64,000 nt of DNA from Rhodopirellula baltica SH 1 (GTDB taxonomy: Bacteria > Planctomycetota > Planctomycetia > Pirellulales > Pirellulaceae): assembly GCF_000196115.1 (NCBI RefSeq), contig NC_005027.1, positions 1,798,001-1,862,000 on the forward strand. Direction: 5' to 3'. Below the pieces are notes generated by a model. That model did no database searches. It was given only the letters and a program-made list of their open reading frames with translations, and was not told the origin of the DNA. Numbering within the stretch: position 1 is the first letter of the stretch; every line of letters begins with the position of its first letter. A program made the translations under genes and the position numbers. Below, piece after piece: positions 1 to 64,000 of this stretch.

Positions 1-194
1 ATCGGTACATTCGGCGGTTTCGATCAATCAGGAACGCCCCCGGTCGGAACTTTTATGGCCCCGGAGGGTTAGTTCGATACGGAACGAGACCATTTGCTCG
101 TCCGATCGCTTTTCCGGCAACTATCCTGGCAACCGAGTTTCCAGGCAAACGATTTTTACTTCGCCCAGCTCGGTCCCACATCTTATCTATCGAA
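1..194. other. Upstream region of the secretion operon, no gene seen
   Basis: No convincing coding frame is present. The short minus-strand frame here overlaps the next gene and has no recognisable motif. The stretch probably holds the promoter of the operon that follows, but I could not pick out a clear promoter hexamer pair. Confidence 0.4.
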
Positions 195-3143
195 ATGAAT
201 CGAATTGTTTCCAACGCGACGCAAGCCGCTAATGCTTGGTCAAACCGAGGATGCAACCCCGCGCAGGTGGAGGCTCGCTCTTTCCGGACTTCGCTTCGAA
301 GAGGCTTGTGTGCCAGGTGGGCCCTTCGCGGTGCCGCTTTGGCTGGGATGATCGTCCTTGGCTCGGGCGTTCAACCCGCCGCAGCCCAGGACGCCTCAAC
401 CCAAGAGGCCGCCGCACCTGATACCGCTGCCGCAAACGCAACGGTTGTCACGAACTCCGACAAGGAATTGCAATTCAATTTCTCAGGAGCACCTTGGGGC
501 GACGTCCTGCGCTGGTTCTCCGAGCAAGCTGATCTGTCGTTGCAGATGGACTCGGCACCCGCGGGAACGGTTAATTTCACCGATCCGACGCAAACATATT
601 CCGTCGGCGAAGGCCTGGACCTGATCAACCGTCTGCTGCTCGATCGCGGCTGGGCTGTGGTTCGTCGAGGACGCATGCTGCTGCTGGTCGATTTAGAAGC
701 GGAGAACGCGGAAAAGCTGATCAGCGAGATGGCTGAGTTGGTCACCCCGGACACGTTCGACCAACGCGGAAACAGCGACATCGTTCGATGCGTCTTTCCA
801 TTGGGAGGATTGTCGCCGGATGAAGCTCGCGAAGAGTTGTCGCAGATCATTGGGCCATGGGGACGCATCAATGTTTTGGCGGGAGCTCGCCAAGTCGTCG
901 TGACTGAAACGGTCGGAAAGCTGCGTATCATCGAGACGGTATTGTCCGCCGCCGAAGAAGCTCAATCCAGCGTCGTCGAAATCACGCTTCAACATCGTGC
1001 TGCGGAAGAAATTCTGGAGGTCGCGCGTCCGTTGGTTGGTTTGGAACCAGGCGAAAACCTTGGCGAAGACCTCCGTATCTCGGTTTCGTTTTACGGCGAC
1101 CGAGTTTTCGCGACTGGATCGCCCGCCAAGCTGTCGTTGCTGAAGAGCATCTTCACCAAAGCGGACAAGGCGATGCCTGGCAGCGAAGACGAGGAAGAGA
1201 TCGAAATCATCAAACCAGTGTTGAAAACGCACTCGGTTGCTTCCGCCAACCTGCAAACCGCTTTCGATGTGTTGCAAACGATGTTGGCCGGAACGCCGGA
1301 GACCCGCATCGCCTTGGACACCAAACGTGGCGTCATCGTTGCATCGGCTCGTCCCGATACTCAGCAATTGATCTCGGACACGATCGCGGAGCTCGAAGGT
1401 GACGGCGATAACTTTGCGATCATCAATCTGCGTCGCTTGGAACCTGCCAATGCTCTGCTGACCATTAACAAGTTCTTTGGCGTGACCGAAACGGGTGGCC
1501 AAGGTCCGACGGTGGATGGCGATCCAGAAACCGGACGTCTTTGGGTTCGCGGAACTGCCGCCCAAATCGAAACGGTCAAACGTCTGATCGACGAACTTGA
1601 AAACGATCCGTTGGCCGGTGGATTGGGCGAAAACGTTCGCGTGTTGCCGATGACCGGTTCGTCCGCGAATCAAACACTTCGGCAATTGGAAAGCTTGTGG
1701 CCAATGACCGGCCGTGAGAACCGTTTGCGAGTGATTGTTCCAACGTCCAGCGATGACGATCAACTACAAGATGGAAGCCGAGACACACAGCCAATCCGCC
1801 AGCAGTTTCAACGCGATTTGGATCAGGAAGCGTCTTGGAATCAAGGCGAAGCGAACGGCGAATACTTGGTGCGAGCCTTTGACGATCTGGACGTCAACGA
1901 ATCGGCTGGTTCTGAATCTGCGGATGACGAATCCGAAGGCGGAATCGCCGGGCCAAAATTGCTGCAAGATGATTCAGCCAATCCGCACGCTGGCGCGGAA
2001 ATTGTCGTTCAAATGACTCCTGCTGGATTGGTGATTGCATCCAAGGACAGCGAAGCTCTCGACGCTTTTGAGCAATTGCTCAGCTCCATCAGCACATCGT
2101 CGGGAATGGCCAGCGACTTGCCGACCATCTTTCGTTTGAAATACATCAAAGCCGATGTGGCCTCGGAATTGATCGCCAGCGTTCTGGGTGGATCGGAATC
2201 GTCTTCAGGATCGTTGACTGAATCCGTCATGGGCGGACTCGGCGGCGGAATGCTTGGCGGATTGCTGGGCATGGGCGGCGGTGGCGGAGAAGAGGTTTCC
2301 AGCAGCCGATCGATTTTGACCAGTCGCGGCAGCGTCAACATCGTTGCCGACGGTCACTTGAACTCATTGATTGTTCAGGCCAGTCCCGCGGACCTTGAAT
2401 TCATACGATTGGTGATTCGAGAAATCGACCAAGAAGAAAGCCCCGAGTTGGTACGGACGGTTCCGCAGCCCCGGTTAATTCCAGTGATTTACCAAGAGGC
2501 TTCGGACGTTTCCGCGATCGTGAAAGCCGTCTTTGCCGAGAAGATGTTCCAAGAACAGAGCAGTGGTGGCGGAGGTGGAGGCCGGCAGCCTTCTCCCGAA
2601 GACATCATCAACGCGTTCCGTGGGGGTCGCGGCGGACGAGGCGGCGGCGGTGCTGCTGAGAAGCCAAAGAGCGAACCGACGAAGATCATCGTTGCCGTGG
2701 ACGAACGCAGCAACGCTTTGGTCGTGACCGCCACACCACAAGACTTCCAGCAGGTCCAAGAACTCGTTGAGATTTTGGATCAACAAGGCATGGAACAAGA
2801 AGAACAGACCGTTGTGATGCCAATCGCAGGTGGCGTGCGTGCAGAAGTGTTACAACAAGCGTTGGAGTCGATGCTCGGCGTTAAAGCCACCACGGCAACA
2901 TCGACCAGCGGAGGTTCCAGCAGTGGATCAACCGGTTCATCCGGTTCGACACCCACCGGTTCGTCGCCTGAAGACATTCAGCGTCGAATTGAATTCTTCC
3001 GATCACGGTTCGGCGGTGGTGGTACCGGCGGTGGACCTACTGGAGGATTCGGTGGACGAGGCGGTACAACCGGACGCGGAGGTGGCGGAGACACAGGTCG
3101 CGGTGGTCGCGGCGGACAAACAGGCGGAGGACGAGGAAGATGA
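195..3143 (+). CDS. gspD: Secretin N-domain protein, GspD-like (type II secretion)
   Basis: A 982-residue exported protein related to the outer-membrane secretin GspD/PilQ. A long basic leader (about 40 residues) precedes a hydrophobic stretch and an AAAQ-D type cleavage site near residue 64. An N0-like domain (FNFSGAPWGDVLRWFSEQ, about residues 94-150) is followed by several repeats of the secretin N1/N2 type, for example around VVEITLQHRAAEEILEVARP, TIFRLKYIKADVASELI and LIPVIYQEASDVSAIVKAVF. The C-terminus is a Gly/Arg/Ser/Thr-rich low-complexity tail, with further Gly-rich linkers near residues 675-700 and 795-825. I do not see the conserved beta-barrel (secretin) domain or its usual signature, so pore formation by this protein alone is doubtful. 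It may be a periplasmic scaffold with a separate barrel partner. Its stop overlaps the start of gspE by 4 bases (ATGA). The start is the first ATG; the unusually long leader leaves it open. Confidence 0.8.
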   Translation: MNRIVSNATQAANAWSNRGCNPAQVEARSFRTSLRRGLCARWALRGAALAGMIVLGSGVQPAAAQDASTQEAAAPDTAAANATVVTNSDKELQFNFSGAPWGDVLRWFSEQADLSLQMDSAPAGTVNFTDPTQTYSVGEGLDLINRLLLDRGWAVVRRGRMLLLVDLEAENAEKLISEMAELVTPDTFDQRGNSDIVRCVFPLGGLSPDEAREELSQIIGPWGRINVLAGARQVVVTETVGKLRIIETVLSAAEEAQSSVVEITLQHRAAEEILEVARPLVGLEPGENLGEDLRISVSFYGDRVFATGSPAKLSLLKSIFTKADKAMPGSEDEEEIEIIKPVLKTHSVASANLQTAFDVLQTMLAGTPETRIALDTKRGVIVASARPDTQQLISDTIAELEGDGDNFAIINLRRLEPANALLTINKFFGVTETGGQGPTVDGDPETGRLWVRGTAAQIETVKRLIDELENDPLAGGLGENVRVLPMTGSSANQTLRQLESLWPMTGRENRLRVIVPTSSDDDQLQDGSRDTQPIRQQFQRDLDQEASWNQGEANGEYLVRAFDDLDVNESAGSESADDESEGGIAGPKLLQDDSANPHAGAEIVVQMTPAGLVIASKDSEALDAFEQLLSSISTSSGMASDLPTIFRLKYIKADVASELIASVLGGSESSSGSLTESVMGGLGGGMLGGLLGMGGGGGEEVSSSRSILTSRGSVNIVADGHLNSLIVQASPADLEFIRLVIREIDQEESPELVRTVPQPRLIPVIYQEASDVSAIVKAVFAEKMFQEQSSGGGGGGRQPSPEDIINAFRGGRGGRGGGGAAEKPKSEPTKIIVAVDERSNALVVTATPQDFQQVQELVEILDQQGMEQEEQTVVMPIAGGVRAEVLQQALESMLGVKATTATSTSGGSSSGSTGSSGSTPTGSSPEDIQRRIEFFRSRFGGGGTGGGPTGGFGGRGGTTGRGGGGDTGRGGRGGQTGGGRGR

Positions 3144-4831
3144 TCATGCATGCTGGCGAGATTCTGCAACGACGCGGATTGCTGACGCCCCAACAGTTGG
3201 AACAGAGCCGCAACGGTGACCCTCAATCGGTCGTCGACAACGCGGTGACCTTGGGGTACGTGTCGGCGCGAGATGCCCTGTCCGCGATTGCAGATGAGGT
3301 CGGCTTGGAATTTCGTGACCTTCGCACGTCGGAGATTGATCTGTCCGCTTTGGAGGGCTTCCCGCAAAAGCTGATCTATCGCCACTCCATGTTCCCGATC
3401 GGATGGGACGACGGTGCGTTGTTGGTTGCGACGGCGGATCCGTTTGATCTGTATCCACTCGATGAAGCTTGCGCAACGACCGGTAAAACGGTTGTTCCCG
3501 TCGTCGCCGAACGTGGCGAAATCAGTCGCTTGGTGAAGAAGCACCTCGGTGTCGGCAGCGAAACAGTCGAAGGGCTGGTCGCGGCTGCCGGCGACGAAGA
3601 AGTGGAACTGCTGGACGGCATCGAGACCGATGGCAGTGAACTGTCGGAGATGGCTCAAGAAGCGTCGGTCGTTCGGCTGGTCAATGAAATTTTGATCGAA
3701 GCCGTTGATTCGCGTGCCAGTGACATTCACATCGAATCTCAATCCGATGGTTTGGTCATTCGATACCGGATTGACGGAATCTTGCATCCGCAACCGGTTC
3801 CGCCCGAAATCAATCGTTTCCAAGCTGCGATCATCAGTCGTCTGAAGATCATGGCTCGATTGAACATCGCCGAAAAACGATTGCCTCAGGACGGCCGGAT
3901 CAAACTTCGAGTTCATGGACGCGAAGTCGACATTCGTCTCAGCGTGATTCCCATGATCCACGGCGAAGGCCTGGTCATGCGTGTTCTCGACAAATCATCG
4001 ATGGTGTTTGATCTTCAAGGACTTGGGATGTCCAAAGAGATCTATGACCGATTCAGCCAGTTGATCAAATTGCCGCACGGAATCGTGTTGGTCACCGGCC
4101 CGACGGGTAGTGGTAAAACGACGACGCTGTACAGCAGTTTGCTGGAGATCCGTAGTCCTGAGAACAAGATCATCACGACGGAAGATCCCGTTGAGTATCA
4201 GCTCGATGGAATCAACCAGATCCAAGTTCACTCTAAAATTGGACTGACATTCGCCGCGTCACTTCGAAGTATCCTGCGTCATGACCCGGACATCGTGCTG
4301 GTCGGGGAAATTCGTGACTTGGAAACCGCCGAGAATGCGACCCAAGCATCGTTGACCGGTCACATGGTGTTTAGCACCTTGCACACCAACGATGCGGCCG
4401 GTGCTTTCACTCGGATGGTCGATATGGGCGTTGAACCGTTCTTGGTTGCCGGAACGGTCGAAGCTGTGATGGCTCAACGATTGCTTCGGCGGTTGTGCCC
4501 TCATTGCAAGGAAGCCATCCGGCCTGATCGAGACGATTTGCCGAAGGATTTTCCTTGGGATGAAATTGAAGGCAAAGAAATCTACCGCAGCGTTGGTTGT
4601 CGTGAGTGCCGCAACGTTGGCTACTCCGGTCGTTTGGGGATCTACGAACTTCTCGTCAGCAGCGAGCAGATTCGCGAGATGGCTCAGAACCGCGCCAGCA
4701 GTTGGGACATTCGTCGCCAGGCGGTCAAGGAAGGCATGCGAACGCTTCGGATGGATGCCTGGGACAAAGTCGTTGCTGGTGTGACCAGTGTTGACGAAGT
4801 CCTTCGTGTGACAAAGGGCGAAGCTCTCTAG
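3140..4831 (+). CDS. gspE: Type II secretion/type IV pilus assembly ATPase GspE/PilB
   Basis: A 563-residue cytoplasmic hexameric ATPase that powers pseudopilus or pilus assembly. The N-terminal MshEN/GspE-N type domain covers about residues 5-140. The ATPase core has Walker A GPTGSGKTTT (residues 320-329) and the Asp/Walker B boxes around VLVGEIRD (about 386-393), followed by the His box STLHTNDAAGAFTR. A tetracysteine zinc site typical of GspE/PilB is present: CPHC (453-456) and CREC (487-490). The length is normal. ATG at 3140 overlaps the gspD stop (ATGA), indicating translational coupling; a second in-frame ATG two codons later (3146) is possible. It should act with the GspF platform encoded next. 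Confidence 0.95.
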   Translation: MIMHAGEILQRRGLLTPQQLEQSRNGDPQSVVDNAVTLGYVSARDALSAIADEVGLEFRDLRTSEIDLSALEGFPQKLIYRHSMFPIGWDDGALLVATADPFDLYPLDEACATTGKTVVPVVAERGEISRLVKKHLGVGSETVEGLVAAAGDEEVELLDGIETDGSELSEMAQEASVVRLVNEILIEAVDSRASDIHIESQSDGLVIRYRIDGILHPQPVPPEINRFQAAIISRLKIMARLNIAEKRLPQDGRIKLRVHGREVDIRLSVIPMIHGEGLVMRVLDKSSMVFDLQGLGMSKEIYDRFSQLIKLPHGIVLVTGPTGSGKTTTLYSSLLEIRSPENKIITTEDPVEYQLDGINQIQVHSKIGLTFAASLRSILRHDPDIVLVGEIRDLETAENATQASLTGHMVFSTLHTNDAAGAFTRMVDMGVEPFLVAGTVEAVMAQRLLRRLCPHCKEAIRPDRDDLPKDFPWDEIEGKEIYRSVGCRECRNVGYSGRLGIYELLVSSEQIREMAQNRASSWDIRRQAVKEGMRTLRMDAWDKVVAGVTSVDEVLRVTKGEAL

Positions 4832-4912
4832 TTCGTCGCCCAGGCTTCTCTTCGTCGATAAGCTTTTCCCTCTCCGCTACCAAGCCCGCCTGCTTCCCGC
4901 CTTTCGACAACC

Positions 4913-6127
4913 ATGCCAACGTTTCAATACACCGCACGAGACATGACCGGAAAGAGCGTCCAAGGATCGCTCGAAGCAGCGTCGCAGCGCGAAGCGACGT
5001 CGTTGCTGACCGGACGTGACTTGTTCCCGACCAAGATCGCGGAACAGACATCTGGTTCGGGTCTGTCGATCTTTGGTAAGAAACGAAAGAAGGTCAAAGG
5101 CCAAATCATGGCCACCTTCTATGGCCAGCTCGCCTCGTTGCTCCGCAGCGGTGTGCCGATGATCCGCTCGTTGACGATCCTGGGCGAACAATCCAGCACG
5201 CCGGTCCTCGGTGAAGTGCTCGCTGAAATTCGTGGACGAGTTGAAGACGGCGAACCAATCGGCGACACCATGTCTCGCTATCCGGGCGTCTTCAGCGATA
5301 TGGCGGTGAACATGGTTCGCGCCGGTACTGAAGGTGGTTTTCTCGAAGACGCTTTGGACCGCGTTGGCGTCTTCACTGAACTGCAAGAAGATCTAAAGGG
5401 TCGCACGGTCAGTGCGATGGCCTACCCGGTTTTCTTGTTCACGATCGGCAGTGTGGTGATCTCCGCTCTGTTGGTGTTCTTCGTTCCCAAATTCGACATG
5501 CTGTTTGATCGGCTGCGTCAAAAGGGTGAGATGCCTGCGATGACGGAAGCGTTGTTGAGCTTCAGCAACTTCCTTCAAGGCTATGGTTGGATCTTGATCG
5601 TTTTGGCGGTGGGGCTGATCATCTTTTTCCGTCAACAAATGCAGACCGAACGCGGGCAAGACATCTTCGACAAGGTGAAGTTGAAAGTCCCGGTATTGGG
5701 CGACATTTTGATGAACCTTTCGGTCGCACGATTTTGTCGTGTGCTGGGAACCTTGCTGGCCAACGGTGTTCCGATTCTGAAGTCGCTCGATATCAGTCGG
5801 ACGGCGACCGGCAACCGTTTGCTCAGCCAATCGATTGCAGACGCGAGTGAAAACATCCGCAGCGGTGAAAGCCTAGCGAAACCGCTTCGTCAGTCGGGGT
5901 ATTTTCCGATTTCTGTTGTCGAGATGATCAGCGTCGGCGAAGAGAGCAACTCTTTGGACCGAGTGCTTCCGGAAATCGCTGACTCGTTGGAAAAGCGAAC
6001 GTTTCGGCGATTGGATTTGTTCGTGCGATTGCTCGAACCAATCATGTTGCTCGTGATGGCGATTCTGGTTCTCGCCGTTGTGATGGCGTTGCTAGTACCC
6101 GTCCTCAAGAGCAGCACCAGTCTCTAA
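4913..6127 (+). CDS. gspF: Type II secretion inner-membrane platform protein GspF/PilC
   Basis: A 404-residue inner-membrane protein that anchors the assembly ATPase. Two repeats of the T2SSF domain are visible (about residues 65-190 and 270-395), each with the family pattern FYGQLASLLRSGVPMIRSL or FCRVLGTLLANGVPILKSL. Three hydrophobic segments lie near residues 165-190, 225-242 and 375-400. It follows gspE by about 80 bases in the same orientation and completes a gspD-gspE-gspF operon. No pseudopilin (gspG) gene is adjacent, so pseudopilins must be encoded elsewhere. Length and domain order are normal. Confidence 0.93.
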   Translation: MPTFQYTARDMTGKSVQGSLEAASQREATSLLTGRDLFPTKIAEQTSGSGLSIFGKKRKKVKGQIMATFYGQLASLLRSGVPMIRSLTILGEQSSTPVLGEVLAEIRGRVEDGEPIGDTMSRYPGVFSDMAVNMVRAGTEGGFLEDALDRVGVFTELQEDLKGRTVSAMAYPVFLFTIGSVVISALLVFFVPKFDMLFDRLRQKGEMPAMTEALLSFSNFLQGYGWILIVLAVGLIIFFRQQMQTERGQDIFDKVKLKVPVLGDILMNLSVARFCRVLGTLLANGVPILKSLDISRTATGNRLLSQSIADASENIRSGESLAKPLRQSGYFPISVVEMISVGEESNSLDRVLPEIADSLEKRTFRRLDLFVRLLEPIMLLVMAILVLAVVMALLVPVLKSSTSL

Positions 6128-6150
6128 TCGGACACCGCTTCTAAGTCTTC

Positions 6151-6194
6151 GCCGATTTTTGATCGGCCACGGTTCCATCCGAAACAACCGTGGC
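6151..6194. terminator. Hairpins between convergent gspF and araC genes
   Basis: Two consecutive hairpins lie 24 bases past the gspF stop. One has stem GCCGAT/ATCGGC (6151-6167); the second has a perfect 9-bp stem GCCACGGTT/AACCGTGGC (6166-6174 with 6186-6194). There is no strong T tract. Placement between converging genes suggests a bidirectional terminator. Confidence 0.5.
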
Positions 6195-6251
6195 GAATGC
6201 CAATCGGCTAAAAGGACTGTGGGACGACGGTCGTCGTGCAACGTCTCTGAA

Positions 6252-7121
6252 TCATCGATGGTTGAAACGGCATTCTTTCCGGAAACCGCGAGGTGTCATG
6301 CCGGTGGTTTCTTTGAACGCTCGATTGAAACGACTCAGTGAGTCAAAGCCGGCCGCGAAGGCGATGTCGATGATTTGATCATTGCTGGAGATCAGCAGTC
6401 GTTGAGCTTCGGCAACGCGATGACGTGTGATCAATCCATTCAGCGTCAATCCAAACGTCTTTCGGAACAAGGTCGATGCGTAGTCCGGATGAAGGTCAAC
6501 GCATTCGGCGATGTCTTTGATTTGCAATCTGGATTTGAAGTTGCGAGCGATGTGACATGCCATCAACTCGGCTTTGGCGAGGTTCGGCGACGAGTTTCTC
6601 AGTCGCGCTTCGCGGTCGTCAGAGGACAAGGCCGGGTTTTTGAAATACGATCGCGCTAACCGCAGCAGTCGCGCCTTCAGTTCTAACAACACAAATTCAC
6701 GCGTGTCTTCCGGATCAATCGACACGTCTGAATGCCATTGTTCGAATAGAAACTTGTCTCGCACGGCCGTCTTTGGATCCGATTTTCCCGACAAGACGTT
6801 ACCGAGAATCAGTTGGGTCTGAAGACTTTCGGGAAGTCCCCATTGCAGGAACCAACCAAAGGGAATCGTGATGACGTAGTAATGCGTCACATCACGAAAC
6901 TCGATGATCTGGTGCGGAACCGCGGCCCAGAAAAGTGTGAGCGTGTGCGCGTCGACCGTGATCCGATTGCCGCCAATCAAGTAGGTCAGCGATCCGGAAT
7001 CGAGAAAGTTGATCTCGATTTCATCGTGTCGGTCTGGACGAGGCATTGGGACCGGTTCCCAAACCTCACACGTGAAGCCGTAAGGTGCGAACTCGGGTCT
7101 CTGTGTGTCAAAATGTTGCAT
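6252..7121 (-). CDS. AraC-family transcriptional regulator
   Basis: A 289-residue regulator with an N-terminal cupin-like effector-binding domain (about residues 15-140) and a C-terminal pair of helix-turn-helix motifs of the AraC/XylS type (about residues 185-285). The second HTH shows the family pattern IIDIAFAAGFDSLSRFNRAF followed by GMTPRGFRK. The start is an ATG at 7121. It is divergently transcribed from the zinc alcohol dehydrogenase and the ribose cluster, about 210 bases apart, so it is the natural candidate regulator of that cluster. The effector is not evident; a sugar is usual for this domain arrangement. Confidence 0.9.
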   Translation of the reverse strand: MQHFDTQRPEFAPYGFTCEVWEPVPMPRPDRHDEIEINFLDSGSLTYLIGGNRITVDAHTLTLFWAAVPHQIIEFRDVTHYYVITIPFGWFLQWGLPESLQTQLILGNVLSGKSDPKTAVRDKFLFEQWHSDVSIDPEDTREFVLLELKARLLRLARSYFKNPALSSDDREARLRNSSPNLAKAELMACHIARNFKSRLQIKDIAECVDLHPDYASTLFRKTFGLTLNGLITRHRVAEAQRLLISSNDQIIDIAFAAGFDSLSRFNRAFKETTGMTPRGFRKECRFNHR

Positions 7122-7332
7122 TATCTAAGAATAGTGCAAGTCAGGCGAGCTTTCGAGGGAGATTGTGCGAATTCCTGGTGTATCGTGACGCCTGAAATTG
7201 ATCAACGCTGAGTCGTTCAATCTTCCTGTCAGTTCTTAGCCCTACTTTGGTTGGCGATTGACATTGATGGCGGAACCGACCGACGCAGCCAACATACGTC
7301 CTCCTTTTCAGAAATCAGTTAGGACTTCATTG
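7122..7332. promoter_or_regulatory. Divergent intergenic region, araC / alcohol dehydrogenase
   Basis: This 211-base region separates divergent genes and must carry promoters for both, and probably the AraC binding sites. I found no repeated half-sites that I would assign as an operator. The leftward part of the dehydrogenase frame (TTG at 7258, ATG at 7267) extends into it but lacks family similarity. Confidence 0.4.
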
Positions 7333-8502
7333 ATGAGTGTAGCGAAACCCGAGTCGGTACGTGCAGTTGCGATGACGGCACCCGGTGCCACAGAGATGCG
7401 CACCTATCCGTATCCCACAGTGGATCACGACTCGGCCATTTTGAAAGTCGACATGTCCGGCATCTGTGGCACTGACCGGCACATCTTCAAAGGAGAAGCA
7501 TCAGAGCTTCGTGGTAAATCAATTTTCCCGTATGTGGGCGGTCACGAGGTGATCGGCACAATCGTCGAGATTGGTGACAACGCCGCGAAGGTGATGGACT
7601 ACGACAAGCAACCTTTGCAAGTCGGTGATCGAGTCGCGATTGCGGTCGAGGTGAACTGTGGTCACTGCTTCTATTGCCGCAAGCACTACAACAACACAAC
7701 TTGCCTCAATCAAATCCAAGCCTACGGTTTGCATCCCAATGCGGACACACTCCCTTACCTGAGAGGCGGGTTTGCCGAGTACATCTTCATTCGGCCGGGC
7801 ACTCATCTGTTCAAGGTGCCGGATGAAATGTCGACGGACGTCGCCGTCTTCGTCGAAGAAATGGCCGTTGCGTATCACAGTTTGGCTCGTGCGGCCGGAC
7901 CATTTGCCCCGGTGAACGAAGGCTTCGGGCCAGGCAACTCGGTGGCGGTGCTTGGCAATGGGCCCCTTGGAATTTTGCACGGCATCATGGCCAGCATCCA
8001 CGGCGCTGGGTTGCGAATTGCAACGGACCTGTCCGATTTGCGATTGGAGAAAGCAAAGAACCTCTACGCGGATGTCACCATCAATGCGGCCAAGGTTTCG
8101 ACCGATGAACGCATTGAACAGGTGAAAGACATGACCGAAGGCGTCGGACCTGATCTGGTGATTGAATCAGCAGGTGAACCCGAAGCGTTCATCGAAGCAC
8201 TCCGGATGGTGCGGAAGGGAGGCACCGTCATCGAAGTTGGCAACTGGGTTGATCTCGGCAAACCAGTCGCACTCGACGTGATGCGACACATCAGTTCGAA
8301 GAACTTGCACATCCATTCGGTGTTCCACTGCGGAACGGATTGGCGTCCGGTGCTGAACATTCTGCACCAACAATCCGATCGCTACGACTTCCCATCCTTG
8401 ATCACACATCGATTCGGATTGGATGAGTTGGTGGACAAGTTCGGAACGGTCACCAACTTCGACGAATGCTGTAAAATCGAAGTGATTCCGCACAAAAGCT
8501 GA
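7333..8502 (+). CDS. Zinc-dependent medium-chain alcohol/polyol dehydrogenase
   Basis: A 389-residue MDR-family dehydrogenase from the ATG at 7333, which puts the family start MSVAKPESVRAVAM at the N-terminus; upstream in-frame TTG/ATG codons add 22-25 residues without similarity. Catalytic zinc ligands are Cys45 (GICGTDRH) and the His of GGHEVIG; the structural zinc lobe is the four-Cys pattern in CGHCFYCRKHYNNTTC. The nucleotide-binding Rossmann motif is VAVLGNGPLG. Such enzymes oxidise secondary alcohols or sugar alcohols with NAD(P). It lies between the AraC gene and the ribose transporter genes, which suggests a polyol or sugar substrate, but the substrate cannot be read from the sequence. 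Confidence 0.88.
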   Translation: MSVAKPESVRAVAMTAPGATEMRTYPYPTVDHDSAILKVDMSGICGTDRHIFKGEASELRGKSIFPYVGGHEVIGTIVEIGDNAAKVMDYDKQPLQVGDRVAIAVEVNCGHCFYCRKHYNNTTCLNQIQAYGLHPNADTLPYLRGGFAEYIFIRPGTHLFKVPDEMSTDVAVFVEEMAVAYHSLARAAGPFAPVNEGFGPGNSVAVLGNGPLGILHGIMASIHGAGLRIATDLSDLRLEKAKNLYADVTINAAKVSTDERIEQVKDMTEGVGPDLVIESAGEPEAFIEALRMVRKGGTVIEVGNWVDLGKPVALDVMRHISSKNLHIHSVFHCGTDWRPVLNILHQQSDRYDFPSLITHRFGLDELVDKFGTVTNFDECCKIEVIPHKS

Positions 8503-8664
8503 GCCGTTTTGGCGGGTCTTTGCCTGATGATTGGGAGCCTTCGTTTCCGCATCGTTTTGTCGCTTCGCCTAGAAGTGGCCGACCCGTGTTCAGCGGTCTG
8601 AACCGAGCCATTCTCAACACGAATCGAACCTCCTGTCTCATCATCTGAATCTTTCGCGAAATTC

Positions 8665-9072
8665 ATGAAACGCACCCGACTACTCAACAGCGAACTGAGC
8701 TACGAAATCAGTCGGATCGGGCACACCGCATCGATCACGTTGTGTGATGCCGGGTTGCCGATTCCTTCCGGAGTGAAGCGGATTGATTTGGCGATCGAGG
8801 AAGGGTATCCGACATTCTTGCGTACGCTGGATGCAATCTTAAGCGAGTTGAAGGTGGAGGAGATCGTGATTGCAAGCGAAATTCATGACCACAACCAAAT
8901 GTTGTTTGAGCAAATGATGAAACTCTTCGAAGCTCATCGAATGGCACCGAAGATCACGGAGGTTTCGCATGTGGAATTCAAGCAACGAACACAGGCCAGC
9001 GAGGCGATCGTTCGCACCGGGGAATGCACCCCGTATGCGAACGTCATCCTCAAGTCCGGCGTTGTTTTTTGA
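8665..9072 (+). CDS. rbsD: D-ribose pyranase RbsD
   Basis: A 135-residue protein of the RbsD/FucU family, which interconverts pyranose and furanose forms of ribose (or fucose) so that the kinase gets its furanose substrate. The N-terminal signature GHTASITLCDAGLPIP places His20 and Asp28 at the positions of the catalytic residues of RbsD. The C-terminal segment RTGECTPYANVIL matches the family's end. It starts the ribose gene series 162 bases after the dehydrogenase, with rbsB following at 42 bases. Confidence 0.92.
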   Translation: MKRTRLLNSELSYEISRIGHTASITLCDAGLPIPSGVKRIDLAIEEGYPTFLRTLDAILSELKVEEIVIASEIHDHNQMLFEQMMKLFEAHRMAPKITEVSHVEFKQRTQASEAIVRTGECTPYANVILKSGVVF

Positions 9073-9114
9073 CGTCGAAGTTATCCCCAACAACTTTTGA
9101 TCGAGACATTATTG

Positions 9115-10104
9115 ATGAGCCCAGGCAACCAACCCAAACGATTCGCGACATTGTTCGTGTGCGCGTTGGCACTCGTGATCAGTGGATGTCGCAGCGAAGC
9201 CAAACCCGCGGGCGGTTCCGCGGATTCCGACGCGACCAAACGAGTCGCCGTGATTGTTTCAACGCTGAACAACCCGTGGTTCGTCGTGCTCGCTGAATCC
9301 GCTCGAGACAGTGCCATTGAGCTAGGCTACGACGCGGTGATATTTGACTCTCAGAACGATCCATCGAAGGAAACGGCTCACTTCGACAATGTGATCGCCT
9401 CCGGTTACTCCGCCGTGCTCTTCAATCCGACGGACGCGGATGGTTCGATCGCGAACGTTCGTCGAGCGAAAGAAGCCGGCGTGCCCGTGTTCTGCATGGA
9501 TCGAGAAATCAACGCGACCGACGCTGCGGTTTCACAAATCCTGTCGGACAACTATTCCGGATGCGTTGCAATTGGGCAGCACTTCGTGAAAGAGGTTGGG
9601 GAGTCCGGGGAATATGCAGAGCTGCTCGGATTGGTTGGAGACAACAACACTCGCAATCGATCGGATGGATTCCACAGTGTGGTCGATCGCTATCCCGAAC
9701 TGAAAATGGTCGCGCAGCAAAGTGCTGACTTTGATCGTGCCAAGGCGTTGGAAGTGATGGAAGCAATCTTGCAAGCCAACCCTGACATCAAAGCGGTTTT
9801 CTGTGGCAACGACGCAATGGCGATGGGAGCGTACCAAGCTCTGTTGGCAGCGGGCAAAGCAGAGCAAGTCAAGATTTTTGGCTTCGACGGCGCTGACGAT
9901 GTGGTTGCGATGATTCAAGAAGGCAAGATTGTCGCGACGGGCATGCAGTTTCCCAAGTTGATGGCGAAGACAGCTGCGGAGTATGCGGACCAATATCTGA
10001 AGGGCGATCGAGACCTGCTGCAAAAGGTTCCGGTCGCCGTTGAATTGGTTCACCAAGGCAACGCGGAAAAGTTTGGTGACTTTGACGAAGAAGGTTCCGA
10101 GTGA
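9115..10104 (+). CDS. rbsB: Ribose-type ABC transporter substrate-binding lipoprotein RbsB
   Basis: A 329-residue periplasmic sugar-binding protein of the type 1 periplasmic binding protein fold (RbsB-like). The N-terminus is a lipoprotein signal with lipobox VISGC (Cys25), so it is probably membrane-tethered. Recognisable segments are [40 protein letters not shown] and [16 protein letters not shown], which follow the D-ribose-binding protein order. The ATG at 9115 gives a compact signal peptide; an upstream TTG (9097) adds only six residues. The stop overlaps the next gene's GTG start (GTGA). Confidence 0.92.
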
Positions 10105-10757
10105 TTTCGCGTCAACGCAAAGGGATCACTTGGTTGGTGATCACAATCGGAACCTTGGTGCTGCTGTATCTGTTCCCGCTAATCCACATCGTTTCACTGG
10201 ATGATGCGAACAAAGCCACCGCGAAAGCGACTGCGGCGAAGTTCGATCCGGTGAAGTTCGTGGATACGTTCTGGGACAGCGAGCTGCTTCCTTCGAAATC
10301 AGCCGCGGTCGATGCCGCCACGTTGGTCGCAAAAGTCAAAGCTGATCCGGCCAAAGCCCGTGAACAACACGGACGGCAGGTTGGACTGAGTCAATCGTAC
10401 TTCTACCACGTCACCGGTGTCGGACGAGTTGTCTCCGTTGAAAAGAATTTCATTGGATTGGCGATCTCGCCGGATTCGGAAAAGACGGAAGTGATTTTGG
10501 AAGCGGGAATCCTCTTCGGCAACACGGTTCGCGATGGCACAGGTTTGCTGGACGTGAATGACTTCAACAACACTCAGGACTTCAACGCCATTTCCACGGA
10601 ACTGAACCGCCGGATTGAAGCGAATGTTTTGCCAACGCTTCGAGAGATCGCGACGGTCGGCGCGGAAGTGCAATTCACCGGATGTGTCCAAGTCAACGAT
10701 GAGGACTCTGATCTTCAACCATTGAAAGTGGTCCCCTTCATCGTGGAGGCGAAATGA
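10101..10757 (+). CDS. DUF2291 family protein of the ribose transporter operon
   Basis: A 218-residue protein with one N-terminal hydrophobic segment (about residues 9-30, [21 protein letters not shown]) and a periplasmic body, matching the DUF2291 family that typically sits between the binding protein and ATPase genes of ribose-type ABC operons. Its function is not established; an accessory role in uptake is inferred from gene order. GTG at 10101 overlaps the rbsB stop, and its own stop overlaps the rbsA ATG. These overlaps indicate coupled translation within the transporter operon. Confidence 0.82.
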
Positions 10758-12289
10758 TTGTCTCCGATGACGTGGTGTTTGAGGCCAAACAGATTTCGAA
10801 GCTGTTTCCAGGCGTGAAAGCGTTGGACGGCGTTGACCTGACGTTGCGAGCGGGGAGGCTCACCACGTTGCTCGGCGAGAATGGCGCTGGCAAATCAACG
10901 TTGATGAAAATATTGGCGGGAGTGCAACCGCCCGACGAAGGCGAGTTGTTGGTGCAGGGTGAACCGGTTCATTTCACCAGCCCACGCGACGCGCAGGATC
11001 ACGGCATCGCGATGATCCATCAAGAACTGAGTTTGGTGCCCGATCTGACCGTCGCCGAAAACATTTTCCTTGGCCGTGAGCCGCTGCGTTTCGAAACGCT
11101 GATTGACTACACCGAACTGAACCGTCAAGCAAACGAATGGTTGAAACGTTTGGAACTCGACGTGTCGCCAACGACGCCCGTCCGGCGACTGCGAGTCGGT
11201 CAACAACAGTTGGTTGAGATTGCTCGCGCGTTGGCTGGCAACGTTCGAATCCTGATCATGGATGAGCCCACCTCCGCAATCACCGAACGCGAGACGGAGG
11301 TTCTGTTCCGATGCATTGCGGATCTAAAGAAACAGGGTGTCGCGATCGTCTATATCACTCACCGCTTGGAAGAACTCGAACAGATTGCTGACGACATTGT
11401 CGTGATGCGTGATGGTTGCTTGATCGGCACGGCCGAGTTTGGTGAGCTCAGCCACGACGCAATGGTTCGAATGATGGTTGGACGAGATGTGAAAATCCTT
11501 TCCAAGCAGTCTTCCTCCAACAATCAGCCGGTTCTTCGTGCCGAAGGGATCTCGCTCAGCCATCCAACACGGCCCGGCGACTACCTCGTGCACGAAGTTG
11601 ACATGCACGTTTGCAAAGGCGAAGTGCTGGGCATCTTTGGATTGATGGGGGCCGGTCGCACGGAATTGCTGGAGTGTTTGTTCGGACTGCACCCGACGGC
11701 GTCGACCGGGCAGGTGAGCATGCACGATCGAAGTGTTCGATTGAGAAACCCCGCCGATGCAATTTCTCATGGTTTGGCGTTGGTCCCCGAGGACCGAAAG
11801 CAGGATGGTTTGGTGTTGTCGATGTCCGTCGGTGAAAACGCGAGCCTGGCGAGCCTCAAACACGCTGAACGGTTTGGCTTCATCGATCGTGGGCGGGAAC
11901 GCGAGCACACTCGGCGTTTCGTGGAACGTTTTCGCGTGAAGACACCGTCGCTGCGTGAAAAGATCATCAACTTGAGTGGTGGCAACCAGCAGAAAGTGAT
12001 CTTGGCGAAATGGTTGGCGACTGGGCCTGCCGTGCTGATGCTCGACGAGCCCACTCGCGGGATCGATATCCATGCCAAGAACGAGATCTATTCGCTCATC
12101 AATGAACTGACCGCTGACGGATTGGCGGTGATCATGGTTTCATCGGAATTGCCCGAGGTGATGGCGGTTTCCGATCGGATTTTGGTGATGTGCGAAGGGC
12201 GTGCAACCCAATCGTTCGACCGTTCTGAGGCCACGGAGGAAAATATTCTGCAAGCGGCTTTACCGAGAAGGAACTCGATTCCATGTTAG
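10754..12289 (+). CDS. rbsA: Ribose/sugar ABC transporter ATP-binding protein RbsA
   Basis: A 511-residue tandem ATPase of the RbsA/MglA type. The first nucleotide-binding domain has Walker A GENGAGKST (residues 41-49), signature-region RVGQQQLVEIARAL and Walker B ILIMDEPTSA. The second has the family's degenerate Walker A (GLMGAGRTE), an intact signature LSGGNQQKVILAKWL and Walker B LMLDEPTRGID. This asymmetry is normal for the family. It energises import together with the permease encoded next, whose start overlaps this gene's end by 7 bases. Confidence 0.96.
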   Translation: MIVSDDVVFEAKQISKLFPGVKALDGVDLTLRAGRLTTLLGENGAGKSTLMKILAGVQPPDEGELLVQGEPVHFTSPRDAQDHGIAMIHQELSLVPDLTVAENIFLGREPLRFETLIDYTELNRQANEWLKRLELDVSPTTPVRRLRVGQQQLVEIARALAGNVRILIMDEPTSAITERETEVLFRCIADLKKQGVAIVYITHRLEELEQIADDIVVMRDGCLIGTAEFGELSHDAMVRMMVGRDVKILSKQSSSNNQPVLRAEGISLSHPTRPGDYLVHEVDMHVCKGEVLGIFGLMGAGRTELLECLFGLHPTASTGQVSMHDRSVRLRNPADAISHGLALVPEDRKQDGLVLSMSVGENASLASLKHAERFGFIDRGREREHTRRFVERFRVKTPSLREKIINLSGGNQQKVILAKWLATGPAVLMLDEPTRGIDIHAKNEIYSLINELTADGLAVIMVSSELPEVMAVSDRILVMCEGRATQSFDRSEATEENILQAALPRRNSIPC

Positions 12290-13254
12290 AAAACAAACGC
12301 GAACACCTCGCGAAATTTCAATCGCTGATCGCGTTGGCAGTGATGCTGATCGCGATGAGCTTTCTGTCAGACAGTTTCTTCACGCCCGAGAATGGGTTGA
12401 ACATTCTGAGACAAATTTCAGTCAATCTCAGCCTTTCGATTGGGATGACATTGATCATCTTGACCGGCGGAATCGACTTGTCGGTCGGTGCCATTCTCGC
12501 TTTGTCCGGCGCCGTGGCGGCAGGGTTGCTGAAGAACGGCATCATGCTCGAACCGCTTGGTGTGAAGCTGGAGTTCACCGTTTTCGGAGCGATTGTTTCT
12601 GGATTGTTGGTCGGTTCCGCCGCAGGGTTGTTCAATGGAGTCGCGGTGACTCGTTTCAAGCTTCCGCCGTTTGTCGCCACGCTGGGAATGTTCAGCATCG
12701 CTCGTGGTTTGACGATGTTGTGGACGGGCGGGTTCCCGGTCACGGGTCTCGGTTCATCGTTCGGTTCCATCGGCACGGGCGTGTTCCTGCAAATTCCGGT
12801 TCCGGTTTGGATCACCGGTGCATTGGTTGGCGTGTTTGTGCTGTTGACCCGGACAACTCGTTTTGGCCGGCATGTGTACGCGGTTGGCGGCAACGAACGC
12901 GCTTCGTTGTTGACAGGATTGCCAGTCGATCGGATCAAAATCGCGGTTTACACGCTCGGTGGTTTGCTCGCTGGAGTGGCGGGACTCATCGTGACCGCTC
13001 GACTGGATTCGGCTCAACCCAACGCAGGGTTGGGCTACGAACTCGATTCGATTGCCGCCGTCGTGATTGGTGGCACATCCCTGTCGGGCGGACGAGGCAG
13101 CGTCATGGGGACGGTGCTGGGTTGCCTGATCATTGGTGTGTTGAACAACAGTTTGTTTCTGTTAAACGTTTCCCCTTTTTGGCAACAAGTGGTCAAGGGA
13201 TTCGTGATCCTGGCCGCCGTCGCCGTGGACCGCATGAGTCAAAGGGACCGATAA
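12283..13254 (+). CDS. rbsC: Ribose/sugar ABC transporter permease RbsC
   Basis: A 323-residue inner-membrane permease of the BPD_transp_2 type with roughly eight to ten hydrophobic segments. The conserved stretches MTLIILTGGIDLSVGAILAL, GLFNGVAVTRFKLPPFVATL and the C-terminal IAAVVIGGTSLSGGRGSV are characteristic of RbsC/XylH permeases. It overlaps rbsA by 7 bases and is followed after a single spacer base by ribokinase. Standard length. Confidence 0.95.
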   Translation: MLENKREHLAKFQSLIALAVMLIAMSFLSDSFFTPENGLNILRQISVNLSLSIGMTLIILTGGIDLSVGAILALSGAVAAGLLKNGIMLEPLGVKLEFTVFGAIVSGLLVGSAAGLFNGVAVTRFKLPPFVATLGMFSIARGLTMLWTGGFPVTGLGSSFGSIGTGVFLQIPVPVWITGALVGVFVLLTRTTRFGRHVYAVGGNERASLLTGLPVDRIKIAVYTLGGLLAGVAGLIVTARLDSAQPNAGLGYELDSIAAVVIGGTSLSGGRGSVMGTVLGCLIIGVLNNSLFLLNVSPFWQQVVKGFVILAAVAVDRMSQRDR

Positions 13255-13255
13255 G

Positions 13256-14200
13256 ATGACAGACACAATGACACGCCCGAAGATCACCGTCGTTGGTTCG
13301 GCCAATGTGGATCTGACGTTTCGCACACCGCGATTGCCCGTGCCTGGTGAAACCTTTGCGGGACATTCGCTGCATCAAGGCATGGGTGGCAAAGGTGCGA
13401 ACCAAGCGGTCGTCGCCGCCCGACTCGGTGCCGAAGTCGCCTTTGTCGCTCGCGTCGGAAATGACGGATTCGCGACGCAGGCCATCGACGCCTACCAGAC
13501 AGACGGAATCAACACGTCCTTCGTTCAACATTCCAAAGACCAGCCTACCGGCACGGCTGCGATTTTGGTGGATGATGATGCAGAGAACTGCATCATCGTT
13601 GTTGCGGGCGCCAACGCGGAATTGAATGCGGACGATGTTCGATCGGCGAAGGATGTGATCGCATTTTCCGATGTTGTGATCTGCCAATTGGAAACTCCAG
13701 TGGAGGCGGCTCTCGAGGCGTTCAAACTGGCTCGTGCGGCCAACGTCCTGACGATGCTCACGCCGGCTCCCGCGGAACTTGTTTCGGATGAACTGCTTTC
13801 GCTTTGCGATGTTTGTGTCCCCAACAAGACCGAGATTGCCGCCATCACGGGTTGCAGTGTGGAGACACAGGCTGACTGTGCTGCCGCCGCTGAACAGTTG
13901 AGGCAACGTGGCGTTCGACAAGTTGCACTGACGATGGGCGGCGAAGGCGTTTTGGTGCTCGACCGATCGGGGATGTCCCTCATTCCTGCCTCACCCGTCA
14001 AAGCGGTCGACACCACCGGGGCCGGCGATGCATTCACTGGTGCATTGGCGGTCTCGCTCGCCGAAGGAATGTCTTTGGCCGACGCTGCCACTCGTGCCGG
14101 GATCGTTGCGGCCATCTCGGTCACACGCGTCGGCACTCAAACATCCTTTCCTTCGCTCGATGAAATCAATCGCTGGAAGCAAGCTGAGAACACTGCATGA
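13256..14200 (+). CDS. rbsK: Ribokinase RbsK (PfkB family)
   Basis: A 314-residue PfkB-family kinase that phosphorylates ribose to ribose 5-phosphate with ATP. The N-terminal substrate motif is GSANVDLTFRTPRLPVPGET with the GGKGAN motif at residues 44-49. The C-terminal signature DTTGAGDAFTGAL has the catalytic Asp at about residue 258. The ATG at 13256 follows the rbsC stop with one base between. Its stop overlaps by 4 bases (ATGA) the start of a secreted DUF1593 protein, which ties that protein to ribose metabolism at the translational level. Confidence 0.95.
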   Translation: MTDTMTRPKITVVGSANVDLTFRTPRLPVPGETFAGHSLHQGMGGKGANQAVVAARLGAEVAFVARVGNDGFATQAIDAYQTDGINTSFVQHSKDQPTGTAAILVDDDAENCIIVVAGANAELNADDVRSAKDVIAFSDVVICQLETPVEAALEAFKLARAANVLTMLTPAPAELVSDELLSLCDVCVPNKTEIAAITGCSVETQADCAAAAEQLRQRGVRQVALTMGGEGVLVLDRSGMSLIPASPVKAVDTTGAGDAFTGALAVSLAEGMSLADAATRAGIVAAISVTRVGTQTSFPSLDEINRWKQAENTA

Positions 14201-15639
14201 AAAACCTCTTCAAACTCTTGATGGTTCTGCTGGCGACGTCCTCGTTTGTTGCGGCCGATGACGGCTCAACTGCAAAAGCGAGAATGGTTGTGCTGACCGA
14301 CATCGAAGCGGACCCAGACGACACTCAGTCGCTGGTTCGACTGCTGCTTTACGCCAATTCGATTGATATTGAAGCGATTGTGGCAACGACATCGGTGCAC
14401 CAAAAAAATCGAGTGGCTCCGGAGTCCATCCAGCGTGTCATTGATGCATATGGCAAAGTCCAACCCAACCTTCTGAAACACGAACCTGGATTTCCCACCG
14501 CGGATGCGTTTCACAAACTGGTCACCAAAGGGTTGCCTTTGTACGGGATGAACGGAGTCGGTGACGGAATGGATTCGCCAGGTTCGGATCGCATCATCGA
14601 ATTACTCGATCGCGATGATGAACGGCCACTTTGGATTTCGGTATGGGGAGGCCCCAATACGCTTGCGCAGTCCCTGCACAAACTTCGCAAGACTCGACCG
14701 GGCGAGGACGTCAAACGTCTGGTCAAGAAGCTTCGTGTCTACACGATCTCTGACCAAGACGATTCTGGGATTTGGTTGCGAAACGAATTCCCGGATCTGC
14801 AATACGTCGTTAGCCCCGGACGTTACGAACGCTCGACTTGGGGCGCGATCAACCAGGTCGTGGAGGGAATCGACAACACGACGATCAGCAACACTTGGTT
14901 GGCCAATCACATCCAGCAAGGCCATGGTCCGCTGGGAGCTGAGTATCCCGATGTTGCATGGGGAGTCGAAGGCGACACGCCCGCTTTCCTGGGGTTGATT
15001 CCCAATGGCTTGAACGTTTCCGAACGCCCGGACTTCGGTGGATGGGGCGGTCGCTACGAACTTGGCCAGCCCAGCGATGATGAGATTCAGGTTGGCCGTG
15101 AAGTGCAGGGTGGCGTGCCGATCCTCGCCGAAACGCGTCCCATCTGGGGCAACGCCAGCGACACGTATCGACCGCGATTGTTTCATGATCAGAAGCGTGC
15201 TGAAAAGCCCAGCGATGAAACGTTCACCGGAAACCGTGTCACATTGTGGCGGTGGCGAGATGACTTTCAGAACGACTTTGCCGCCAGAATGGATTGGTGC
15301 ACTGCAAACTACGAAGACGCCAACCATCCGCCTGTGCCAGCACTCGCCCATGCGGAAACGCTGAACGTGAAATCGGGCGAGCAGTTCCGTTTGGACGCAT
15401 GGGGAACAACCGATCCCGATGGTGACAGTCTCAGTTACACGTGGATGTACTACCCCGAAGCAGGATCGACACCGCTTGATCTGGATATCGGTCAGTCGCC
15501 AGAAAACGTCTACCAGGTGACCCGCACGGCTCCGAAACTCGACCAACCCGAGACGATGCACTTCATTCTGAAGGTCACCGATCGCGGCATGCCAAGGCTC
15601 ACCCGATACAAGCGAGTGATCGTGACGGTTCAACCCTAA
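14197..15639 (+). CDS. Secreted DUF1593 protein 1, nucleoside-hydrolase-like
   Basis: A 480-residue protein with a signal peptide (about residues 1-20). The N-terminal domain resembles nucleoside hydrolases. An acidic motif, TDIEADPDDTQS (Asp35, Asp39, Asp41, Asp42), sits after the first beta strand, where nucleoside hydrolases hold calcium and ribose with DTDxGxDD. Conserved blocks include [43 protein letters not shown] and [12 protein letters not shown]. The C-terminal 100 residues form an Ig-like domain (DPDGDSLSYTWMYYPEAG). The family is often labelled cellulose-binding Sde182-like; its reaction is not settled. The ATG overlaps the rbsK stop. Glycosidic release of ribose outside the cytoplasm is my inference from fold and context. 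Confidence 0.8.
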   Translation: MKNLFKLLMVLLATSSFVAADDGSTAKARMVVLTDIEADPDDTQSLVRLLLYANSIDIEAIVATTSVHQKNRVAPESIQRVIDAYGKVQPNLLKHEPGFPTADAFHKLVTKGLPLYGMNGVGDGMDSPGSDRIIELLDRDDERPLWISVWGGPNTLAQSLHKLRKTRPGEDVKRLVKKLRVYTISDQDDSGIWLRNEFPDLQYVVSPGRYERSTWGAINQVVEGIDNTTISNTWLANHIQQGHGPLGAEYPDVAWGVEGDTPAFLGLIPNGLNVSERPDFGGWGGRYELGQPSDDEIQVGREVQGGVPILAETRPIWGNASDTYRPRLFHDQKRAEKPSDETFTGNRVTLWRWRDDFQNDFAARMDWCTANYEDANHPPVPALAHAETLNVKSGEQFRLDAWGTTDPDGDSLSYTWMYYPEAGSTPLDLDIGQSPENVYQVTRTAPKLDQPETMHFILKVTDRGMPRLTRYKRVIVTVQP

Positions 15640-15717
15640 CGAAGACCAATTGCAAGGCAGTCAACAGGCCGCAATGCGACGCAGACAAGTGACACCTTTC
15701 TCCCCACGAGTGACACC

Positions 15718-17190
15718 ATGATGATGCGCAGCCAACTCAACCAATCCCATTTCCGCAATTTGTGCATCTGTGTCTGGATGGGAGGTCTTTGCCTTTTTTC
15801 CACCGCGATGCCCAACATTGTCAACGCGGCGGAGCGGCCTCGGATTTTGGTCACCACGGACGGTGAGATTGATGACGAATGTTCGATGGTTCGATTCTTA
15901 TTGTACGCCAATGAGTTCGACATCGAAGGCATCGTCACTTCGAGTTCACAGTATCACTGGCAGGGTTTTGAGTGGGCGGGCGACAGTTGGATTGACCCAT
16001 ATTTGAACGCTTACACGGATGTGTATCCCAATCTCGTTCAACACGATGATCGATTCCCGACGCCTGAATTCCTTCGCAGCATCACCAAGTTAGGAAACGT
16101 CAAAGCCGAAGGCGAAATGGAGGACGTAACCGAGGGATCGCAGTTGATCGTCAAGGTTCTCCTGGACGACACGGATTCGCGCCCCATTTGGTTGCAGGCC
16201 TGGGGCGGTACGAACACGATCGCCAGGGCTTTGAAGACGATCGAAGAAGAACATCCGGATCGCATGGCTGAAGTCGCGGCCAAGATCCGGCTGTACTGCA
16301 TCTTCGAACAAGATGCGACCTATCAAGATTACATCTTGCCACATTGGGGCAAGTATCAAATGACCACGATCATCTCAGACCAGTTCGAGGCGATCGCGTA
16401 TCGATGGAAAAAGATTCAGCCCCCTGCTCAACACAAATACTTCGCCGCCCCGTGGATGAAGAAGAACATCCTGAATGATCACGGCCCGCTTTGTTCACTT
16501 TTTAAGAGCCACCAAGCGGGCGAAGAGGGATTCAGCGAAGGCGACTTTCGTTCCGAAGGTGACTCACCGGCTTTTCTTCACAACGTGGTGACTGGTCTTC
16601 GCAGTCAAGAGTCGCCCGATTGGGGCGGTTGGGGCGGACGCTTTGTTTGGATTCGCGAAAACACCTGGATGGACCCTGCACCATACGAAGGATACCAGCA
16701 TCCAGAGGGACGCTATTTTCGCGAAACTTGCTGGGGACGGCTGAGTCTCAACGCGGGCATGACGTCTCACAACGACCCGCGAATGCTTGAGTTCTTTCGT
16801 CCAACATGGCGTTGGTCGGTCGCTCAACAGAACGACTGGGCGGCGCGAGCGGATTGGTGTGTTCAGCAGTTTGACCAAGCCAATCACGCTCCTGAGGTAC
16901 GCATCGATCACGGTGCCGACTTGAAATTCGGAGCGGGTGCCAAAGTCAGGCTGAGCGCGAAAGGTACCAGTGACCCAGACGGAGACGAGCTTCAGTATCG
17001 CTGGTGGCAGCACACCGAAGCTGACACCTACGACGGGACGGTTGAGATCTCCAACGCAAATCAACAGCAAGCCGAATTCGTTGCTCCCAGCGATGCGAAA
17101 GGCAAAACCGTTCACGTGATTTGCGAAGTGACCGACAGTGGCACGCCACTAATGACACGGTACCAGCGGGTTGTCGTCGAGTTGCATTGA
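15718..17190 (+). CDS. Secreted DUF1593 protein 2, nucleoside-hydrolase-like
   Basis: A 490-residue paralogue of the preceding gene with a signal peptide (about residues 1-37, ending near VNAAE). Its acidic motif is shortened, TDGEIDDE (Asp48, Asp52, Asp53), unlike the TDxxxDPDD form of its neighbours. The shared blocks [37 protein letters not shown] and NDWAARADWC are present. A C-terminal Ig-like domain (DPDGDELQYRWWQHTEADTY) matches proteins 1 and 3. It starts 78 bases after protein 1. A different substrate from protein 1 is possible given the altered metal motif. Confidence 0.78.
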   Translation: MMMRSQLNQSHFRNLCICVWMGGLCLFSTAMPNIVNAAERPRILVTTDGEIDDECSMVRFLLYANEFDIEGIVTSSSQYHWQGFEWAGDSWIDPYLNAYTDVYPNLVQHDDRFPTPEFLRSITKLGNVKAEGEMEDVTEGSQLIVKVLLDDTDSRPIWLQAWGGTNTIARALKTIEEEHPDRMAEVAAKIRLYCIFEQDATYQDYILPHWGKYQMTTIISDQFEAIAYRWKKIQPPAQHKYFAAPWMKKNILNDHGPLCSLFKSHQAGEEGFSEGDFRSEGDSPAFLHNVVTGLRSQESPDWGGWGGRFVWIRENTWMDPAPYEGYQHPEGRYFRETCWGRLSLNAGMTSHNDPRMLEFFRPTWRWSVAQQNDWAARADWCVQQFDQANHAPEVRIDHGADLKFGAGAKVRLSAKGTSDPDGDELQYRWWQHTEADTYDGTVEISNANQQQAEFVAPSDAKGKTVHVICEVTDSGTPLMTRYQRVVVELH

Positions 17191-17252
17191 AATTGACCAA
17201 ACAACCGCACAAGCAGAAATTCATTCCCCACTTCGATGCTTTGACCATCCCC

Positions 17253-18584
17253 ATGATCCACACCATTCTCTTTCGAGCTTTGACGATTTCGGTTGTCTTC
17301 GGTCTGACAACGGCCTCCTCGGCCGACTATTCCAAACCTCGAATGATCGTGACGACCGATTTGGGTGCTGACCCGGACGATGATCAGTCGTTGGTTCGAT
17401 TGCTCGTCAGTGCCAACGAATTCGACATCGAAGGTCTTGTCATTTCCACCGGATGCTGGAAGAAGACGCAGAGCAACACCAAAATGCTGGACAAAATCGT
17501 TGATGCCTACGGCGAGTGTTATGACAATCTCAAGATTCACGCCGACGGATTCCCGACGCCGGACTATCTGCGTTCGATCTCGGTCATGGGACAACTCGGT
17601 TATGGCATGAGCGATGTGGGCGACGGCAAAGACTCGCCTGGATCGGACATGATCATCGCGTCTGCAGACAAAGATGATCCACGGCCCATTTGGATCGGTG
17701 GTTGGGGCGGGAACAACAATGTCGCTCAAGCGATCTGGAAAGTCCGCAAAACACGGTCCAAAGCCGAACTCGAGAAATTTCTTTCAAAGCTTCGTGTGTA
17801 CGACATCCTCGGACAAGATGACGCGGGAGCGTGGATTGCCAAGAACTACCCGCAAGTTTTCTACATACGAGCAACGAAGGTTTACGGTTGGCAGCCGCCA
17901 AAGAATGGCGACTACCAAAAGAATGACATTCAAAGTCATGGACCGCTGGGTTCCGTCTACCCGGATACAAAGTGGGCAACCGAAGGTGATTCCCCTGCGT
18001 TCATGCATGTGTATCCGAACGGCCTGAATGATCCAGACCAAATCGACCAAGGTGGTTGGGGTGGACGATTCAGCTTTGAAAAGAAGACCGGCATCAAAAG
18101 TATGTCGGGGGTGAAGGGGGAAGAACGCAAGTTCGATCCGTACGAGATGTGGGGAAACACATCCGATGGAACCGGCGCGATCAAACGCTGGAGCAAAGGC
18201 TACAACAACGACTTTGCAGCACGGATGGATTGGAGCATCACGAACAAGTACTCCGAAGCGAATCATCATCCGATTGCCGTTTTGAACGGTGACACGACTC
18301 GCGATGTGATGAAGATGTCCGTTGAGGCTGGTGCGAGTGTTTTGCTGAGTGCGAAGGGCACCAGCGATCCCGACAACAATTCGATTAGCTATTCATGGTC
18401 GATCTACCAAGAGCCATCCACCTACAAAGGGAATGTTTCGGTAGCAAACGCATCCTCCGAGACCGCCAAAATCTCGGTGCCAAAGGACGCGGCGGGTAAG
18501 ACGGTTCATGTGATTTTGGAGATTCATGACGACGGCCAGCCCAGCCTGCACGCCTATCGCAGAATGATTTTGGAGGTGCGCTAA
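17253..18584 (+). CDS. Secreted DUF1593 protein 3, nucleoside-hydrolase-like
   Basis: From the ATG at 17253 this is a 443-residue paralogue with a signal peptide of about 23 residues (MIHTILFRALTISVVFGLTT then ASSADYS). The frame is open back to 17121, but that overlaps the previous gene and the added residues lack signal-peptide character. The acidic motif is TDLGADPDDDQS (Asp36, Asp40, Asp42, Asp43). The blocks WGGNNNVAQAIWKVRKTRSK, YDILGQDDAGAWI, EGDSPAFMHVYPNGLN and [10 protein letters not shown] follow. The C-terminus is the same Ig-like domain (DPDNNSISYSWSIYQEPSTY). This is the last gene before a repeat-bearing gap. Confidence 0.78.
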   Translation: MIHTILFRALTISVVFGLTTASSADYSKPRMIVTTDLGADPDDDQSLVRLLVSANEFDIEGLVISTGCWKKTQSNTKMLDKIVDAYGECYDNLKIHADGFPTPDYLRSISVMGQLGYGMSDVGDGKDSPGSDMIIASADKDDPRPIWIGGWGGNNNVAQAIWKVRKTRSKAELEKFLSKLRVYDILGQDDAGAWIAKNYPQVFYIRATKVYGWQPPKNGDYQKNDIQSHGPLGSVYPDTKWATEGDSPAFMHVYPNGLNDPDQIDQGGWGGRFSFEKKTGIKSMSGVKGEERKFDPYEMWGNTSDGTGAIKRWSKGYNNDFAARMDWSITNKYSEANHHPIAVLNGDTTRDVMKMSVEAGASVLLSAKGTSDPDNNSISYSWSIYQEPSTYKGNVSVANASSETAKISVPKDAAGKTVHVILEIHDDGQPSLHAYRRMILEVR

Positions 18585-18588
18585 CGGG

Positions 18589-18696
18589 CTGTTGATTTGA
18601 TGAGCCGTACCGCGTTAGCGGCGGTTAGTCAGACGCCAACCGGGGCTAACGCCCATCGGCTAATTGTTGTCACTCTGTATACGATCAAATCAACAG
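18589..18696. repeat. 108-bp element with 13-bp terminal inverted repeats
   Basis: The ends are a perfect 13-bp inverted pair, CTGTTGATTTGAT (18589-18601) and ATCAAATCAACAG (18684-18696). The interior carries AACCGGGGCTAACGCCC (18638-18654), whose reverse complement recurs at 20000-20016. It looks like a small non-autonomous repeat or REP/MITE-like element. It begins 5 bases after the stop codon of DUF1593 protein 3. Confidence 0.6.
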
Positions 18697-18723
18697 GCTG
18701 CTAAGCAGTTCGGAAGGAAAACT

Positions 18724-18793
18724 CGGGCAGAACCATTTGAGCCGTTTGGGCATTCGCTCCGGTTCTTCGTGGGAGCAACGAGGCTTGCTATAA
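18724..18793 (+). repeat. Imperfect ~70-bp direct repeat, copy 1
   Basis: This copy aligns with 19976-20045: GGGC-GAACCAT-TGA-GCCGTTTGGGC, then a CGGTT segment, then GAGCAACG-GCTTGC in the same order. The two copies bracket the epimerase gene. Confidence 0.55.
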
Positions 18794-19045
18794 GCACGTG
18801 AGCGGGATTCATGGGGCTTGATCACGTAGCGGCGTCTCTCCGTAACGCTGTTATTTGCGAGTCTCTGAGAGACTCGCCTACGCGAGGTCCTAACCGATCA
18901 TTCCTGCCGGCCTGCTTCAGTAAAGAAAGGTGTAAGGGAGGTAATTGGCTTCGATCCGATCTTCACCTCTTGTGGCCGTATAACCCAACACAACCTCTCC
19001 ATCCAATCGGTCGGCTGATGCCGCACCACACCAACGAGACAGGAA

Positions 19046-19927
19046 ATGCGAATACTTTTTACCGGTGGATCAGGCAAAGCGGGACGTCACGTGGTGACTC
19101 ACCTGGCGAATCGAGGTCACACGGTGATGAACTTGGACCTCGTCCCGGCGAACATTGACGGCGTTTGGGACATGACGGTCGATCTCACGGATGCAGGACA
19201 AGTCTTCTCGGCGATGTCGGGAATAGTCGGCTTCGATGATTTGGAGTCGACCGATGGTCCTCCGAAGTTCGATGCTGTGGTTCACTTTGCGGCGGTACCT
19301 CGCATTCAGTTACGGCCGGATCCGGAATGTTTTCGGGTCAATACGACGTCGACCTACAACGTGCTGGAAGCCGCGGTGAAGCTCGGTATTCCCAAGGTCT
19401 TGTTTGCTTCGTCCGAGACCACCTATGGGGTCTGCTTTGCTCATGGAGAAGTCAAACCGGAATACATCCCCGTGGATGAACAGCACCCGACGGTCCCGCA
19501 CGACGCTTACGCAATGTCAAAGGTTTGCAACGAGGTCTGCGGCCGCAGCTTTCAAGCTCGATCGGGAACCGACATTTACGCCTTGCGAATCAACAACGTG
19601 ATCGAGCCACATGAGTACGCGAGTCTGGTTCCGGTATGGAGCGGCGATGCGGCGTGCCGGCGTCGCAACATCTTTGCGTACATCGACACACGCGATCTGA
19701 GTCACTTCGTCGACTGTGCTCTGGCAACCGATGGTCTCGGTTTCCAAGTCTTCAACGTCGCGAACGAAGATTCCTCGGTTGGAATGCCGAGTGCCGAAGT
19801 GATCGTGAATTTTTATGCTGGCGTCCCGCAGCGACGCGAGTTGGGCGAGTTCGAAACGTTCTATTCCATCGACAAGGCAAAGGAGTTGTTGGGTTGTGCG
19901 GCGCCGTCTCGCTGGAGAAACGCGTGA
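19046..19927 (+). CDS. NAD(P)-dependent epimerase/dehydratase (extended SDR)
   Basis: A 293-residue extended short-chain dehydrogenase of the nucleotide-sugar epimerase/dehydratase type. The N-terminal Rossmann motif is FTGGSGKAGRHV (GxxGxxG). A substrate region VVHFAAVPRIQLRPDP follows, then the Ser of FASSETTYG and the catalytic Tyr-Lys pair in DAYAMSK. Such enzymes act on sugars or sugar-derived lactones in the cytoplasm. It lies on the same strand as the DUF1593 genes but is bracketed by two imperfect repeats, so it may be a later arrival. The C-terminal LLGCAAPSRWRN resembles the usual W-R ending of the family. Confidence 0.85.
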   Translation: MRILFTGGSGKAGRHVVTHLANRGHTVMNLDLVPANIDGVWDMTVDLTDAGQVFSAMSGIVGFDDLESTDGPPKFDAVVHFAAVPRIQLRPDPECFRVNTTSTYNVLEAAVKLGIPKVLFASSETTYGVCFAHGEVKPEYIPVDEQHPTVPHDAYAMSKVCNEVCGRSFQARSGTDIYALRINNVIEPHEYASLVPVWSGDAACRRRNIFAYIDTRDLSHFVDCALATDGLGFQVFNVANEDSSVGMPSAEVIVNFYAGVPQRRELGEFETFYSIDKAKELLGCAAPSRWRNA

Positions 19928-19975
19928 CGATTTCCTTGGCAGTCCGTCGCTACACGCAAGCAAGCAATAGCAGTC

Positions 19976-20045
19976 GGGCCGAACCATATGAAGCCGTTTG
20001 GGCGTTAGCCCCGGTTGCAGATGCGAGCAACGGTGCTTGCCCTAA
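19976..20045 (+). repeat. Imperfect ~70-bp direct repeat, copy 2
   Basis: This is the second copy of the repeat at 18724-18793. It includes GGGCGTTAGCCCCGGTT (20000-20016), a perfect 17-bp reverse complement of part of the inverted-repeat element at 18638-18654. It fills most of the gap between the epimerase and ThuA-like genes. Confidence 0.55.
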
Positions 20046-20104
20046 CAGCTCCACAACCGACTGACTCCTGCCGACTTGCTTCCCCACCACCAGACTATCA
20101 CATC

Positions 20105-21025
20105 ATGAACATTTTATTCCAACTCCGCTTCCTCATCCTTTCGTGCACGATGTTGTGTGCGTTGCTTCCTTCGAGTTCGGCGGTTGCGCAGGAAAAACTC
20201 GATGTGTTGTTGGTCACAGGCCAATCGTCCAAGTACCACAACTGGGAAGTCCAAAGCACGGCGTTCAAACGCATGCTCGAGGACGCTGGGATATTCAACG
20301 TGCGATTGCTGACAACACCCGCTTCTGGTGAAGACATGTCGGGCTTCGATCCTGTGTGGACTGACTACGACGCGGTGCTTCTGGATTACGAAGGCGACGA
20401 TTGGCCCGATGCCGCCAAGAAATCATTTGAAAAGTACATGGAACAAGGAGGCGGCTTGGTTGTTGTTCACGCGACCAACAACGCATTTCCAAACTGGCAA
20501 GCCTTCCTTGATATGACCGGGCTGGGCGGCTGGGGTGGACGCACAGAAGAGTGGGGACCGAAGGTTCGTTGGCGCGACGGCAAGACTGTCTTGGACACCT
20601 CGTCTGGAACCGCTCAGCATCCATCTCGTCATGATTTTCCAGTCGTGTCCCGTGCCCCAGAGCATCCGATTATGAAGGGATTGCCTTCGATGTGGTTGCA
20701 TGCAAACGACGAGCTGTATTCCCAGCTTCGCGGACCCGCGAATGATTTGACGGTGCTTGCAACCGCGTCGGCGGTCAGATCGATGCGCAACGGCACCGGT
20801 GAGAACGAGCCCATCTTGATGACGATCCAGTATGGCAAGGGACGGGTTTTTCATACCACGCTCGGACACGTTGCACCCAATCAATCCGAACCGGTCGATT
20901 CGCTCCAGTGTGTCGGCTTCATCACGACTCTCCAACGCGGCACGGAGTGGGCAGCGACTGGAACAGTGACTCAAGAAATTCCCGACGACTTCCCCACCGC
21001 CGATCAAACCTCGCTTCGTCAATAA
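20105..21025 (+). CDS. Secreted ThuA-like protein (trehalose-utilisation domain)
   Basis: A 306-residue protein with a signal peptide (about residues 1-28, ending SSSAVAQ) and a ThuA-type class I glutamine-amidotransferase-like fold. The body begins DVLLVTGQSSKYHNW, followed by YDAVLLDYEGDDWPD, GGGLVVVHATNNAFPNW and MTGLGGWGGRTEEWGPKVRW. The C-terminal block ILMTIQYGKGRVFHTTLGH is typical. ThuA-like proteins accompany sugar catabolic gene sets in planctomycetes; the reaction here is unknown. The ATG at 20105 is chosen because it starts the signal peptide; the longer frame from 20015 adds non-signal residues. Confidence 0.82.
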   Translation: MNILFQLRFLILSCTMLCALLPSSSAVAQEKLDVLLVTGQSSKYHNWEVQSTAFKRMLEDAGIFNVRLLTTPASGEDMSGFDPVWTDYDAVLLDYEGDDWPDAAKKSFEKYMEQGGGLVVVHATNNAFPNWQAFLDMTGLGGWGGRTEEWGPKVRWRDGKTVLDTSSGTAQHPSRHDFPVVSRAPEHPIMKGLPSMWLHANDELYSQLRGPANDLTVLATASAVRSMRNGTGENEPILMTIQYGKGRVFHTTLGHVAPNQSEPVDSLQCVGFITTLQRGTEWAATGTVTQEIPDDFPTADQTSLRQ

Positions 21026-21061
21026 TTCACCTCTCATCCCCAAACTTGGAAGGACGTTCCC

Positions 21062-22495
21062 GTGCCGTTTTTGTCCCGTTTACTTGTTTTGCTTGTTCTC
21101 TGTGTGACGCCGGCGATCGCCAGTGTTGCAAACGCCGACAAGCCTCGTCTCTTTGTCCTGACTGATATCGAAAATGAACCCGACGATGCGATGTCGATGG
21201 TTCGGTTGCTGACCTATGCCAACCAAATTGATATCGAGGGGTTGGCCGCGACGACTTCGGTTCACCAACAGCGCCGGACGGCACCGGATCGGATTCGCCG
21301 AATCGTCAAGGCTTATGGTGAGGTTCGTGACAACTTAGAAAAGCACGAAGCGGGGTTCCCGACGGAGGACGAACTTCTCAATCGCGTGACCGAAGGCCTT
21401 GCCGTGTATGGCATGCAAGGTGTTGGTGAAGGCAAGGACTCGGACGCTTCGAACGATTTGATCGAGGCGGTCGATCGCGATGACCCACGGCCGATCTGGG
21501 TCACGGCATGGGGCGGCCCAAGCGTGCTGGCTCAGTCATTGTGGAAAGTGCGAGAGACTCGAAACGCGGACGAACTGAAAGCGTTCATCCAGAAAATTCG
21601 CGTCTATACGATCTCGGACCAGGACGATAGCGGACCGTGGATACGGGAACAGTTCCCGGATCTGTTCTATGTCGCCAGCCCAGGGTTCTATCCCGGCGGA
21701 GCCTATCAGCATGCGACTTGGAGTGGAATCAGCGGCGACTACTTTCACGCTCGTTGTGATGGAGCGGATTTCTCGTTGGTGACCAATGAATGGCTCGACA
21801 AAAACCTTCGTCGCAAAGGACCGCTTGGCAAAGAGTACCCACTTTGGGAATACCTGATGGAAGGCGACACTCCGTCGTTTCTGAACTTGATCGACAATGG
21901 TTTGAACGAGCCGGAACATCCAGATTGGGGCGGATGGGGCGGCCGTTACGAGTTGTACACACCGCGAATGCAGAAGTGGTTCTTGCAGGCCGAGACTCGT
22001 CCGTTTTGGTCCAACGCGGAGGACGAAGTGTTGGGAACAGACGGTCGGTGGCACCGAGGCAACCACGAAACGATTTGGAGATGGCGGGAGGCTTACCAAA
22101 ACGACTTCGCCGCCCGAATGGACTGGACGATTCAATCAGTCGAAGATGCGAATCATCCCCCCGTTGTGAAGTTGGCTCACGCCGAACGTCTGACCGCGAA
22201 AAAAGGCGACGTCGTTGAATTGAGTGCGGAGGGATCAAGCGATCCCGACGGCGATTTGCTGTCGTACGAATGGTTGTACTACCCTGAAGCGGGAAGCTTT
22301 CTTTGTTCGAGTGGCACGAACGCTCGTCCTGTCGCAATCAATGGCTTTGACAACGCGACGGCTTCGTTCACCGTCCCGACGCGGACTGTGATGCCACCGG
22401 GCACCGGTACGATGCACTTCATCGTGGCGGTCACGGATCATGGTTCGCCTCGACTGACCCGCTACGCTCGTGTCATTGTGGATGTCGTGAAATGA
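21062..22495 (+). CDS. Secreted DUF1593 protein 4, nucleoside-hydrolase-like
   Basis: A 477-residue paralogue starting at GTG 21062, with a signal peptide (residues 1-25, ending SVANA). The acidic motif is [12 protein letters not shown] (Asp35, Asp41, Asp42). The middle blocks [47 protein letters not shown] and FAARMDWT are close to protein 1, as is the C-terminal Ig-like domain ([18 protein letters not shown]). The stop overlaps the next DUF1593 gene by 4 bases (ATGA). The similarity to protein 1 suggests these two are the closest pair. Confidence 0.78.
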
Positions 22496-23781
22496 TGAAT
22501 CGTTTGCTGCTTTGTCTGCTGTGCTTGGGTGTTTCGGTAATGCTGGAAGGGGATGTCGCTGCGCAGGATGCTCCGGTGTCCGGCGTCAGCGAACGTCATC
22601 GAGTGATCGTCTTGACCGATATCGGCGGGACGGACCCGGATGACTTCCAGTCGATGGTGCATTTGCTGTTGTACGCTGATGTGCTGGACATCGAAGGTCT
22701 CATTTCCTCGCCGTTTGGTGATGGTCGAACGAGCGATATCCTGCGAGTGATCGATTGTTATGAGGCGGACTATCCCAATTTGCGGAAGCATTCCGAACGC
22801 TATCCAGCGGCAGCCCAACTTCGCTCGATCACGAAACAAGGTGAAACCGAGCGAGCTCCTTACGCGGGCTTTCGAAAATCGACTGAAGGATCAAACTGGA
22901 TCGTCGAGTGTGCGCGTCGCGAAGATCCGCGTCCCCTGCATGTCTTGGTGTGGGGCGGTTTGGAGGACTTGGCTCAGTCACTGCATGACGCGCCGGACAT
23001 CTTGCCAAAGTTGCGTGTGCACTGGATCGGCGGGCCCAACAAGAAGTGGTCCGCTGACGCGTACCAGTACCTCGTCGATCACCATCCAGAATTGTGGATG
23101 ATCGAATCCAACTCGACCTACCGAGGCTGGTTCGTCGGCGGAAACCAGTCTGGTGATTGGAGCAACAAACGCTTTGTTGCATCCAAGGTCGCCGGCAGAG
23201 GGAAACTGGGCGACTTCTTTGTGCGTCAAATGGCCGACATCAAAATGGGTGACACACCCACGGTTGCTTGGTTGTTGCACGGAGATCCATCGGATCCATC
23301 TCAACCCAGTTGGGGTGGACGCTTTGTCCGGGCTTGGCAGCGGCCGACGATGCGTCTTGACCGTATGCCAGTCCAAAGGGATCAGATGGAGGTCTTTGGT
23401 GTTCTGGAATTGGTGCTCGCGATCGATTCAAACGCTGCTCCAACAAAGGCTGTCTTGGTGGTCGAGAACCAGCGTTTGGAAGGTCACCTCGGCGATGATT
23501 CGGCGGTTCATTTTCGGTTTTGCCCGAAGGCTGCCAAGCGATATGACTTTCGAATCGAGAGCGATTCAAAAACGCTGGACGGACAACGCGGATCGATCAC
23601 GGTCGTGAACCCGTCACCGGGGCTTGCCAACCATCCGTCAGCGGACTTGCCGAATTGGTGGACGGACGATCCAGACATGAAGTCATCGGAAGGTCCTCAC
23701 CGTGGGGCCAAAACGGTCAATCGTTGGCGGGAAGATTACCTGCGTGATTTTGAGTCGCGATTGAATCGCTGTCTTCCCTGA
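22492..23781 (+). CDS. Secreted DUF1593 protein 5, divergent
   Basis: A 429-residue member with a signal peptide (about 25 residues, ending DVAAQ). The acidic motif is [13 protein letters not shown] (Asp43, Asp48, Asp50, Asp51). It keeps [15 protein letters not shown] and [19 protein letters not shown] but lacks the DPDGD Ig-like domain of the other four. Its C-terminal part is different and ends with a [18 protein letters not shown] segment equivalent to the FAARMDW region. The ATG overlaps the stop of protein 4. It probably represents a separate subfamily with its own substrate. Confidence 0.74.
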
Positions 23782-23797
23782 GAGACGACACAGCGGC

Positions 23798-23814
23798 AAT
23801 TGTCTGTGACAATT
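23798..23814 (+). terminator. Putative hairpin terminator of the rbs/DUF1593 cluster
   Basis: A perfect 7-bp stem AATTGTC/GACAATT with a 3-base loop lies 17 bases after the last DUF1593 stop codon. No T tract follows directly. Position supports a transcription end. Confidence 0.4.
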
Positions 23815-24000
23815 CACTGCGTTTGTGCCCCTCGAATGGAATTGCCTGGAAGACTGGCGTGAGTTCTCCGGAACGATTGTTGCAGTCTTTTGCTGGGTGT
23901 TGACGGTGGAAGGTTCGACGATCTAGACATTGTCAACGAAGGCACACAGCAGCAGGGATGCCAGTTTGATGACAATGTCTTGTCGGGGACAGCGAAAAGC

Positions 24001-25275
24001 ATGGATCAGTTCTCTTCTTACCCCGCCGAAATGGCGTCGGTTCTTGTGAAACAATGGGAATCGCGTGGTTTCCCGTTGGAACTGCTGCCGCCGACGGCGT
24101 CCATGGTTTCTTTGTTGGACGTTTGCTATCAAGCGAGCTTGTTGCGGGAGGAAGACACGCCGGTTCGTTGCCGCGTGATCTACGCCAGTCCCGCCCAATT
24201 GCGAGGCATGGCGACGCAGGATCCTCAGCCACATGTGTTGTCGTTTGCGGAGCCAGCGATCCTGAGCCCGCACAATTTGCGAAAGCTATATGCCGCGGCT
24301 GATTTCTATCGCGCCGCGCTCGCCATCACGACTGATGAGCGAGGCGTGTTGGTGATTTGGGGTTTGGTGGTTACAGGAACCGAGTGGGTCAACCGAGTCG
24401 AAGGCAGTCGTTTCGACGGTGTATCGCTGCCTCCAAACTTGGTTGTTCAAGCGATCCGGCCGGGGCACTTGGTTGCATCCTCCGGGTACATGCGAGTTCT
24501 TGAGACCAACCAAGGTCAGTTGTTGATCGATGGGTTTGATCCGTTTCGGTCCACTTGGATCTCTGGCCGTTTTTCAAACGTGCGTGAGGCGATGTTGAAT
24601 CGGCTTCCGGATGACCACGCCAAAGACACTGCCACGACCAAGGTCTGCGAATCGTTTGTAAGAGACCTGGCACAAAGTGTTGTTCGGCGAGTGCTCCGAT
24701 TGGTCCGAAACAGACGCCACGGCGGATTGATGGTGGTACTGCCCAATGGCGCGCACGAAGATGGGACTTGCGAGCAATGGCTGCGTTTCCGCGTGCAGTT
24801 TGAGTCCGATGATTCCACGTTGCTCTACCACGGCATGATGTTGCGTTTGATGGCAAGAGCTTTGGAAGTTGCGAAGACGAGGCAGTTGGCCATTTTGACT
24901 TGGAGTGACTACCAGCAATTTCGTGATGCGGAGTTGCGGCGTTTCGATGATCAGCTGATTGACTTCAGTCACTTTCTCGCCGACATGATGACGGTTGATG
25001 GAGCCTTGATTCTGGACCATAGTTTTCGATTGATCGGATTCGGTGGAGAGATTCTTGGTGACACCCCTGTCCAGACGATTCATCGGGCAACCGATATTGA
25101 AGGGAATCAAACCGTAGCTGAACGAGCCGATTCGGCGGGAACGCGACACCGCTCGGCCTACCGTTTGGTCAACGGACTGAATCAGTCGATTGCCGTTGTG
25201 GTGTCGCAGGATGGTGACGTTCGCTTCGTCGCTCACCACAACGGAAAATTGACCTATTGGCCCTATCTGCCGTAG
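24001..25275 (+). CDS. Protein with C-terminal DisA_N diadenylate-cyclase-like domain
   Basis: A 424-residue protein from ATG 24001 (a TTG at 23890 would add 37 residues without clear similarity). The C-terminal region carries the two hallmarks of DisA/CdaA-type diadenylate cyclases: DGALILDHSFRLIGFGGE (DGA from residue 333) and GTRHRSAYRLV (GTRHR at 380-384). In such enzymes these bind ATP and the catalytic metal and make cyclic di-AMP. The N-terminal 300 residues look like an N-terminal sensor region of the kind recently named DACNV (name given from memory). No signal peptide or membrane segment is seen, so it should be cytoplasmic. Whether it is an active cyclase is inferred only. Confidence 0.72.
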   Translation: MDQFSSYPAEMASVLVKQWESRGFPLELLPPTASMVSLLDVCYQASLLREEDTPVRCRVIYASPAQLRGMATQDPQPHVLSFAEPAILSPHNLRKLYAAADFYRAALAITTDERGVLVIWGLVVTGTEWVNRVEGSRFDGVSLPPNLVVQAIRPGHLVASSGYMRVLETNQGQLLIDGFDPFRSTWISGRFSNVREAMLNRLPDDHAKDTATTKVCESFVRDLAQSVVRRVLRLVRNRRHGGLMVVLPNGAHEDGTCEQWLRFRVQFESDDSTLLYHGMMLRLMARALEVAKTRQLAILTWSDYQQFRDAELRRFDDQLIDFSHFLADMMTVDGALILDHSFRLIGFGGEILGDTPVQTIHRATDIEGNQTVAERADSAGTRHRSAYRLVNGLNQSIAVVVSQDGDVRFVAHHNGKLTYWPYLP

Positions 25276-25403
25276 TCGTGCCGCCCCGATCATTCCGGTC
25301 GGCTTCCTCGATTGCCATGCTCGAATGCAATATGAGCTCTCCAAACCGTTGACCGATGGGCCCGTGACAGCTAGCATCGATCGCAGATCAACGATAAAGA
25401 AAA

Positions 25404-25410
25404 GAGAGGA
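25404..25410 (+). promoter_or_regulatory. Ribosome binding site deciding a TTG start
   Basis: The GAGAGGA-like purine run lies 6 bases before TTG 25417. No ATG in the frame precedes the helix-turn-helix domain, so this site supports the TTG start. Confidence 0.55.
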
Positions 25411-25416
25411 AACGGT

Positions 25417-25743
25417 TTGGCAAAGTCAACTAAGAAGAAAGCTTGCGATTCAACGCCGGTGAAGCTGAAGAACGACCCTACGGCGGAGGACTTCGCAAAA
25501 CTCGCGTGGGCGATCGCTCATCCGGCACGTGTGCAGATTGTCCGTTTTTTGATCGGCCGAGAAGCGTGCATGTGCGGCGAAATCGTGAATCAGTTACCTC
25601 TCGCGCAGTCCACTGTTTCCCAGCACTTGAAGATTCTGAAAGAGTCTGGATTGATCCAGGGTGAGGTGGACGGCCCAAAGGTGTGCTACTGCATCAATGA
25701 AGACCGTCTGCAGCAGCTCAAAGCATTCGTCACCGAGTTGTAA
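25417..25743 (+). CDS. ArsR/SmtB-family metalloregulator-like repressor
   Basis: A 108-residue winged-helix protein of the ArsR family. The DNA-recognition region is LAQSTVSQHLKILKESGLI (about residues 62-80). Cys51-x-Cys53 (EACMCGEI) lies where ArsR-type sensors hold their arsenic or metal ligands, and a second pair, Cys90-x-Cys92 (VCYCIN), lies in the wing. Paired CxC motifs suggest thiophilic metal or redox sensing. The start is TTG 25417 with a good ribosome binding site. It directly abuts the next gene, so the two are probably co-transcribed. Confidence 0.85.
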   Translation: MAKSTKKKACDSTPVKLKNDPTAEDFAKLAWAIAHPARVQIVRFLIGREACMCGEIVNQLPLAQSTVSQHLKILKESGLIQGEVDGPKVCYCINEDRLQQLKAFVTEL

Positions 25744-25746
25744 TTG

Positions 25747-27345
25747 ATGTTCACGTCAGCACGCCATCGTGCCGCGATGTTGACCACCGGGGCGTGTTTT
25801 TTACTCGGCTTGATGACGACCGTTCACGCGGGCCCCGAAGACTACTTCGCCATCCGAGTCGTTGATCGCGAAACCGGACGTGGCATTCCGCTGGTCGAAA
25901 TTCGAACGACGGACGAGTCTCGATACTTCACCGACAGCAATGGCTATGTCGCGTATCACGAACCAGGGTTGATGGACCAGCAGGTTTGGTTTGATATCCG
26001 CAGTTGGGGCTACGAAAGTCCGGTCGGACCCTATGGCACAACCGGCATCGCGCTCACGACCACGCCGAGCAATGAAGTCTTGGTGAAGCTTCAGCGCACA
26101 AATGTTGCGGAACGTTTGTATCGACAAACCGGGGTTGGTATCTACCGAGATACCATGTTGCTGGGCAAGACGCCGACTTTGGATGTACCGCTCGTCAATG
26201 GCAAGGTCACCGGATCGGACTCGGTCCAAACGGTGGTTTACAACGGCAAGATGCGTTGGTTCTGGCAGGACACCAACCAAATCAAGTTTGCACTGGGCAA
26301 CTACAGCATGACAGGTGCGACGTCGCCGTTGCCGTCCGAACTGGATGCGAACATCGGTATCCCTTTCACCTATTTCCTTCGGCAGCCCGGACGCTTTGTT
26401 CGCTCAATGGCTCGTGTGGAACAAGAAGCCAACCATCCCATTTGGGTCGATGGGCTGATGGTCGTGCGAGATAGCGACCAGCAGGAACACTTGGTTGCTC
26501 GCTACGTGGCCGCTCGTAAAGATTTCTCGGTCGCTCAAACAGGATTGATGGTCTACGACGATTCGGAAGATGTCTTCGTAGAACATCTTCGTCTACCTTT
26601 GCCAACCGAGTCTCGTTTGTTCCCTCGTGATCATCCCATTCGAGTGAAGGCTGATGAATCGGAGTACTTCTATATCGGTACGCCACCAACTGTTCGCGTG
26701 CCGGCTGACTTCGAATCAATCACAAACCCCAGCGAATACGAAGGTTTGACTTGTTTTTCCGACGATGGTTCGATCGATCGCAATGAGGACGATCGAATTC
26801 AATTCCGTTGGAAACGTGGGAAGCAACCAATCTCGCAAGAACAGATTGACACACTGATTCGCGAAGGGGTGCTTACACCGGAAGAAGCACCGTCCGCTTT
26901 ACGAGATGCTGATTCAAGCAAGCCCGTCCGTGTCGCGAACGGGTCGGTTGCTTGGAATCCCTACTTGAGGCGTTGGACGATGCTCTTTTGTGAGCAAGGC
27001 GGTGACAGCTTTCTGGGGGAAGTCTGGTTCGCGACGGCAAACTCACCAGAAGGGCCTTGGGGTCATTGCCGAAAGGTTGCGACGCACGCCAGACCGGGCC
27101 AGAACATGGACTTCTACAATCCCAAGCAGCATCCAGAGTTGATGCGGGATGATGGTCGGACGATTTTCTTTGAGGGCACTTTCGTCAATACGTTCTCAGG
27201 CACCACGGTTCCTGTTCCTCGTTACAACTACAACCAACTGATGTACCGTCTCGACGTATCCGATGGTCGCATCAAGATGCCGATGCCGCCTCCGGGATTG
27301 AGCAACGCACAACCGGTGGATCGAAATGCATCGGCCAATGACTAG
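25747..27345 (+). CDS. Secreted protein with Ig-like N-terminus and beta-propeller-like body
   Basis: A 532-residue protein with a signal peptide (about residues 1-28, ending VHAGPED). A carboxypeptidase-regulatory-like beta domain (FAIRVVDRETGRGIPLVEI) covers about residues 30-115. The rest resembles a five-bladed propeller of the DUF4185/glycosidase type, with EVWFATANSPEGPWG and the late FYNPKQHPELMRDDGRTIFF segment. I do not see a definite catalytic triad. The ATG at 25747 lies 3 bases after the ArsR stop; a TTG immediately upstream is an alternative. Export to periplasm or surface is likely. Function unknown. Confidence 0.65.
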   Translation: MFTSARHRAAMLTTGACFLLGLMTTVHAGPEDYFAIRVVDRETGRGIPLVEIRTTDESRYFTDSNGYVAYHEPGLMDQQVWFDIRSWGYESPVGPYGTTGIALTTTPSNEVLVKLQRTNVAERLYRQTGVGIYRDTMLLGKTPTLDVPLVNGKVTGSDSVQTVVYNGKMRWFWQDTNQIKFALGNYSMTGATSPLPSELDANIGIPFTYFLRQPGRFVRSMARVEQEANHPIWVDGLMVVRDSDQQEHLVARYVAARKDFSVAQTGLMVYDDSEDVFVEHLRLPLPTESRLFPRDHPIRVKADESEYFYIGTPPTVRVPADFESITNPSEYEGLTCFSDDGSIDRNEDDRIQFRWKRGKQPISQEQIDTLIREGVLTPEEAPSALRDADSSKPVRVANGSVAWNPYLRRWTMLFCEQGGDSFLGEVWFATANSPEGPWGHCRKVATHARPGQNMDFYNPKQHPELMRDDGRTIFFEGTFVNTFSGTTVPVPRYNYNQLMYRLDVSDGRIKMPMPPPGLSNAQPVDRNASAND

Positions 27346-27363
27346 CATCGATAGAAGTAACGA

Positions 27364-29214
27364 TCAGGGACGCAGCCCAGGAACCCAGGTCACACCAAAA
27401 TGAAAACGGTTGGAGCGGCTTGAACCGTCGAGGTCGACCAATCCGACGCCGTAGTCCCCTCGTGCGATCAGGACGTCGCTCATTTGGAAGCGAGCCCCGA
27501 CGCCGGTGCTCATCGCAAACTCGTAAGCGTTTTCACCGGCAACTGGATTGTCCAAGTAGCCATTGGCTAGATCGGCAAACCCGTACGTTCTTAGAACCCT
27601 TGGTGTCCGATCACATCCCCAACGCTTCGTACGCGGCCCGAATTCAAAATTCGCGATCCATCCATGATCGGCGTTGAACTCACGTTGATCAAATCCACGC
27701 AGCGAGTCATATCCTCCGATGCCAAGCATCTCGCTAAAGAGCAATCGCTCCGATGTTACCTGTCCAGTAAACCGACTGAGCAATTGGTAGTTACGTCCAA
27801 CGTAACGCGACTCTTCCATTCGCAATCGGCCGTAGATGTAGTCGGGTGAGGTCCCCGGACGAATCGTATTGAAAGCGTCTGATGAGTGCGGTCCAGACAT
27901 TCCGCCGCCGGGACCGACGAAGGTCTCCATTCTGAGAAGTGCGTATTCCTCAGGTTGATCGCCCCGGATGATACGATCGAACTTCAGGCTGATTTGGAAC
28001 AAGTCAGCCGCTGAGTCAGAGACAGTGGATCCCGCGAACTCTAGGTTGTTGTCCGTGCTCTTGAAGTCAAACCCGAGTTGAAGATTGGCGATGTCCTTTC
28101 GAGTTCGGATCAGGTATCGAGTGATCCCACCTCCCAATTGCCAACTTTGACCATCTTGATTGAGTCCACCGTCTAGTTTGGGCGAAACGTTGGCCAAACT
28201 TCCGAAGGCGTTGGCGGACCACTTGCGACTGACGGGATGGGTGTAGCTCAAAGAATGAGCGTGTAGATACCGGAACTCTTGGTCGGATGTGTATTGGTAG
28301 CCAAAGATTCCACCTTTTCCGAACCTGTTGCCCATGGTGAAGCCTGTGAAGAACCGTCCGTAGTTCAACGTCTCCACACCCGTGTCGTCTGCTCCGATGT
28401 ACCCGCGGATCGGTCGGACTTCGTGACTTTCGAAAATGACATCAGTGGTACCAGGAAGTTTTCCTTTCTCGAAGTCGACCGTGACGCGACGAAAGGGATT
28501 CTGATTGAGCCAGAGCAGGTCATTCTCGATGGGTGGCTCGTAGATGCGATTGCCGATGCGAGTGCATTTGATCCACCTTGAGAGTTCCTCGCGATCGAAA
28601 TAGCAACCGGGTTGGATTTTGACATCACCAACCCTTGATTCGATGACAACCAGATGAACGGTGCCTCCGGTGATTCGTTGTTCGGGAATCTGGACATCGA
28701 TGATTGGATATTTGCACTGGCGGTAGTGCAGGATCAAATCTCTCGACAGTGAATTCAGACGGCGAAGAGTGATCGGTCCGCCGAGGTAGCGGTGCACGAT
28801 CCGACGAGTCCCCTCGCCATACAAGACTGAGCGACAGACACCGAAGTCGTAGTGAACACCTTCGAGCGAATCGATCGAGGCATCCTTTATGATCTTGCCA
28901 GCCGAGTCAACGAATCGAACCGCGTCCCATGTTGGAACGAGGACGCGGTCGTCGCCGGGAACATCTGGCGTCTCTTGCTCAGGAAATTCAGCAGATGGCG
29001 GTTGCCGTAGCAGGTTGTCGGCCTCGGTGGCTGCACGAGGTGCGTAACGATCGTAGTTTTGAGCGGTCGCCAGACTGCCACCTACCAACGCAAAGCCGAC
29101 AACGACTGCCAATACCACACGAATGACTGCGCATCGATTGATCGACGCGGATTGCTGTGTTTGCCCCACAACGCAACTTCCTTGAATAGCCTCGTTATGT
29201 AAGTCGTGTGCCAC
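27364..29214 (-). CDS. TpsB two-partner secretion transporter (ShlB/FhaC family)
   Basis: A 616-residue outer-membrane protein. An N-terminal hydrophobic signal ends near LATAQ (residue 52). A POTRA domain of the ShlB type follows (about residues 170-245), with the YPIIDVQIPEQRITGGTVHL segment. The C-terminal half is a 16-strand beta-barrel in pattern, with the conserved loop-6 motif GGYDSLRGFDQRE (the VRGF-type motif of TpsB/Omp85 proteins). It exports a partner exoprotein across the outer membrane. The partner is the divergent giant gene starting about 390 bases away. The start is a GTG at 29214 and remains uncertain; no later Met exists before the signal. Confidence 0.88.
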   Translation of the reverse strand: MAHDLHNEAIQGSCVVGQTQQSASINRCAVIRVVLAVVVGFALVGGSLATAQNYDRYAPRAATEADNLLRQPPSAEFPEQETPDVPGDDRVLVPTWDAVRFVDSAGKIIKDASIDSLEGVHYDFGVCRSVLYGEGTRRIVHRYLGGPITLRRLNSLSRDLILHYRQCKYPIIDVQIPEQRITGGTVHLVVIESRVGDVKIQPGCYFDREELSRWIKCTRIGNRIYEPPIENDLLWLNQNPFRRVTVDFEKGKLPGTTDVIFESHEVRPIRGYIGADDTGVETLNYGRFFTGFTMGNRFGKGGIFGYQYTSDQEFRYLHAHSLSYTHPVSRKWSANAFGSLANVSPKLDGGLNQDGQSWQLGGGITRYLIRTRKDIANLQLGFDFKSTDNNLEFAGSTVSDSAADLFQISLKFDRIIRGDQPEEYALLRMETFVGPGGGMSGPHSSDAFNTIRPGTSPDYIYGRLRMEESRYVGRNYQLLSRFTGQVTSERLLFSEMLGIGGYDSLRGFDQREFNADHGWIANFEFGPRTKRWGCDRTPRVLRTYGFADLANGYLDNPVAGENAYEFAMSTGVGARFQMSDVLIARGDYGVGLVDLDGSSRSNRFHFGVTWVPGLRP

Positions 29215-29603
29215 GACGACTCACTGCCCCTTCGATTAGGGATATCGCTTTCACCAGAAGGATCGGATCAATCTTCTCTTTCCGAAACGGAATCGCACCC
29301 TCGTTTTCGATCGTGTCGTGATCGCTGAATGGGTTATGAGGCCTGCTGTGAACTGAACAAGTGTTTTGATTCGCAATGCAATCGTTCCAGCCGATTCAAA
29401 TTGCCTGTTGCAAAAGGTTTTCCGGAGTTCCGTAGGTCATAAAAAACAGAGAGGCAATAAAAATCGGCGAAGATTCCCTAGGTTGGTGCCCTCCGCAGAG
29501 GTTCGGACGGCATCCAGCTGATGGGCATAACACAGTCATCGAAAAGCTTGCTTAGGCACAAAGAGCGATTGGCTTTTCGGTGAGATCAATATGGGGCACA
29601 CGA
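29215..29603. promoter_or_regulatory. Divergent intergenic region of the two-partner secretion pair
   Basis: This stretch of nearly 390 bases separates tpsB (minus) and tpsA (plus) and must hold both promoters. The right half has an A-rich segment (around 29440-29462). I could not assign a defined promoter or operator. A GTG at 29580 is an alternative tpsA start. Confidence 0.4.
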
Positions 29604-32600
29604 ATGATTCATGGAAAGCAGGCTGCGCGCCGTCGCAGTATGACTGCGCGTTCACGTCGAAATTCGCTTCGACTTGCAATCTTAGGATGGGTTGCCGGAG
29701 GCGCGGGGAACGCGTTCGCTCAAGCACCCACCTTACCGACCGGTGCCGATATTGTGGCGGGGCAGGCCGCGATTTCCCAGGCTGCGGGAGTGATGGATGT
29801 CAATGCAACCTCCTCTCGCACCATTGTGAATTGGGATTCATTCAACGTCGGTGCTGGCAATGTGGCCAACTTCAATCTGCCCGATTCCAGTTCTGCGATC
29901 CTGAATCGAGTGACGACACCCGATATGCCGTCGACCATTGCAGGTGCGATTCATTCGAATGGCAACGTGATGCTGGTCAACCCTTCTGGCATCATGGTTG
30001 ATTCGTCTGGAATGGTGAACACCAACGGGTTCGTGGCCTCTACCTTTGATGTCACTAACGAATCATTTCTGAGCGGCGGGCCACTGACGTTCACAAACAA
30101 CGGAAGTGAAGCATCGGTGGTCAACGAAGGCACCGTTCAAACTGGCGGAGGCGGTGCACATCTGATCGCGAACGAGATTGCAAATCACGGAACAATCGCT
30201 TCCGATGGTGGCAACATCACCATGTCAGGTGGCGGAACCGTGACCTTGGAAAACGGAGTCTCATTTGTTCAAGCGTCAATGGAGACTCTCGTCAGCGGTA
30301 TCAGTCCGGCTGCGGGATTGATTCAGAACACGGGAACCATTCGAGCCACCGGCGCGGCCTCAGTTGGCGGAGAGGTGTACCTCGTCAATCCGGGTGGTGA
30401 GATTCTTCATGATGGCACGATTGAAAGCCATCTTGCGGAAGGAAGCCAAGGAGGGAAGGTGCAACTCGAAGCGGATCAAATCACGCTGCAAGAGGATTCC
30501 TTGATCAATGCCACCGGCACGAACGGCGGTGGCAAAGTCTTTGTCGGTGGTCAATGGCAGGGCGCGGGCGAAATGTCGCAAGCCACTTCCATCACGATGG
30601 AATCAACCGCGACGATTGACGCATCGGCAACTAAAAGTGGTGACGGGGGAGCAATCGTACTTTGGTCTGATGTCTTGAGCAAAGAGTCCGTCACTCGCGC
30701 GTTCGGCACTTTGATCGCTCGAGCTGGTCAATTGTCAGGAAATGGCGGGCGAATCGAAACGTCGGGCTCGCAAGTCGACACGACCGGTGTTCGCGTTGAC
30801 GCGGGAGCTCCCAACGGCGAGGGCGGCGATTGGCTGATTGATCCGTACAACTTCATCATCGATCTCGCCGCTTCCATCACTTTGGTTGGGGCATTGGACT
30901 CCGGTACGAATGTTACCGTCGATACAACTGTTGATCTGCCTTTGCTTGGCGGCCTAGGCAGTGATCTGGAGTTGGGCGATATCACTTTGACCAGCGACCT
31001 GATCACGGGGGCGATGTCAGGTGATGCAACGCTGAGTTTGAAGGCACATCAAAACATCGTTCTGGATGCGGGCGTCACCATCGATGCCACACAAAACGCG
31101 AACGCGAACAAGTTGAATGTCGTGCTTTGGGCTGACCAAGACAACTCGGGCACGGGGACCGTACGCATCGGCAATGCGGTTCTGGGAACGACCATTCGAA
31201 CCAACGGCGGCGGTCTGGCTATCACAGGCGGTTCAGAAACAACGTGGACGCCCTCGGATGGTGATCCCACCATTGCCATCGGATCTGGACGTGCCATGGC
31301 AGGGGATTTGTTGGGATTGCTGCATGGAGCGGAGATTCTGAACACCGACATTGATACCGATGGAGGCAACGTTCTCATTCGTGCCGGTTCGACGGGATCC
31401 TTGTCTATCTTCGACGAAGTATTTGGGATTGAACTTAACGGCACCAGCATTTCAACCGCATCCGGATCGATCACTCTGGATGGGCTGGTTGGTGATCAGA
31501 CAGGACTCAACGTCGACAACGCGGTGGGAGTTCATCTGGCCGGCGGTTCGTCACTCACCAGTTCGACCGGTGACATATCGATCACAGGCGAGTTGGCGAA
31601 CACGAGCGAGTTTGTTAACGGATCCGGTGTTTGGATTGGGCGTGAGATCGACAACGCGTTGACCGCTAGTGGTAATGTCAGCATCACGACCGGAGACGGC
31701 GACATCGATATCGTAGGTATCGGTGCCGATAACTCCGGTTCTGGTTGGCGACATGGGCTGGCTCTCGTAACGAGCAACGGATCCGACGAAATCAACATCG
31801 CGACGGTCGGTGGAAACATAACACTGGACGGCACTGCAAATTTTCGCGACGCCGCGACCAGTGACACATCGGGATTGCAATTGCAACCCGGTTCGGCCGG
31901 GGCGTTATTGATCACATCACAAACCGGTGACATCACGCTTCGTGGCGTGAATTCGCAAGAAGTCGCTACCGCTGAAAACGCGATTCGTTTTACTGCGGAC
32001 AACGTGGCAGGCGACATCACGATTGGCTACGACGGAATCAACCCCTACAGCGGCGACATTCTGATCCAAGCCAACTCGATCTCGCAACATTTCACCAATG
32101 CGGGCAGCGGCTCGATTTCGATTCAAGGCTTCGGCGGGCTCACGATTGAGTCCCTCAGCGATTCATTTTCAAAAGCGTTAGTGTTTGACGACGATTGGAA
32201 CTTTGGTGCGTCGTTCGGTTCGATGGTTTTCGGAAAGATCAACAACACCGCGAATCTCACTTTTGACGATACCATCACGCTTGTTGGCGGTTTCTCAGCC
32301 ATGGGCGGTGAGTTGACGCTGAACGACGATCTGACCAGCACGTCGACAGGAAATTTGCTGTTCAAATCCAATCTTGCAACGAACTCTTCCATCCGCCTGC
32401 TGGGCAACATTTTCAAGACGGGTGGCGATCGCTCGGTCCTGACCGCACAAGCCGACGGTCGCGTTCAGCTTGTTGGTGACATCACAGCTAGCGGTAGTGC
32501 GCTCTTGGATACGATTCTTTGGTCGGACTATCACAACACCGGATCGGGTGGAACATCGATCTTGGGAAACATCACCTCCGGTGGTGGCCATTTCTGGGCT

Positions 32601-35600
32601 GGTGGAAGTGCAACTGACGCTGGCAGTCAGGACTGGAACGGATTGACTGTCGGCGACGGAGGTTCGGTTGGCGCAAGCGGATTCAACCACAACGCCTTCG
32701 ACTTGTATGGCGACGTCAACAGTGGTGGCGGTGACATCTTGCTGTGGGCCGGGCTCGGCTACAACACTGGATTCGACGGGATTGGACTGAGTGGAACTAG
32801 GTTGCTGCAAAGTGGCTCCGGTGACATCACGCTTATCGGCGATGACTTCGGCGGAGGCACTTTGAACGTCGATCTGTATGGTCATCTGCGAATTTGCCCG
32901 AACGACATTTGGGCCAATATCGGTACGCAATTGGATTTCGATGGGAGCGTGAGTGCAAACACGTTCACAGGCGTGAACGCCGACGTGAATTGGTTGGTGA
33001 TTTCGAACCTCAATTTGCTCGGCGGACTATCGCTCGGGAAGGCGGGCTTGTCACAGGATATACGGCTTTATGATTCATTGACGATCGCCGGTGATTTGGA
33101 ATTGTTTGGTCGCAACATAACGGTCGACGCGGGAGCAGCACTGGATCTGAGTTCCGCTGGTGCGCTCGGAAACCTGCTGTTGGATGCGTCAGGTGATGTC
33201 AACATCAACGATGCCATCACGTTGGGTGGCGATCTATCGATCACCGGGGGAAATGACGTCAACTTGGGTGGCCTGATCACGCGCGTTGGCAGTGCAAGCA
33301 CCGACATGATTTTGAAGGCGGATCGTCACGTTGTTGTTAACGGGAACATTGATACTTTGGCTGGGTCGCAGAACGTTCGACTGTGGGCCGACGCAGACAA
33401 TTCCGGCGATGGCATCAATATCTTTCGTGCGAATTCGCTGGCCACGGCAGGCGGAAACATCACTACCGGCAATGGAAATATTGCGGAATTGAATGGAGTG
33501 GATGTGCAAGTCGGCGGCGACATCTACATCACAAATGCTGCAGCACAGACGTTCGACTCTGATGGAGGCAACATCTCCATCCAGGGCGAGACCATCATCG
33601 CCAACGCGTCGATCGAAGGAGTTACCTTTGATTCGAACGGCGGTGACATCGACTTCTCAGGACTATTGAACTCTGGGAACCAATACGACTTCATAGATGG
33701 TCCCAACGGTGCTGGTTCATGGGATTGGGCTCGAACTGACGCGAGGAATGGAACCGCGGGCGGAAGTCTTCTTGGGGACAGCTATCTCGTCACAATCACA
33801 TCTCGACTGGAAAACGCGATCGCTGGCATTGAGGCTGGATATCAAGGTGCGTGGATTGGTGCCTATCGAGATACCGCGACGCCGCTGGATTGGAAGTGGG
33901 CTGACGGACCCGAATCCGGACAGCACTTCTGGACAGAAGTTGACGCTGGAGGTGGTGCTGCGGAACCAGGAGAGTTTGCGAACTTTGGTCCTGGCGAGCC
34001 CAATGGAGGTCCGTCGGGTGCGGGCGAATCCGTCGGTCAGTTCTACGGCAACTCAGGGCTCTGGAACGACCTCAGTTCCAGCACCACTTTCGCTGCTACC
34101 CAAACCGGTGATTACGACGTCCTTGGTTATGTACGCGAAACAAATGCGGCGCCCGCTACGGTCACCATCGACGCGGGTGCGACCGGCCTGGTGACCATGG
34201 GCGGAATCGGTTCAGGCAAAGCACTCGCGTCGCTGGATGTGACGAGTGCTGGTGTGACTGTCAGCGGCGATTCGCTCATCACGACTGGTGCCCAAACCTA
34301 CGATTCCGGATTGGTCGTGGAAAGCCAGTTGGATTTGAATGTTTCCAGTTCCGGATTGACGGTGGACGGTGACATTCACTTGGAAGGAACGGCTTTGACG
34401 CTCGAAAGCGATCTGACGGCGAACCTATCCGGCGATATCCTTTTGCGAACCGACACGCTGTCGCTTCCGGCGACCGTAGCGGTTGATACCTCCGGTGAAC
34501 TGATTATCGAACCTTTGAACAACTCTTTCGCAGCACCATTCAATCTGCCACTAAACACTCTGACACTTTCGACGGATTTGACCGGTCTGGTTGTTGGCAA
34601 AGATGGGAATACGGCTGATTTGACGCTAGATGGTGATTTGAATATCAACGGTGACGTCTCGTTGATAGGTGGCGACGCGACGTTGCTGGGCGATGTGAAC
34701 ACGAACGGTGGCGATCTTTTTGTGCGAACGACTGGTTCGGTGGTTCAATCCGCCAACGTCGATGTCACAACGGACGGTGGAAGTGTGACCTATTGGTCAG
34801 ACAGCGATGCGGACGGTGTTGGGCACATTGAAATTCAATCCGGTGCAACCGTTTCTACCGAAGGAGGCGACGTGTTGTTCGCTGGCGGCCTTGATACGGA
34901 TTCGGATGATTCGCCTGACGGATTTGCATCTGGCCAAGCTTTTGTTGACGACTCGGGACGATTCCACTCTGGCATCTCATTGCATAATGCAGTGGTTGAC
35001 GCGCGCGTTTCAGATAACTTGGACGCGACCGCCGGAAACATCACGCTGCGGGGAACAAGCACCTACGCGGGCGGCGATAATGCCAGCGGAGTTTTGCTCT
35101 TTGGTAGCAACCTCTTTGCTGATCAGATCGATGTCTTGGGAAGTGTGACCGATACGAGCGGCTCAGCATCACGATTCGGAATCTTGGCCAACGGCGGTTC
35201 GACGCCGAACAATACGAACCTACAAGCCTTCGGCGGGATCTCGCTGACAGGAACTGCTGCGACCGCCGCTGACCAATACGCGATTCTTTGGGGTGCCGAT
35301 CACTCAATCAGCGTATTGGATGGCGATGTCAGCATCGATGCCACGGGGCAGTTGCATTACCTGAGCAACCAATCGCTGTTTCTTGCTACGGACCACTCGT
35401 TGATCGTGGATACAGCCCAATCCGCAATCTGGCAAAGCATCGTCGCAGGCGATGGCGGAGTGACCAAGCAAGGAACCGGTACGCTCTCGCTTCAGGCGCC
35501 GAACACGTTCACGGGTGCATTGCAAATTACGGAGGGAACGGTCTCCCAGAATCAATCCGGTGCTATCCATAACTCGGTCGCCGTCACCGTTGAGTCTGGT

Positions 35601-38600
35601 GCTGCATGGGATCTCGCGGGATTCGATGAGACCGTGACATCCTTTGCGGGGGCCGGAAGCATCGATCTGGATGCCGGAACGTTGACTGCATTCGGTGACA
35701 ACTCCGCTGGATCATTCGAGGGAGTGATCTCGGGGTCAGGGAATCTGGTCAAGCAAGGCAGCGGCGAATTGGTGTTGTCTGGAATCAACACGTACACCGG
35801 TACCACTACGGTGGACGGTTCACTGCGACTGCGTACTGATCAGCTAAGCCTTTCGTCGTCCAGCTATGTCGGAACCGGAACGTTGTTCCTTGAACCACTC
35901 AACGCGAGTTTTGCCTCAGCCCTGGACACCACTGGAACCACATTCGGTGGCGCGCTGGCTGGCCTAACGATTGGCAAGGTCAGCAATGCAGCTGACATTA
36001 CGATTGGATCTGATGTCTCGATCCAAGGTGACATTAGCTTGTTCGGTGGCGATCTTAATTTGCATGCGGGAATCAATTCCAATGGGAATTTGGTTCATCT
36101 CAATGGCACCGGCGATGTCACTCAAAACATTTCCGGTTCAGTCGTTTCGGATCAATTGCGATTGTCCGGCGGCGGTGATTTTGAATTGAGTTCACTGACG
36201 AACAATGTTGCGACTATTGCGGCAACCGGAGTCGGCGATGTTCACTATGCTGATAGCAATGCAATTGAAATTGGATCTGTCGGCGTCAATGGTATAAGTA
36301 CCTCGGGGACTATCACGATTGAAACCTTGGCCGGCGATCTAACGGTCAGCCAGAACATCGCAACGACGGATGCCACCGCTTCGGCCATAACGCTCAACGC
36401 GGGCCGCGAGACGGACGCGGGAACTTCGACGGGTGGGAACATCGTCCTTGCCGATTCTGCCGCGCTTGCGTTGGGTGACGGGGGCCGCGTCACGTTGATG
36501 ACCGGGAGTATCGAGGACTCCACCGGAGTGACCAGCTTGTTGGGGGCGGGAAGTGGAGGTTTCCGGTACAACAGCGACGAAGTTGCGTCAAACTTCAGCA
36601 CGCCGTTGGCTGCTGGGTTGCAAGTGATTTACCGCGAGCAACCGACCGCGAATATCGTGGCCAATGACGTGTCAGTCACCTACGGCAACGATGCACCCAC
36701 ACCAAATGGATCTGCCACCGGTTTGGTCAACGGCGATTCCATTGGATCCTTCTCGATCGTCGCTCCGGTTCTATCCAACGCTGGGAAATTGCGGGCAGGT
36801 GACTATGACGTGACTGACACGTCGTTGGCTGATCTTGGTTACAACGTGGTTGATGATGTTGACGCGGTCGCCGTGACACAAAAGGTCGTGACAGCAGGCG
36901 GTTTTGCAGCATCAACCAAAGTCTACGACGGAACCACCAACTCAACTCTCACGGCAAGCGGAACGCTTGTCGGAATCGAAACTGGCGATCTGGTATCGAT
37001 CGGCAATACCGGCGCAACGTTTGGTGACAAGAACGTTGGGACGAACAAAACGGTCACAGTCAATGGACTGAATTTGTCGGGCAGCGATGCCTCGAATTAT
37101 TCGCTGGGTGCAGTGAGTTCGGCCAGCACGACCGGGGACATCACCGCAAAGGCAATCAGCGTGAGCGGGATTGCGACTTCGGACAAGGTTTATGACGGAA
37201 CGACCGTCGCAACCACGCCTTTGGTGGGTGCCGTTTTCAACGGAATGGTCGCGGGCGATGAACTCTCTGTATCGAGCATCACAGGAACGTTTGAAAACAA
37301 GAACGTTGGGACAGCGAAAACGGTTTCGTTGAGTTCCGCAGTCTACGGAGGAGCGGACGTTGGGAACTACGTTATCTCGGATCAACTCACGTCCTCCGCA
37401 ACTATCACTGCACGAAGTTTGACGGTTAGCGGAATCGATGCGGGCGACAAGGTATACGATGGAACAACCTCTGCCGTGGTCGATCTGAGTGGAATCAGCT
37501 TTGCCGGTTTAGTTTCGGGTGACGAAATCAATGCTTCTGGCACCACTGGTACATTTGCGAACAAGAACGCTGGCGCAAATAAGTCTGTCACATTGGCGGG
37601 AACAACTTACGGTGGTTCCGACGTCGGCAACTATGCAATCACGGACCAGGCCAGCACCTCCGCTGATATCACCGCCAAGTCGATCACGGTTAGCGGACTC
37701 GCGGTCGATGCAAAGGTCTACGATGGGACAACGAGTGCAACAGTCGACTTGAGCGGTCTAGCGTTCAACGGTCTTGTCGGTGGTGATGATGTGTCGGCCT
37801 CCGGTACCGTTGGCGCGTTTACAGACAAAAATGTTGGAACCGTGAAATCGGTCGCTTTCTCGGGAACAACCTATGGCGGCACTGATCTCGCGAACTATTC
37901 GATTTCAGATCAAACCGCAGCAACAGGCGACATCACCGCGAAATCGGTGTCGGTCAGCGGTATCGTCGCTGGGGATAAAGTCTATGACGGAACGACCAAC
38001 GCAACCTTGGATACTTCCGGGATCAGCTTCACTGGTTTGGTGAATGGAGATGACCTGAGTATTGCTTCGGTTACCGGAGCATTCGTCAACAGAAACGCTG
38101 CCGCGAACAAGACGGTGAACCTGTCGGGCAGCAGCTACAGCGGCGATGATGTTGCAAACTATGCGATCACGGATCAGGCGACAGCGTTGGCGACGATTGG
38201 TCAGAAGGCAGTGACGGTCAGCGGAATCACCGCGGGCGACAAAGTCTACGATGGAAGCACGGCGGCGGCCGTTGATCTGACCGGCATCAGCTTCGTAGGA
38301 CTTTTATCGGGAGACACCATCAACGCATCGGGAACGACCGGGACCTTCGACGACAAGAATGTTGGCGTGAGCAAATCCGTCACACTGGCGGGAACGATGT
38401 TCGGTGGTTCAGACGTCGGCAACTACGCGATCACGGACCAATCCAGCACCTTGGCCGATATCACCGCCAAGTCGATCACGGTCAGTGGAATCACGGTCGG
38501 CGACAAGGTTTACGATGGAACCACGAGTGCAACGGTCGACTTGAGCGGTCTGATGTTCAACGGTCTCGTTGCCGGCGATGATTTGTCTGGGGCCAACACA

Positions 38601-41600
38601 GTTGGCACTTTTGCAGACAAAAATGCGGGGATCGGAAAATCGGTCACGCTTTCGGGGACGACGTACGGAGGTGCCGATCTCGCGAACTACTCCATCGCTA
38701 ATCAAACCTCGACGACTGCGGACATCACACCAAAGTCAGCGAGCGTAACGGGGATCGTTGCTAACGACAAAGTTTATGACGGAACCAACGTCGCTGCGAT
38801 TGACCTGCAATCGGCCAGCATTGTTGGTTTGGTCACTGGCGATGACGTTTCCGTAACAGGCACACTCGGAACGTTTGTCGACAAGAATGTTGGCACTGAC
38901 AAAGTTGTCTCTCTAAGTGCAATATCATACGAAGGGACCGATGCGTCCAACTACTCGTTCACCGATCAATCTAGCACGTTGGCGGACGTCACTCCGCTGT
39001 CAGCTTCTGTCAGCGGACTCGCGAGTGCGGGAAAAGTCTATGACGGAAACACTGCTGCAGCAATTGATGTTTCAGGAGCGTCATTCACTGGCATGATCAG
39101 CGGCGATGAACTCAATGTTCTTTCGGCAACAGGAACCTTCGATGACAAACATGTTGGCTCGGCGAAACAGGTTTCGATAGCTGGTGCCAACTATGGTGGG
39201 GCCGACGTTGGCAACTACAACTTTGTCGATCAAGCATCGACAACTGCCGACATCACTCCGTTGGCCATCAGTGTTTCGGGACTCACAGCGGCTGATAAAG
39301 TCTATGACGGTACGACCACGGCAGTGATCGATACTAGCGGCGTGTCATTTGACGGGGCGGTTGCTGGTGACGATCTGAATGCAAATGGAACGATCGGAAC
39401 GTTTGTTAACAAGCATGTTGGAAACAGCAAAAGCGTGACGCTCTCCGGGACCGTCTACGGAGGGACAGACGTTGAAAACTACGTGATCAGTGATCAAGTC
39501 AACGCGACCGCCAGTATCACGCCACTCTCGGTGTCGATCACTGGATTGACCGGTTCTGATAAAGCCTACGATGCAACAACGCTTGCGACGCTGAACGGTT
39601 CCGCCACCGTCGATACCCTTGCGGGAGACGACGTGACGCTCGATGGAACCGTGATTGGAAACTATGCAACAAAGAATGCGGGCGTGGGCCTTGAGATCGG
39701 TGTTAGCGGACTCCACCTGCGAGGCGTGGACTCGAACAATTACACGCTGCAATCGCCAACAGGTCTAACAGGTGACATCACACCCGCACCCTTGGTTGTC
39801 ACTGCAAATCATGATGCAAAGTTCATCGGCAAGTCTGATTCATCCAATTACGCGGGCGTGAACATCACCGGATTTGTCGGAGGTGAGACGGCACTGGATC
39901 TTGGGGGGGCACTCACTGTTTCACGAGCCGGCGTTGGTGTGAACGAGGCTGCGGGAGAGTATTTCGGTGTGCTTTCGCCAGGTGGTTACTCATCGAGTAA
40001 CTACGAAATCACCTTCAACACCGGTGATTTTACAATTGTTCCGGCCGAAGAATTGCTGGTTCGGTTTGGTAACAGCGAGTCAGTTTACGGAGAAGCCAAT
40101 GACTTCAGCTTTCTTTCCGCTCAATACATGGATAGCGGAAACGTCGTTCATGACTTGGCAGATCCGACGCAGAACGGAAGCACCTACACGTTCAACGATG
40201 GTGTGGGTGGGACTGCGGAATTAACGATTGCTGCTGAGGCGGCGTCCTATGGTGGGGGCGGTTCTCTGACGGTTGGAAGTTACGACCTGATTGCATCAAG
40301 CGTCAGTGAAACCAGTGCAAACTTCTCAAACCAAATCAGTGTTTTGGGGAATCATTCTGTTTTGGCGGCTCCGGTAAGTGCCACGTTGTCAAACGCGGCG
40401 AAGGTTTACGACGGAACAGTAGCATTCGATTTGAGTGGAATGAGTTTGTCGGGCAGTGTTGCAGGCGATTCGCTCTCCCTGAGCGGTGTCGGTGAGTACT
40501 TGACTAAGAACGCGGGAACGGGGTTGTCCTACACGATCGATGGAATGACGTTGTCAGGTGATGATGCAGGCAACTATTTCCTAACGAGCGGTAGCTCATT
40601 GTCTGGAACGGACGGATCCATCACTGCAAAGAATGTTGCCTTGATCGCACCGGCCGGAACGAAAATCTATGACGGAAACACATCGCTCAGTGCGACTCAA
40701 GAGCAATTAGCGGTTCTGTCTGGGCAACTCGGAGTTGACGGCGACTTCGTCGATGCAATCACGCTAGAGTTTGATAACAAAAACGTCGGGGCTGGCAAGA
40801 CACTGACTCCGTCCAACGCAACAGTTTTGGATGGCAACGGTGGAGCGAACTACAGCATCAGCTATGACGCAAATGCTGGTGCCACGATCGAGCGACTCGA
40901 TAGCGTTCAGTGGGTTGGCGGTTCGACCGGTGATTGGAGTGATCCGAACAATTGGGCCGGTGGTGCAATTCCCGACTTGGCGAATGTCGCAAATGTGTTT
41001 CTTCCTGCCGGAGTGACGCCTTCGTTCAACAACACGGTCGATGGACCAGTCGAGATCGAGTCCATCAACGGAGACAATCTGATCGTACAGTCAGGAACAC
41101 TGCGTATTGAAAATGATGCAAGTTTGGATCTGCTCAATCAAACGGGTGGGACGTTGCAATTTGATGGCGGCCTTGGCGTTGCTGTGTTGAATCAGCAGAG
41201 CGGCACGCTCGATTTGGCGGGGACACTGTCTGTCCTGCAAGAATTCACTCAGGCGTTGGGCGGTGTCATCGAAGCAATCGGCAACATTGAGATCACTCAA
41301 TCCAGCGGAACGCTTGACGTTCGAAATTTGAGCGGCACCCATGTCGAATTGAATGCGACCAACGGTGATGTTCAGGTCGGAGATATCATCGCGTTAGGTG
41401 GATTGAATATCGATGCCAACAGCGGGAATATCGATCAGCTTCCCGGTACCGTCACCATTGTGAATGGGGATTCATCGTTTGAGGCCAATGGTGCGGTGAC
41501 GATGAACAATGCCAGTAACGATTTCCGAGACAACGTGAGCGTGAACGCCTTCTCTGCGACGCTACGTGACGATGACGGGGGATTGGAACTTGCTGACATT

Positions 41601-42344
41601 CATACGGTCGGTGACTTTGTCGCGAATTCAAACGGCGGTGCGATCTCTCAAGCATCCGGTGGATCAATCGCTATCGCTGGATCGGCAGACTTTTCGGCGA
41701 AATCCGCAGGAAGTGCGGCCGACATTTTGTTGGACAATGAAGACAACGACTTCCAAGGGGTTTTGCATGCGGAAGGGCGGGATGTTCGGTTCCAGGACAA
41801 CGCGGATGAACTGACGCTCGGACAAATCCTGGCGGAAGGACTTCTTAATGTCATGACGAAGGGAGGCGCGATCCTACAGGATCCGATATCAACGATCGAA
41901 TCGTCGGGCGTTGCCTCGTTTAATGCTCGAAAAGCGGGAACGCCAGCTGACGTTCGATTGAGCAACGCAAATAACCAATTCCGGAACGTGGTGAACGTCG
42001 ATGGGCAAAACATCGAAATCAACGATGTTGATGGACAAGTCGACTTTGGACGGTATCGATCGGGAAGCCAAAGCAACATTCTTCGCGGATCGTTGAGTCA
42101 GAATGTTCGTGACACCCACACCCGATACATCGATGAGACCGCTGAGCAAACGACGAAGAGTACGCTTGGCCGAGTTTGGATTGGCATTCGCGAGTTCGTG
42201 AACCGCGTGTTTGCGGACGCGGAGGTTCCCGGCGGACAGGGCAGACCGCTGACGATTCGGGAAGTCACGCAAACGGGAGATGAGATCTACGTTCATCAAG
42301 GTCGCGAAGAACCGATCGATCTCGGGCGTTCGGGGGAGAACTAG
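29604..42344 (+). CDS. Giant TpsA exoprotein (filamentous haemagglutinin-like) with lectin insert and YDG repeats
   Basis: About 4,250 residues from the ATG at 29604 (GTG 29580 is an alternative). Basic leader, then hydrophobic signal ending GNAFAQ. A TPS haemagglutination-activity domain follows (PTGADIVAGQAAIS, then NVMLVNPSGIMVDSSGMVNT, about the first 300 residues), the region recognised by TpsB. A long beta-helical section holds a C-type-lectin-like domain (nt about 33680-34140) with WIG, EPN (GEPNGG) and WND motifs. Two autotransporter-type beta repeats lie near nt 35450 and 35730 (VTKQGTGTLSL and VKQGSGELVLSG). Then comes the YDG array (nt about 36900-39790, with two more units near 40400 and 40660). 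The last 350 residues contain about three NxFxNxV-type repeats and no membrane anchor. Probably surface-displayed or released for adhesion. Confidence 0.88.
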   Translation: MIHGKQAARRRSMTARSRRNSLRLAILGWVAGGAGNAFAQAPTLPTGADIVAGQAAISQAAGVMDVNATSSRTIVNWDSFNVGAGNVANFNLPDSSSAILNRVTTPDMPSTIAGAIHSNGNVMLVNPSGIMVDSSGMVNTNGFVASTFDVTNESFLSGGPLTFTNNGSEASVVNEGTVQTGGGGAHLIANEIANHGTIASDGGNITMSGGGTVTLENGVSFVQASMETLVSGISPAAGLIQNTGTIRATGAASVGGEVYLVNPGGEILHDGTIESHLAEGSQGGKVQLEADQITLQEDSLINATGTNGGGKVFVGGQWQGAGEMSQATSITMESTATIDASATKSGDGGAIVLWSDVLSKESVTRAFGTLIARAGQLSGNGGRIETSGSQVDTTGVRVDAGAPNGEGGDWLIDPYNFIIDLAASITLVGALDSGTNVTVDTTVDLPLLGGLGSDLELGDITLTSDLITGAMSGDATLSLKAHQNIVLDAGVTIDATQNANANKLNVVLWADQDNSGTGTVRIGNAVLGTTIRTNGGGLAITGGSETTWTPSDGDPTIAIGSGRAMAGDLLGLLHGAEILNTDIDTDGGNVLIRAGSTGSLSIFDEVFGIELNGTSISTASGSITLDGLVGDQTGLNVDNAVGVHLAGGSSLTSSTGDISITGELANTSEFVNGSGVWIGREIDNALTASGNVSITTGDGDIDIVGIGADNSGSGWRHGLALVTSNGSDEINIATVGGNITLDGTANFRDAATSDTSGLQLQPGSAGALLITSQTGDITLRGVNSQEVATAENAIRFTADNVAGDITIGYDGINPYSGDILIQANSISQHFTNAGSGSISIQGFGGLTIESLSDSFSKALVFDDDWNFGASFGSMVFGKINNTANLTFDDTITLVGGFSAMGGELTLNDDLTSTSTGNLLFKSNLATNSSIRLLGNIFKTGGDRSVLTAQADGRVQLVGDITASGSALLDTILWSDYHNTGSGGTSILGNITSGGGHFWAGGSATDAGSQDWNGLTVGDGGSVGASGFNHNAFDLYGDVNSGGGDILLWAGLGYNTGFDGIGLSGTRLLQSGSGDITLIGDDFGGGTLNVDLYGHLRICPNDIWANIGTQLDFDGSVSANTFTGVNADVNWLVISNLNLLGGLSLGKAGLSQDIRLYDSLTIAGDLELFGRNITVDAGAALDLSSAGALGNLLLDASGDVNINDAITLGGDLSITGGNDVNLGGLITRVGSASTDMILKADRHVVVNGNIDTLAGSQNVRLWADADNSGDGINIFRANSLATAGGNITTGNGNIAELNGVDVQVGGDIYITNAAAQTFDSDGGNISIQGETIIANASIEGVTFDSNGGDIDFSGLLNSGNQYDFIDGPNGAGSWDWARTDARNGTAGGSLLGDSYLVTITSRLENAIAGIEAGYQGAWIGAYRDTATPLDWKWADGPESGQHFWTEVDAGGGAAEPGEFANFGPGEPNGGPSGAGESVGQFYGNSGLWNDLSSSTTFAATQTGDYDVLGYVRETNAAPATVTIDAGATGLVTMGGIGSGKALASLDVTSAGVTVSGDSLITTGAQTYDSGLVVESQLDLNVSSSGLTVDGDIHLEGTALTLESDLTANLSGDILLRTDTLSLPATVAVDTSGELIIEPLNNSFAAPFNLPLNTLTLSTDLTGLVVGKDGNTADLTLDGDLNINGDVSLIGGDATLLGDVNTNGGDLFVRTTGSVVQSANVDVTTDGGSVTYWSDSDADGVGHIEIQSGATVSTEGGDVLFAGGLDTDSDDSPDGFASGQAFVDDSGRFHSGISLHNAVVDARVSDNLDATAGNITLRGTSTYAGGDNASGVLLFGSNLFADQIDVLGSVTDTSGSASRFGILANGGSTPNNTNLQAFGGISLTGTAATAADQYAILWGADHSISVLDGDVSIDATGQLHYLSNQSLFLATDHSLIVDTAQSAIWQSIVAGDGGVTKQGTGTLSLQAPNTFTGALQITEGTVSQNQSGAIHNSVAVTVESGAAWDLAGFDETVTSFAGAGSIDLDAGTLTAFGDNSAGSFEGVISGSGNLVKQGSGELVLSGINTYTGTTTVDGSLRLRTDQLSLSSSSYVGTGTLFLEPLNASFASALDTTGTTFGGALAGLTIGKVSNAADITIGSDVSIQGDISLFGGDLNLHAGINSNGNLVHLNGTGDVTQNISGSVVSDQLRLSGGGDFELSSLTNNVATIAATGVGDVHYADSNAIEIGSVGVNGISTSGTITIETLAGDLTVSQNIATTDATASAITLNAGRETDAGTSTGGNIVLADSAALALGDGGRVTLMTGSIEDSTGVTSLLGAGSGGFRYNSDEVASNFSTPLAAGLQVIYREQPTANIVANDVSVTYGNDAPTPNGSATGLVNGDSIGSFSIVAPVLSNAGKLRAGDYDVTDTSLADLGYNVVDDVDAVAVTQKVVTAGGFAASTKVYDGTTNSTLTASGTLVGIETGDLVSIGNTGATFGDKNVGTNKTVTVNGLNLSGSDASNYSLGAVSSASTTGDITAKAISVSGIATSDKVYDGTTVATTPLVGAVFNGMVAGDELSVSSITGTFENKNVGTAKTVSLSSAVYGGADVGNYVISDQLTSSATITARSLTVSGIDAGDKVYDGTTSAVVDLSGISFAGLVSGDEINASGTTGTFANKNAGANKSVTLAGTTYGGSDVGNYAITDQASTSADITAKSITVSGLAVDAKVYDGTTSATVDLSGLAFNGLVGGDDVSASGTVGAFTDKNVGTVKSVAFSGTTYGGTDLANYSISDQTAATGDITAKSVSVSGIVAGDKVYDGTTNATLDTSGISFTGLVNGDDLSIASVTGAFVNRNAAANKTVNLSGSSYSGDDVANYAITDQATALATIGQKAVTVSGITAGDKVYDGSTAAAVDLTGISFVGLLSGDTINASGTTGTFDDKNVGVSKSVTLAGTMFGGSDVGNYAITDQSSTLADITAKSITVSGITVGDKVYDGTTSATVDLSGLMFNGLVAGDDLSGANTVGTFADKNAGIGKSVTLSGTTYGGADLANYSIANQTSTTADITPKSASVTGIVANDKVYDGTNVAAIDLQSASIVGLVTGDDVSVTGTLGTFVDKNVGTDKVVSLSAISYEGTDASNYSFTDQSSTLADVTPLSASVSGLASAGKVYDGNTAAAIDVSGASFTGMISGDELNVLSATGTFDDKHVGSAKQVSIAGANYGGADVGNYNFVDQASTTADITPLAISVSGLTAADKVYDGTTTAVIDTSGVSFDGAVAGDDLNANGTIGTFVNKHVGNSKSVTLSGTVYGGTDVENYVISDQVNATASITPLSVSITGLTGSDKAYDATTLATLNGSATVDTLAGDDVTLDGTVIGNYATKNAGVGLEIGVSGLHLRGVDSNNYTLQSPTGLTGDITPAPLVVTANHDAKFIGKSDSSNYAGVNITGFVGGETALDLGGALTVSRAGVGVNEAAGEYFGVLSPGGYSSSNYEITFNTGDFTIVPAEELLVRFGNSESVYGEANDFSFLSAQYMDSGNVVHDLADPTQNGSTYTFNDGVGGTAELTIAAEAASYGGGGSLTVGSYDLIASSVSETSANFSNQISVLGNHSVLAAPVSATLSNAAKVYDGTVAFDLSGMSLSGSVAGDSLSLSGVGEYLTKNAGTGLSYTIDGMTLSGDDAGNYFLTSGSSLSGTDGSITAKNVALIAPAGTKIYDGNTSLSATQEQLAVLSGQLGVDGDFVDAITLEFDNKNVGAGKTLTPSNATVLDGNGGANYSISYDANAGATIERLDSVQWVGGSTGDWSDPNNWAGGAIPDLANVANVFLPAGVTPSFNNTVDGPVEIESINGDNLIVQSGTLRIENDASLDLLNQTGGTLQFDGGLGVAVLNQQSGTLDLAGTLSVLQEFTQALGGVIEAIGNIEITQSSGTLDVRNLSGTHVELNATNGDVQVGDIIALGGLNIDANSGNIDQLPGTVTIVNGDSSFEANGAVTMNNASNDFRDNVSVNAFSATLRDDDGGLELADIHTVGDFVANSNGGAISQASGGSIAIAGSADFSAKSAGSAADILLDNEDNDFQGVLHAEGRDVRFQDNADELTLGQILAEGLLNVMTKGGAILQDPISTIESSGVASFNARKAGTPADVRLSNANNQFRNVVNVDGQNIEINDVDGQVDFGRYRSGSQSNILRGSLSQNVRDTHTRYIDETAEQTTKSTLGRVWIGIREFVNRVFADAEVPGGQGRPLTIREVTQTGDEIYVHQGREEPIDLGRSGEN
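33680..34140 (+). other. C-type-lectin-like domain inside the giant exoprotein
   Basis: Residue pattern of a C-type lectin fold: SLLGDSYLVTITSRLENA (strand-helix), AWIGAYRD (WIG motif), FGPGEPNGGPSG (EPN, the sugar/calcium motif associated with mannose-type lectins) and SGLWNDLSSS (WND). The domain is flanked by beta-helical repeats. Calcium-dependent sugar binding is inferred from motifs only. Confidence 0.7.
36900..39790 (+). repeat. Tandem YDG repeats (about 88-residue units)
   Basis: About eleven tandem coding repeats, each beginning DKVYDGTT-like and containing VDLSGxxFxGLVxGD, a GTFxxKNVG segment and GNYxITDQ, with a spacing near 264-267 bases. First units start near 36919 and 37187; the last in the tandem block begins near 39563 (KAYDATT). 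Two more divergent units lie near 40402 (KVYDGTV) and 40663 (KIYDGNT). This is the YDG/MBG repeat class of large surface proteins. Confidence 0.8.
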
Positions 42345-42601
42345 GCTTAACGACGGTAGGCTTTCGCGACGAAGGCGATATACAAGGCTCCACATCCATG
42401 GACCAGGTCGATTGTGGCGGGGCTGCGACTTGGGTGGCTGCTTCATCGAACCTTCTCGAATTCTTTGCGCTCTCTTCGTGGCAATGATGAGCAACCGAAA
42501 TGTTTCATCATCGAGAACGCTTCTTCACTTTCACGAGGATGGAAAACCAGTAGATTGTGGCAATCGAACCCTCCGAGCTTCCCTCCTTGAATCTGTCAAC
42601 C
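42345..42601. other. Gap between giant exoprotein and metallophosphoesterase
   Basis: I see no gene and no clear hairpin in this 257-base stretch. A GTG at 42557 is in frame with the next gene and could be used, but the ATG at 42602 better fits its leader. Confidence 0.4.
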
Positions 42602-43543
42602 ATGAATCCTGCATCAAGTTCATTCGTTGAATCCGGCGATCAAACTAGCCAGCTTGCTCACCAACTTGTTGGGAGACGCACCTTGCTGAAGAATGGAACG
42701 CTCGTTTTGGCGGCGTCCGCTTTGACCAATCGACGGTTGTTCGCTGAGGAAGTGAAGAGCGATGAGAAAGCAGTTCGCGTCGGGCTGATCACGGATTTGC
42801 ATTACGCTGACAAGTCGCCCGCCGGGTCGCGTCACTATCGAGAAACGCTAGGCAAGTTGGAGGCAGCCGGTCAGCAGTTCTCGACCGATCAACCGGATTT
42901 TGTCGTGGAACTGGGCGACCTGATTGATGCGGCGGATTCGGTGGATGTTGAGCAAGGGTATCTCAAGACGATCAACAAGCAATTCTCTTCGATTTGTGAC
43001 GAACGTCATTACGTCTTGGGTAACCATTGCGTTGACACGTTGACGAAAGACGAATTCTTGGGCGGAGTGGAACAGGAACGTTCTTACTACTCATTCGATC
43101 GACAAGGGATTCACTTCATCGTTCTGGACGCGTGCTTTCGAGAGGACGGGAAGTCTTACGGTCGTCGCAACTTTCATTGGACGGACGCAAACATTTCTGC
43201 TGAAGAACTGGAATGGCTGCGTGGTGACCTGAAGGCAAGCAGCAAGCCGACGGTGGTGTTTGCTCATCAACGACTCGACGTCAGCAACCATCACGGAGTG
43301 AAGAACAACGCGGATGTTCGAAGAGTGTTGGAGGATTCAGGTTCGGTTGTGGCAGTGTTTCAAGGTCACAGCCACCAAAATGATCTCAGCGAGATCGGAG
43401 GCATCCACTATTGCACAATGGCGGCGATGGTCGAAGGCTCAGGTCCAGAAAGCAATGGCTATTCGGTCATGGATATCCAACCGGATGGCACGATTGAAAT
43501 CAAAGGCTTCGTTCGGCAAGCCAGCTATCGATGGGATGTCTAA
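42602..43543 (+). CDS. Calcineurin-like metallophosphoesterase with exported leader
   Basis: A 313-residue phosphoesterase. A twin-arginine-like leader (VGRRTLLKNGTLVLAAS, about residues 23-39) suggests export. The dinuclear metal motifs of the family are present in order: TDLHYAD (Asp65, His67), ELGDLIDA, LGNHCVD, FAHQRLD and GHSHQND. Substrate unknown; 3',5'-cyclic nucleotide or phosphomonoester hydrolysis are typical for the family. The start chosen is ATG 42602. It follows the giant exoprotein with a 257-base gap, so it may be a separate unit. It is convergent with the large TPR gene. Confidence 0.85.
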   Translation: MNPASSSFVESGDQTSQLAHQLVGRRTLLKNGTLVLAASALTNRRLFAEEVKSDEKAVRVGLITDLHYADKSPAGSRHYRETLGKLEAAGQQFSTDQPDFVVELGDLIDAADSVDVEQGYLKTINKQFSSICDERHYVLGNHCVDTLTKDEFLGGVEQERSYYSFDRQGIHFIVLDACFREDGKSYGRRNFHWTDANISAEELEWLRGDLKASSKPTVVFAHQRLDVSNHHGVKNNADVRRVLEDSGSVVAVFQGHSHQNDLSEIGGIHYCTMAAMVEGSGPESNGYSVMDIQPDGTIEIKGFVRQASYRWDV

Positions 43544-43560
43544 CATCCGGATTCGGATGT
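43543..43560. terminator. Hairpin between convergent genes
   Basis: A perfect 7-bp stem ACATCCG/CGGATGT with a 4-base loop, starting at the stop codon of the metallophosphoesterase. It sits 26 bases from the stop of the opposing TPR gene. A bidirectional terminator is likely. Confidence 0.5.
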
Positions 43561-43585
43561 CAGAGCTACCGAACAACCGATGCAC

Positions 43586-46500
43586 TCAATCCAAGTGTGA
43601 ATCTGCGTCCAGTACAAACGCGGTCGGTTGATTCTGGACCACCAACAGTTCGACGTTTGGTCGTGTCTGCGCCGATTGGGTCGTGCCATCGGGCCAAGTA
43701 ATCGACACCTCAATTCGAGCGTCTTCGTTGGCAGTTCCCAGACCAAAGGTCAGGACTTTGTCGCAGGACGCCATGTAACCATCACCGGAAAGCAGCCACT
43801 GTGTACTGGAATGTGTCCCGTGGGTGATTGAAACCACCGAACCGATCGCATCGCGAGCTGACACCGTTCCGACCAATCGAATTTTTAAGGAATGGTTTGC
43901 TGATGCCTTTGGCGTCCGATTGCACAACAGAGTTGGCCGGTCGCCTTGGTGGGTAATCACCAGATCTGTGTTGTCGTCGCGGTCGATATCCATCTTCCAA
44001 ACCGCACGGCCAACATGTTTCGTCTGGAAGTAGTCAGACAGTTTTGCTCGCGGAACAAACTGAAAACCATGATTTGATCGCGACCAAAGTTGCGGATGCT
44101 GCGCGTAGCCGGACGGTGAGTCGTGGTGAACGTGACCGTTGCAGATCATCACTTCCTCGGACATGTCGTTGTCGAGGTCGATCGCGATTGTTCCAAAACC
44201 CAGGGACTCGAAGCTGGGTTTGTAGAGCCCAGCCGATTGGGTTTGATCGGACCAAATTCCTGGGTTTTGCTGCAGGTAGAGCGTGTTGTGTTCTTTTTCA
44301 AAGTTGGTGACGTAGAAGTCCAGATCATGGTCGCCGTCAAAGTCGGCCGCGGCAATTCCCATGCTGGCCTGCGGACGAGAACGCCAGTCCAACGCGAGCC
44401 CACACAATGTGCCGCTCTCTGCGAACTTCGAATCATCCAGCATCGACCGAGACCAAAAGTGGTTGCTGGTCATGTCGTTGGCGACAAAAACGTCGATGGA
44501 TGGCGTGTCGTCCAGTTGTCCAACGATCAGTCCCAGTCCACGGCCTGGATTGGTCGGAACGGTATCCCAACGTTCGGTCGCGATCTCGAATCCGCCAGAT
44601 GGCCTTCCGCGGTAGAACTGATCGATGTCAGCGTTGTAGTGAGTGGGGACGCAGTAATCGATCGAACCATCCGAGCGACGGCACCGTTCACGGATGGGAG
44701 AGTCCGGTTCGCAATATCGAAGAACGATCATGTCGGCGATCCCGTCCGCGTCCAAATCCGCGATCGCACCACTGGTCGACCAAGCCATTTCGTTACGATC
44801 GAACCAGCTGGAAGCATCGGAGAATGTTCCATCGCCGTTGTTCAGGAACACTTGGTCCTTGCCGTAATTCAGCTGAATCAAATCCATGAATCCATCCGCG
44901 TTCAAATCTCCCGTCACGGTCCCCTGAGGGAACCCGCGGTTGAACAAATTTGCCTCCCGACGAACGGAATGCAGTTGTCCGGCTTCGTTTCGGCAAAGTT
45001 CGCTGTTGCTGAGCCGGGAAGCTTCTTGATCAATCCCGTCGGAAGATCCGGCCAAGAAGATGTCAGGCCAACCATCCAGGTCGTAATCCAAGGATGCGCC
45101 GCCGGATCCCAGCTGAGAATGAATCGGAATGACTCCGTTTGCCAGTTGGATCGGATCGTTCGGCAACTCTGCGAGTCCGCGTGATTCGCTCTCGTCAATC
45201 AGTCGATAGTCTGTTGCATCACCGTTCGCTTCTGCGCCGGCCAGCTTTTGTGGTGAAGTTGAGGTTGGTTCGATCTCGACGGCCAACGATTCGATTGAAG
45301 AAGCCGGTAGGCTGGCATGAACGTGCGAATCCAGCGTTGTAAAGGAGTCGATTTCCAACTGCCATGGCAGGTCGGAACGCAACTTGGCAACGATCTTACT
45401 TCGTAGTTCGACAGCAGCTTTTGCTTGGCCATTGGATTCTCGGATCGCATTCGCCAGCCAAGCTTCCGCTTCCCAGTTGCGACCAAGTTGAGCCAACAGT
45501 TCGGCAATGGAAGTTGCGATCTCAGGCGATTTCATATCAGAGCGATAGAAACGGTCTTTCACCTGCACCAGTCGTTCCAGCAACTCAGCTCGTAGCGTTA
45601 AACCGTCCAGAAGTTCTGGTGTGATCCAATCGTGTTGATCCGCAATGAGCTGCAACGATCGAGCCAGCTTGGCATGAATTTTCCCGACACCGTTGTTGCG
45701 TTGGATAGATTCCCAGTAAGCGTGAGCGGCCACGGACGGCTGGTCACACTTCAGCGCAAGGTTGCCTGTGGTTGCCCAGAACTGCCACGCGTCTCGTTTG
45801 ACATTGGGCGGAACATCTCCCAACCACGACAGCAATTTTGGGTGTTCACCGGCCAAAAACAAACGCTCGGCTTCCAAGCACCATGCGGGCGAAAACGTCG
45901 GGTGTTGCTGCAATATTTGCTGAAGCAGTTCACCAGATTCGGCAAAATCGCCTCGGTCAAGGGCGAGCCTCGCCATTCCGATCGTTAGGCGGGCATCCGA
46001 TGGGTTGCGGCGGGAAAGAATCGTCAGAGATTCCACTTCACGATCGCGTTGTTCGTTCTGGCCCATTGAAAACAACAGAACCGAATCGAAATGACGTTCA
46101 CGAATGAGCTGGCGACCGTGCGGCAACGCCTGATTGATTTGTTCCGAGTTGACCAAACAATCAAACAACCATCGACGTGTTTCGCTTCGTTCCGGATGTT
46201 TGCCGATCACGTCTTCGAGCAATTCAATGGCCTCGAAGAGTTGACCGTTCGCCATCAGTCCCGCGACCGCTTGCAGCACCAGCGTCTCGTTCTCGAAATC
46301 GTCGGCGCGTGTTGCATCGACCAGTAGCATCGACATCTCGTCCGTCTTGCCGAGGCGTTGTTTCACTTCAGCGGACACTACCAGGATGCCGACGTCTTGC
46401 GGCGAAAGAATCAAAGCCCGGCTCGCGACTTGTTCCGCGGCCTCCCATCCTTGGGTTCGCCCCAAGTTCAAAATCTGGTCTGGTCCAAATGCCTCAGCAG

Positions 46501-46699
46501 CAATTTCGTCGCTGGAATCTGTAACAGAACGATCTTCGCCGTCGACGATGTTCGTTGTCGCCGGATTTGACGTTGAGTCCGTTGGCTTGCATCCAAACAG
46601 AACACACAAACCAGCGGCGCATAAAAAAACTCTGAGCACGATGCGGATGGCGTCGAACTCAGAGTCGTTTTTGAGCTTGAAAGCGGAAGCTGCCAGCAA
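43586..46699 (-). CDS. TPR lipoprotein with FG-GAP/VCBS repeats and ASPIC/UnbV domain
   Basis: A protein of up to 1037 residues. A lipobox-like segment VLFGC (Cys37) follows a hydrophobic stretch, pointing to a lipoprotein. The N-terminal half (to about residue 450) is alpha-helical with TPR-like repeats. The C-terminal half contains FG-GAP/VCBS blades (GGASLDYDLDGWPDIFLAGS, GDLNADGFMDLIQL, AADFDGDHDLDFYVTN, MDIDRDDNTDLVIT) with calcium-loop DxDxDG patterns. The end is an ASPIC/UnbV domain (GSVVSITHGTHSSTQWL, FGLGTA, VSITWPDGTTQ). This is a common large planctomycete architecture; function unknown, perhaps protein-protein or surface interactions. The TTG start at 46699 is 14 bases from the small lipoprotein stop and is uncertain. 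Confidence 0.85.
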   Translation of the reverse strand: MLAASAFKLKNDSEFDAIRIVLRVFLCAAGLCVLFGCKPTDSTSNPATTNIVDGEDRSVTDSSDEIAAEAFGPDQILNLGRTQGWEAAEQVASRALILSPQDVGILVVSAEVKQRLGKTDEMSMLLVDATRADDFENETLVLQAVAGLMANGQLFEAIELLEDVIGKHPERSETRRWLFDCLVNSEQINQALPHGRQLIRERHFDSVLLFSMGQNEQRDREVESLTILSRRNPSDARLTIGMARLALDRGDFAESGELLQQILQQHPTFSPAWCLEAERLFLAGEHPKLLSWLGDVPPNVKRDAWQFWATTGNLALKCDQPSVAAHAYWESIQRNNGVGKIHAKLARSLQLIADQHDWITPELLDGLTLRAELLERLVQVKDRFYRSDMKSPEIATSIAELLAQLGRNWEAEAWLANAIRESNGQAKAAVELRSKIVAKLRSDLPWQLEIDSFTTLDSHVHASLPASSIESLAVEIEPTSTSPQKLAGAEANGDATDYRLIDESESRGLAELPNDPIQLANGVIPIHSQLGSGGASLDYDLDGWPDIFLAGSSDGIDQEASRLSNSELCRNEAGQLHSVRREANLFNRGFPQGTVTGDLNADGFMDLIQLNYGKDQVFLNNGDGTFSDASSWFDRNEMAWSTSGAIADLDADGIADMIVLRYCEPDSPIRERCRRSDGSIDYCVPTHYNADIDQFYRGRPSGGFEIATERWDTVPTNPGRGLGLIVGQLDDTPSIDVFVANDMTSNHFWSRSMLDDSKFAESGTLCGLALDWRSRPQASMGIAAADFDGDHDLDFYVTNFEKEHNTLYLQQNPGIWSDQTQSAGLYKPSFESLGFGTIAIDLDNDMSEEVMICNGHVHHDSPSGYAQHPQLWSRSNHGFQFVPRAKLSDYFQTKHVGRAVWKMDIDRDDNTDLVITHQGDRPTLLCNRTPKASANHSLKIRLVGTVSARDAIGSVVSITHGTHSSTQWLLSGDGYMASCDKVLTFGLGTANEDARIEVSITWPDGTTQSAQTRPNVELLVVQNQPTAFVLDADSHLD

Positions 46700-46713
46700 A
46701 ACAGATGTCTCCG

Positions 46714-46914
46714 TTAGCGTTTCGGCTTCATTTCCTTTTTCATTGCTTCGTCCGATTCAACCATTTGCTTTTGTGACTCTTGGAGCATGCGGTTGTACTC
46801 TTCAATCTCGCTGTCACTCACTTCGCCGGCAAGGTTGGTTGGTTCACCGCTGTCACAGCCGACGGTCAGGGAAAATGCGATAAGGCAGGCAAACAAAGCG
46901 AATCGATATTTCAT
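46714..46914 (-). CDS. Small lipoprotein downstream of a DUF1559 gene
   Basis: A 66-residue protein with a clear lipoprotein signal (MKYRFALFACLIAFSLTVGC, lipobox Cys20) and a charged helical tail (SEIEEYNRMLQESQKQMVE). It lies between the DUF1559 gene and the TPR/ASPIC gene on the same strand. Small lipoproteins just after DUF1559 genes recur in planctomycetes; function unknown. Confidence 0.7.
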   Translation of the reverse strand: MKYRFALFACLIAFSLTVGCDSGEPTNLAGEVSDSEIEEYNRMLQESQKQMVESDEAMKKEMKPKR

Positions 46915-46945
46915 GGTTCTGTTGTGGGAATGATGTTTGGAAAGA

Positions 46946-46980
46946 ACGTGCGTCCGCCTGCCAGTGAAGCGGACACACGT
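46946..46980 (-). terminator. Strong hairpin between DUF1559 gene and small lipoprotein gene
   Basis: A stem of 11 base pairs with one mismatch (ACGTG-C-GTCCGC pairing with GCGGAC-A-CACGT) and an 11-base loop. On the minus strand it is followed by TTCTTT. It lies 15 bases after the DUF1559 stop, so it may be a partial terminator that sets the ratio of the two products. Confidence 0.6.
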
Positions 46981-46995
46981 GAAGGTTAGCTTCGA

Positions 46996-48228
46996 TCAAA
47001 AGACGTCTTCGATAATTTCCTTGGCTGCTCGTGTGCCGAGGGCACCCCAAACGCCGTAGGGGCTCTTCGATCCGGCAGATCGGTAAGCGTTGATGCCAAG
47101 TTGGCTTTGATTGCCAGCTTCGACGGAGTCAGTCATGAACTTCACGGCACCGTCACCCATCAAGACGTGAACACCACCTTGGTGGCGACTCGATGCGGAG
47201 TACCAACCTGAGTTGCCCGCGTTTTGCTCGTTGCAGATGGGGCTGTTTGGTGGTTGAGCAGTGAAGAAACCACTGAAGTTTGGCAAGTGCTCGGCCCAAC
47301 GAAAACCGCGACCATCGACACCGCTGACGGTGGTTTGAGACGCATCCCAGAATTGAGGACGAGCCGGATCGACCAAGTTGTCGCAGTCGTTTGGTGGATA
47401 GTTACGAACGAACGACCAACCTCGGTTGAGGGCAGCGGTGCGGGCGTCTTTGTCGCCCAGGTCCGTCGCGATTTCACCAGCAGCAATGGTGTTGGACAAG
47501 CCGTCCAGAACATCGCGAAAACGTCGGCTCTTGTGAACCGTGAAGAATCCACGGCCTGCACCTTGGATTTCGTTGGCCAAACCAGAGCTGATGTTGCCGT
47601 AGCCGATTGGTGCGCTGTTGTTCCAATCACCTTGGTGAGCACGTTCAGCGGAATCGCCCAAGTTGGCAGCGTAGTTCGTGCGTCCGAGCGAAGGCAGGCC
47701 GACGCCTGGATCGCTTGGGCAACGGAACGTTGGCATTTGCGTGACCCATGGCGTGTAAAGGATCTCGTCTGGTGTTGGTCCCATTGGGTTGAATGGGCCG
47801 CCATTGCGAGTCGCTCCGCCGCTGACACCACCATTGCCGCTTGCCGCCGGTGGGCTGGCACCGCGCGAATCTTCGTTCAATGGATTTGAGATCATTTCCC
47901 AAAGACCCTGTTGTTCGATGAACGGGGTCAACCCGACCAACCAGCTCAAACGGCCGTTGTTGGAAACTTCCGATGGGCGCCAGATCTGTGCGGAATGTGG
48001 GTCGGTCGTACCGCCACCATGAATTGGCAATTGGTTGTACGCACTGTGGTAGTTGTGAATTGCCAAACCAATTTGTTTGAAGTTGTTGCTGCAGCTCATT
48101 CGGCGGGCAGCTTCGCGAGCGGCCTGCACGGCGGGCAACAACAAACCAACAAGAACGCCGATGATCGCTATCACGACCAGCAGCTCGACAAGCGTGAAGC
48201 CTGCTCGTTGCGAAGGGGACTTTTGCAT
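46996..48228 (-). CDS. DUF1559 protein with type IV prepilin-like leader
   Basis: A 410-residue member of the large planctomycete DUF1559 family. The N-terminus is a prepilin signature: short basic leader, Gly10/Phe11 cleavage and FTLVELLVVIAIIGVLVGLL with Glu15, followed by LPAVQAAREAARRMSC. The body has the family's SRHQGGVHVLMGDGAVKF motif near the C-terminus. Such proteins are likely processed by a prepilin peptidase and assembled or exported by pseudopilus machinery, of which the gspDEF operon earlier in the window may be part. The ATG at 48228 is chosen because a TTG five codons upstream breaks the usual leader length. Confidence 0.93.
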   Translation of the reverse strand: MQKSPSQRAGFTLVELLVVIAIIGVLVGLLLPAVQAAREAARRMSCSNNFKQIGLAIHNYHSAYNQLPIHGGGTTDPHSAQIWRPSEVSNNGRLSWLVGLTPFIEQQGLWEMISNPLNEDSRGASPPAASGNGGVSGGATRNGGPFNPMGPTPDEILYTPWVTQMPTFRCPSDPGVGLPSLGRTNYAANLGDSAERAHQGDWNNSAPIGYGNISSGLANEIQGAGRGFFTVHKSRRFRDVLDGLSNTIAAGEIATDLGDKDARTAALNRGWSFVRNYPPNDCDNLVDPARPQFWDASQTTVSGVDGRGFRWAEHLPNFSGFFTAQPPNSPICNEQNAGNSGWYSASSRHQGGVHVLMGDGAVKFMTDSVEAGNQSQLGINAYRSAGSKSPYGVWGALGTRAAKEIIEDVF

Positions 48229-49156
48229 CAAGATGTACTCCAACCGAGAGTGGGATGAGGAATTCGAAACGAATCCAAAAAGGAAAAGACTTGTTCTCTG
48301 ACAGTCATTCGCCCGCTCAGAAAACGAGACGCGAAAACGGTCAGTTGTTGCCCGCTTATGGCGGTCAGTCGCCGACTGTCAGCTTGCAACGGGGGCTATT
48401 CTGCCTTGAGAACGCGGATTCTCCATAGCTAGATTGCTAGAGCATGGCATTTCTTAAACAGCCAAAACGGTTGCCAAATCTATATTTGGGTGTGGGCGCA
48501 TCTTGAGCGTTCGCAAAGGCCGTTCGATCGCCGTTAGCCTGGCGGGGAAGGGGCCGCTATATGCCATTTTTTAACTTGCCGAAAAATAACGCCACAAGCG
48601 CAGGTCCAGTACCTTCCAGATGCGAAACAACGAGACGCGAGAAAGCTCATTCTGGCGTCCAAGCGGATCGTCATCCCCCCTCGGCGAGCCAAATTGGAAT
48701 CTCGCGGTGATGGGTCGGACAGATCAAGCGACAATTGTTCACCGCGTGATGTTAATTTTCTGAGTGTTTCATGAGGGAATTTACCGTCAGGGTGAATTCA
48801 GACGCTGAGAAGGACGTTCCGCGTCCTGTTTCGCTATGCTTTTGCAGGCATCATGAGCATTCGTTTCCAAGAGCTACCGCTAGGTTTGCATGACAAAACC
48901 GTGCGATCGATCGACAAACTCGCGTGGAAATGCGAGGAATGAGCATGTAAGATGTGGTGCAGATAGCAGAAATTAAACTTTCGATTTGCCATGCCAATCG
49001 CAGCGAATTCCATTCGTTCGCGTCCTAGATTCGAGGATCAGGCGGGGTGGTTGAAAATAAAAAGGCCGTCGCGAAGAATCTATACACCTAATTTCTACAC
49101 AAATTGGGTGACGAAGCACACTTTTGCGTGTGTCTCGATCACCCAGGGACAACGTG
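48229..49156. other. Large gene-free gap, upstream of DUF1559 and AraC genes
   Basis: This stretch of over 900 bases is the longest in the window without a supported gene. A 66-residue minus-strand frame (48534-48734) has no signature or start signal I trust. It contains a hairpin AGGACG/CGTCCT (48811-48827) and AT-rich segments near 48430-48500, and must hold the promoters of both divergent flanking genes. A small RNA cannot be excluded by reading alone. Confidence 0.45.
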
Positions 49157-50020
49157 ATGGAAGATATCCAGACGCCGGAATTCGTCTCCAAACAAACCGT
49201 GGAAGCCTCGCATTTCTATTTGGACCTGGATCCAGATAGTTCGAGTCGGTTCACGGTTGTCTGTGGTGGCGTGGAGCGGACGTCTTTGGATTACGTCGTC
49301 GAACGAAGCAATTTTCCGTTCTGGGGGCTGGAGATCGTCGATCAAGGCGAAGGCAAATTGCAGCTCGAGAATGAATGGTTTGAACTGAAGCGGGGTACCG
49401 TCTTTGCCTACGGTCCGGGAGTTCGTCACCGCATCGAGAACAGCTCGAAGACCGGAATGCGGAAGTACTACTTGGACATGTTTGGTACCGACGCGAAGAG
49501 CCTGCTGCTGGAAGCGAATTTGCTTCGCGGCTATCCGTTGCAGGTCCGGAACGTGAAAGAGTTGACCGATTTATTCTCGATCATTTCAGCCGAAGGTAAG
49601 GACGATCAATTTCGATCCCGCGATATCGTTTCGTTGATCACCCGGGCAATGATTATCAAGATCGCTCAGCGGAAGTCGACGACCGATGGCGATTCGCCAA
49701 AAGCGTTCGAAGTCTACGAGGACATCCGGCAGTACATGGAAGACAACTTTCGTGACCTGACATCGATCGCCCAAGTCGCCGAGCAGTGTGGTTACACGAC
49801 TGTCTACGTTTCGCGGTTGTTTAAAAGGTACGCTTCGCGTGGTGCGTACCAGTACTTGTTGCGACTGCGAATGAACTACGCCGCGGACTTGTTGTTCACT
49901 CAAGGAATGAAAGTCCGCGACGTTGCCGAAATGCTGCAATTTGCGGATGCATTTCAGTTTTCAAGAGCTTTCAAACGGGTCTACGGCGTGCCACCGAGTC
50001 AGTTAAAACGCTCTCGTTAA
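49157..50020 (+). CDS. AraC-family transcriptional regulator
   Basis: A 287-residue regulator from ATG 49157, with AGGGA about 8 bases before it; GTG at 49124 would add 11 residues. The N-terminal half is a cupin-type sensing domain (FELKRGTVFAYGPGVRHRIE). The C-terminal half carries two AraC helix-turn-helix motifs (LTSIAQVAEQCGYTTVYVSR, then VRDVAEMLQFADAFQFSRAF with YGVPPSQLKRS). It converges on the esterase gene with 17 bases between stops and is near the amino-sugar genes, making them plausible targets. Confidence 0.9.
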   Translation: MEDIQTPEFVSKQTVEASHFYLDLDPDSSSRFTVVCGGVERTSLDYVVERSNFPFWGLEIVDQGEGKLQLENEWFELKRGTVFAYGPGVRHRIENSSKTGMRKYYLDMFGTDAKSLLLEANLLRGYPLQVRNVKELTDLFSIISAEGKDDQFRSRDIVSLITRAMIIKIAQRKSTTDGDSPKAFEVYEDIRQYMEDNFRDLTSIAQVAEQCGYTTVYVSRLFKRYASRGAYQYLLRLRMNYAADLLFTQGMKVRDVAEMLQFADAFQFSRAFKRVYGVPPSQLKRSR

Positions 50021-50037
50021 TAAGTCGATGCGTGGTT

Positions 50038-50928
50038 TCAATTTTGGACTAGCAGATCGCGATCGGTCAGCCATTCCAGCATTCGTTCAGGCCAACGTCC
50101 CGCAGCGGTTTTGTTGTTCTCACGAAATCCAAATCCGTGACCCGCCTCGCTGTAGACGTGCATTTCGCAAGGCACATTGGCTTCCTTGTACTTCAAGTAA
50201 ACCTTGGCCATCCCAAACGCGATGTCTTCTCGATCGTGAAAACCAAACGCGACGAACGCCGGCGGCATTCCTTCCGAAACAGTGAACGTGTCTGACTTGC
50301 CCGGGTAGATCAATCCTTGGAAATCGGGACGGCTACTGACTCGTTCAATCGGGTCGGAGGAATCAGGTTTTCCAGGCTGCGGATGCATCGCCGAATAGGC
50401 TGCCAATTCTCCGCCGGCTGAGAATCCCAATATCCCGATCCGGTTTGGATCCAAATTCCATTCCTTCGACTTGGATCGGATCATTCGAATGGCTCGGCGA
50501 GTGTCATCCATCGCATGTCCTTCGAGCGTGTAACCGGAATCCGGCTCGCGGCAAAGTCGGTATCGCATCACGAAGGCGGCCACTCCGCGTTCGGCGAACC
50601 ATTTCGCTAGCGAATCGCCCTCGTGGCCAAGACACAGTTTGCTGTGACCTCCGCCCGGTGCGATCAAAATCGCCGTGCCCGTGGAAGCTTCTTTGGTCGG
50701 CAGGTACGGAGTGATCGATGGATGGTGAACGTTGGAGACATTCGTGCCAGTGACGACTTCCGCTTCATGCATGCGGTCTTCGGATCCTGGCGCACCGTCT
50801 TTCCACAAAGGGATCTTGGAAGGCGTTTCATCGGCGCGGACAAATGAGGTGAAACCGACGCAAATCGCGGTGGTTGCGACGATCGCAGTTTGCCAGAACG
50901 GAGAGGACGATCCGGGTATACGATTCAT
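50038..50928 (-). CDS. Secreted alpha/beta-hydrolase (esterase)
   Basis: A 296-residue hydrolase from ATG 50928, with an exported leader ending VRADETP (about residue 32); the frame continues upstream but without signal character. The oxyanion region is LIAPGGGHSKL, the nucleophile is the Ser of GFSAGGELAAY, and the catalytic His lies in AGHGFGFREN, with an acidic residue in the preceding FHDRED region. This is the pattern of acetyl-xylan-esterase/BD-FAE-like enzymes that deacetylate carbohydrates in the periplasm. It is divergent from the ROK kinase gene, with about 175 bases between. Confidence 0.87.
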   Translation of the reverse strand: MNRIPGSSSPFWQTAIVATTAICVGFTSFVRADETPSKIPLWKDGAPGSEDRMHEAEVVTGTNVSNVHHPSITPYLPTKEASTGTAILIAPGGGHSKLCLGHEGDSLAKWFAERGVAAFVMRYRLCREPDSGYTLEGHAMDDTRRAIRMIRSKSKEWNLDPNRIGILGFSAGGELAAYSAMHPQPGKPDSSDPIERVSSRPDFQGLIYPGKSDTFTVSEGMPPAFVAFGFHDREDIAFGMAKVYLKYKEANVPCEMHVYSEAGHGFGFRENNKTAAGRWPERMLEWLTDRDLLVQN

Positions 50929-51104
50929 TGATTTTCCTGAACAAGGTGGGGCATAGGAAGGACAAAGGAGGGGACCGAGATTGTAGTCCACACAAAACTC
51001 GCCGGATCAGCTTGGCGTTCAATTAGACTGATGACCGTCGAAGTATCGACCGTTGCCATTCGCAGTCCTCGCAAGCAGTCCATTTGGAATTTTGATCGTC
51101 GCCA

Positions 51105-52161
51105 ATGAATTTCGCGTCCACCAAAGAATCGAACCACAACAACGGCGATGATTCGGGCGGAGGGACGTGGGTACTTGGAATCGATCTTGGCGGAACGACC
51201 ATCAAGTTCGGTTTGTTTCGCGGCGACAAATTGATCTGGCGGAACCATATTCGGACGGATGATTTTGGATCGCCTGAGGCGGCATTCCAATCATGCCGAG
51301 ACAACGTTGAACGCACGCTCAACGAATCATCGAAAACAATCGAGGATCTGCATGCGATCGGTTTAGCGATGGCGGGTGTGCTGGACCCAAAAGCGGAAGC
51401 CTTGGCCGAAACCGCCAATTTGCATCGTTGGCATCACCTCAATTTCCGCCAGCAACTCGCGGATGTTTTTCCAGAAACCGGTTGCGCTTCTGAACGATGC
51501 CGACGCCGCTGCGTTGGCTGAGTCAGCCCATGGTTTGTGCCGAGCGAACTCTTTGGTGTTGATGACGCTTGGAACCGGAGTGGGAGGCGGGGTCATCTTG
51601 GACGGTCGTCCGATTCGAGGAGCGAATGGATGCGGTGGCGAGATTGGACACGCGACCATTGATTTTTCATCCGACGCTCGAATGTGCGGGTGCGGCTTTC
51701 CTGGGCATCTGGAAGCGTATGCCGGATCGGCGGGCGTCATTCAAACGGCGAATGAGATACTGAAGCAGACCGACGCGTTGAGTGCGTTACGAGGAATGAA
51801 ATCGCTGACGCCGTTGGCGATCGCGAATGCCGCGGCCGATGGAGATTCGATTGCGATCCGAGTCATTCACCAAACCGGCGTGGTGATCGGACGATCAATT
51901 GCGATGTTCGCTCACGTTGTGGATCCCGACGTTGTGCTTTTGGGCGGCGCAATGACGTTTGGTGGCCCAGGAACCGACACCGGAAAGCAGTTTCTGCAAT
52001 CGATTCGCGAGGAGTGTTTTCCTCGGACCCTGGTGCAAATCAGCTCGCATCTGAAGATCGAGTTTGCAACCTTAGGGAACGATGCCGGGATTGTTGGTGC
52101 GGCTCACTATTCTCGGCAAATGGCCGGCGAGACCTCTTGGCCCGGAACCGCTATAAGATAG
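51105..52161 (+). pseudogene. ROK-family sugar kinase interrupted by a +1 frameshift
   Basis: Two adjacent frames form one ROK kinase (glucokinase/N-acetylglucosamine kinase type). The first (51105-51521) holds the ATP motif GIDLGGTTIKFGLF and ends in unrelated residues after LADVFPETG. The second (in-frame from about 51466) holds VALLNDADAAALAE with the catalytic Asp, GTGVGGGVILDGRP and the zinc region MCGCGFPGHLEAY. At TTTTT (51466-51470), removal of one T gives a continuous LADVFQKPVALLNDADAA and a 351-residue protein. The zinc motif has His where ROK proteins often have the third Cys. The gene is either a recent pseudogene, a phase-variable tract or an assembly error. It lies 43 bases before the NagB fusion. 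Confidence 0.8.
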
Positions 52162-52204
52162 CCTCGCCGAAATCCTCTTCGCTGAATCGACCAAGAGAAA
52201 CATC

Positions 52205-54118
52205 ATGTCAGGAACGGACGCCACGCACCTGGTTCCACAATCGCCCAAGAACAAGATTGCCTATCGGGTCTATCCCGAGTCGACCGACGCGAGTGCCGCC
52301 GTCGCTCGTGAAATCGCCACGCTCATTCGCGAGCGTGCTGCCGAATCGCGAATGGCAGTGTTGGGATTGGTCGCTGGTTCATCTCCCGTCAACGTGTACG
52401 CCGAACTGATACGGCTTCACCGAGAAGAAAACTTGTCGTTGGCGAACGTGATCACGTTCAATTTGGACGAGTACTACCCGATGAATCCAGATTGCTTGCA
52501 GAGCCATGCGCGGTTCATGCACGAGCATTTGTTTGATCACGTTGATATTCGTCCAGAGAACATTCATTTGCCCGATGGGACTCAGCCTGTCGAGACCATC
52601 GCTGACGGGTGTGCGGCTTACGACCAAGAATTGATTGATGCTGGTGGCATCGATATTCAATTGCTAGGGATCGGACGGACCGGCCACATTGGATTTAACG
52701 AACCCGGATCAGGCACCGATTCACGGACACGAATGATCACGCTCGATGGCATGACGCGGATTGACTCGGCCAGCCACTTCTTTGGGGTGGAGAACGTGCC
52801 GCGGCGAGCCATCACGATGGGTGTCTCGACGATTCTGCAAGCCCGCAAAATATTTCTGTTGGCGTTTGGAGAAGGCAAATCGTCGATCATCGCTCGAACG
52901 ATCGAAGGCGAACTGGCCCCTTCGGTTCCGGCGACATCATTGCAAGAACACACCGACGCGGAATTGATTCTCGATCGAGCGGCAGCGGCTCAGTTGACTG
53001 TCATTCAATCACCTTGGTTGGTCGACAAGGTCACGTGGGACGACACGATGGTGCGTCGTGCCGTGATCGATCTTTCGCAGGCGTTGCAGAAGCCCGTCTT
53101 GATGCTGGTCGATGGCGATTACAACGAAAACGGATTGCAAGATCTTCTCGCGGAACATGGATCGGCCTATGAGATCAACCTGCGTGTCTTTCGGCATTTG
53201 CAAAGCACGATCACGGGATGGCCGGCCGGCAAACCGGACCAGCCCGGCGTGGTCTTTCCAAAACGAATCGTTCTGTTTTCACCCCACCCCGACGATGACG
53301 TGATCTCGATGGGAGGCACTTTGACTCGCCTCGCCGGTCAAGGACACGAGGTGCATGTCGCTTATCAGACGTCCGGCAACATCGCCGTGTTTGATGGCGA
53401 TGCGATTCGTTTTGCCAAGTTCGCTCGCGAATTTTGTAAAGAGTTTGATTTGCTCACTCCTCCGGTGGTCGAACTGACCAAGCGCATGATCGAGTTCTTG
53501 GGAACGAAGGACCATGGCGAGGTCGACATCCCTGAGATGCAGCGATTGAAAGGTTTGATCCGACGTGGTGAAGCCGAAGAGGGGGCGATTGTATGCGGTG
53601 TTCCAGCGGAGCGATTGCACTTTTTGGAACTGCCTTTCTATGAAACCGGCGTGGTTCGAAAGAGTCCGATCAGCGACGCTGACATTCAGATCACGGTGGA
53701 CCTTCTTCGCGAAGTCCAGCCGCATCAGATCTACGCCGCCGGTGATCTTAGCGACCCGCACGGAACGCATCGTACATGCTTGGATATCCTACTGGCCGCT
53801 TGCGAACGATGCGGAGAAGACGAATGGATGAGCCAGTGTGTGGTGTGGCTCTACCGTGGCGCTTGGCAAGAATGGGCACCTCATGAGATTGAGATGGCCG
53901 TGCCACTGAGTCCACAGGAGGTCGATCGAAAGCGAGCGGCGATTTTCAAGCATGAATCGCAAAAAGACCGAGCCTTGTTCCCCGGGGCAGATGCTCGCGA
54001 ATTTTGGCAGCGAGCCGAAGCTCGCAACGCGCACACAGCACGCACGTATGATCAACTCGGGCTGGCACAATATCAGGCCATCGAAGGTTTTGTAGAATAC
54101 AAACGTCCCCAGTCCTGA
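52205..54118 (+). CDS. nagB: Glucosamine-6-phosphate deaminase (NagB) fused to PIG-L deacetylase domain
   Basis: A 637-residue two-domain protein. The N-terminal NagB-like domain (about residues 20-275) has FNLDEYYPM with Asp88, and GIGRTGHIGFNEPGSG, where His161 and Glu166 match the catalytic His and Glu of E. coli NagB (143, 148). Thr159 takes the place of Asp141. The C-terminal PIG-L/LmbE domain (about residues 345-630) has the zinc motif FSPHPDDDVISMGG (HPDDD 361-365) and a downstream HGTH motif. PIG-L enzymes remove N-acetyl groups from amino sugars; NagB converts glucosamine 6-phosphate to fructose 6-phosphate and ammonia. The pair would deacetylate then deaminate an amino sugar. Similar long NagB proteins occur in Bacteroidetes. 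It follows the ROK kinase. Confidence 0.88.
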   Translation: MSGTDATHLVPQSPKNKIAYRVYPESTDASAAVAREIATLIRERAAESRMAVLGLVAGSSPVNVYAELIRLHREENLSLANVITFNLDEYYPMNPDCLQSHARFMHEHLFDHVDIRPENIHLPDGTQPVETIADGCAAYDQELIDAGGIDIQLLGIGRTGHIGFNEPGSGTDSRTRMITLDGMTRIDSASHFFGVENVPRRAITMGVSTILQARKIFLLAFGEGKSSIIARTIEGELAPSVPATSLQEHTDAELILDRAAAAQLTVIQSPWLVDKVTWDDTMVRRAVIDLSQALQKPVLMLVDGDYNENGLQDLLAEHGSAYEINLRVFRHLQSTITGWPAGKPDQPGVVFPKRIVLFSPHPDDDVISMGGTLTRLAGQGHEVHVAYQTSGNIAVFDGDAIRFAKFAREFCKEFDLLTPPVVELTKRMIEFLGTKDHGEVDIPEMQRLKGLIRRGEAEEGAIVCGVPAERLHFLELPFYETGVVRKSPISDADIQITVDLLREVQPHQIYAAGDLSDPHGTHRTCLDILLAACERCGEDEWMSQCVVWLYRGAWQEWAPHEIEMAVPLSPQEVDRKRAAIFKHESQKDRALFPGADAREFWQRAEARNAHTARTYDQLGLAQYQAIEGFVEYKRPQS

Positions 54119-54148
54119 GGTTCGCAGCGGCGACATGCTCGGAACCTC
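54117..54148 (+). terminator. Weak hairpin after the NagB fusion gene
   Basis: A 7-bp stem GAGGTTC/GAACCTC overlapping the stop codon, with an 18-base loop and no T tract. A terminator role is possible but weakly supported. Confidence 0.25.
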
Positions 54149-54191
54149 GCCTTCAATGATTCAAAGCTAGGTAGATAGGCGGGTGAGACGG

Positions 54192-54356
54192 ATGCTGCTT
54201 CGCGAAATCAGCCGATCTTACGTGGGCCAAACTTTGGTCGTCGCCAGCGGCGGCATCACTTACCTTTTCTTCGGATGGAAAGCTGGTCTTGTAGTTGTGG
54301 CGGCGATGCTTGTTGCTGTGGTGGTTCGACTCATTCAGCGGTTTCTACGTGTTTGA
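54192..54356 (+). CDS. Small membrane protein, 54 residues
   Basis: A frame from ATG 54192 to TGA 54354-54356 encodes a 54-residue protein starting MLLREISRSYVG, with two hydrophobic stretches (TLVVASGGITYLFFG and GLVVVAAMLVAVVVRL). An in-frame GTG at 54183 would add three residues. The hydrophobic, basic-ended pattern supports a real small membrane protein. It is the first of a chain of same-strand small genes. No family recognised. Confidence 0.5.
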   Translation: MLLREISRSYVGQTLVVASGGITYLFFGWKAGLVVVAAMLVAVVVRLIQRFLRV

Positions 54357-54367
54357 GGATCCTATTC

Positions 54368-54646
54368 ATGCTGCAATTCTCGTTGCCGATGCTGATACCT
54401 CAAAGCCGAAATAGCAACGCCGGGCAGACCGCTGAGCTGCTTTTGAAGACCAAAACAGAAGTCGCGCAAGCATGCAGTTCAGTTGCGGGCGATACCCACG
54501 CAACGGACTCGCTCATTCTAGGCGTCGCCATTCGTCGAATGCGTTCCAAAGTGTGGGAGCGATTGTTCGATGGATACCGACGACGGATTGAACTCCACCA
54601 CATCGATCACAAGTTCTGCACGAATGTTCGGGGGCATGATTCATGA
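54368..54646 (+). CDS. Hypothetical small protein, 92 residues
   Basis: A frame from ATG 54368 (MLQFSLPMLIPQSRNSN) runs 92 residues and ends with TGA that overlaps the next gene's ATG (ATGA). It has no hydrophobic segment after its N-terminus and no recognised motif. The coupling by a 4-base overlap and the same strand support it, but codon use is not diagnostic. It could also be an accidental frame. Confidence 0.4.
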   Translation: MLQFSLPMLIPQSRNSNAGQTAELLLKTKTEVAQACSSVAGDTHATDSLILGVAIRRMRSKVWERLFDGYRRRIELHHIDHKFCTNVRGHDS

Positions 54647-55119
54647 TCCGTATTGCAACACGGCGAGGGCTGATTTGGAGTGCAAATGGATTTGCGTTGT
54701 GCGTCGCGACCTTTGTCGTGTCTGCACTGCTGCTAACCTCGGCACGATGGAGCGGCCGGTTCATGCTCCGGATCGATGTCGAATTGCCGCCTGGGATCGA
54801 ACGGGAATCGCTCTTGTACATGACTTGCTGGGATCAACAGACTGCGGACTGGCTCTGCACCCCTGACAACGAAGTGACAGAAGGATTTGATCCTCCGTAT
54901 CAGCGGACTCCGGACCATGATGTCGTTTTAGTGCCTACCGGAGGGAGTTCCAATTTCCTTCGTATCTTTGACACATATCATCAACCGGACTCAGTCGTGT
55001 TGCAGTACGAACGAGAAACAGAGTCAGGAGAGAGGGATCCGTTGCGGATTCACTTTCCAATTCCAAAAGGACCGGGTGACCGATTGGTATCAATTGATTT
55101 GACGCAGGCGGAAAGGTGA
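54643..55119 (+). CDS. Hypothetical protein with N-terminal membrane anchor
   Basis: A 158-residue protein with one hydrophobic segment (GFALCVATFVVSALLLTSA, about residues 16-34) and a soluble body containing DVELPPGIERESLLYMTCWD. The ATG overlaps the preceding frame's stop; its own stop overlaps a GTG start for the next gene. A membrane-anchored protein of unknown function, translationally linked to its neighbours. Confidence 0.6.
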   Translation: MIRIATRRGLIWSANGFALCVATFVVSALLLTSARWSGRFMLRIDVELPPGIERESLLYMTCWDQQTADWLCTPDNEVTEGFDPPYQRTPDHDVVLVPTGGSSNFLRIFDTYHQPDSVVLQYERETESGERDPLRIHFPIPKGPGDRLVSIDLTQAER

Positions 55120-55673
55120 TTCGTCTGCTTTCTGTACCGGCTCTTCTATTGTTGGCCTGTGCGTTGTCTGGTGTGTACGGGATGGTTCACAATCAGGTTT
55201 CGTATTCTATCTCTTCAGAATACTTTACGAAGTTCAAATTCGATCAGTTTGACATTTCGCAGAGTGTGTCCGAGCGGCTAGGAGCAGCCATCGTCGGATG
55301 GCACGCTTCATGGTGGATGGGAGCCTTCATCGGACTCTTTTTGGTCCCGGCGGGGATGCTCGTTCGCAGTGATCTTGGCTACGTGCTTACGGTCCTCCGT
55401 GCGTTTAGCGTGGTTCTTGCGACAACGATTCTGGTTGGAATGATTGGGCTACTGCTTGCGATTGCTTTCACGAAAGCCGATCCGGTGGTTGATACGATGC
55501 TCCGTGATGCGCTGATTGATGATCCAGTCGCATTCCGACGAACAGCCGCCCTTCACAATGCTAGCTACATTGGCGGATTGCTTGGGATCTTTGCTGGTTT
55601 GGTGAGTGTGTTCAAAGCCTTCCTTCAAGAGAACGACCGTCTGAACTTTCGACCGCGCGAGGTTGAAGAATGA
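55116..55673 (+). CDS. Hypothetical multi-pass membrane protein
   Basis: A 185-residue protein starting at GTG 55116, with four hydrophobic segments (residues about 3-23, 60-82, 98-118 and 145-168). It contains the motif HASWWMGAFIGLFLVPAGML and ends in a charged tail (FLQENDRLNFRPREVEE). The stop overlaps the next gene (ATGA). Resembles planctomycete conserved hypothetical membrane proteins; no function known. Confidence 0.65.
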   Translation: MIRLLSVPALLLLACALSGVYGMVHNQVSYSISSEYFTKFKFDQFDISQSVSERLGAAIVGWHASWWMGAFIGLFLVPAGMLVRSDLGYVLTVLRAFSVVLATTILVGMIGLLLAIAFTKADPVVDTMLRDALIDDPVAFRRTAALHNASYIGGLLGIFAGLVSVFKAFLQENDRLNFRPREVEE

Positions 55674-56083
55674 AACGGGGAATCTATTCACTCCGGATGC
55701 TGTTGTTGTGCACCTCGCTGACGGCGTTTGTGTTTGCACTCAATCATGTTGCATCGCCGGTGCACTCGAGGGGCCGCTACCTTGGTCCACTACCGGATCG
55801 GTGCTTGCGAGAGCCAGGGACGATCAACTTCGGCTGGCCTGTGTTCTCTCGCACGGATCGATTGGCAAACCATCCCCGACACGAAACCGGTCCATGCGAG
55901 TTTAAGTCGACCTATCACCCTATTGGCATTGCATGCAATTTAGCGGTTGCCGTTCTGCTATCCAGCGTGATCGTTTGTTCGATCGTGACGCTACCGGACT
56001 TTGTGGTCTGGAGGCTTGAGTTAAGCCGAGAGCGGCAAATGATTGAACGTTTCTTGCGAGACAGATCGGACCAGCAAGATTGA
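55670..56083 (+). CDS. Hypothetical membrane protein with cysteine-containing loop
   Basis: A 137-residue protein with an N-terminal hydrophobic segment (RMLLLCTSLTAFVFALN) and a second one at about residues 88-112 (IACNLAVAVLLSSVIVCSIVTL), separated by a loop with several Cys and Pro. It ends in a charged helix (ELSRERQMIERFLRDRSDQQD). It is the last of the overlapping small genes; directly downstream lies the decayed GxxExxY copy. Confidence 0.6.
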   Translation: MKRGIYSLRMLLLCTSLTAFVFALNHVASPVHSRGRYLGPLPDRCLREPGTINFGWPVFSRTDRLANHPRHETGPCEFKSTYHPIGIACNLAVAVLLSSVIVCSIVTLPDFVVWRLELSRERQMIERFLRDRSDQQD

Positions 56084-56100
56084 GAGATTGGTTGCCAAAC

Positions 56101-56178
56101 ACAGCCAAGTGTGTATGCACCATGGAACATAAAACCGATTACCTTCTCGGTCAGCTCATTGATTTCGCCATGAGTCAT
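56101..56178 (-). pseudogene. Truncated GxxExxY gene remnant
   Basis: On the minus strand the first 26 codons align with the intact GxxExxY gene at 56728 with 16 identical residues (both keep EIN-LTEK-IG and end TLGC). The sequence then diverges just before the GxxExxY motif. The remnant's start codon lies at a copy of the same flanking repeat, as in the intact gene. Confidence 0.75.
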
Positions 56179-56209
56179 CTGTGTTCATCCCAATTCATCT
56201 GTGGCCAAA
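56176..56209 (-). repeat. Inverted repeat copy A of the GxxExxY element
   Basis: Plus-strand sequence reads CATCTGTGTTCATCCC followed by AATTCATCTGTGGC; identical to copy C (56726-56759) and the reverse complement of B/D with one G/A difference. It contains the start codon of the remnant. Confidence 0.8.
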
Positions 56210-56328
56210 TAGCAACTTCTTCCTGCTACCGTTTGACGTTTCGGTGGTTTTTTCCGTCGACAACATCGAAGTGAAAAGACCAGATGCGTTTGGAATGCAA
56301 ATGGTCACTGGTCCTATGATCAATTTCT

Positions 56329-56357
56329 GCCACAGATGAATTGAGATGAACACAGAT
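56329..56357 (+). repeat. Inverted repeat copy B of the GxxExxY element
   Basis: Reads GCCACAGATGAATTG then AGATGAACACAGAT. It ends exactly at the last base of the intact gene's stop codon (read on the minus strand), so it borders that gene's 3' side. Confidence 0.8.
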
Positions 56358-56728
56358 TAGTGGCGGAACCGTTTGATCTCGACGCGGGGCTTGCCGAAGT
56401 TAAGCAGGCGGCAAATTGGGAGCCCCGTTGCCTTCAAGTAGTTGAGGCATTGGGCGGTGAAAGCTGCGTTGATCTCTTTGACGGCTTTGAGTTCGATAAT
56501 TACTGCATTTGAAACAAGTAGGTCCGCGAAATATTCCCCGACAATGATTTGTTCGTAATGTACTTTGATGGGAGCCTGTTGCATCACATCAAGACCATGT
56601 TTCTGCAGTTCGTAGGCGAGGGCGTTTTCGTACACCTTCTCCAAAAATCCGCATCCAAGTGTGTTTGAAACTTGGAACGCGCAACCAATCATCTTCTCGG
56701 TCAATACGTTGATTTCGACGTCAGTCAT
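56357..56728 (-). CDS. GxxExxY protein (PD-(D/E)XK-like)
   Basis: A 123-residue protein of the GxxExxY family. The motif itself is G27-F-L-E30-K-V-Y33 in GCGFLEKVYENALAYELQ. The fold resembles small PD-(D/E)XK nuclease-like proteins, with an acidic VGEYFADLLV and a IELKAVKEI segment where a nuclease core would hold its catalytic residues. The family is widely distributed and functionally undescribed. The gene's start codon lies at the edge of repeat C and its stop at repeat B. A truncated copy lies next to it on the same strand. Confidence 0.85.
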   Translation of the reverse strand: MTDVEINVLTEKMIGCAFQVSNTLGCGFLEKVYENALAYELQKHGLDVMQQAPIKVHYEQIIVGEYFADLLVSNAVIIELKAVKEINAAFTAQCLNYLKATGLPICRLLNFGKPRVEIKRFRH

Positions 56729-56759
56729 CTGTGTTCATCCCAATTCATCTGTGGCCAAA
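56726..56759 (-). repeat. Inverted repeat copy C of the GxxExxY element
   Basis: Same 34-bp sequence as copy A. Its first three bases are the complement of the ATG of the intact gene. Confidence 0.8.
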
Positions 56760-56840
56760 CTCACGATTTCCAATGTGCAATGTCCGCTCGTTTGTCACCA
56801 GGGTAGGCTTACGCACCGTCCGACTCAGGATCAACTTTTT

Positions 56841-56869
56841 GCCACAGATGAATTGAGATGAACACGGAT
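56841..56869 (+). repeat. Inverted repeat copy D of the GxxExxY element
   Basis: Same as copy B with one change (ACACGGAT for ACACAGAT). Together with C it frames an 81-base spacer, as A and B frame a 119-base spacer. Confidence 0.8.
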
Positions 56870-57011
56870 TCGAGGGCGGGATGATCTGCGGCTGCATCGC
56901 ATCATGAGTGGGCTGCATCATGGCGCCTGGACTCGACCGGCAATGTTGAATTGGCGACGCAGATCGCAATCCGCTGCACCGGACGAATGGGTCTGACTTC
57001 ATCGGACACGG

Positions 57012-60000
57012 CTAGTTCGATGAGGCGTCCAGTTGATCTTGCCAAGGGACCGTGCGGGGATCGGGCCGAGCGGTGATGGCGAGCCATTTTCCATCCTTGG
57101 ACAAGCTAACTCCTGAAATCTGTCGATCGCTTGGTTGATTGGGCCAGAGTTTCGGTGTTCCAGGATTGGTCACGTCCACGCAGTGCAGTTGGGTACGCCG
57201 TGTCTCGGCGGACAGCATCGGAAACAAAATTTGGAGACTGTCGGACGCCCATCCGAGATCGCCGCCAAGTTTGGCGGGCGTGGGGATGACCTGAAGCCGA
57301 CTTGGGTTGGACAGCGTGACAACCGCGATTTCGTCCTGTGAGTTGTCACGACGTCTTCCCTTCAATGCGATCCGCTTTCCATCAGGTGACCAACACATGT
57401 TCCAGTAGATGTAGCTGTACCGAATTGCGTCTGGCCCTTGCAAAACAGCTTTTCGAGACGACGTGTTCAGATCCCAAACGTAAAGACTGCCGCCGCTGCT
57501 GTAGGCAAGCAAGTTCGGAATTGGCGACCACTGGATTCCCCAGCCGCTCGAATCCAGGATGGTGCGATTGGAACCGTCAGCGTCCATGATTCCCACACCC
57601 TGACGCGCAGCCGAAAATGCAATGCGTTTCCCGTCGGGCGAGAACGTCGGCATGGACCCGAATCCTAAATCAACCGGATCGCCGCCGGTTTTGTCGACTC
57701 GCATCAGCCGAGCCGTCAGGGTACTGCCAGCTTGTTGGTCGTAGACAATCTGTGTTCCATCGGGGGACCAGTCCGGCGATCCGACGTGCAACAGTGTTTC
57801 GTTCGGTTCTGCCAGATCTCGCAGGTCCGTCCCATCGATACGAACGACTGAAAGAACGGGCTTGGGATCGGACGACGGCGACACCATCAGGTTTTTGGCA
57901 CGAAGTGTGAGATTGAGCCATTTTGCAGATGTCGTTCCACGGCCCTTCGCAATGGATACGAGTTGTATGCCACCGATGGGAACCTCTGCCTCGGATGCGG
58001 TTTCCTGGTGAAGCAACTGCCATTGGTCGGATCCTTCGTAAGCAAAGAGGAAGTAGACGTCCTCACCACGCCTTGCAATTCTCAACCTGCCAGAGGTCGA
58101 TTCGTGGGTGCGTCTGCCCGTTTGGAACCGCATCGTCCCATCCGGATAACTCAAGTTGATCGACCCCATCAAATGCCTGCCTTGGCCGTCGGCGAATCCC
58201 GTGGCAGCAATCAGTTTGCGGGCCTGGGAATCATCCAACGAGATTGAAAGAGCAACACGAGCAATGTCAACGGACTCGGGGATCACTGCCTGAGTGAACT
58301 CCGCCGTCACATCGAAATCCCCACGCAGCGAAAACTGCGGGACGGCGGCAAGCTGCTTCCACGGCCCGAAAGACGACGCCGTTAATCGCAATCCACCATC
58401 TGTCTCCGTTGCGCCATCATTGTTTCGAAGGGTGGTTGCATTGAAGTAGCGAGTCGTCGCATCAGCGTCCCGGAAGTCATGATGGAAGACCGAAGTCAAC
58501 TCGTCCATCGACGCATGAAGGCGGTTCGGTACCGGATCGGCCAATTGCTGAGGCCCGAGCAATTCCTTTGGCCATTTGCCTCGCAAGGTCAGAGACTGTG
58601 CTTTCAGTTCTTCGCGATCGGAAAAGTAAAACAAACCGAAGGTGCGATCACTTTCGCTGTCCAATGGGCGTTCGTAGATCAGCTGGTCATTCAATGAAAG
58701 CTGGATCATGTTGCCGGCCAATTGCAGTTCACCGTGGTTCCACTCCGACACTTTCAACGGGAGGGTTCCTTCGTGACGCTGGTAGTCTGACACAAATTCC
58801 ATGTTGTCGGGACGCAGCAGAGTGCGATCGAAGCAGCCGTCGGTGCCCCAGTGCTCGGTGACTCCCTCGTTCGAAATGAGAAACGCGAGGCGATCGAGTG
58901 CTGGGTGGGCATTCGCCTTTCCCGGATCGTAGAAAAATTCGTATTCCACACGGTCGCCATCCATCAGCGGGCGGAAGTATCGAAGCAAGCTCTCGAAGTG
59001 GGACTGGTCCAAGCCATCTTTTTTTGAACCCACGATCATCGTGTCACCACGCGCGGCGTCGATACGTTTCCACTGCCCTCTGTATTCAGGACGCGAACCG
59101 CCGAAGTAGTCGGTCCATCCAGACAGGCCACGCGATGTCAGCATGGGGACGGCGTCTGGAATTTCGGGAGCACCGGCGATGTGGAAATTTCGAAAATTTG
59201 CATTCGCCGTGTACCAGCCTCTCATCGCCAACCAAGGTGCCGCGTTGGGAGCGACCGATTCTTTTTGCACTTGGCGACCATTCAAATGAACCGTTTGAGT
59301 GTCGTCTTTGATGTTCGAGCGATAGTGGATCCATCGATCCAGCTTCTCGAAGGGTTTGTCCAATTCAATTTCATCGAGTCGCCCGCTCAATACACCGCTG
59401 CGAAAGTTGGTGTTTCGATATCCGGGACCAACAAACCGGCCAGCCGCAAGGATTTGCCCCAGATTATTCGTCGCGAAATCCGCTTCGATGCTGTAGTTGC
59501 CTTTCAAAGGTGTCGCAAACGCCAAGTATTCGGTGTGGCTGCCACCGCGGTTGGAAACGACGCCTGATTCGTCTTGGATCCACTCAGCGTCAACGTCTCC
59601 GTTTCCTCGGATGGACGCGGTTGCTTCGCGAATCGGAATCCATTCTTGTTGATAGTCGGCGGTCCACTCGTAGATCTTCCGAACCGCTTCGTCCGTGGAT
59701 GCCCATTGCTTATCAAACAGTTCGGTCCTGATGCGTCGTATTTGGCTGACAAATGAATTAGGAAGATCCGATCGATTGCGAACGACGCAGGTTTGATAGA
59801 GAAGAGACACAAGCTCTCCCAACGCTGGTGATTCAGCGAACTGACGCGTTCCTCGATGCGCCACCAAAGCGACTGGCCAAAGCTCAGTAAGTGAATTGAC
59901 GGGCGTTTTGGACGAGAGTTCGTGAAGCAAGACAATGGACTCCTCGGCGCTGGTCCCGTTGCCAAGTTCCAAATCAATCATTGCCAACATCGCTTGACGC

Positions 60001-60521
60001 GATCGCTCATCATTCAAGCTCTTTGCCACGGCGGATTTCACTCGCTTGCGCAATTCCGGCAACACCCCTCGGCGCTTGGCGAGGTTCAACGCGTCGTAGA
60101 CCGGCGAGACGATCTGGGATTCGTGTGTGTCAAAGACCGAACCGCTCCGGACCGACGGCGAAGGGGTGGTTGGAGATGACGCGCCCGTTACACGAAAGCT
60201 CGCATGAGATCGCGAGGGCAAAATCCATTGAAGGAGAGCATCCAGGCGTTCCTCAACGGGAAGCTTTGAAGAGATCCTTCGGATTTCCAACACATCTTCC
60301 GCAAACAGATCGGATCCAAACAACCATTCACGAACGTGTTCATCCGGTTTGGTGATCGAGTGGCCTGGTCCGAGGTTTTCGTCCGATGACGTTGATTGGA
60401 TCGACGCCGATTGGTTGGGGCGTTGTCCGAATGCACGGGATAGAAAACTAATTTGAGCTACGCAAAGAACCGCGACGATCACAAGTCGGGCGAGCACAGA
60501 CACTCGAATCGCAAAACGCAT
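57012..60521 (-). CDS. Secreted DUF1583-type protein with C-terminal PD40/TolB-like propeller
   Basis: From ATG 60521 this is about 1169 residues (a TTG at 60557 would add 12). A signal region (MRFAIRVSVLARLVIVAVLC, ending SRAFGQ) opens it. Helical repeats (to about residue 320) are followed by two DUF1581/DUF1583-like beta domains (SIEADFATNNLGQILAAGRF; and RYFRPLMDGDRVEYEFFYDP). The last 300 residues are WD40-like/PD40 blades (GSPDWSPDGTQIVYDQQA, PTFSPDGKRIAFSAAR, CWSPDGKRIALKGR). DUF1581/DUF1583 proteins are known mainly from Rhodopirellula-like bacteria and have no assigned function. Probably periplasmic or surface-bound. Confidence 0.82.
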   Translation of the reverse strand: MRFAIRVSVLARLVIVAVLCVAQISFLSRAFGQRPNQSASIQSTSSDENLGPGHSITKPDEHVREWLFGSDLFAEDVLEIRRISSKLPVEERLDALLQWILPSRSHASFRVTGASSPTTPSPSVRSGSVFDTHESQIVSPVYDALNLAKRRGVLPELRKRVKSAVAKSLNDERSRQAMLAMIDLELGNGTSAEESIVLLHELSSKTPVNSLTELWPVALVAHRGTRQFAESPALGELVSLLYQTCVVRNRSDLPNSFVSQIRRIRTELFDKQWASTDEAVRKIYEWTADYQQEWIPIREATASIRGNGDVDAEWIQDESGVVSNRGGSHTEYLAFATPLKGNYSIEADFATNNLGQILAAGRFVGPGYRNTNFRSGVLSGRLDEIELDKPFEKLDRWIHYRSNIKDDTQTVHLNGRQVQKESVAPNAAPWLAMRGWYTANANFRNFHIAGAPEIPDAVPMLTSRGLSGWTDYFGGSRPEYRGQWKRIDAARGDTMIVGSKKDGLDQSHFESLLRYFRPLMDGDRVEYEFFYDPGKANAHPALDRLAFLISNEGVTEHWGTDGCFDRTLLRPDNMEFVSDYQRHEGTLPLKVSEWNHGELQLAGNMIQLSLNDQLIYERPLDSESDRTFGLFYFSDREELKAQSLTLRGKWPKELLGPQQLADPVPNRLHASMDELTSVFHHDFRDADATTRYFNATTLRNNDGATETDGGLRLTASSFGPWKQLAAVPQFSLRGDFDVTAEFTQAVIPESVDIARVALSISLDDSQARKLIAATGFADGQGRHLMGSINLSYPDGTMRFQTGRRTHESTSGRLRIARRGEDVYFLFAYEGSDQWQLLHQETASEAEVPIGGIQLVSIAKGRGTTSAKWLNLTLRAKNLMVSPSSDPKPVLSVVRIDGTDLRDLAEPNETLLHVGSPDWSPDGTQIVYDQQAGSTLTARLMRVDKTGGDPVDLGFGSMPTFSPDGKRIAFSAARQGVGIMDADGSNRTILDSSGWGIQWSPIPNLLAYSSGGSLYVWDLNTSSRKAVLQGPDAIRYSYIYWNMCWSPDGKRIALKGRRRDNSQDEIAVVTLSNPSRLQVIPTPAKLGGDLGWASDSLQILFPMLSAETRRTQLHCVDVTNPGTPKLWPNQPSDRQISGVSLSKDGKWLAITARPDPRTVPWQDQLDASSN

Positions 60522-60778
60522 GTCGTTGTCAAAAGAAGTGGGGGAATGAATTGGCAAGGGAACCAGAGAGGCGATTCAATTGCGGGAATTCATCCTACCA
60601 CCTGCCACCATCGGTCGCATGCAACGGCTCAGTGTCCTCGCGGCGGAAGCTTTGTTTCTTGGTGCGTATCGGTGTTGATGTTTGGCCGTTGAGTTGCATC
60701 GCAAAAAGAGGCGACCGATCGCACGAGTGGCACTCCATTCCGCTAAGTTGTAATTGGTCGTGAATTGGCGTTTTCCCG
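60522..60778. other. Gap upstream of the DUF1583 gene, nothing identified
   Basis: No frame with family similarity is present in this 257-base divergent gap; it should hold promoters for the flanking genes. Confidence 0.35.
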
Positions 60779-61237
60779 TTGCGTCCGAAATTGTTATCTG
60801 AAAGCGAACCGTTGCACACTGAGTCGAATCCTTATCGTTCGCCGGAAACCATTCCGATCGCTTCGACTGAGTCGAGAAGTACGACGTGTCCTGTTTGTGA
60901 TCATCCGATATCACGATTGCGATTGGTCTTTCCTCGATGCAAATGCGACGTGTGCGGGAGGCGTTTACGACTGAAGAATTCCTGGTGGGCAAGTTTGTTG
61001 TCGACGCTGACCGCGATCGCCTGCTTTGCATCGATGCTTTACTTTCGTGCGATACCGCCATCCAAGCCAATTCTGTTTGGTCTTCACGCGTTCGTCTTTC
61101 TCTGTCTCGGCACGATCTGGTTTCATGTATTTGGCACGCCGGCACTCAGCACATGGAAAGGGGCCGCATCGCGAACGGTCCTCGAGCGGGAACGCAGGCA
61201 ATTCCAAGACGAATTGACTGCCGTCGACGCTGATTAG
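60779..61237 (+). CDS. Small zinc-ribbon membrane protein
   Basis: A 152-residue protein from TTG 60779 (start uncertain). The N-terminus includes SNPYRSPETI, a sequence style often seen in planctomycete membrane proteins. A zinc ribbon with CPVC and CKCDVCG (about residues 37-59) is followed by two hydrophobic segments (LLSTLTAIACFASMLYF; LHAFVFLCLGTIWFHVFG). Function unknown; zinc-ribbon-tethered membrane proteins of this kind are frequent in Pirellulaceae. Confidence 0.65.
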   Translation: MRPKLLSESEPLHTESNPYRSPETIPIASTESRSTTCPVCDHPISRLRLVFPRCKCDVCGRRLRLKNSWWASLLSTLTAIACFASMLYFRAIPPSKPILFGLHAFVFLCLGTIWFHVFGTPALSTWKGAASRTVLERERRQFQDELTAVDAD

Positions 61238-61376
61238 CCACGGAAGAACTTCTCGCCAGTTTGCGCTGGTACGATTCAATCCACGAAAGGCTTGCGATCT
61301 TTGCTCTCGGGGCCAAAGATACGATGGTCTCGCGTTAGCGAGTCAATCTGCGGCGATCGAAAAGTACATTAACTCC

Positions 61377-61925
61377 ATGAATGAAGGAAAAGCGATGCGA
61401 TCCAAGCTTGCGAACATCTGTGTCTGGTTGGTTCTTGCTGGTTCCGCGATGAACGTAGCCGCAGAACCGGTCAGTTTGATGGGAACAATTGCTCCCTGGC
61501 GGTATCCGAAGTCTTCCATCAACCATGCGAAGGGTTCAGACGCTGCCACGATTGATGCGGAGGGTAACCGAACCGTTCAGTCCACTGTGTTTGAAGCACG
61601 CATGACGACGGAAGCATCCGTGGACGAAGTCCTCCAGCACTATCGAGAGCTGTTAACACGGAACCCGGATCACGATGCGAAGCTCAGCATTCAACCGAAT
61701 GAAGGTCGTTCGGTTGTGTTTTGTGACGAGTCAGAAGGACGGCCGTTTGAACTCCACGTGATCTTGGTAAATTCGAAGACCACTTCGACTACGTTGATCG
61801 TGTCGAAAGCAACCGACGAGCAGCAAACTCGAATTAGTTGGAAACAATACAGCAAATACCCAATCACAACCGATGCGCGATTACCAAATGCCCCCGGCCA
61901 AAATGCCAACACCGCGGATGAGTAA
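61377..61925 (+). CDS. Secreted hypothetical protein, 182 residues
   Basis: A 182-residue protein with a signal peptide (MRSKLANICVWLVLAGSAMN after a 6-residue lead, ending VAAEP). The body is alpha/beta with SVDEVLQHYRELLTRNP and RSVVFCDESEGRPFELHVIL. No family recognised. The stop is 22 bases before the alpha/beta-hydrolase ATG, so the two may be co-transcribed. Confidence 0.65.
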   Translation: MNEGKAMRSKLANICVWLVLAGSAMNVAAEPVSLMGTIAPWRYPKSSINHAKGSDAATIDAEGNRTVQSTVFEARMTTEASVDEVLQHYRELLTRNPDHDAKLSIQPNEGRSVVFCDESEGRPFELHVILVNSKTTSTTLIVSKATDEQQTRISWKQYSKYPITTDARLPNAPGQNANTADE

Positions 61926-61947
61926 GTCGCCTGGAAGGAACGCGAAC

Positions 61948-62910
61948 ATGAAAAATTGGATGCTGTTGAGCTTTGCCGCGTTGGCGATGTCGTTCCCGAT
62001 CAGGGCGAACGGCGAAGTCGATGTGGCGGTGAAGGTACTGCGATTTGAGCCGACGGATGGGCGGCGAGACCGTGAGGTTCCACTCAAGGTTTACTGGGAT
62101 GGCGAACCGACACCAAAACCGGTCATCTTGTTCTCGCACGGGCTGGGTGGTTCGCGAGAGAACAACGCTTATCTCGGCGAATACTGGGCATCGTCCGGCT
62201 ATGTTGCGGTTTTCATGCAACACGCTGGGAGTGATGAACAGGTTTGGAAGACCGCTCGTCTACGGCAACGAATGGCGGCACTGAAGTCCGCGGCAAGTTT
62301 GCAGAGTTCGCAAGATCGGATCGAGGATGTGACGTTCGTCATCGATCAGCTCACCGTTTGGAACAAGCAGAAGTCCCATCCGCTGAGCAACCGGATGGAC
62401 TTGGAACACATCGGCATGAGTGGTCACAGTTTTGGGGCGGTCACGACACTCGCGGTAGCCGGTCAGAAGCTTCCGCGGAATCGAAGTTTCGAAGAGACAC
62501 GAATCGACGCGTTTGTTGCCTTCAGCCCCCAACCAGGAAAGGGGCTTCCCGCGGATCAAGGTTTCGGTCATTTGGCAAAACCGATGATGTGCATGACAGG
62601 CACGAAGGATGCCAGCCCGATTGATTCTTCGTTTGATCCAGCGAAACGACGAGAGGTGTACGCTGCTCTGCCAGAGGGCGACAAGTACGAATTGGTTTTG
62701 GATGGAGCGGAGCATTCCGCGTTTGGTGACAGCCGAGGCCTGAGGACCAGGAATCGCAACCCGAAGCATCACCCGGCGATTCAGCAAATCAGCCTCCGGT
62801 TTTGGGACGCATATCTGAAAGAAGATGCATCGGCCAAGACGTGGTTGCAATCCGATCGGCCGCTATCGGAGACTGGTTTGAGTGACGTTGACGTTTGGAG
62901 CTGGAAGTGA
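61948..62910 (+). CDS. Secreted alpha/beta-hydrolase, PAF-acetylhydrolase/dienelactone-hydrolase-like
   Basis: A 320-residue hydrolase from ATG 61948, with GGAAGGAA 7 bases upstream as ribosome binding site; earlier in-frame starts overlap the previous gene. A signal peptide (about 20 residues, ending PIRANG) leads to an alpha/beta-hydrolase core: LFSHGLGGSRENNAYL (oxyanion), GMSGHSFGAVTTLAV (Ser nucleophile), MTGTKDASPID (acid) and AEHSAFGD (His). Substrate unknown. Confidence 0.85.
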   Translation: MKNWMLLSFAALAMSFPIRANGEVDVAVKVLRFEPTDGRRDREVPLKVYWDGEPTPKPVILFSHGLGGSRENNAYLGEYWASSGYVAVFMQHAGSDEQVWKTARLRQRMAALKSAASLQSSQDRIEDVTFVIDQLTVWNKQKSHPLSNRMDLEHIGMSGHSFGAVTTLAVAGQKLPRNRSFEETRIDAFVAFSPQPGKGLPADQGFGHLAKPMMCMTGTKDASPIDSSFDPAKRREVYAALPEGDKYELVLDGAEHSAFGDSRGLRTRNRNPKHHPAIQQISLRFWDAYLKEDASAKTWLQSDRPLSETGLSDVDVWSWK

Positions 62911-62928
62911 AAGCGAAGATATATTTGG

Positions 62929-62945
62929 CGGATCCGAACGATCCG
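62929..62945 (+). terminator. Putative hairpin terminator after the hydrolase
   Basis: A 6-bp stem CGGATC/GATCCG with a 5-base loop, 18 bases after the stop and followed by TCTTGTT. Confidence 0.4.
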
Positions 62946-63025
62946 TCTTGTTCCGAGGCGGTCGGATTTGCTAGCGGTGCACTTCGAGGATTCTCGCACG
63001 TGTTCCCGCGAAATTTGGTCGCATC

Positions 63026-63430
63026 ATGCTGGCTCGACACCACCGTTTTTTCATTGCTTCGCTTTTTGTTTGCCTGGGTTTGGCATTCGCTGACGCACCG
63101 TCCGCACAAGCTCAAATCACCACTCGAACGCAACTGGGAGCCCAGGGCGATTCGACTGCGAAGCTGTACGAGCGGTTGGTCAATCGATTGCACGCGACGA
63201 CTCAGCCCCAACAGGATTACCTGTTAGAGATCACGAAGCGAGTGAACGAGCGAAAGCTGGATTTGCGATTGGTCGTTGCGATCGAGCGTTATTCAATCCG
63301 CCGCGACTCGCACTATCCCTTTCCGTTCTTTGAGCGGGCACTGAAATATGAAGCTGCCAAACGCGGCATCACGTTGCCTTCGATCAAGTTGTATCAGGAC
63401 CAACCGATCGTGACCGTTCCGACTTATTGA
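63026..63430 (+). CDS. Secreted hypothetical protein, 134 residues
   Basis: A 134-residue protein with a signal peptide (MLARHHRFFIASLFVCLGLA, ending PSAQAQ). The mature part is mostly helical (LYERLVNRLHATTQPQQDYLL; VNERKLDLRLVVAIERYSI) and ends in a Pro/Thr-rich segment. It has no recognised motif. Confidence 0.6.
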   Translation: MLARHHRFFIASLFVCLGLAFADAPSAQAQITTRTQLGAQGDSTAKLYERLVNRLHATTQPQQDYLLEITKRVNERKLDLRLVVAIERYSIRRDSHYPFPFFERALKYEAAKRGITLPSIKLYQDQPIVTVPTY

Positions 63431-63493
63431 GGAAACGGATCTATCAGCTTGCACGCTGGTTTTGACGGCTGGCAGGTGAATTTGGGTGAACAT

Positions 63494-63511
63494 TCAGCCC
63501 ACACGGGCTGA
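63494..63511 (+). terminator. Putative hairpin after the small secreted protein
   Basis: A perfect 7-bp stem TCAGCCC/GGGCTGA with a 4-base ACAC loop, 64 bases after the stop. No T tract. It could act as a terminator or a small repeat. Confidence 0.4.
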
Positions 63512-63604
63512 TCCATCAGCGTCGGTGCTGTCCGGCACTCGCATCGGCAGATATCCTGTGAGCGGTTTCTGTACTTCTCCATCTAAAGCCGACGCATCCG
63601 CCAC

Positions 63605-64000
63605 ATGGATTTTTTGATTTACCTCGCCCTCGTGCCCGCCCTTGGTGTGACGGCACAATGGCTGGCGTGGCGAACGAAGTTGCCCAGCATTCTGTTGTTG
63701 CTTCTGTTCGGAATTTGTTTGGGCCACTTTGTCGTCCAACCCGATTCCCTGCTCGCTGATTTGACCGGCGGCGACGAAACGGCCGGGCCAAACATTCTGT
63801 TTCCGTTGGTTTCGCTATCCGTCGCGATCATCATGTTCGAGGGTGGGCTGACGCTCAAACTCAGCGAACTACGTGAATCGGGTTCGTCGTCTTTGCGATT
63901 ATGCACGGTTGGTGCCGCGTTGGCCTTCGTCGGCAACACGCTGGCAATCCACTGGATACTTGGCTTCGCTTGGCATCTCAGTTTTCTGCTGGGAGCGATC
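63605..64000 (+). CDS. CPA1-type Na+/H+ antiporter, N-terminal part (runs off window)
   Basis: An open frame from ATG 63605 to the window end (132 codons) begins MDFLIYLALVPALGV and has alternating hydrophobic segments. The stretch LPSILLLLLFGICLGHF and then SVAIIMFEGGLTLKLSEL match the first helices of CPA1/NhaP-type cation/proton antiporters. The rest of the gene lies beyond the window. Confidence 0.82.
   Translation, partial: MDFLIYLALVPALGVTAQWLAWRTKLPSILLLLLFGICLGHFVVQPDSLLADLTGGDETAGPNILFPLVSLSVAIIMFEGGLTLKLSELRESGSSSLRLCTVGAALAFVGNTLAIHWILGFAWHLSFLLGAI

Follow-up and report, generated by a model that had tools for sequence, protein, structure and literature searches.

A ribose-type uptake operon beside five Sde182 (DUF1593) genes in Rhodopirellula baltica SH 1: a possible pentose-scavenging locus

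Gene content of the locus

The window, a 64,000-nucleotide stretch of the Rhodopirellula baltica SH 1 genome, encodes a ribose uptake module followed by five Sde182 (DUF1593) proteins, here named S1 to S5 (Table 1). Pfam and NCBIfam matches bore out the earlier note on the content and place of both the module (pyranase, binding protein, DUF2291 protein, ATPase, permease and kinase) and the array, in which the five proteins (PF07632) are accompanied by a ThuA-like protein (PF06283) and an epimerase (PF01370). All the components of an rbsDACBK-type operon are thus present. The genome holds seven PF07632 genes in total, two of them outside the locus.

Table 1. Features of the locus (window positions; NH, nucleoside hydrolase)
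Feature	Position	Strand	Remarks
AraC-family regulator	6252..7121	-	PF12833 3.4e-21; divergent from operon
Zinc-dependent alcohol/polyol dehydrogenase	7258..8502	+	PF08240/PF00107
RbsD, D-ribose pyranase	8665..9072	+	NF008761 176.6 bits (cut-off 93)
RbsB, periplasmic sugar-binding protein	9115..10104	+	PF13407 4e-59; lipoprotein-like start (by eye)
DUF2291 protein	10101..10757	+	PF10054 1.8e-57
RbsA, sugar ABC ATPase	10754..12289	+	ABC_tran, two stretches
RbsC, sugar ABC permease	12283..13254	+	PF02653 8e-47
RbsK, ribokinase	13256..14200	+	TIGR02152 377 bits (cut-off 299.65)
S1, Sde182/DUF1593 protein, predicted secreted, NH-fold	14197..15639	+	PF07632
S2, Sde182/DUF1593 protein	15718..17190	+	PF07632 2.9e-75
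S3, Sde182/DUF1593 protein	17250..18584	+	PF07632 1.7e-92
Inverted repeat, 20-nt arms, 82 nt between	18582..18703		between S3 and epimerase
NAD-dependent epimerase/dehydratase, optional member	19046..19927	+	PF01370 7e-22
ThuA-domain protein, optional member	20105..21025	+	PF06283 2.4e-25
S4, Sde182/DUF1593 protein	21062..22495	+	PF07632 4e-112
S5, Sde182/DUF1593 protein	22492..23781	+	PF07632; without Sde0182_C match

RbsD and RbsK exceed curated NCBIfam cut-offs, whereas RbsB, RbsA and RbsC fall under the equivalog cut-offs; the top NCBIfam model for RbsC is a ribose permease, scoring under its cut-off, and RbsK lies under the cut-off of the E. coli-type ribokinase model NF008353. The closest solved relative of RbsB is the Thermotoga maritima ribose-binding protein (2fn8, 1e-111), with which it shares all 13 letters of a set of pocket columns chosen from what we take to be the ligand contacts of E. 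coli RbsB. The same columns are identical in 16 of 20 relatives, the other four being one column off each, while eight of the 13 differ from the binding protein of an E. coli apiose cluster. No isomerase, FGGY-type kinase or split transketolase is annotated in the window operon, which does include the zinc dehydrogenase, and no close match to a FucI-like isomerase was found in the R. baltica genome.

The module had been described as running directly into the array. This holds at the junction itself, where the RbsK and S1 genes overlap by 4 nt (14197-14200), as do the S4 and S5 genes (22492-22495), but a 461-bp gap with the inverted repeat separates S3 from the epimerase gene, so that one transcript for the whole locus cannot be assumed. 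A longer S3 ORF is possible from a TTG at 17121. The upstream AraC-type regulator and zinc dehydrogenase form part of the conserved block: among nine transporter-holding loci compared, the regulator adjoins the transporter in eight (the exception is L125) and the dehydrogenase lies immediately 5' of rbsD or rbsB in all. The dehydrogenase was not seen in loci L130-L134 from another family. The ThuA and epimerase genes were rejected as core members, since their presence varies among the loci of relatives; the epimerase was not found in L041, L124 and L125, nor the ThuA gene in L041, L120, L124 and L125.

The Sde182 proteins and the nucleoside hydrolase fold

All five proteins matched PF07632 with 207 to 375 bits against a cut-off of 26.8 (E 5e-61 to 4e-112), and S1-S4 also matched Sde0182_C (PF21027), to which S5 showed no match at E 0.001; at the same threshold Pfam returned no carbohydrate-binding module in S1-S5, for which cellulose-binding is a label by name only. 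The acidic motifs and signal peptides that the earlier note had ascribed to all five were seen, the signal-peptide-like starts being judged by eye. Its proposal of a nucleoside hydrolase (NH)-like fold agrees with structure comparison of the predicted models of S1 and S5. The NH-likeness of the family has already been published (2YHG; Pfam's own name), and what looks new about the locus is its context, a transporter beside Sde182 genes. Recent tandem duplication as the source of the five paralogues was rejected for S1, S2 and S5 on their tree clades (S2 clade support 0.995); the rejection is weaker for S3, whose clade consists of planctomycetes only (support 1.0), and for S4 (support 0.40).

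The NH metal site expected in these proteins finds a counterpart at four positions. Residues D35, D41, D42 and D260 of S1, present in 53 of 53 Sde182 proteins, pair with D10, D14, D15 and D241 of RihA, which we take to be its metal and catalytic set. The profile alignments that set this register are weak (E 0.048 and 0.0053; probability 1 and 7%), and they placed D260 solely when the confidence threshold was set to zero. D8 of RihA has no counterpart in the Sde182 proteins. The invariance of the four aspartates in several phyla suggests a metal centre under selection.

The fold of S1 and S5 and the aspartate set would also suit extracytoplasmic nucleosidases that split the nucleosides of environmental RNA or DNA, the ribose then being imported. 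RNA is a common ribose source, the curated models call RbsD and RbsK ribose-specific, and one plasmid-borne Sde182 copy has a dihydropyrimidinase gene some 4 kb away. However, the NH motif E-F-N, sought as E[FY]N, occurs in none of the 53 Sde182 proteins, while E164 and N166 of RihA are conserved in nine of nine NHs. A review (PMC8910321) describes Sde_0182, whose structure is the one solved in the family, as showing no activity towards purine or pyrimidine nucleosides. In a neighbour census (111 ORFs, 148 families, taken as the nearest 115 minus four from 334 ORFs within 4.5 kb in 67 loci; ORFs called by length only, with L040, L041 and 11 near-duplicate loci omitted) no nucleoside-salvage family was among the 25 commonest, whereas two of seven control NHs adjoin adenosine deaminase, the surroundings being unannotated in two of the seven records. 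The pectinase neighbours described below are difficult to account for by nucleoside cleavage. Nucleoside salvage was therefore rejected as the first-choice theme, and nucleosides, the substrate first proposed, appear very unlikely.

The same review reports that Sde_0182 keeps ribofuranose binding. Together with the missing NH substrate motif and the C-terminal beta domain of four of the five proteins, this would fit non-catalytic modules that capture and present glycans through furanose binding with no hydrolysis. Such a role is nevertheless improbable, given four aspartates invariant in all 53 proteins from several phyla and five divergent paralogues at one locus. No enzymatic activity assigned to PF07632 was found in the open-licence literature; PMC2386152 was discarded as a source, having matched another locus tag and lacking the family.

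Neighbourhoods in relatives

Across phyla, the neighbours of Sde182 genes are mostly glycan enzymes (GH39, GH43, GH5, CE15 and pectinases). Pectinase-type neighbours were found at 10 of 25 multi-Sde182 loci versus 2 of 55 single-Sde182 loci, the queries having been chosen once the loci had been inspected; Arenibacter accounts for several of the ten positives. The rbs array of one congener (L121) encodes, besides an apiosidase-like protein, a pectate lyase-Sde182 fusion (17129-19186; PF00544 3.5e-23, PF07632 1.7e-69); in L124, RbsK is followed by a pectate lyase (9buj, 1.8e-48) and then by Sde182, and in L041 PL10- and GH43-like genes follow Sde182. The R. baltica cluster itself contains no pectinase, a strong PL10 gene lying about 43 kb off. 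Strong PL10 matches occur in three of six operon-bearing genomes of the genus versus one of seven others. PF13204 (apiosidase) was rejected as an operon marker, being present in 11 of 13 genomes of the genus, operon or not.

The suggestion that DUF1593 genes would be linked to ribose transport in related genomes held for close relatives. Sde182 genes adjoin the transporter in all six congeneric genomes with DUF2291 (13 searched, R. baltica SH 1 included) and in some Bacteroidota, but in none of seven transporter-bearing planctomycetes outside the genus, of which five belong to one other family and two are fragmented, their contigs ending soon. RbsB or RbsC is encoded in the flank of eight of 80 S1-like loci, namely six Bacteroidota and two planctomycetes, of which L040 and G062 are one genome, leaving 72 with neither in the available flank. 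These 80 are the best 80 of 304 relatives, are biased to S1-like proteins and have both 10-kb flanks complete in 48 cases. The Rbs module is partly present in L107 and entirely in L137, and the RbsK/S1 overlap recurs in L120 and L121.

DUF2291 is rare in Bacteroidota (4/296, the chosen centre included). In Euzebyella (L064) a single strand carries, in order, a regulator, an isomerase, a split transketolase, S1, S4, RbsB, DUF2291, RbsA, RbsC, an FGGY kinase, an esterase-like ORF and S2, with a 4-nt overlap between S4 and RbsB. In several Bacteroidota a FucI-like isomerase, an FGGY kinase and a split transketolase stand in place of rbsD/rbsK; the catabolic genes adjoining the transporter vary by lineage. 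The idea that the family is always paired with ribose transport was rejected, the link being recurrent yet partial. Fisher and Poisson co-occurrence figures were set aside as support: they are rough, ignore phylogeny, compare differing genome sets and use an estimate of 66 Bacteroidota loci. Within one and the same family, Sde182 is also found in 7 of 15 genomes without DUF2291, and the 20 Bacteroidota controls (1 of 20) were the first ones listed.

This patchy distribution (0/7 outside the genus, 8/80 among the best 80 of 304) and the lineage-dependent catabolic genes could indicate co-regulation only, plant detritus supplying both sugar and glycans to an importer and glycan enzymes that share control and hand over no substrate. 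The placing of Sde182 genes between catabolic and transport genes in Euzebyella with a 4-nt overlap, and the RbsK/S1 overlap in the window, argue against this, and it appears quite unlikely.

Possible function and comparison with known systems

The reading we favour, tentatively and at a little short of even chances, is that of a pentose-scavenging locus in which extracytoplasmic NH-fold Sde182 enzymes supply the Rbs importer with pentofuranose released from pectic or comparable glycans. The targets of S1-S5, outside the cytoplasm, would be furanosidic pentose residues in glycans of plant or algal origin, with pectic ones the likeliest; the freed pentose would be bound by RbsB, enter the cytoplasm via RbsAC, be set in the correct ring form by RbsD and then be phosphorylated by RbsK. 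For this we infer catalysis by Sde182, an O-glycosidic bond, and ribose (or apiose) from pectin-like material as the sugar. In favour are the gene order with its overlaps, the fold of S1 and S5, the shared aspartates, the missing E-F-N motif, the RbsB pocket, the ribofuranose binding ascribed to Sde_0182, the recurrence beside the same transporter in two phyla, and the pectate lyases of some of these clusters, one of them fused to Sde182. Against it count the inactivity given in the review for Sde_0182, tested on nucleosides, the seven planctomycetes outside the genus without Sde182 near the transporter, the 72 S1-like loci with neither RbsB nor RbsC in the available flank, the varied neighbours and the lack of a pectinase inside the R. 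baltica cluster. Ribose does not usually occur in pectin either. The wider wording of the earlier note, a ribose-like sugar released from glycosides, fits these observations best.

A variant that overlaps with this reading and differs in the sugar takes D-apiose as a transported substrate, the Sde182 proteins serving as apiofuranosidases, or in a helper role, on apiogalacturonan or RG-II, with an importer that takes both apiose and ribose. Apiosidase-like genes (PF13204) lie in several Sde182 clusters, and the structure 5ibq presumably shows an Rbs-type binding protein with apiose bound. A pyranose form is not open to apiose, however, which would leave RbsD with no ring change to perform. The window RbsD and RbsK indicate ribose, the genome lacks a close FucI-like isomerase, and the RbsB pocket sides with the T. 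maritima ribose-binding protein. The kit of the E. coli SE15 D-apiose cluster, minus the isomerase, does match the Bacteroidota and other-planctomycete loci; two SDR genes are hypothesised in the isomerase's place, according to PMC13001218. Apiose is nonetheless not the sole candidate, as D-arabinose has been predicted for the extra enzymes of the T. maritima ribose operon in the paper on that operon, and we regard it as unlikely here.

A broader proposal, which we hold to be doubtful, is that the Sde182 proteins make up a new glycosidase superfamily, secreted and calcium-dependent, which uses the NH fold but has shifted from N-ribosyl to O-furanosyl bonds and strips ribose or apiose from pectic glycans. 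Several co-inherited subfamilies would then form one cascade in both Planctomycetota and Bacteroidota, its product entering through an Rbs-type importer. The conserved context in any case offers a testable substrate class for PF07632, with the pectate lyase fusion as a specific starting point. If the proteins are active, a nucleoside-associated fold would also be used in glycan breakdown, the multiple Sde182 copies of some planctomycetes and marine Bacteroidota would be easier to explain, and annotations such as cellulose-binding would need correcting.

Among known systems, the T. maritima RbsR (ribose) regulon supplies the closest solved relative of the window RbsB, but T. maritima, used as a control genome, has no PF07632 match, unlike R. 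baltica. The E. coli SE15 D-apiose cluster resembles the Bacteroidota and other-planctomycete loci in its DUF2291, Rbs-like ABC transporter, FGGY kinase and split transketolase; its binding-protein pocket is unlike that of the window RbsB, and no DUF1593 gene is annotated in the 49-kb stretch around it. Sde_0182 of Saccharophagus degradans (PDB 2YHG; PF07632 and PF21027) belongs to the same family as S1-S5, but is preceded by three carbohydrate-binding domains according to PMC8910321, whereas S1-S5 have none by Pfam and lie in an Rbs operon. Compared with the inosine-uridine NHs (E. coli RihA, YeiK and RihC), the Sde182 proteins lack D8 and E-F-N and have glycan-type neighbourhoods; S1-S5 have signal-peptide-like starts, and S1-S4 carry an extra beta domain.

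The rbs operon and the adjoining Sde182 genes

The ORF listing and family scans confirmed every gene named in the earlier note. RbsD passed the curated cut-off for D-ribose pyranase and RbsK that for ribokinase; RbsB, RbsA and RbsC matched sugar-transport families yet fell below the equivalog cut-offs, and the five Sde182 (DUF1593, PF07632) proteins, S1 to S5, scored 207 to 375 bits for PF07632 against a cut-off of 26.8. From rbsB to S1 the listed genes overlap or almost abut, RbsK and S1 by 4 nt. S3 is followed by a 461-bp gap carrying an inverted repeat, and because of this gap the half of the locus 3' of S3 may be a separate transcript. Both the overlap and the conservation within the genus give good support for the operon and S1 forming one unit.

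DUF2291, taken as the transporter marker, was found in 6/13 genomes of the genus (window genome included), 4/60 sampled genomes of the family, 6/393 of the phylum and 4/296 Bacteroidota (chosen centre counted). The supposed link between DUF1593 and rbs genes in relatives was recovered in part. In all six DUF2291-bearing genomes of the genus, Sde182 genes lie no more than about 5 kb from the marker, and RbsB or RbsC lay within the flank examined at eight of 80 S1-like loci (the best 80 of 304 relatives), but Sde182 was near DUF2291 in none of seven planctomycetes outside the genus (five from a single different family of the order and two with fragmented genomes), six of which carry it elsewhere in the genome. 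In a sample of 195 genomes of the phylum, 18 have Sde182, 15 of them above the cut-off. Of the four Bacteroidota, Sde182 lies no more than about 6 kb from DUF2291 in G071 and G235, but not in G098 or G110.

The eight loci belong to Rhodopirellula europaea (same genome as G062) and Rhodopirellula sp. SM50, the closest relatives within the named collection, and to Arthrospiribacter, a Prolixibacteraceae MAG, Arenibacter, Euzebyella, Dyadobacter and a Cytophagales MAG. Their gene order varies; in Euzebyella (L064), transketolase genes are followed by S1 and S4 and then rbsB, the last two sharing 4 nt. In the open-licence literature searched, no statement tying DUF1593 or PF07632 to ribose transport or pectin was found.

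Features of the window and of related loci, with coordinates
Location	Strand	Feature	Remarks
Window 23890-25275	+	DACNV sensor domain with a weak DisA-type DAC match	Just 3' of S5; L120, L122 and L123 have a similar ORF after the array (by reading)
Window 27364-29214	-	TpsB/FhaC-like outer-membrane transporter (by reading)	Divergent from the next entry; the two look like a two-partner secretion pair
Window 29580-42344	+	4254-aa haemagglutinin-like exoprotein (by reading)	Many similar repeats
Window 52205-54118	+	Fusion of a glucosamine-6-phosphate deaminase-like and a PIG-L-like deacetylase domain (by reading)	
L121:12185-17098		1637-aa protein, two Sde182 and two Sde0182_C stretches	One frame; congener G061
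L121:17129-19186		685-aa protein, PF00544 pectate lyase (80-246) and Sde182 domain (375-635)	Single open frame; about 6.4 kb 3' of RbsK, same array
L052:6846-9857		Tandem similar to L121:12185-17098	Prolixibacteraceae MAG
L128:2108-17992		Rbs-type transporter, zinc dehydrogenase and AraC regulator adjoining three apiosidase-like proteins (one by Pfam check, two by similarity)	Planctomycete; no RbsD or RbsK match

Subfamilies, fold and active site

S1 to S5 share 29 to 49% pairwise identity. In a tree of 140 sequences with midpoint rooting, the largest clade holding each protein without the other four had support of 0.88, 0.995, 1.0, 0.40 and 1.0 for S1 to S5. Sequences of other phyla fall in the clades of S1, S2, S4 and S5, their identity to the window protein reaching 64, 64, 74 and 61%, respectively; the S3 clade in this tree is confined to planctomycetes. 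Sets such as S1, S5, S4 and S2 occur together in several Bacteroidota loci (L077, L079, L069). Given such clades and loci, the array looks more like an ancient assemblage than a local expansion.

Four aspartates (S1 numbering 35, 41, 42 and 260) are invariant among 53 aligned Sde182 proteins. In a profile alignment against nine true nucleoside hydrolases (NHs), D35, D41 and D42 align with D10, D14 and D15 of E. coli RihA, though the alignment scores weakly (E 0.048, or 0.0053 when the N-terminal domain is aligned by itself); D260 pairs with RihA D241 only in the low-confidence tail. RihA D8, N39, E164, N166 and D170 are invariant across the nine NHs, and the E-F/Y-N word was found in 0/53 Sde182 proteins. 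The NH-like site postulated from the acidic motif thus stands for the aspartate set but not for the NH substrate motif, and an NH fold, modelled for S1 and S5, with the aspartates kept is supported. In a review (PMC8910321), the solved homologue Sde_0182 is described as keeping its calcium and still binding ribofuranose, as inactive on purine and pyrimidine nucleosides, and as a protein that may be a furanose-interacting module.

Pectin and other glycan neighbours

Besides the pectate lyase fusion in congener G061, whose array also encodes an apiosidase-like protein, G063 has a pectate lyase between RbsK and the Sde182 genes (nearest solved relative 9buj at 1.8e-48, with nothing matched in Pfam at E 0.001), SM50 has PL10-like and GH43 genes 3' of its Sde182 genes, and another array, in G039, combines S2, GH127, a pectate lyase and S5. 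PL10-like neighbours were seen at 10/80 of the same best S1-like loci. Neighbours resembling PL10, PL1, GH28 or the apiosidase-like family PF13204 accompany 10/25 multi-Sde182 loci versus 2/55 single-Sde182 loci, for queries chosen from the same loci and with several of the ten from Arenibacter. A census of 111 neighbour ORFs gave GH39 (4), PL10 (4), GH43 (3), GH5 (3), esterases (3), CE15 (2) and GH28 (2), so that xylan-type loci occur too. The four plasmid records examined, of twelve, held GH115 genes, uronate catabolism with GH43, a rhamnosidase with GH1, and a dihydropyrimidinase. On Selenomonas ruminantium plasmid pSRC2 (L145), a DUF1593 gene is flanked by a beta-glucoside PTS transporter and a GH1 enzyme with a rhamnosidase nearby, resembling a plant diglycoside utilisation locus.

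The window cluster itself contains no PL10 or PF13204 gene; elsewhere in the genome, a strong PL10 gene lies upstream of rbsD at a distance of about 43 kb, and two PF13204 genes are far off. From the neighbourhoods and the fusion, we infer that Sde182 proteins free pentose from pectic or similar glycans, a reading whose confidence overlaps with that of the apiose alternative.

The transported sugar

The Bacteroidota and other-family planctomycete loci (L130-L137) gave no match to RbsD or RbsK, and the transporter there is accompanied by a FucI-like isomerase, a split transketolase and an FGGY kinase; the conserved set of isomerase, transketolase, RbsB, DUF2291, RbsA, RbsC and kinase is common to both groups. 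For the Euzebyella isomerase, sequence comparison with solved structures gave no relative at E 0.001. This kit, isomerase excepted, is that of the E. coli SE15 D-apiose cluster, and strains with this cluster are described as growing on apiose (PMC13001218). The T. maritima ribose operon is induced 14- to 92-fold on ribose versus glucose, and nearly as highly on xylose (PMC3750489). Because RbsD and RbsK are present, ribose is the better guess for the window genome, apiose being the better fit to pectin.

Ten planctomycete and Bacteroidota RbsB proteins are 60 to 82% identical to one another and 31 to 36% to that of E. coli. At 13 chosen columns, 16/20 relatives are identical and the other four differ at one column each. 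The letters equal those of the T. maritima ribose-binding protein (2fn8), whereas the E. coli apiose-cluster binding protein differs at 8 of 13 columns and the R. etli protein solved as 4ry0 and 5ibq at 4. The pocket residues thus favour ribose in the window, though the sugar may be apiose, since the R. etli protein, four columns away, was reportedly crystallised with ribose and with apiose.
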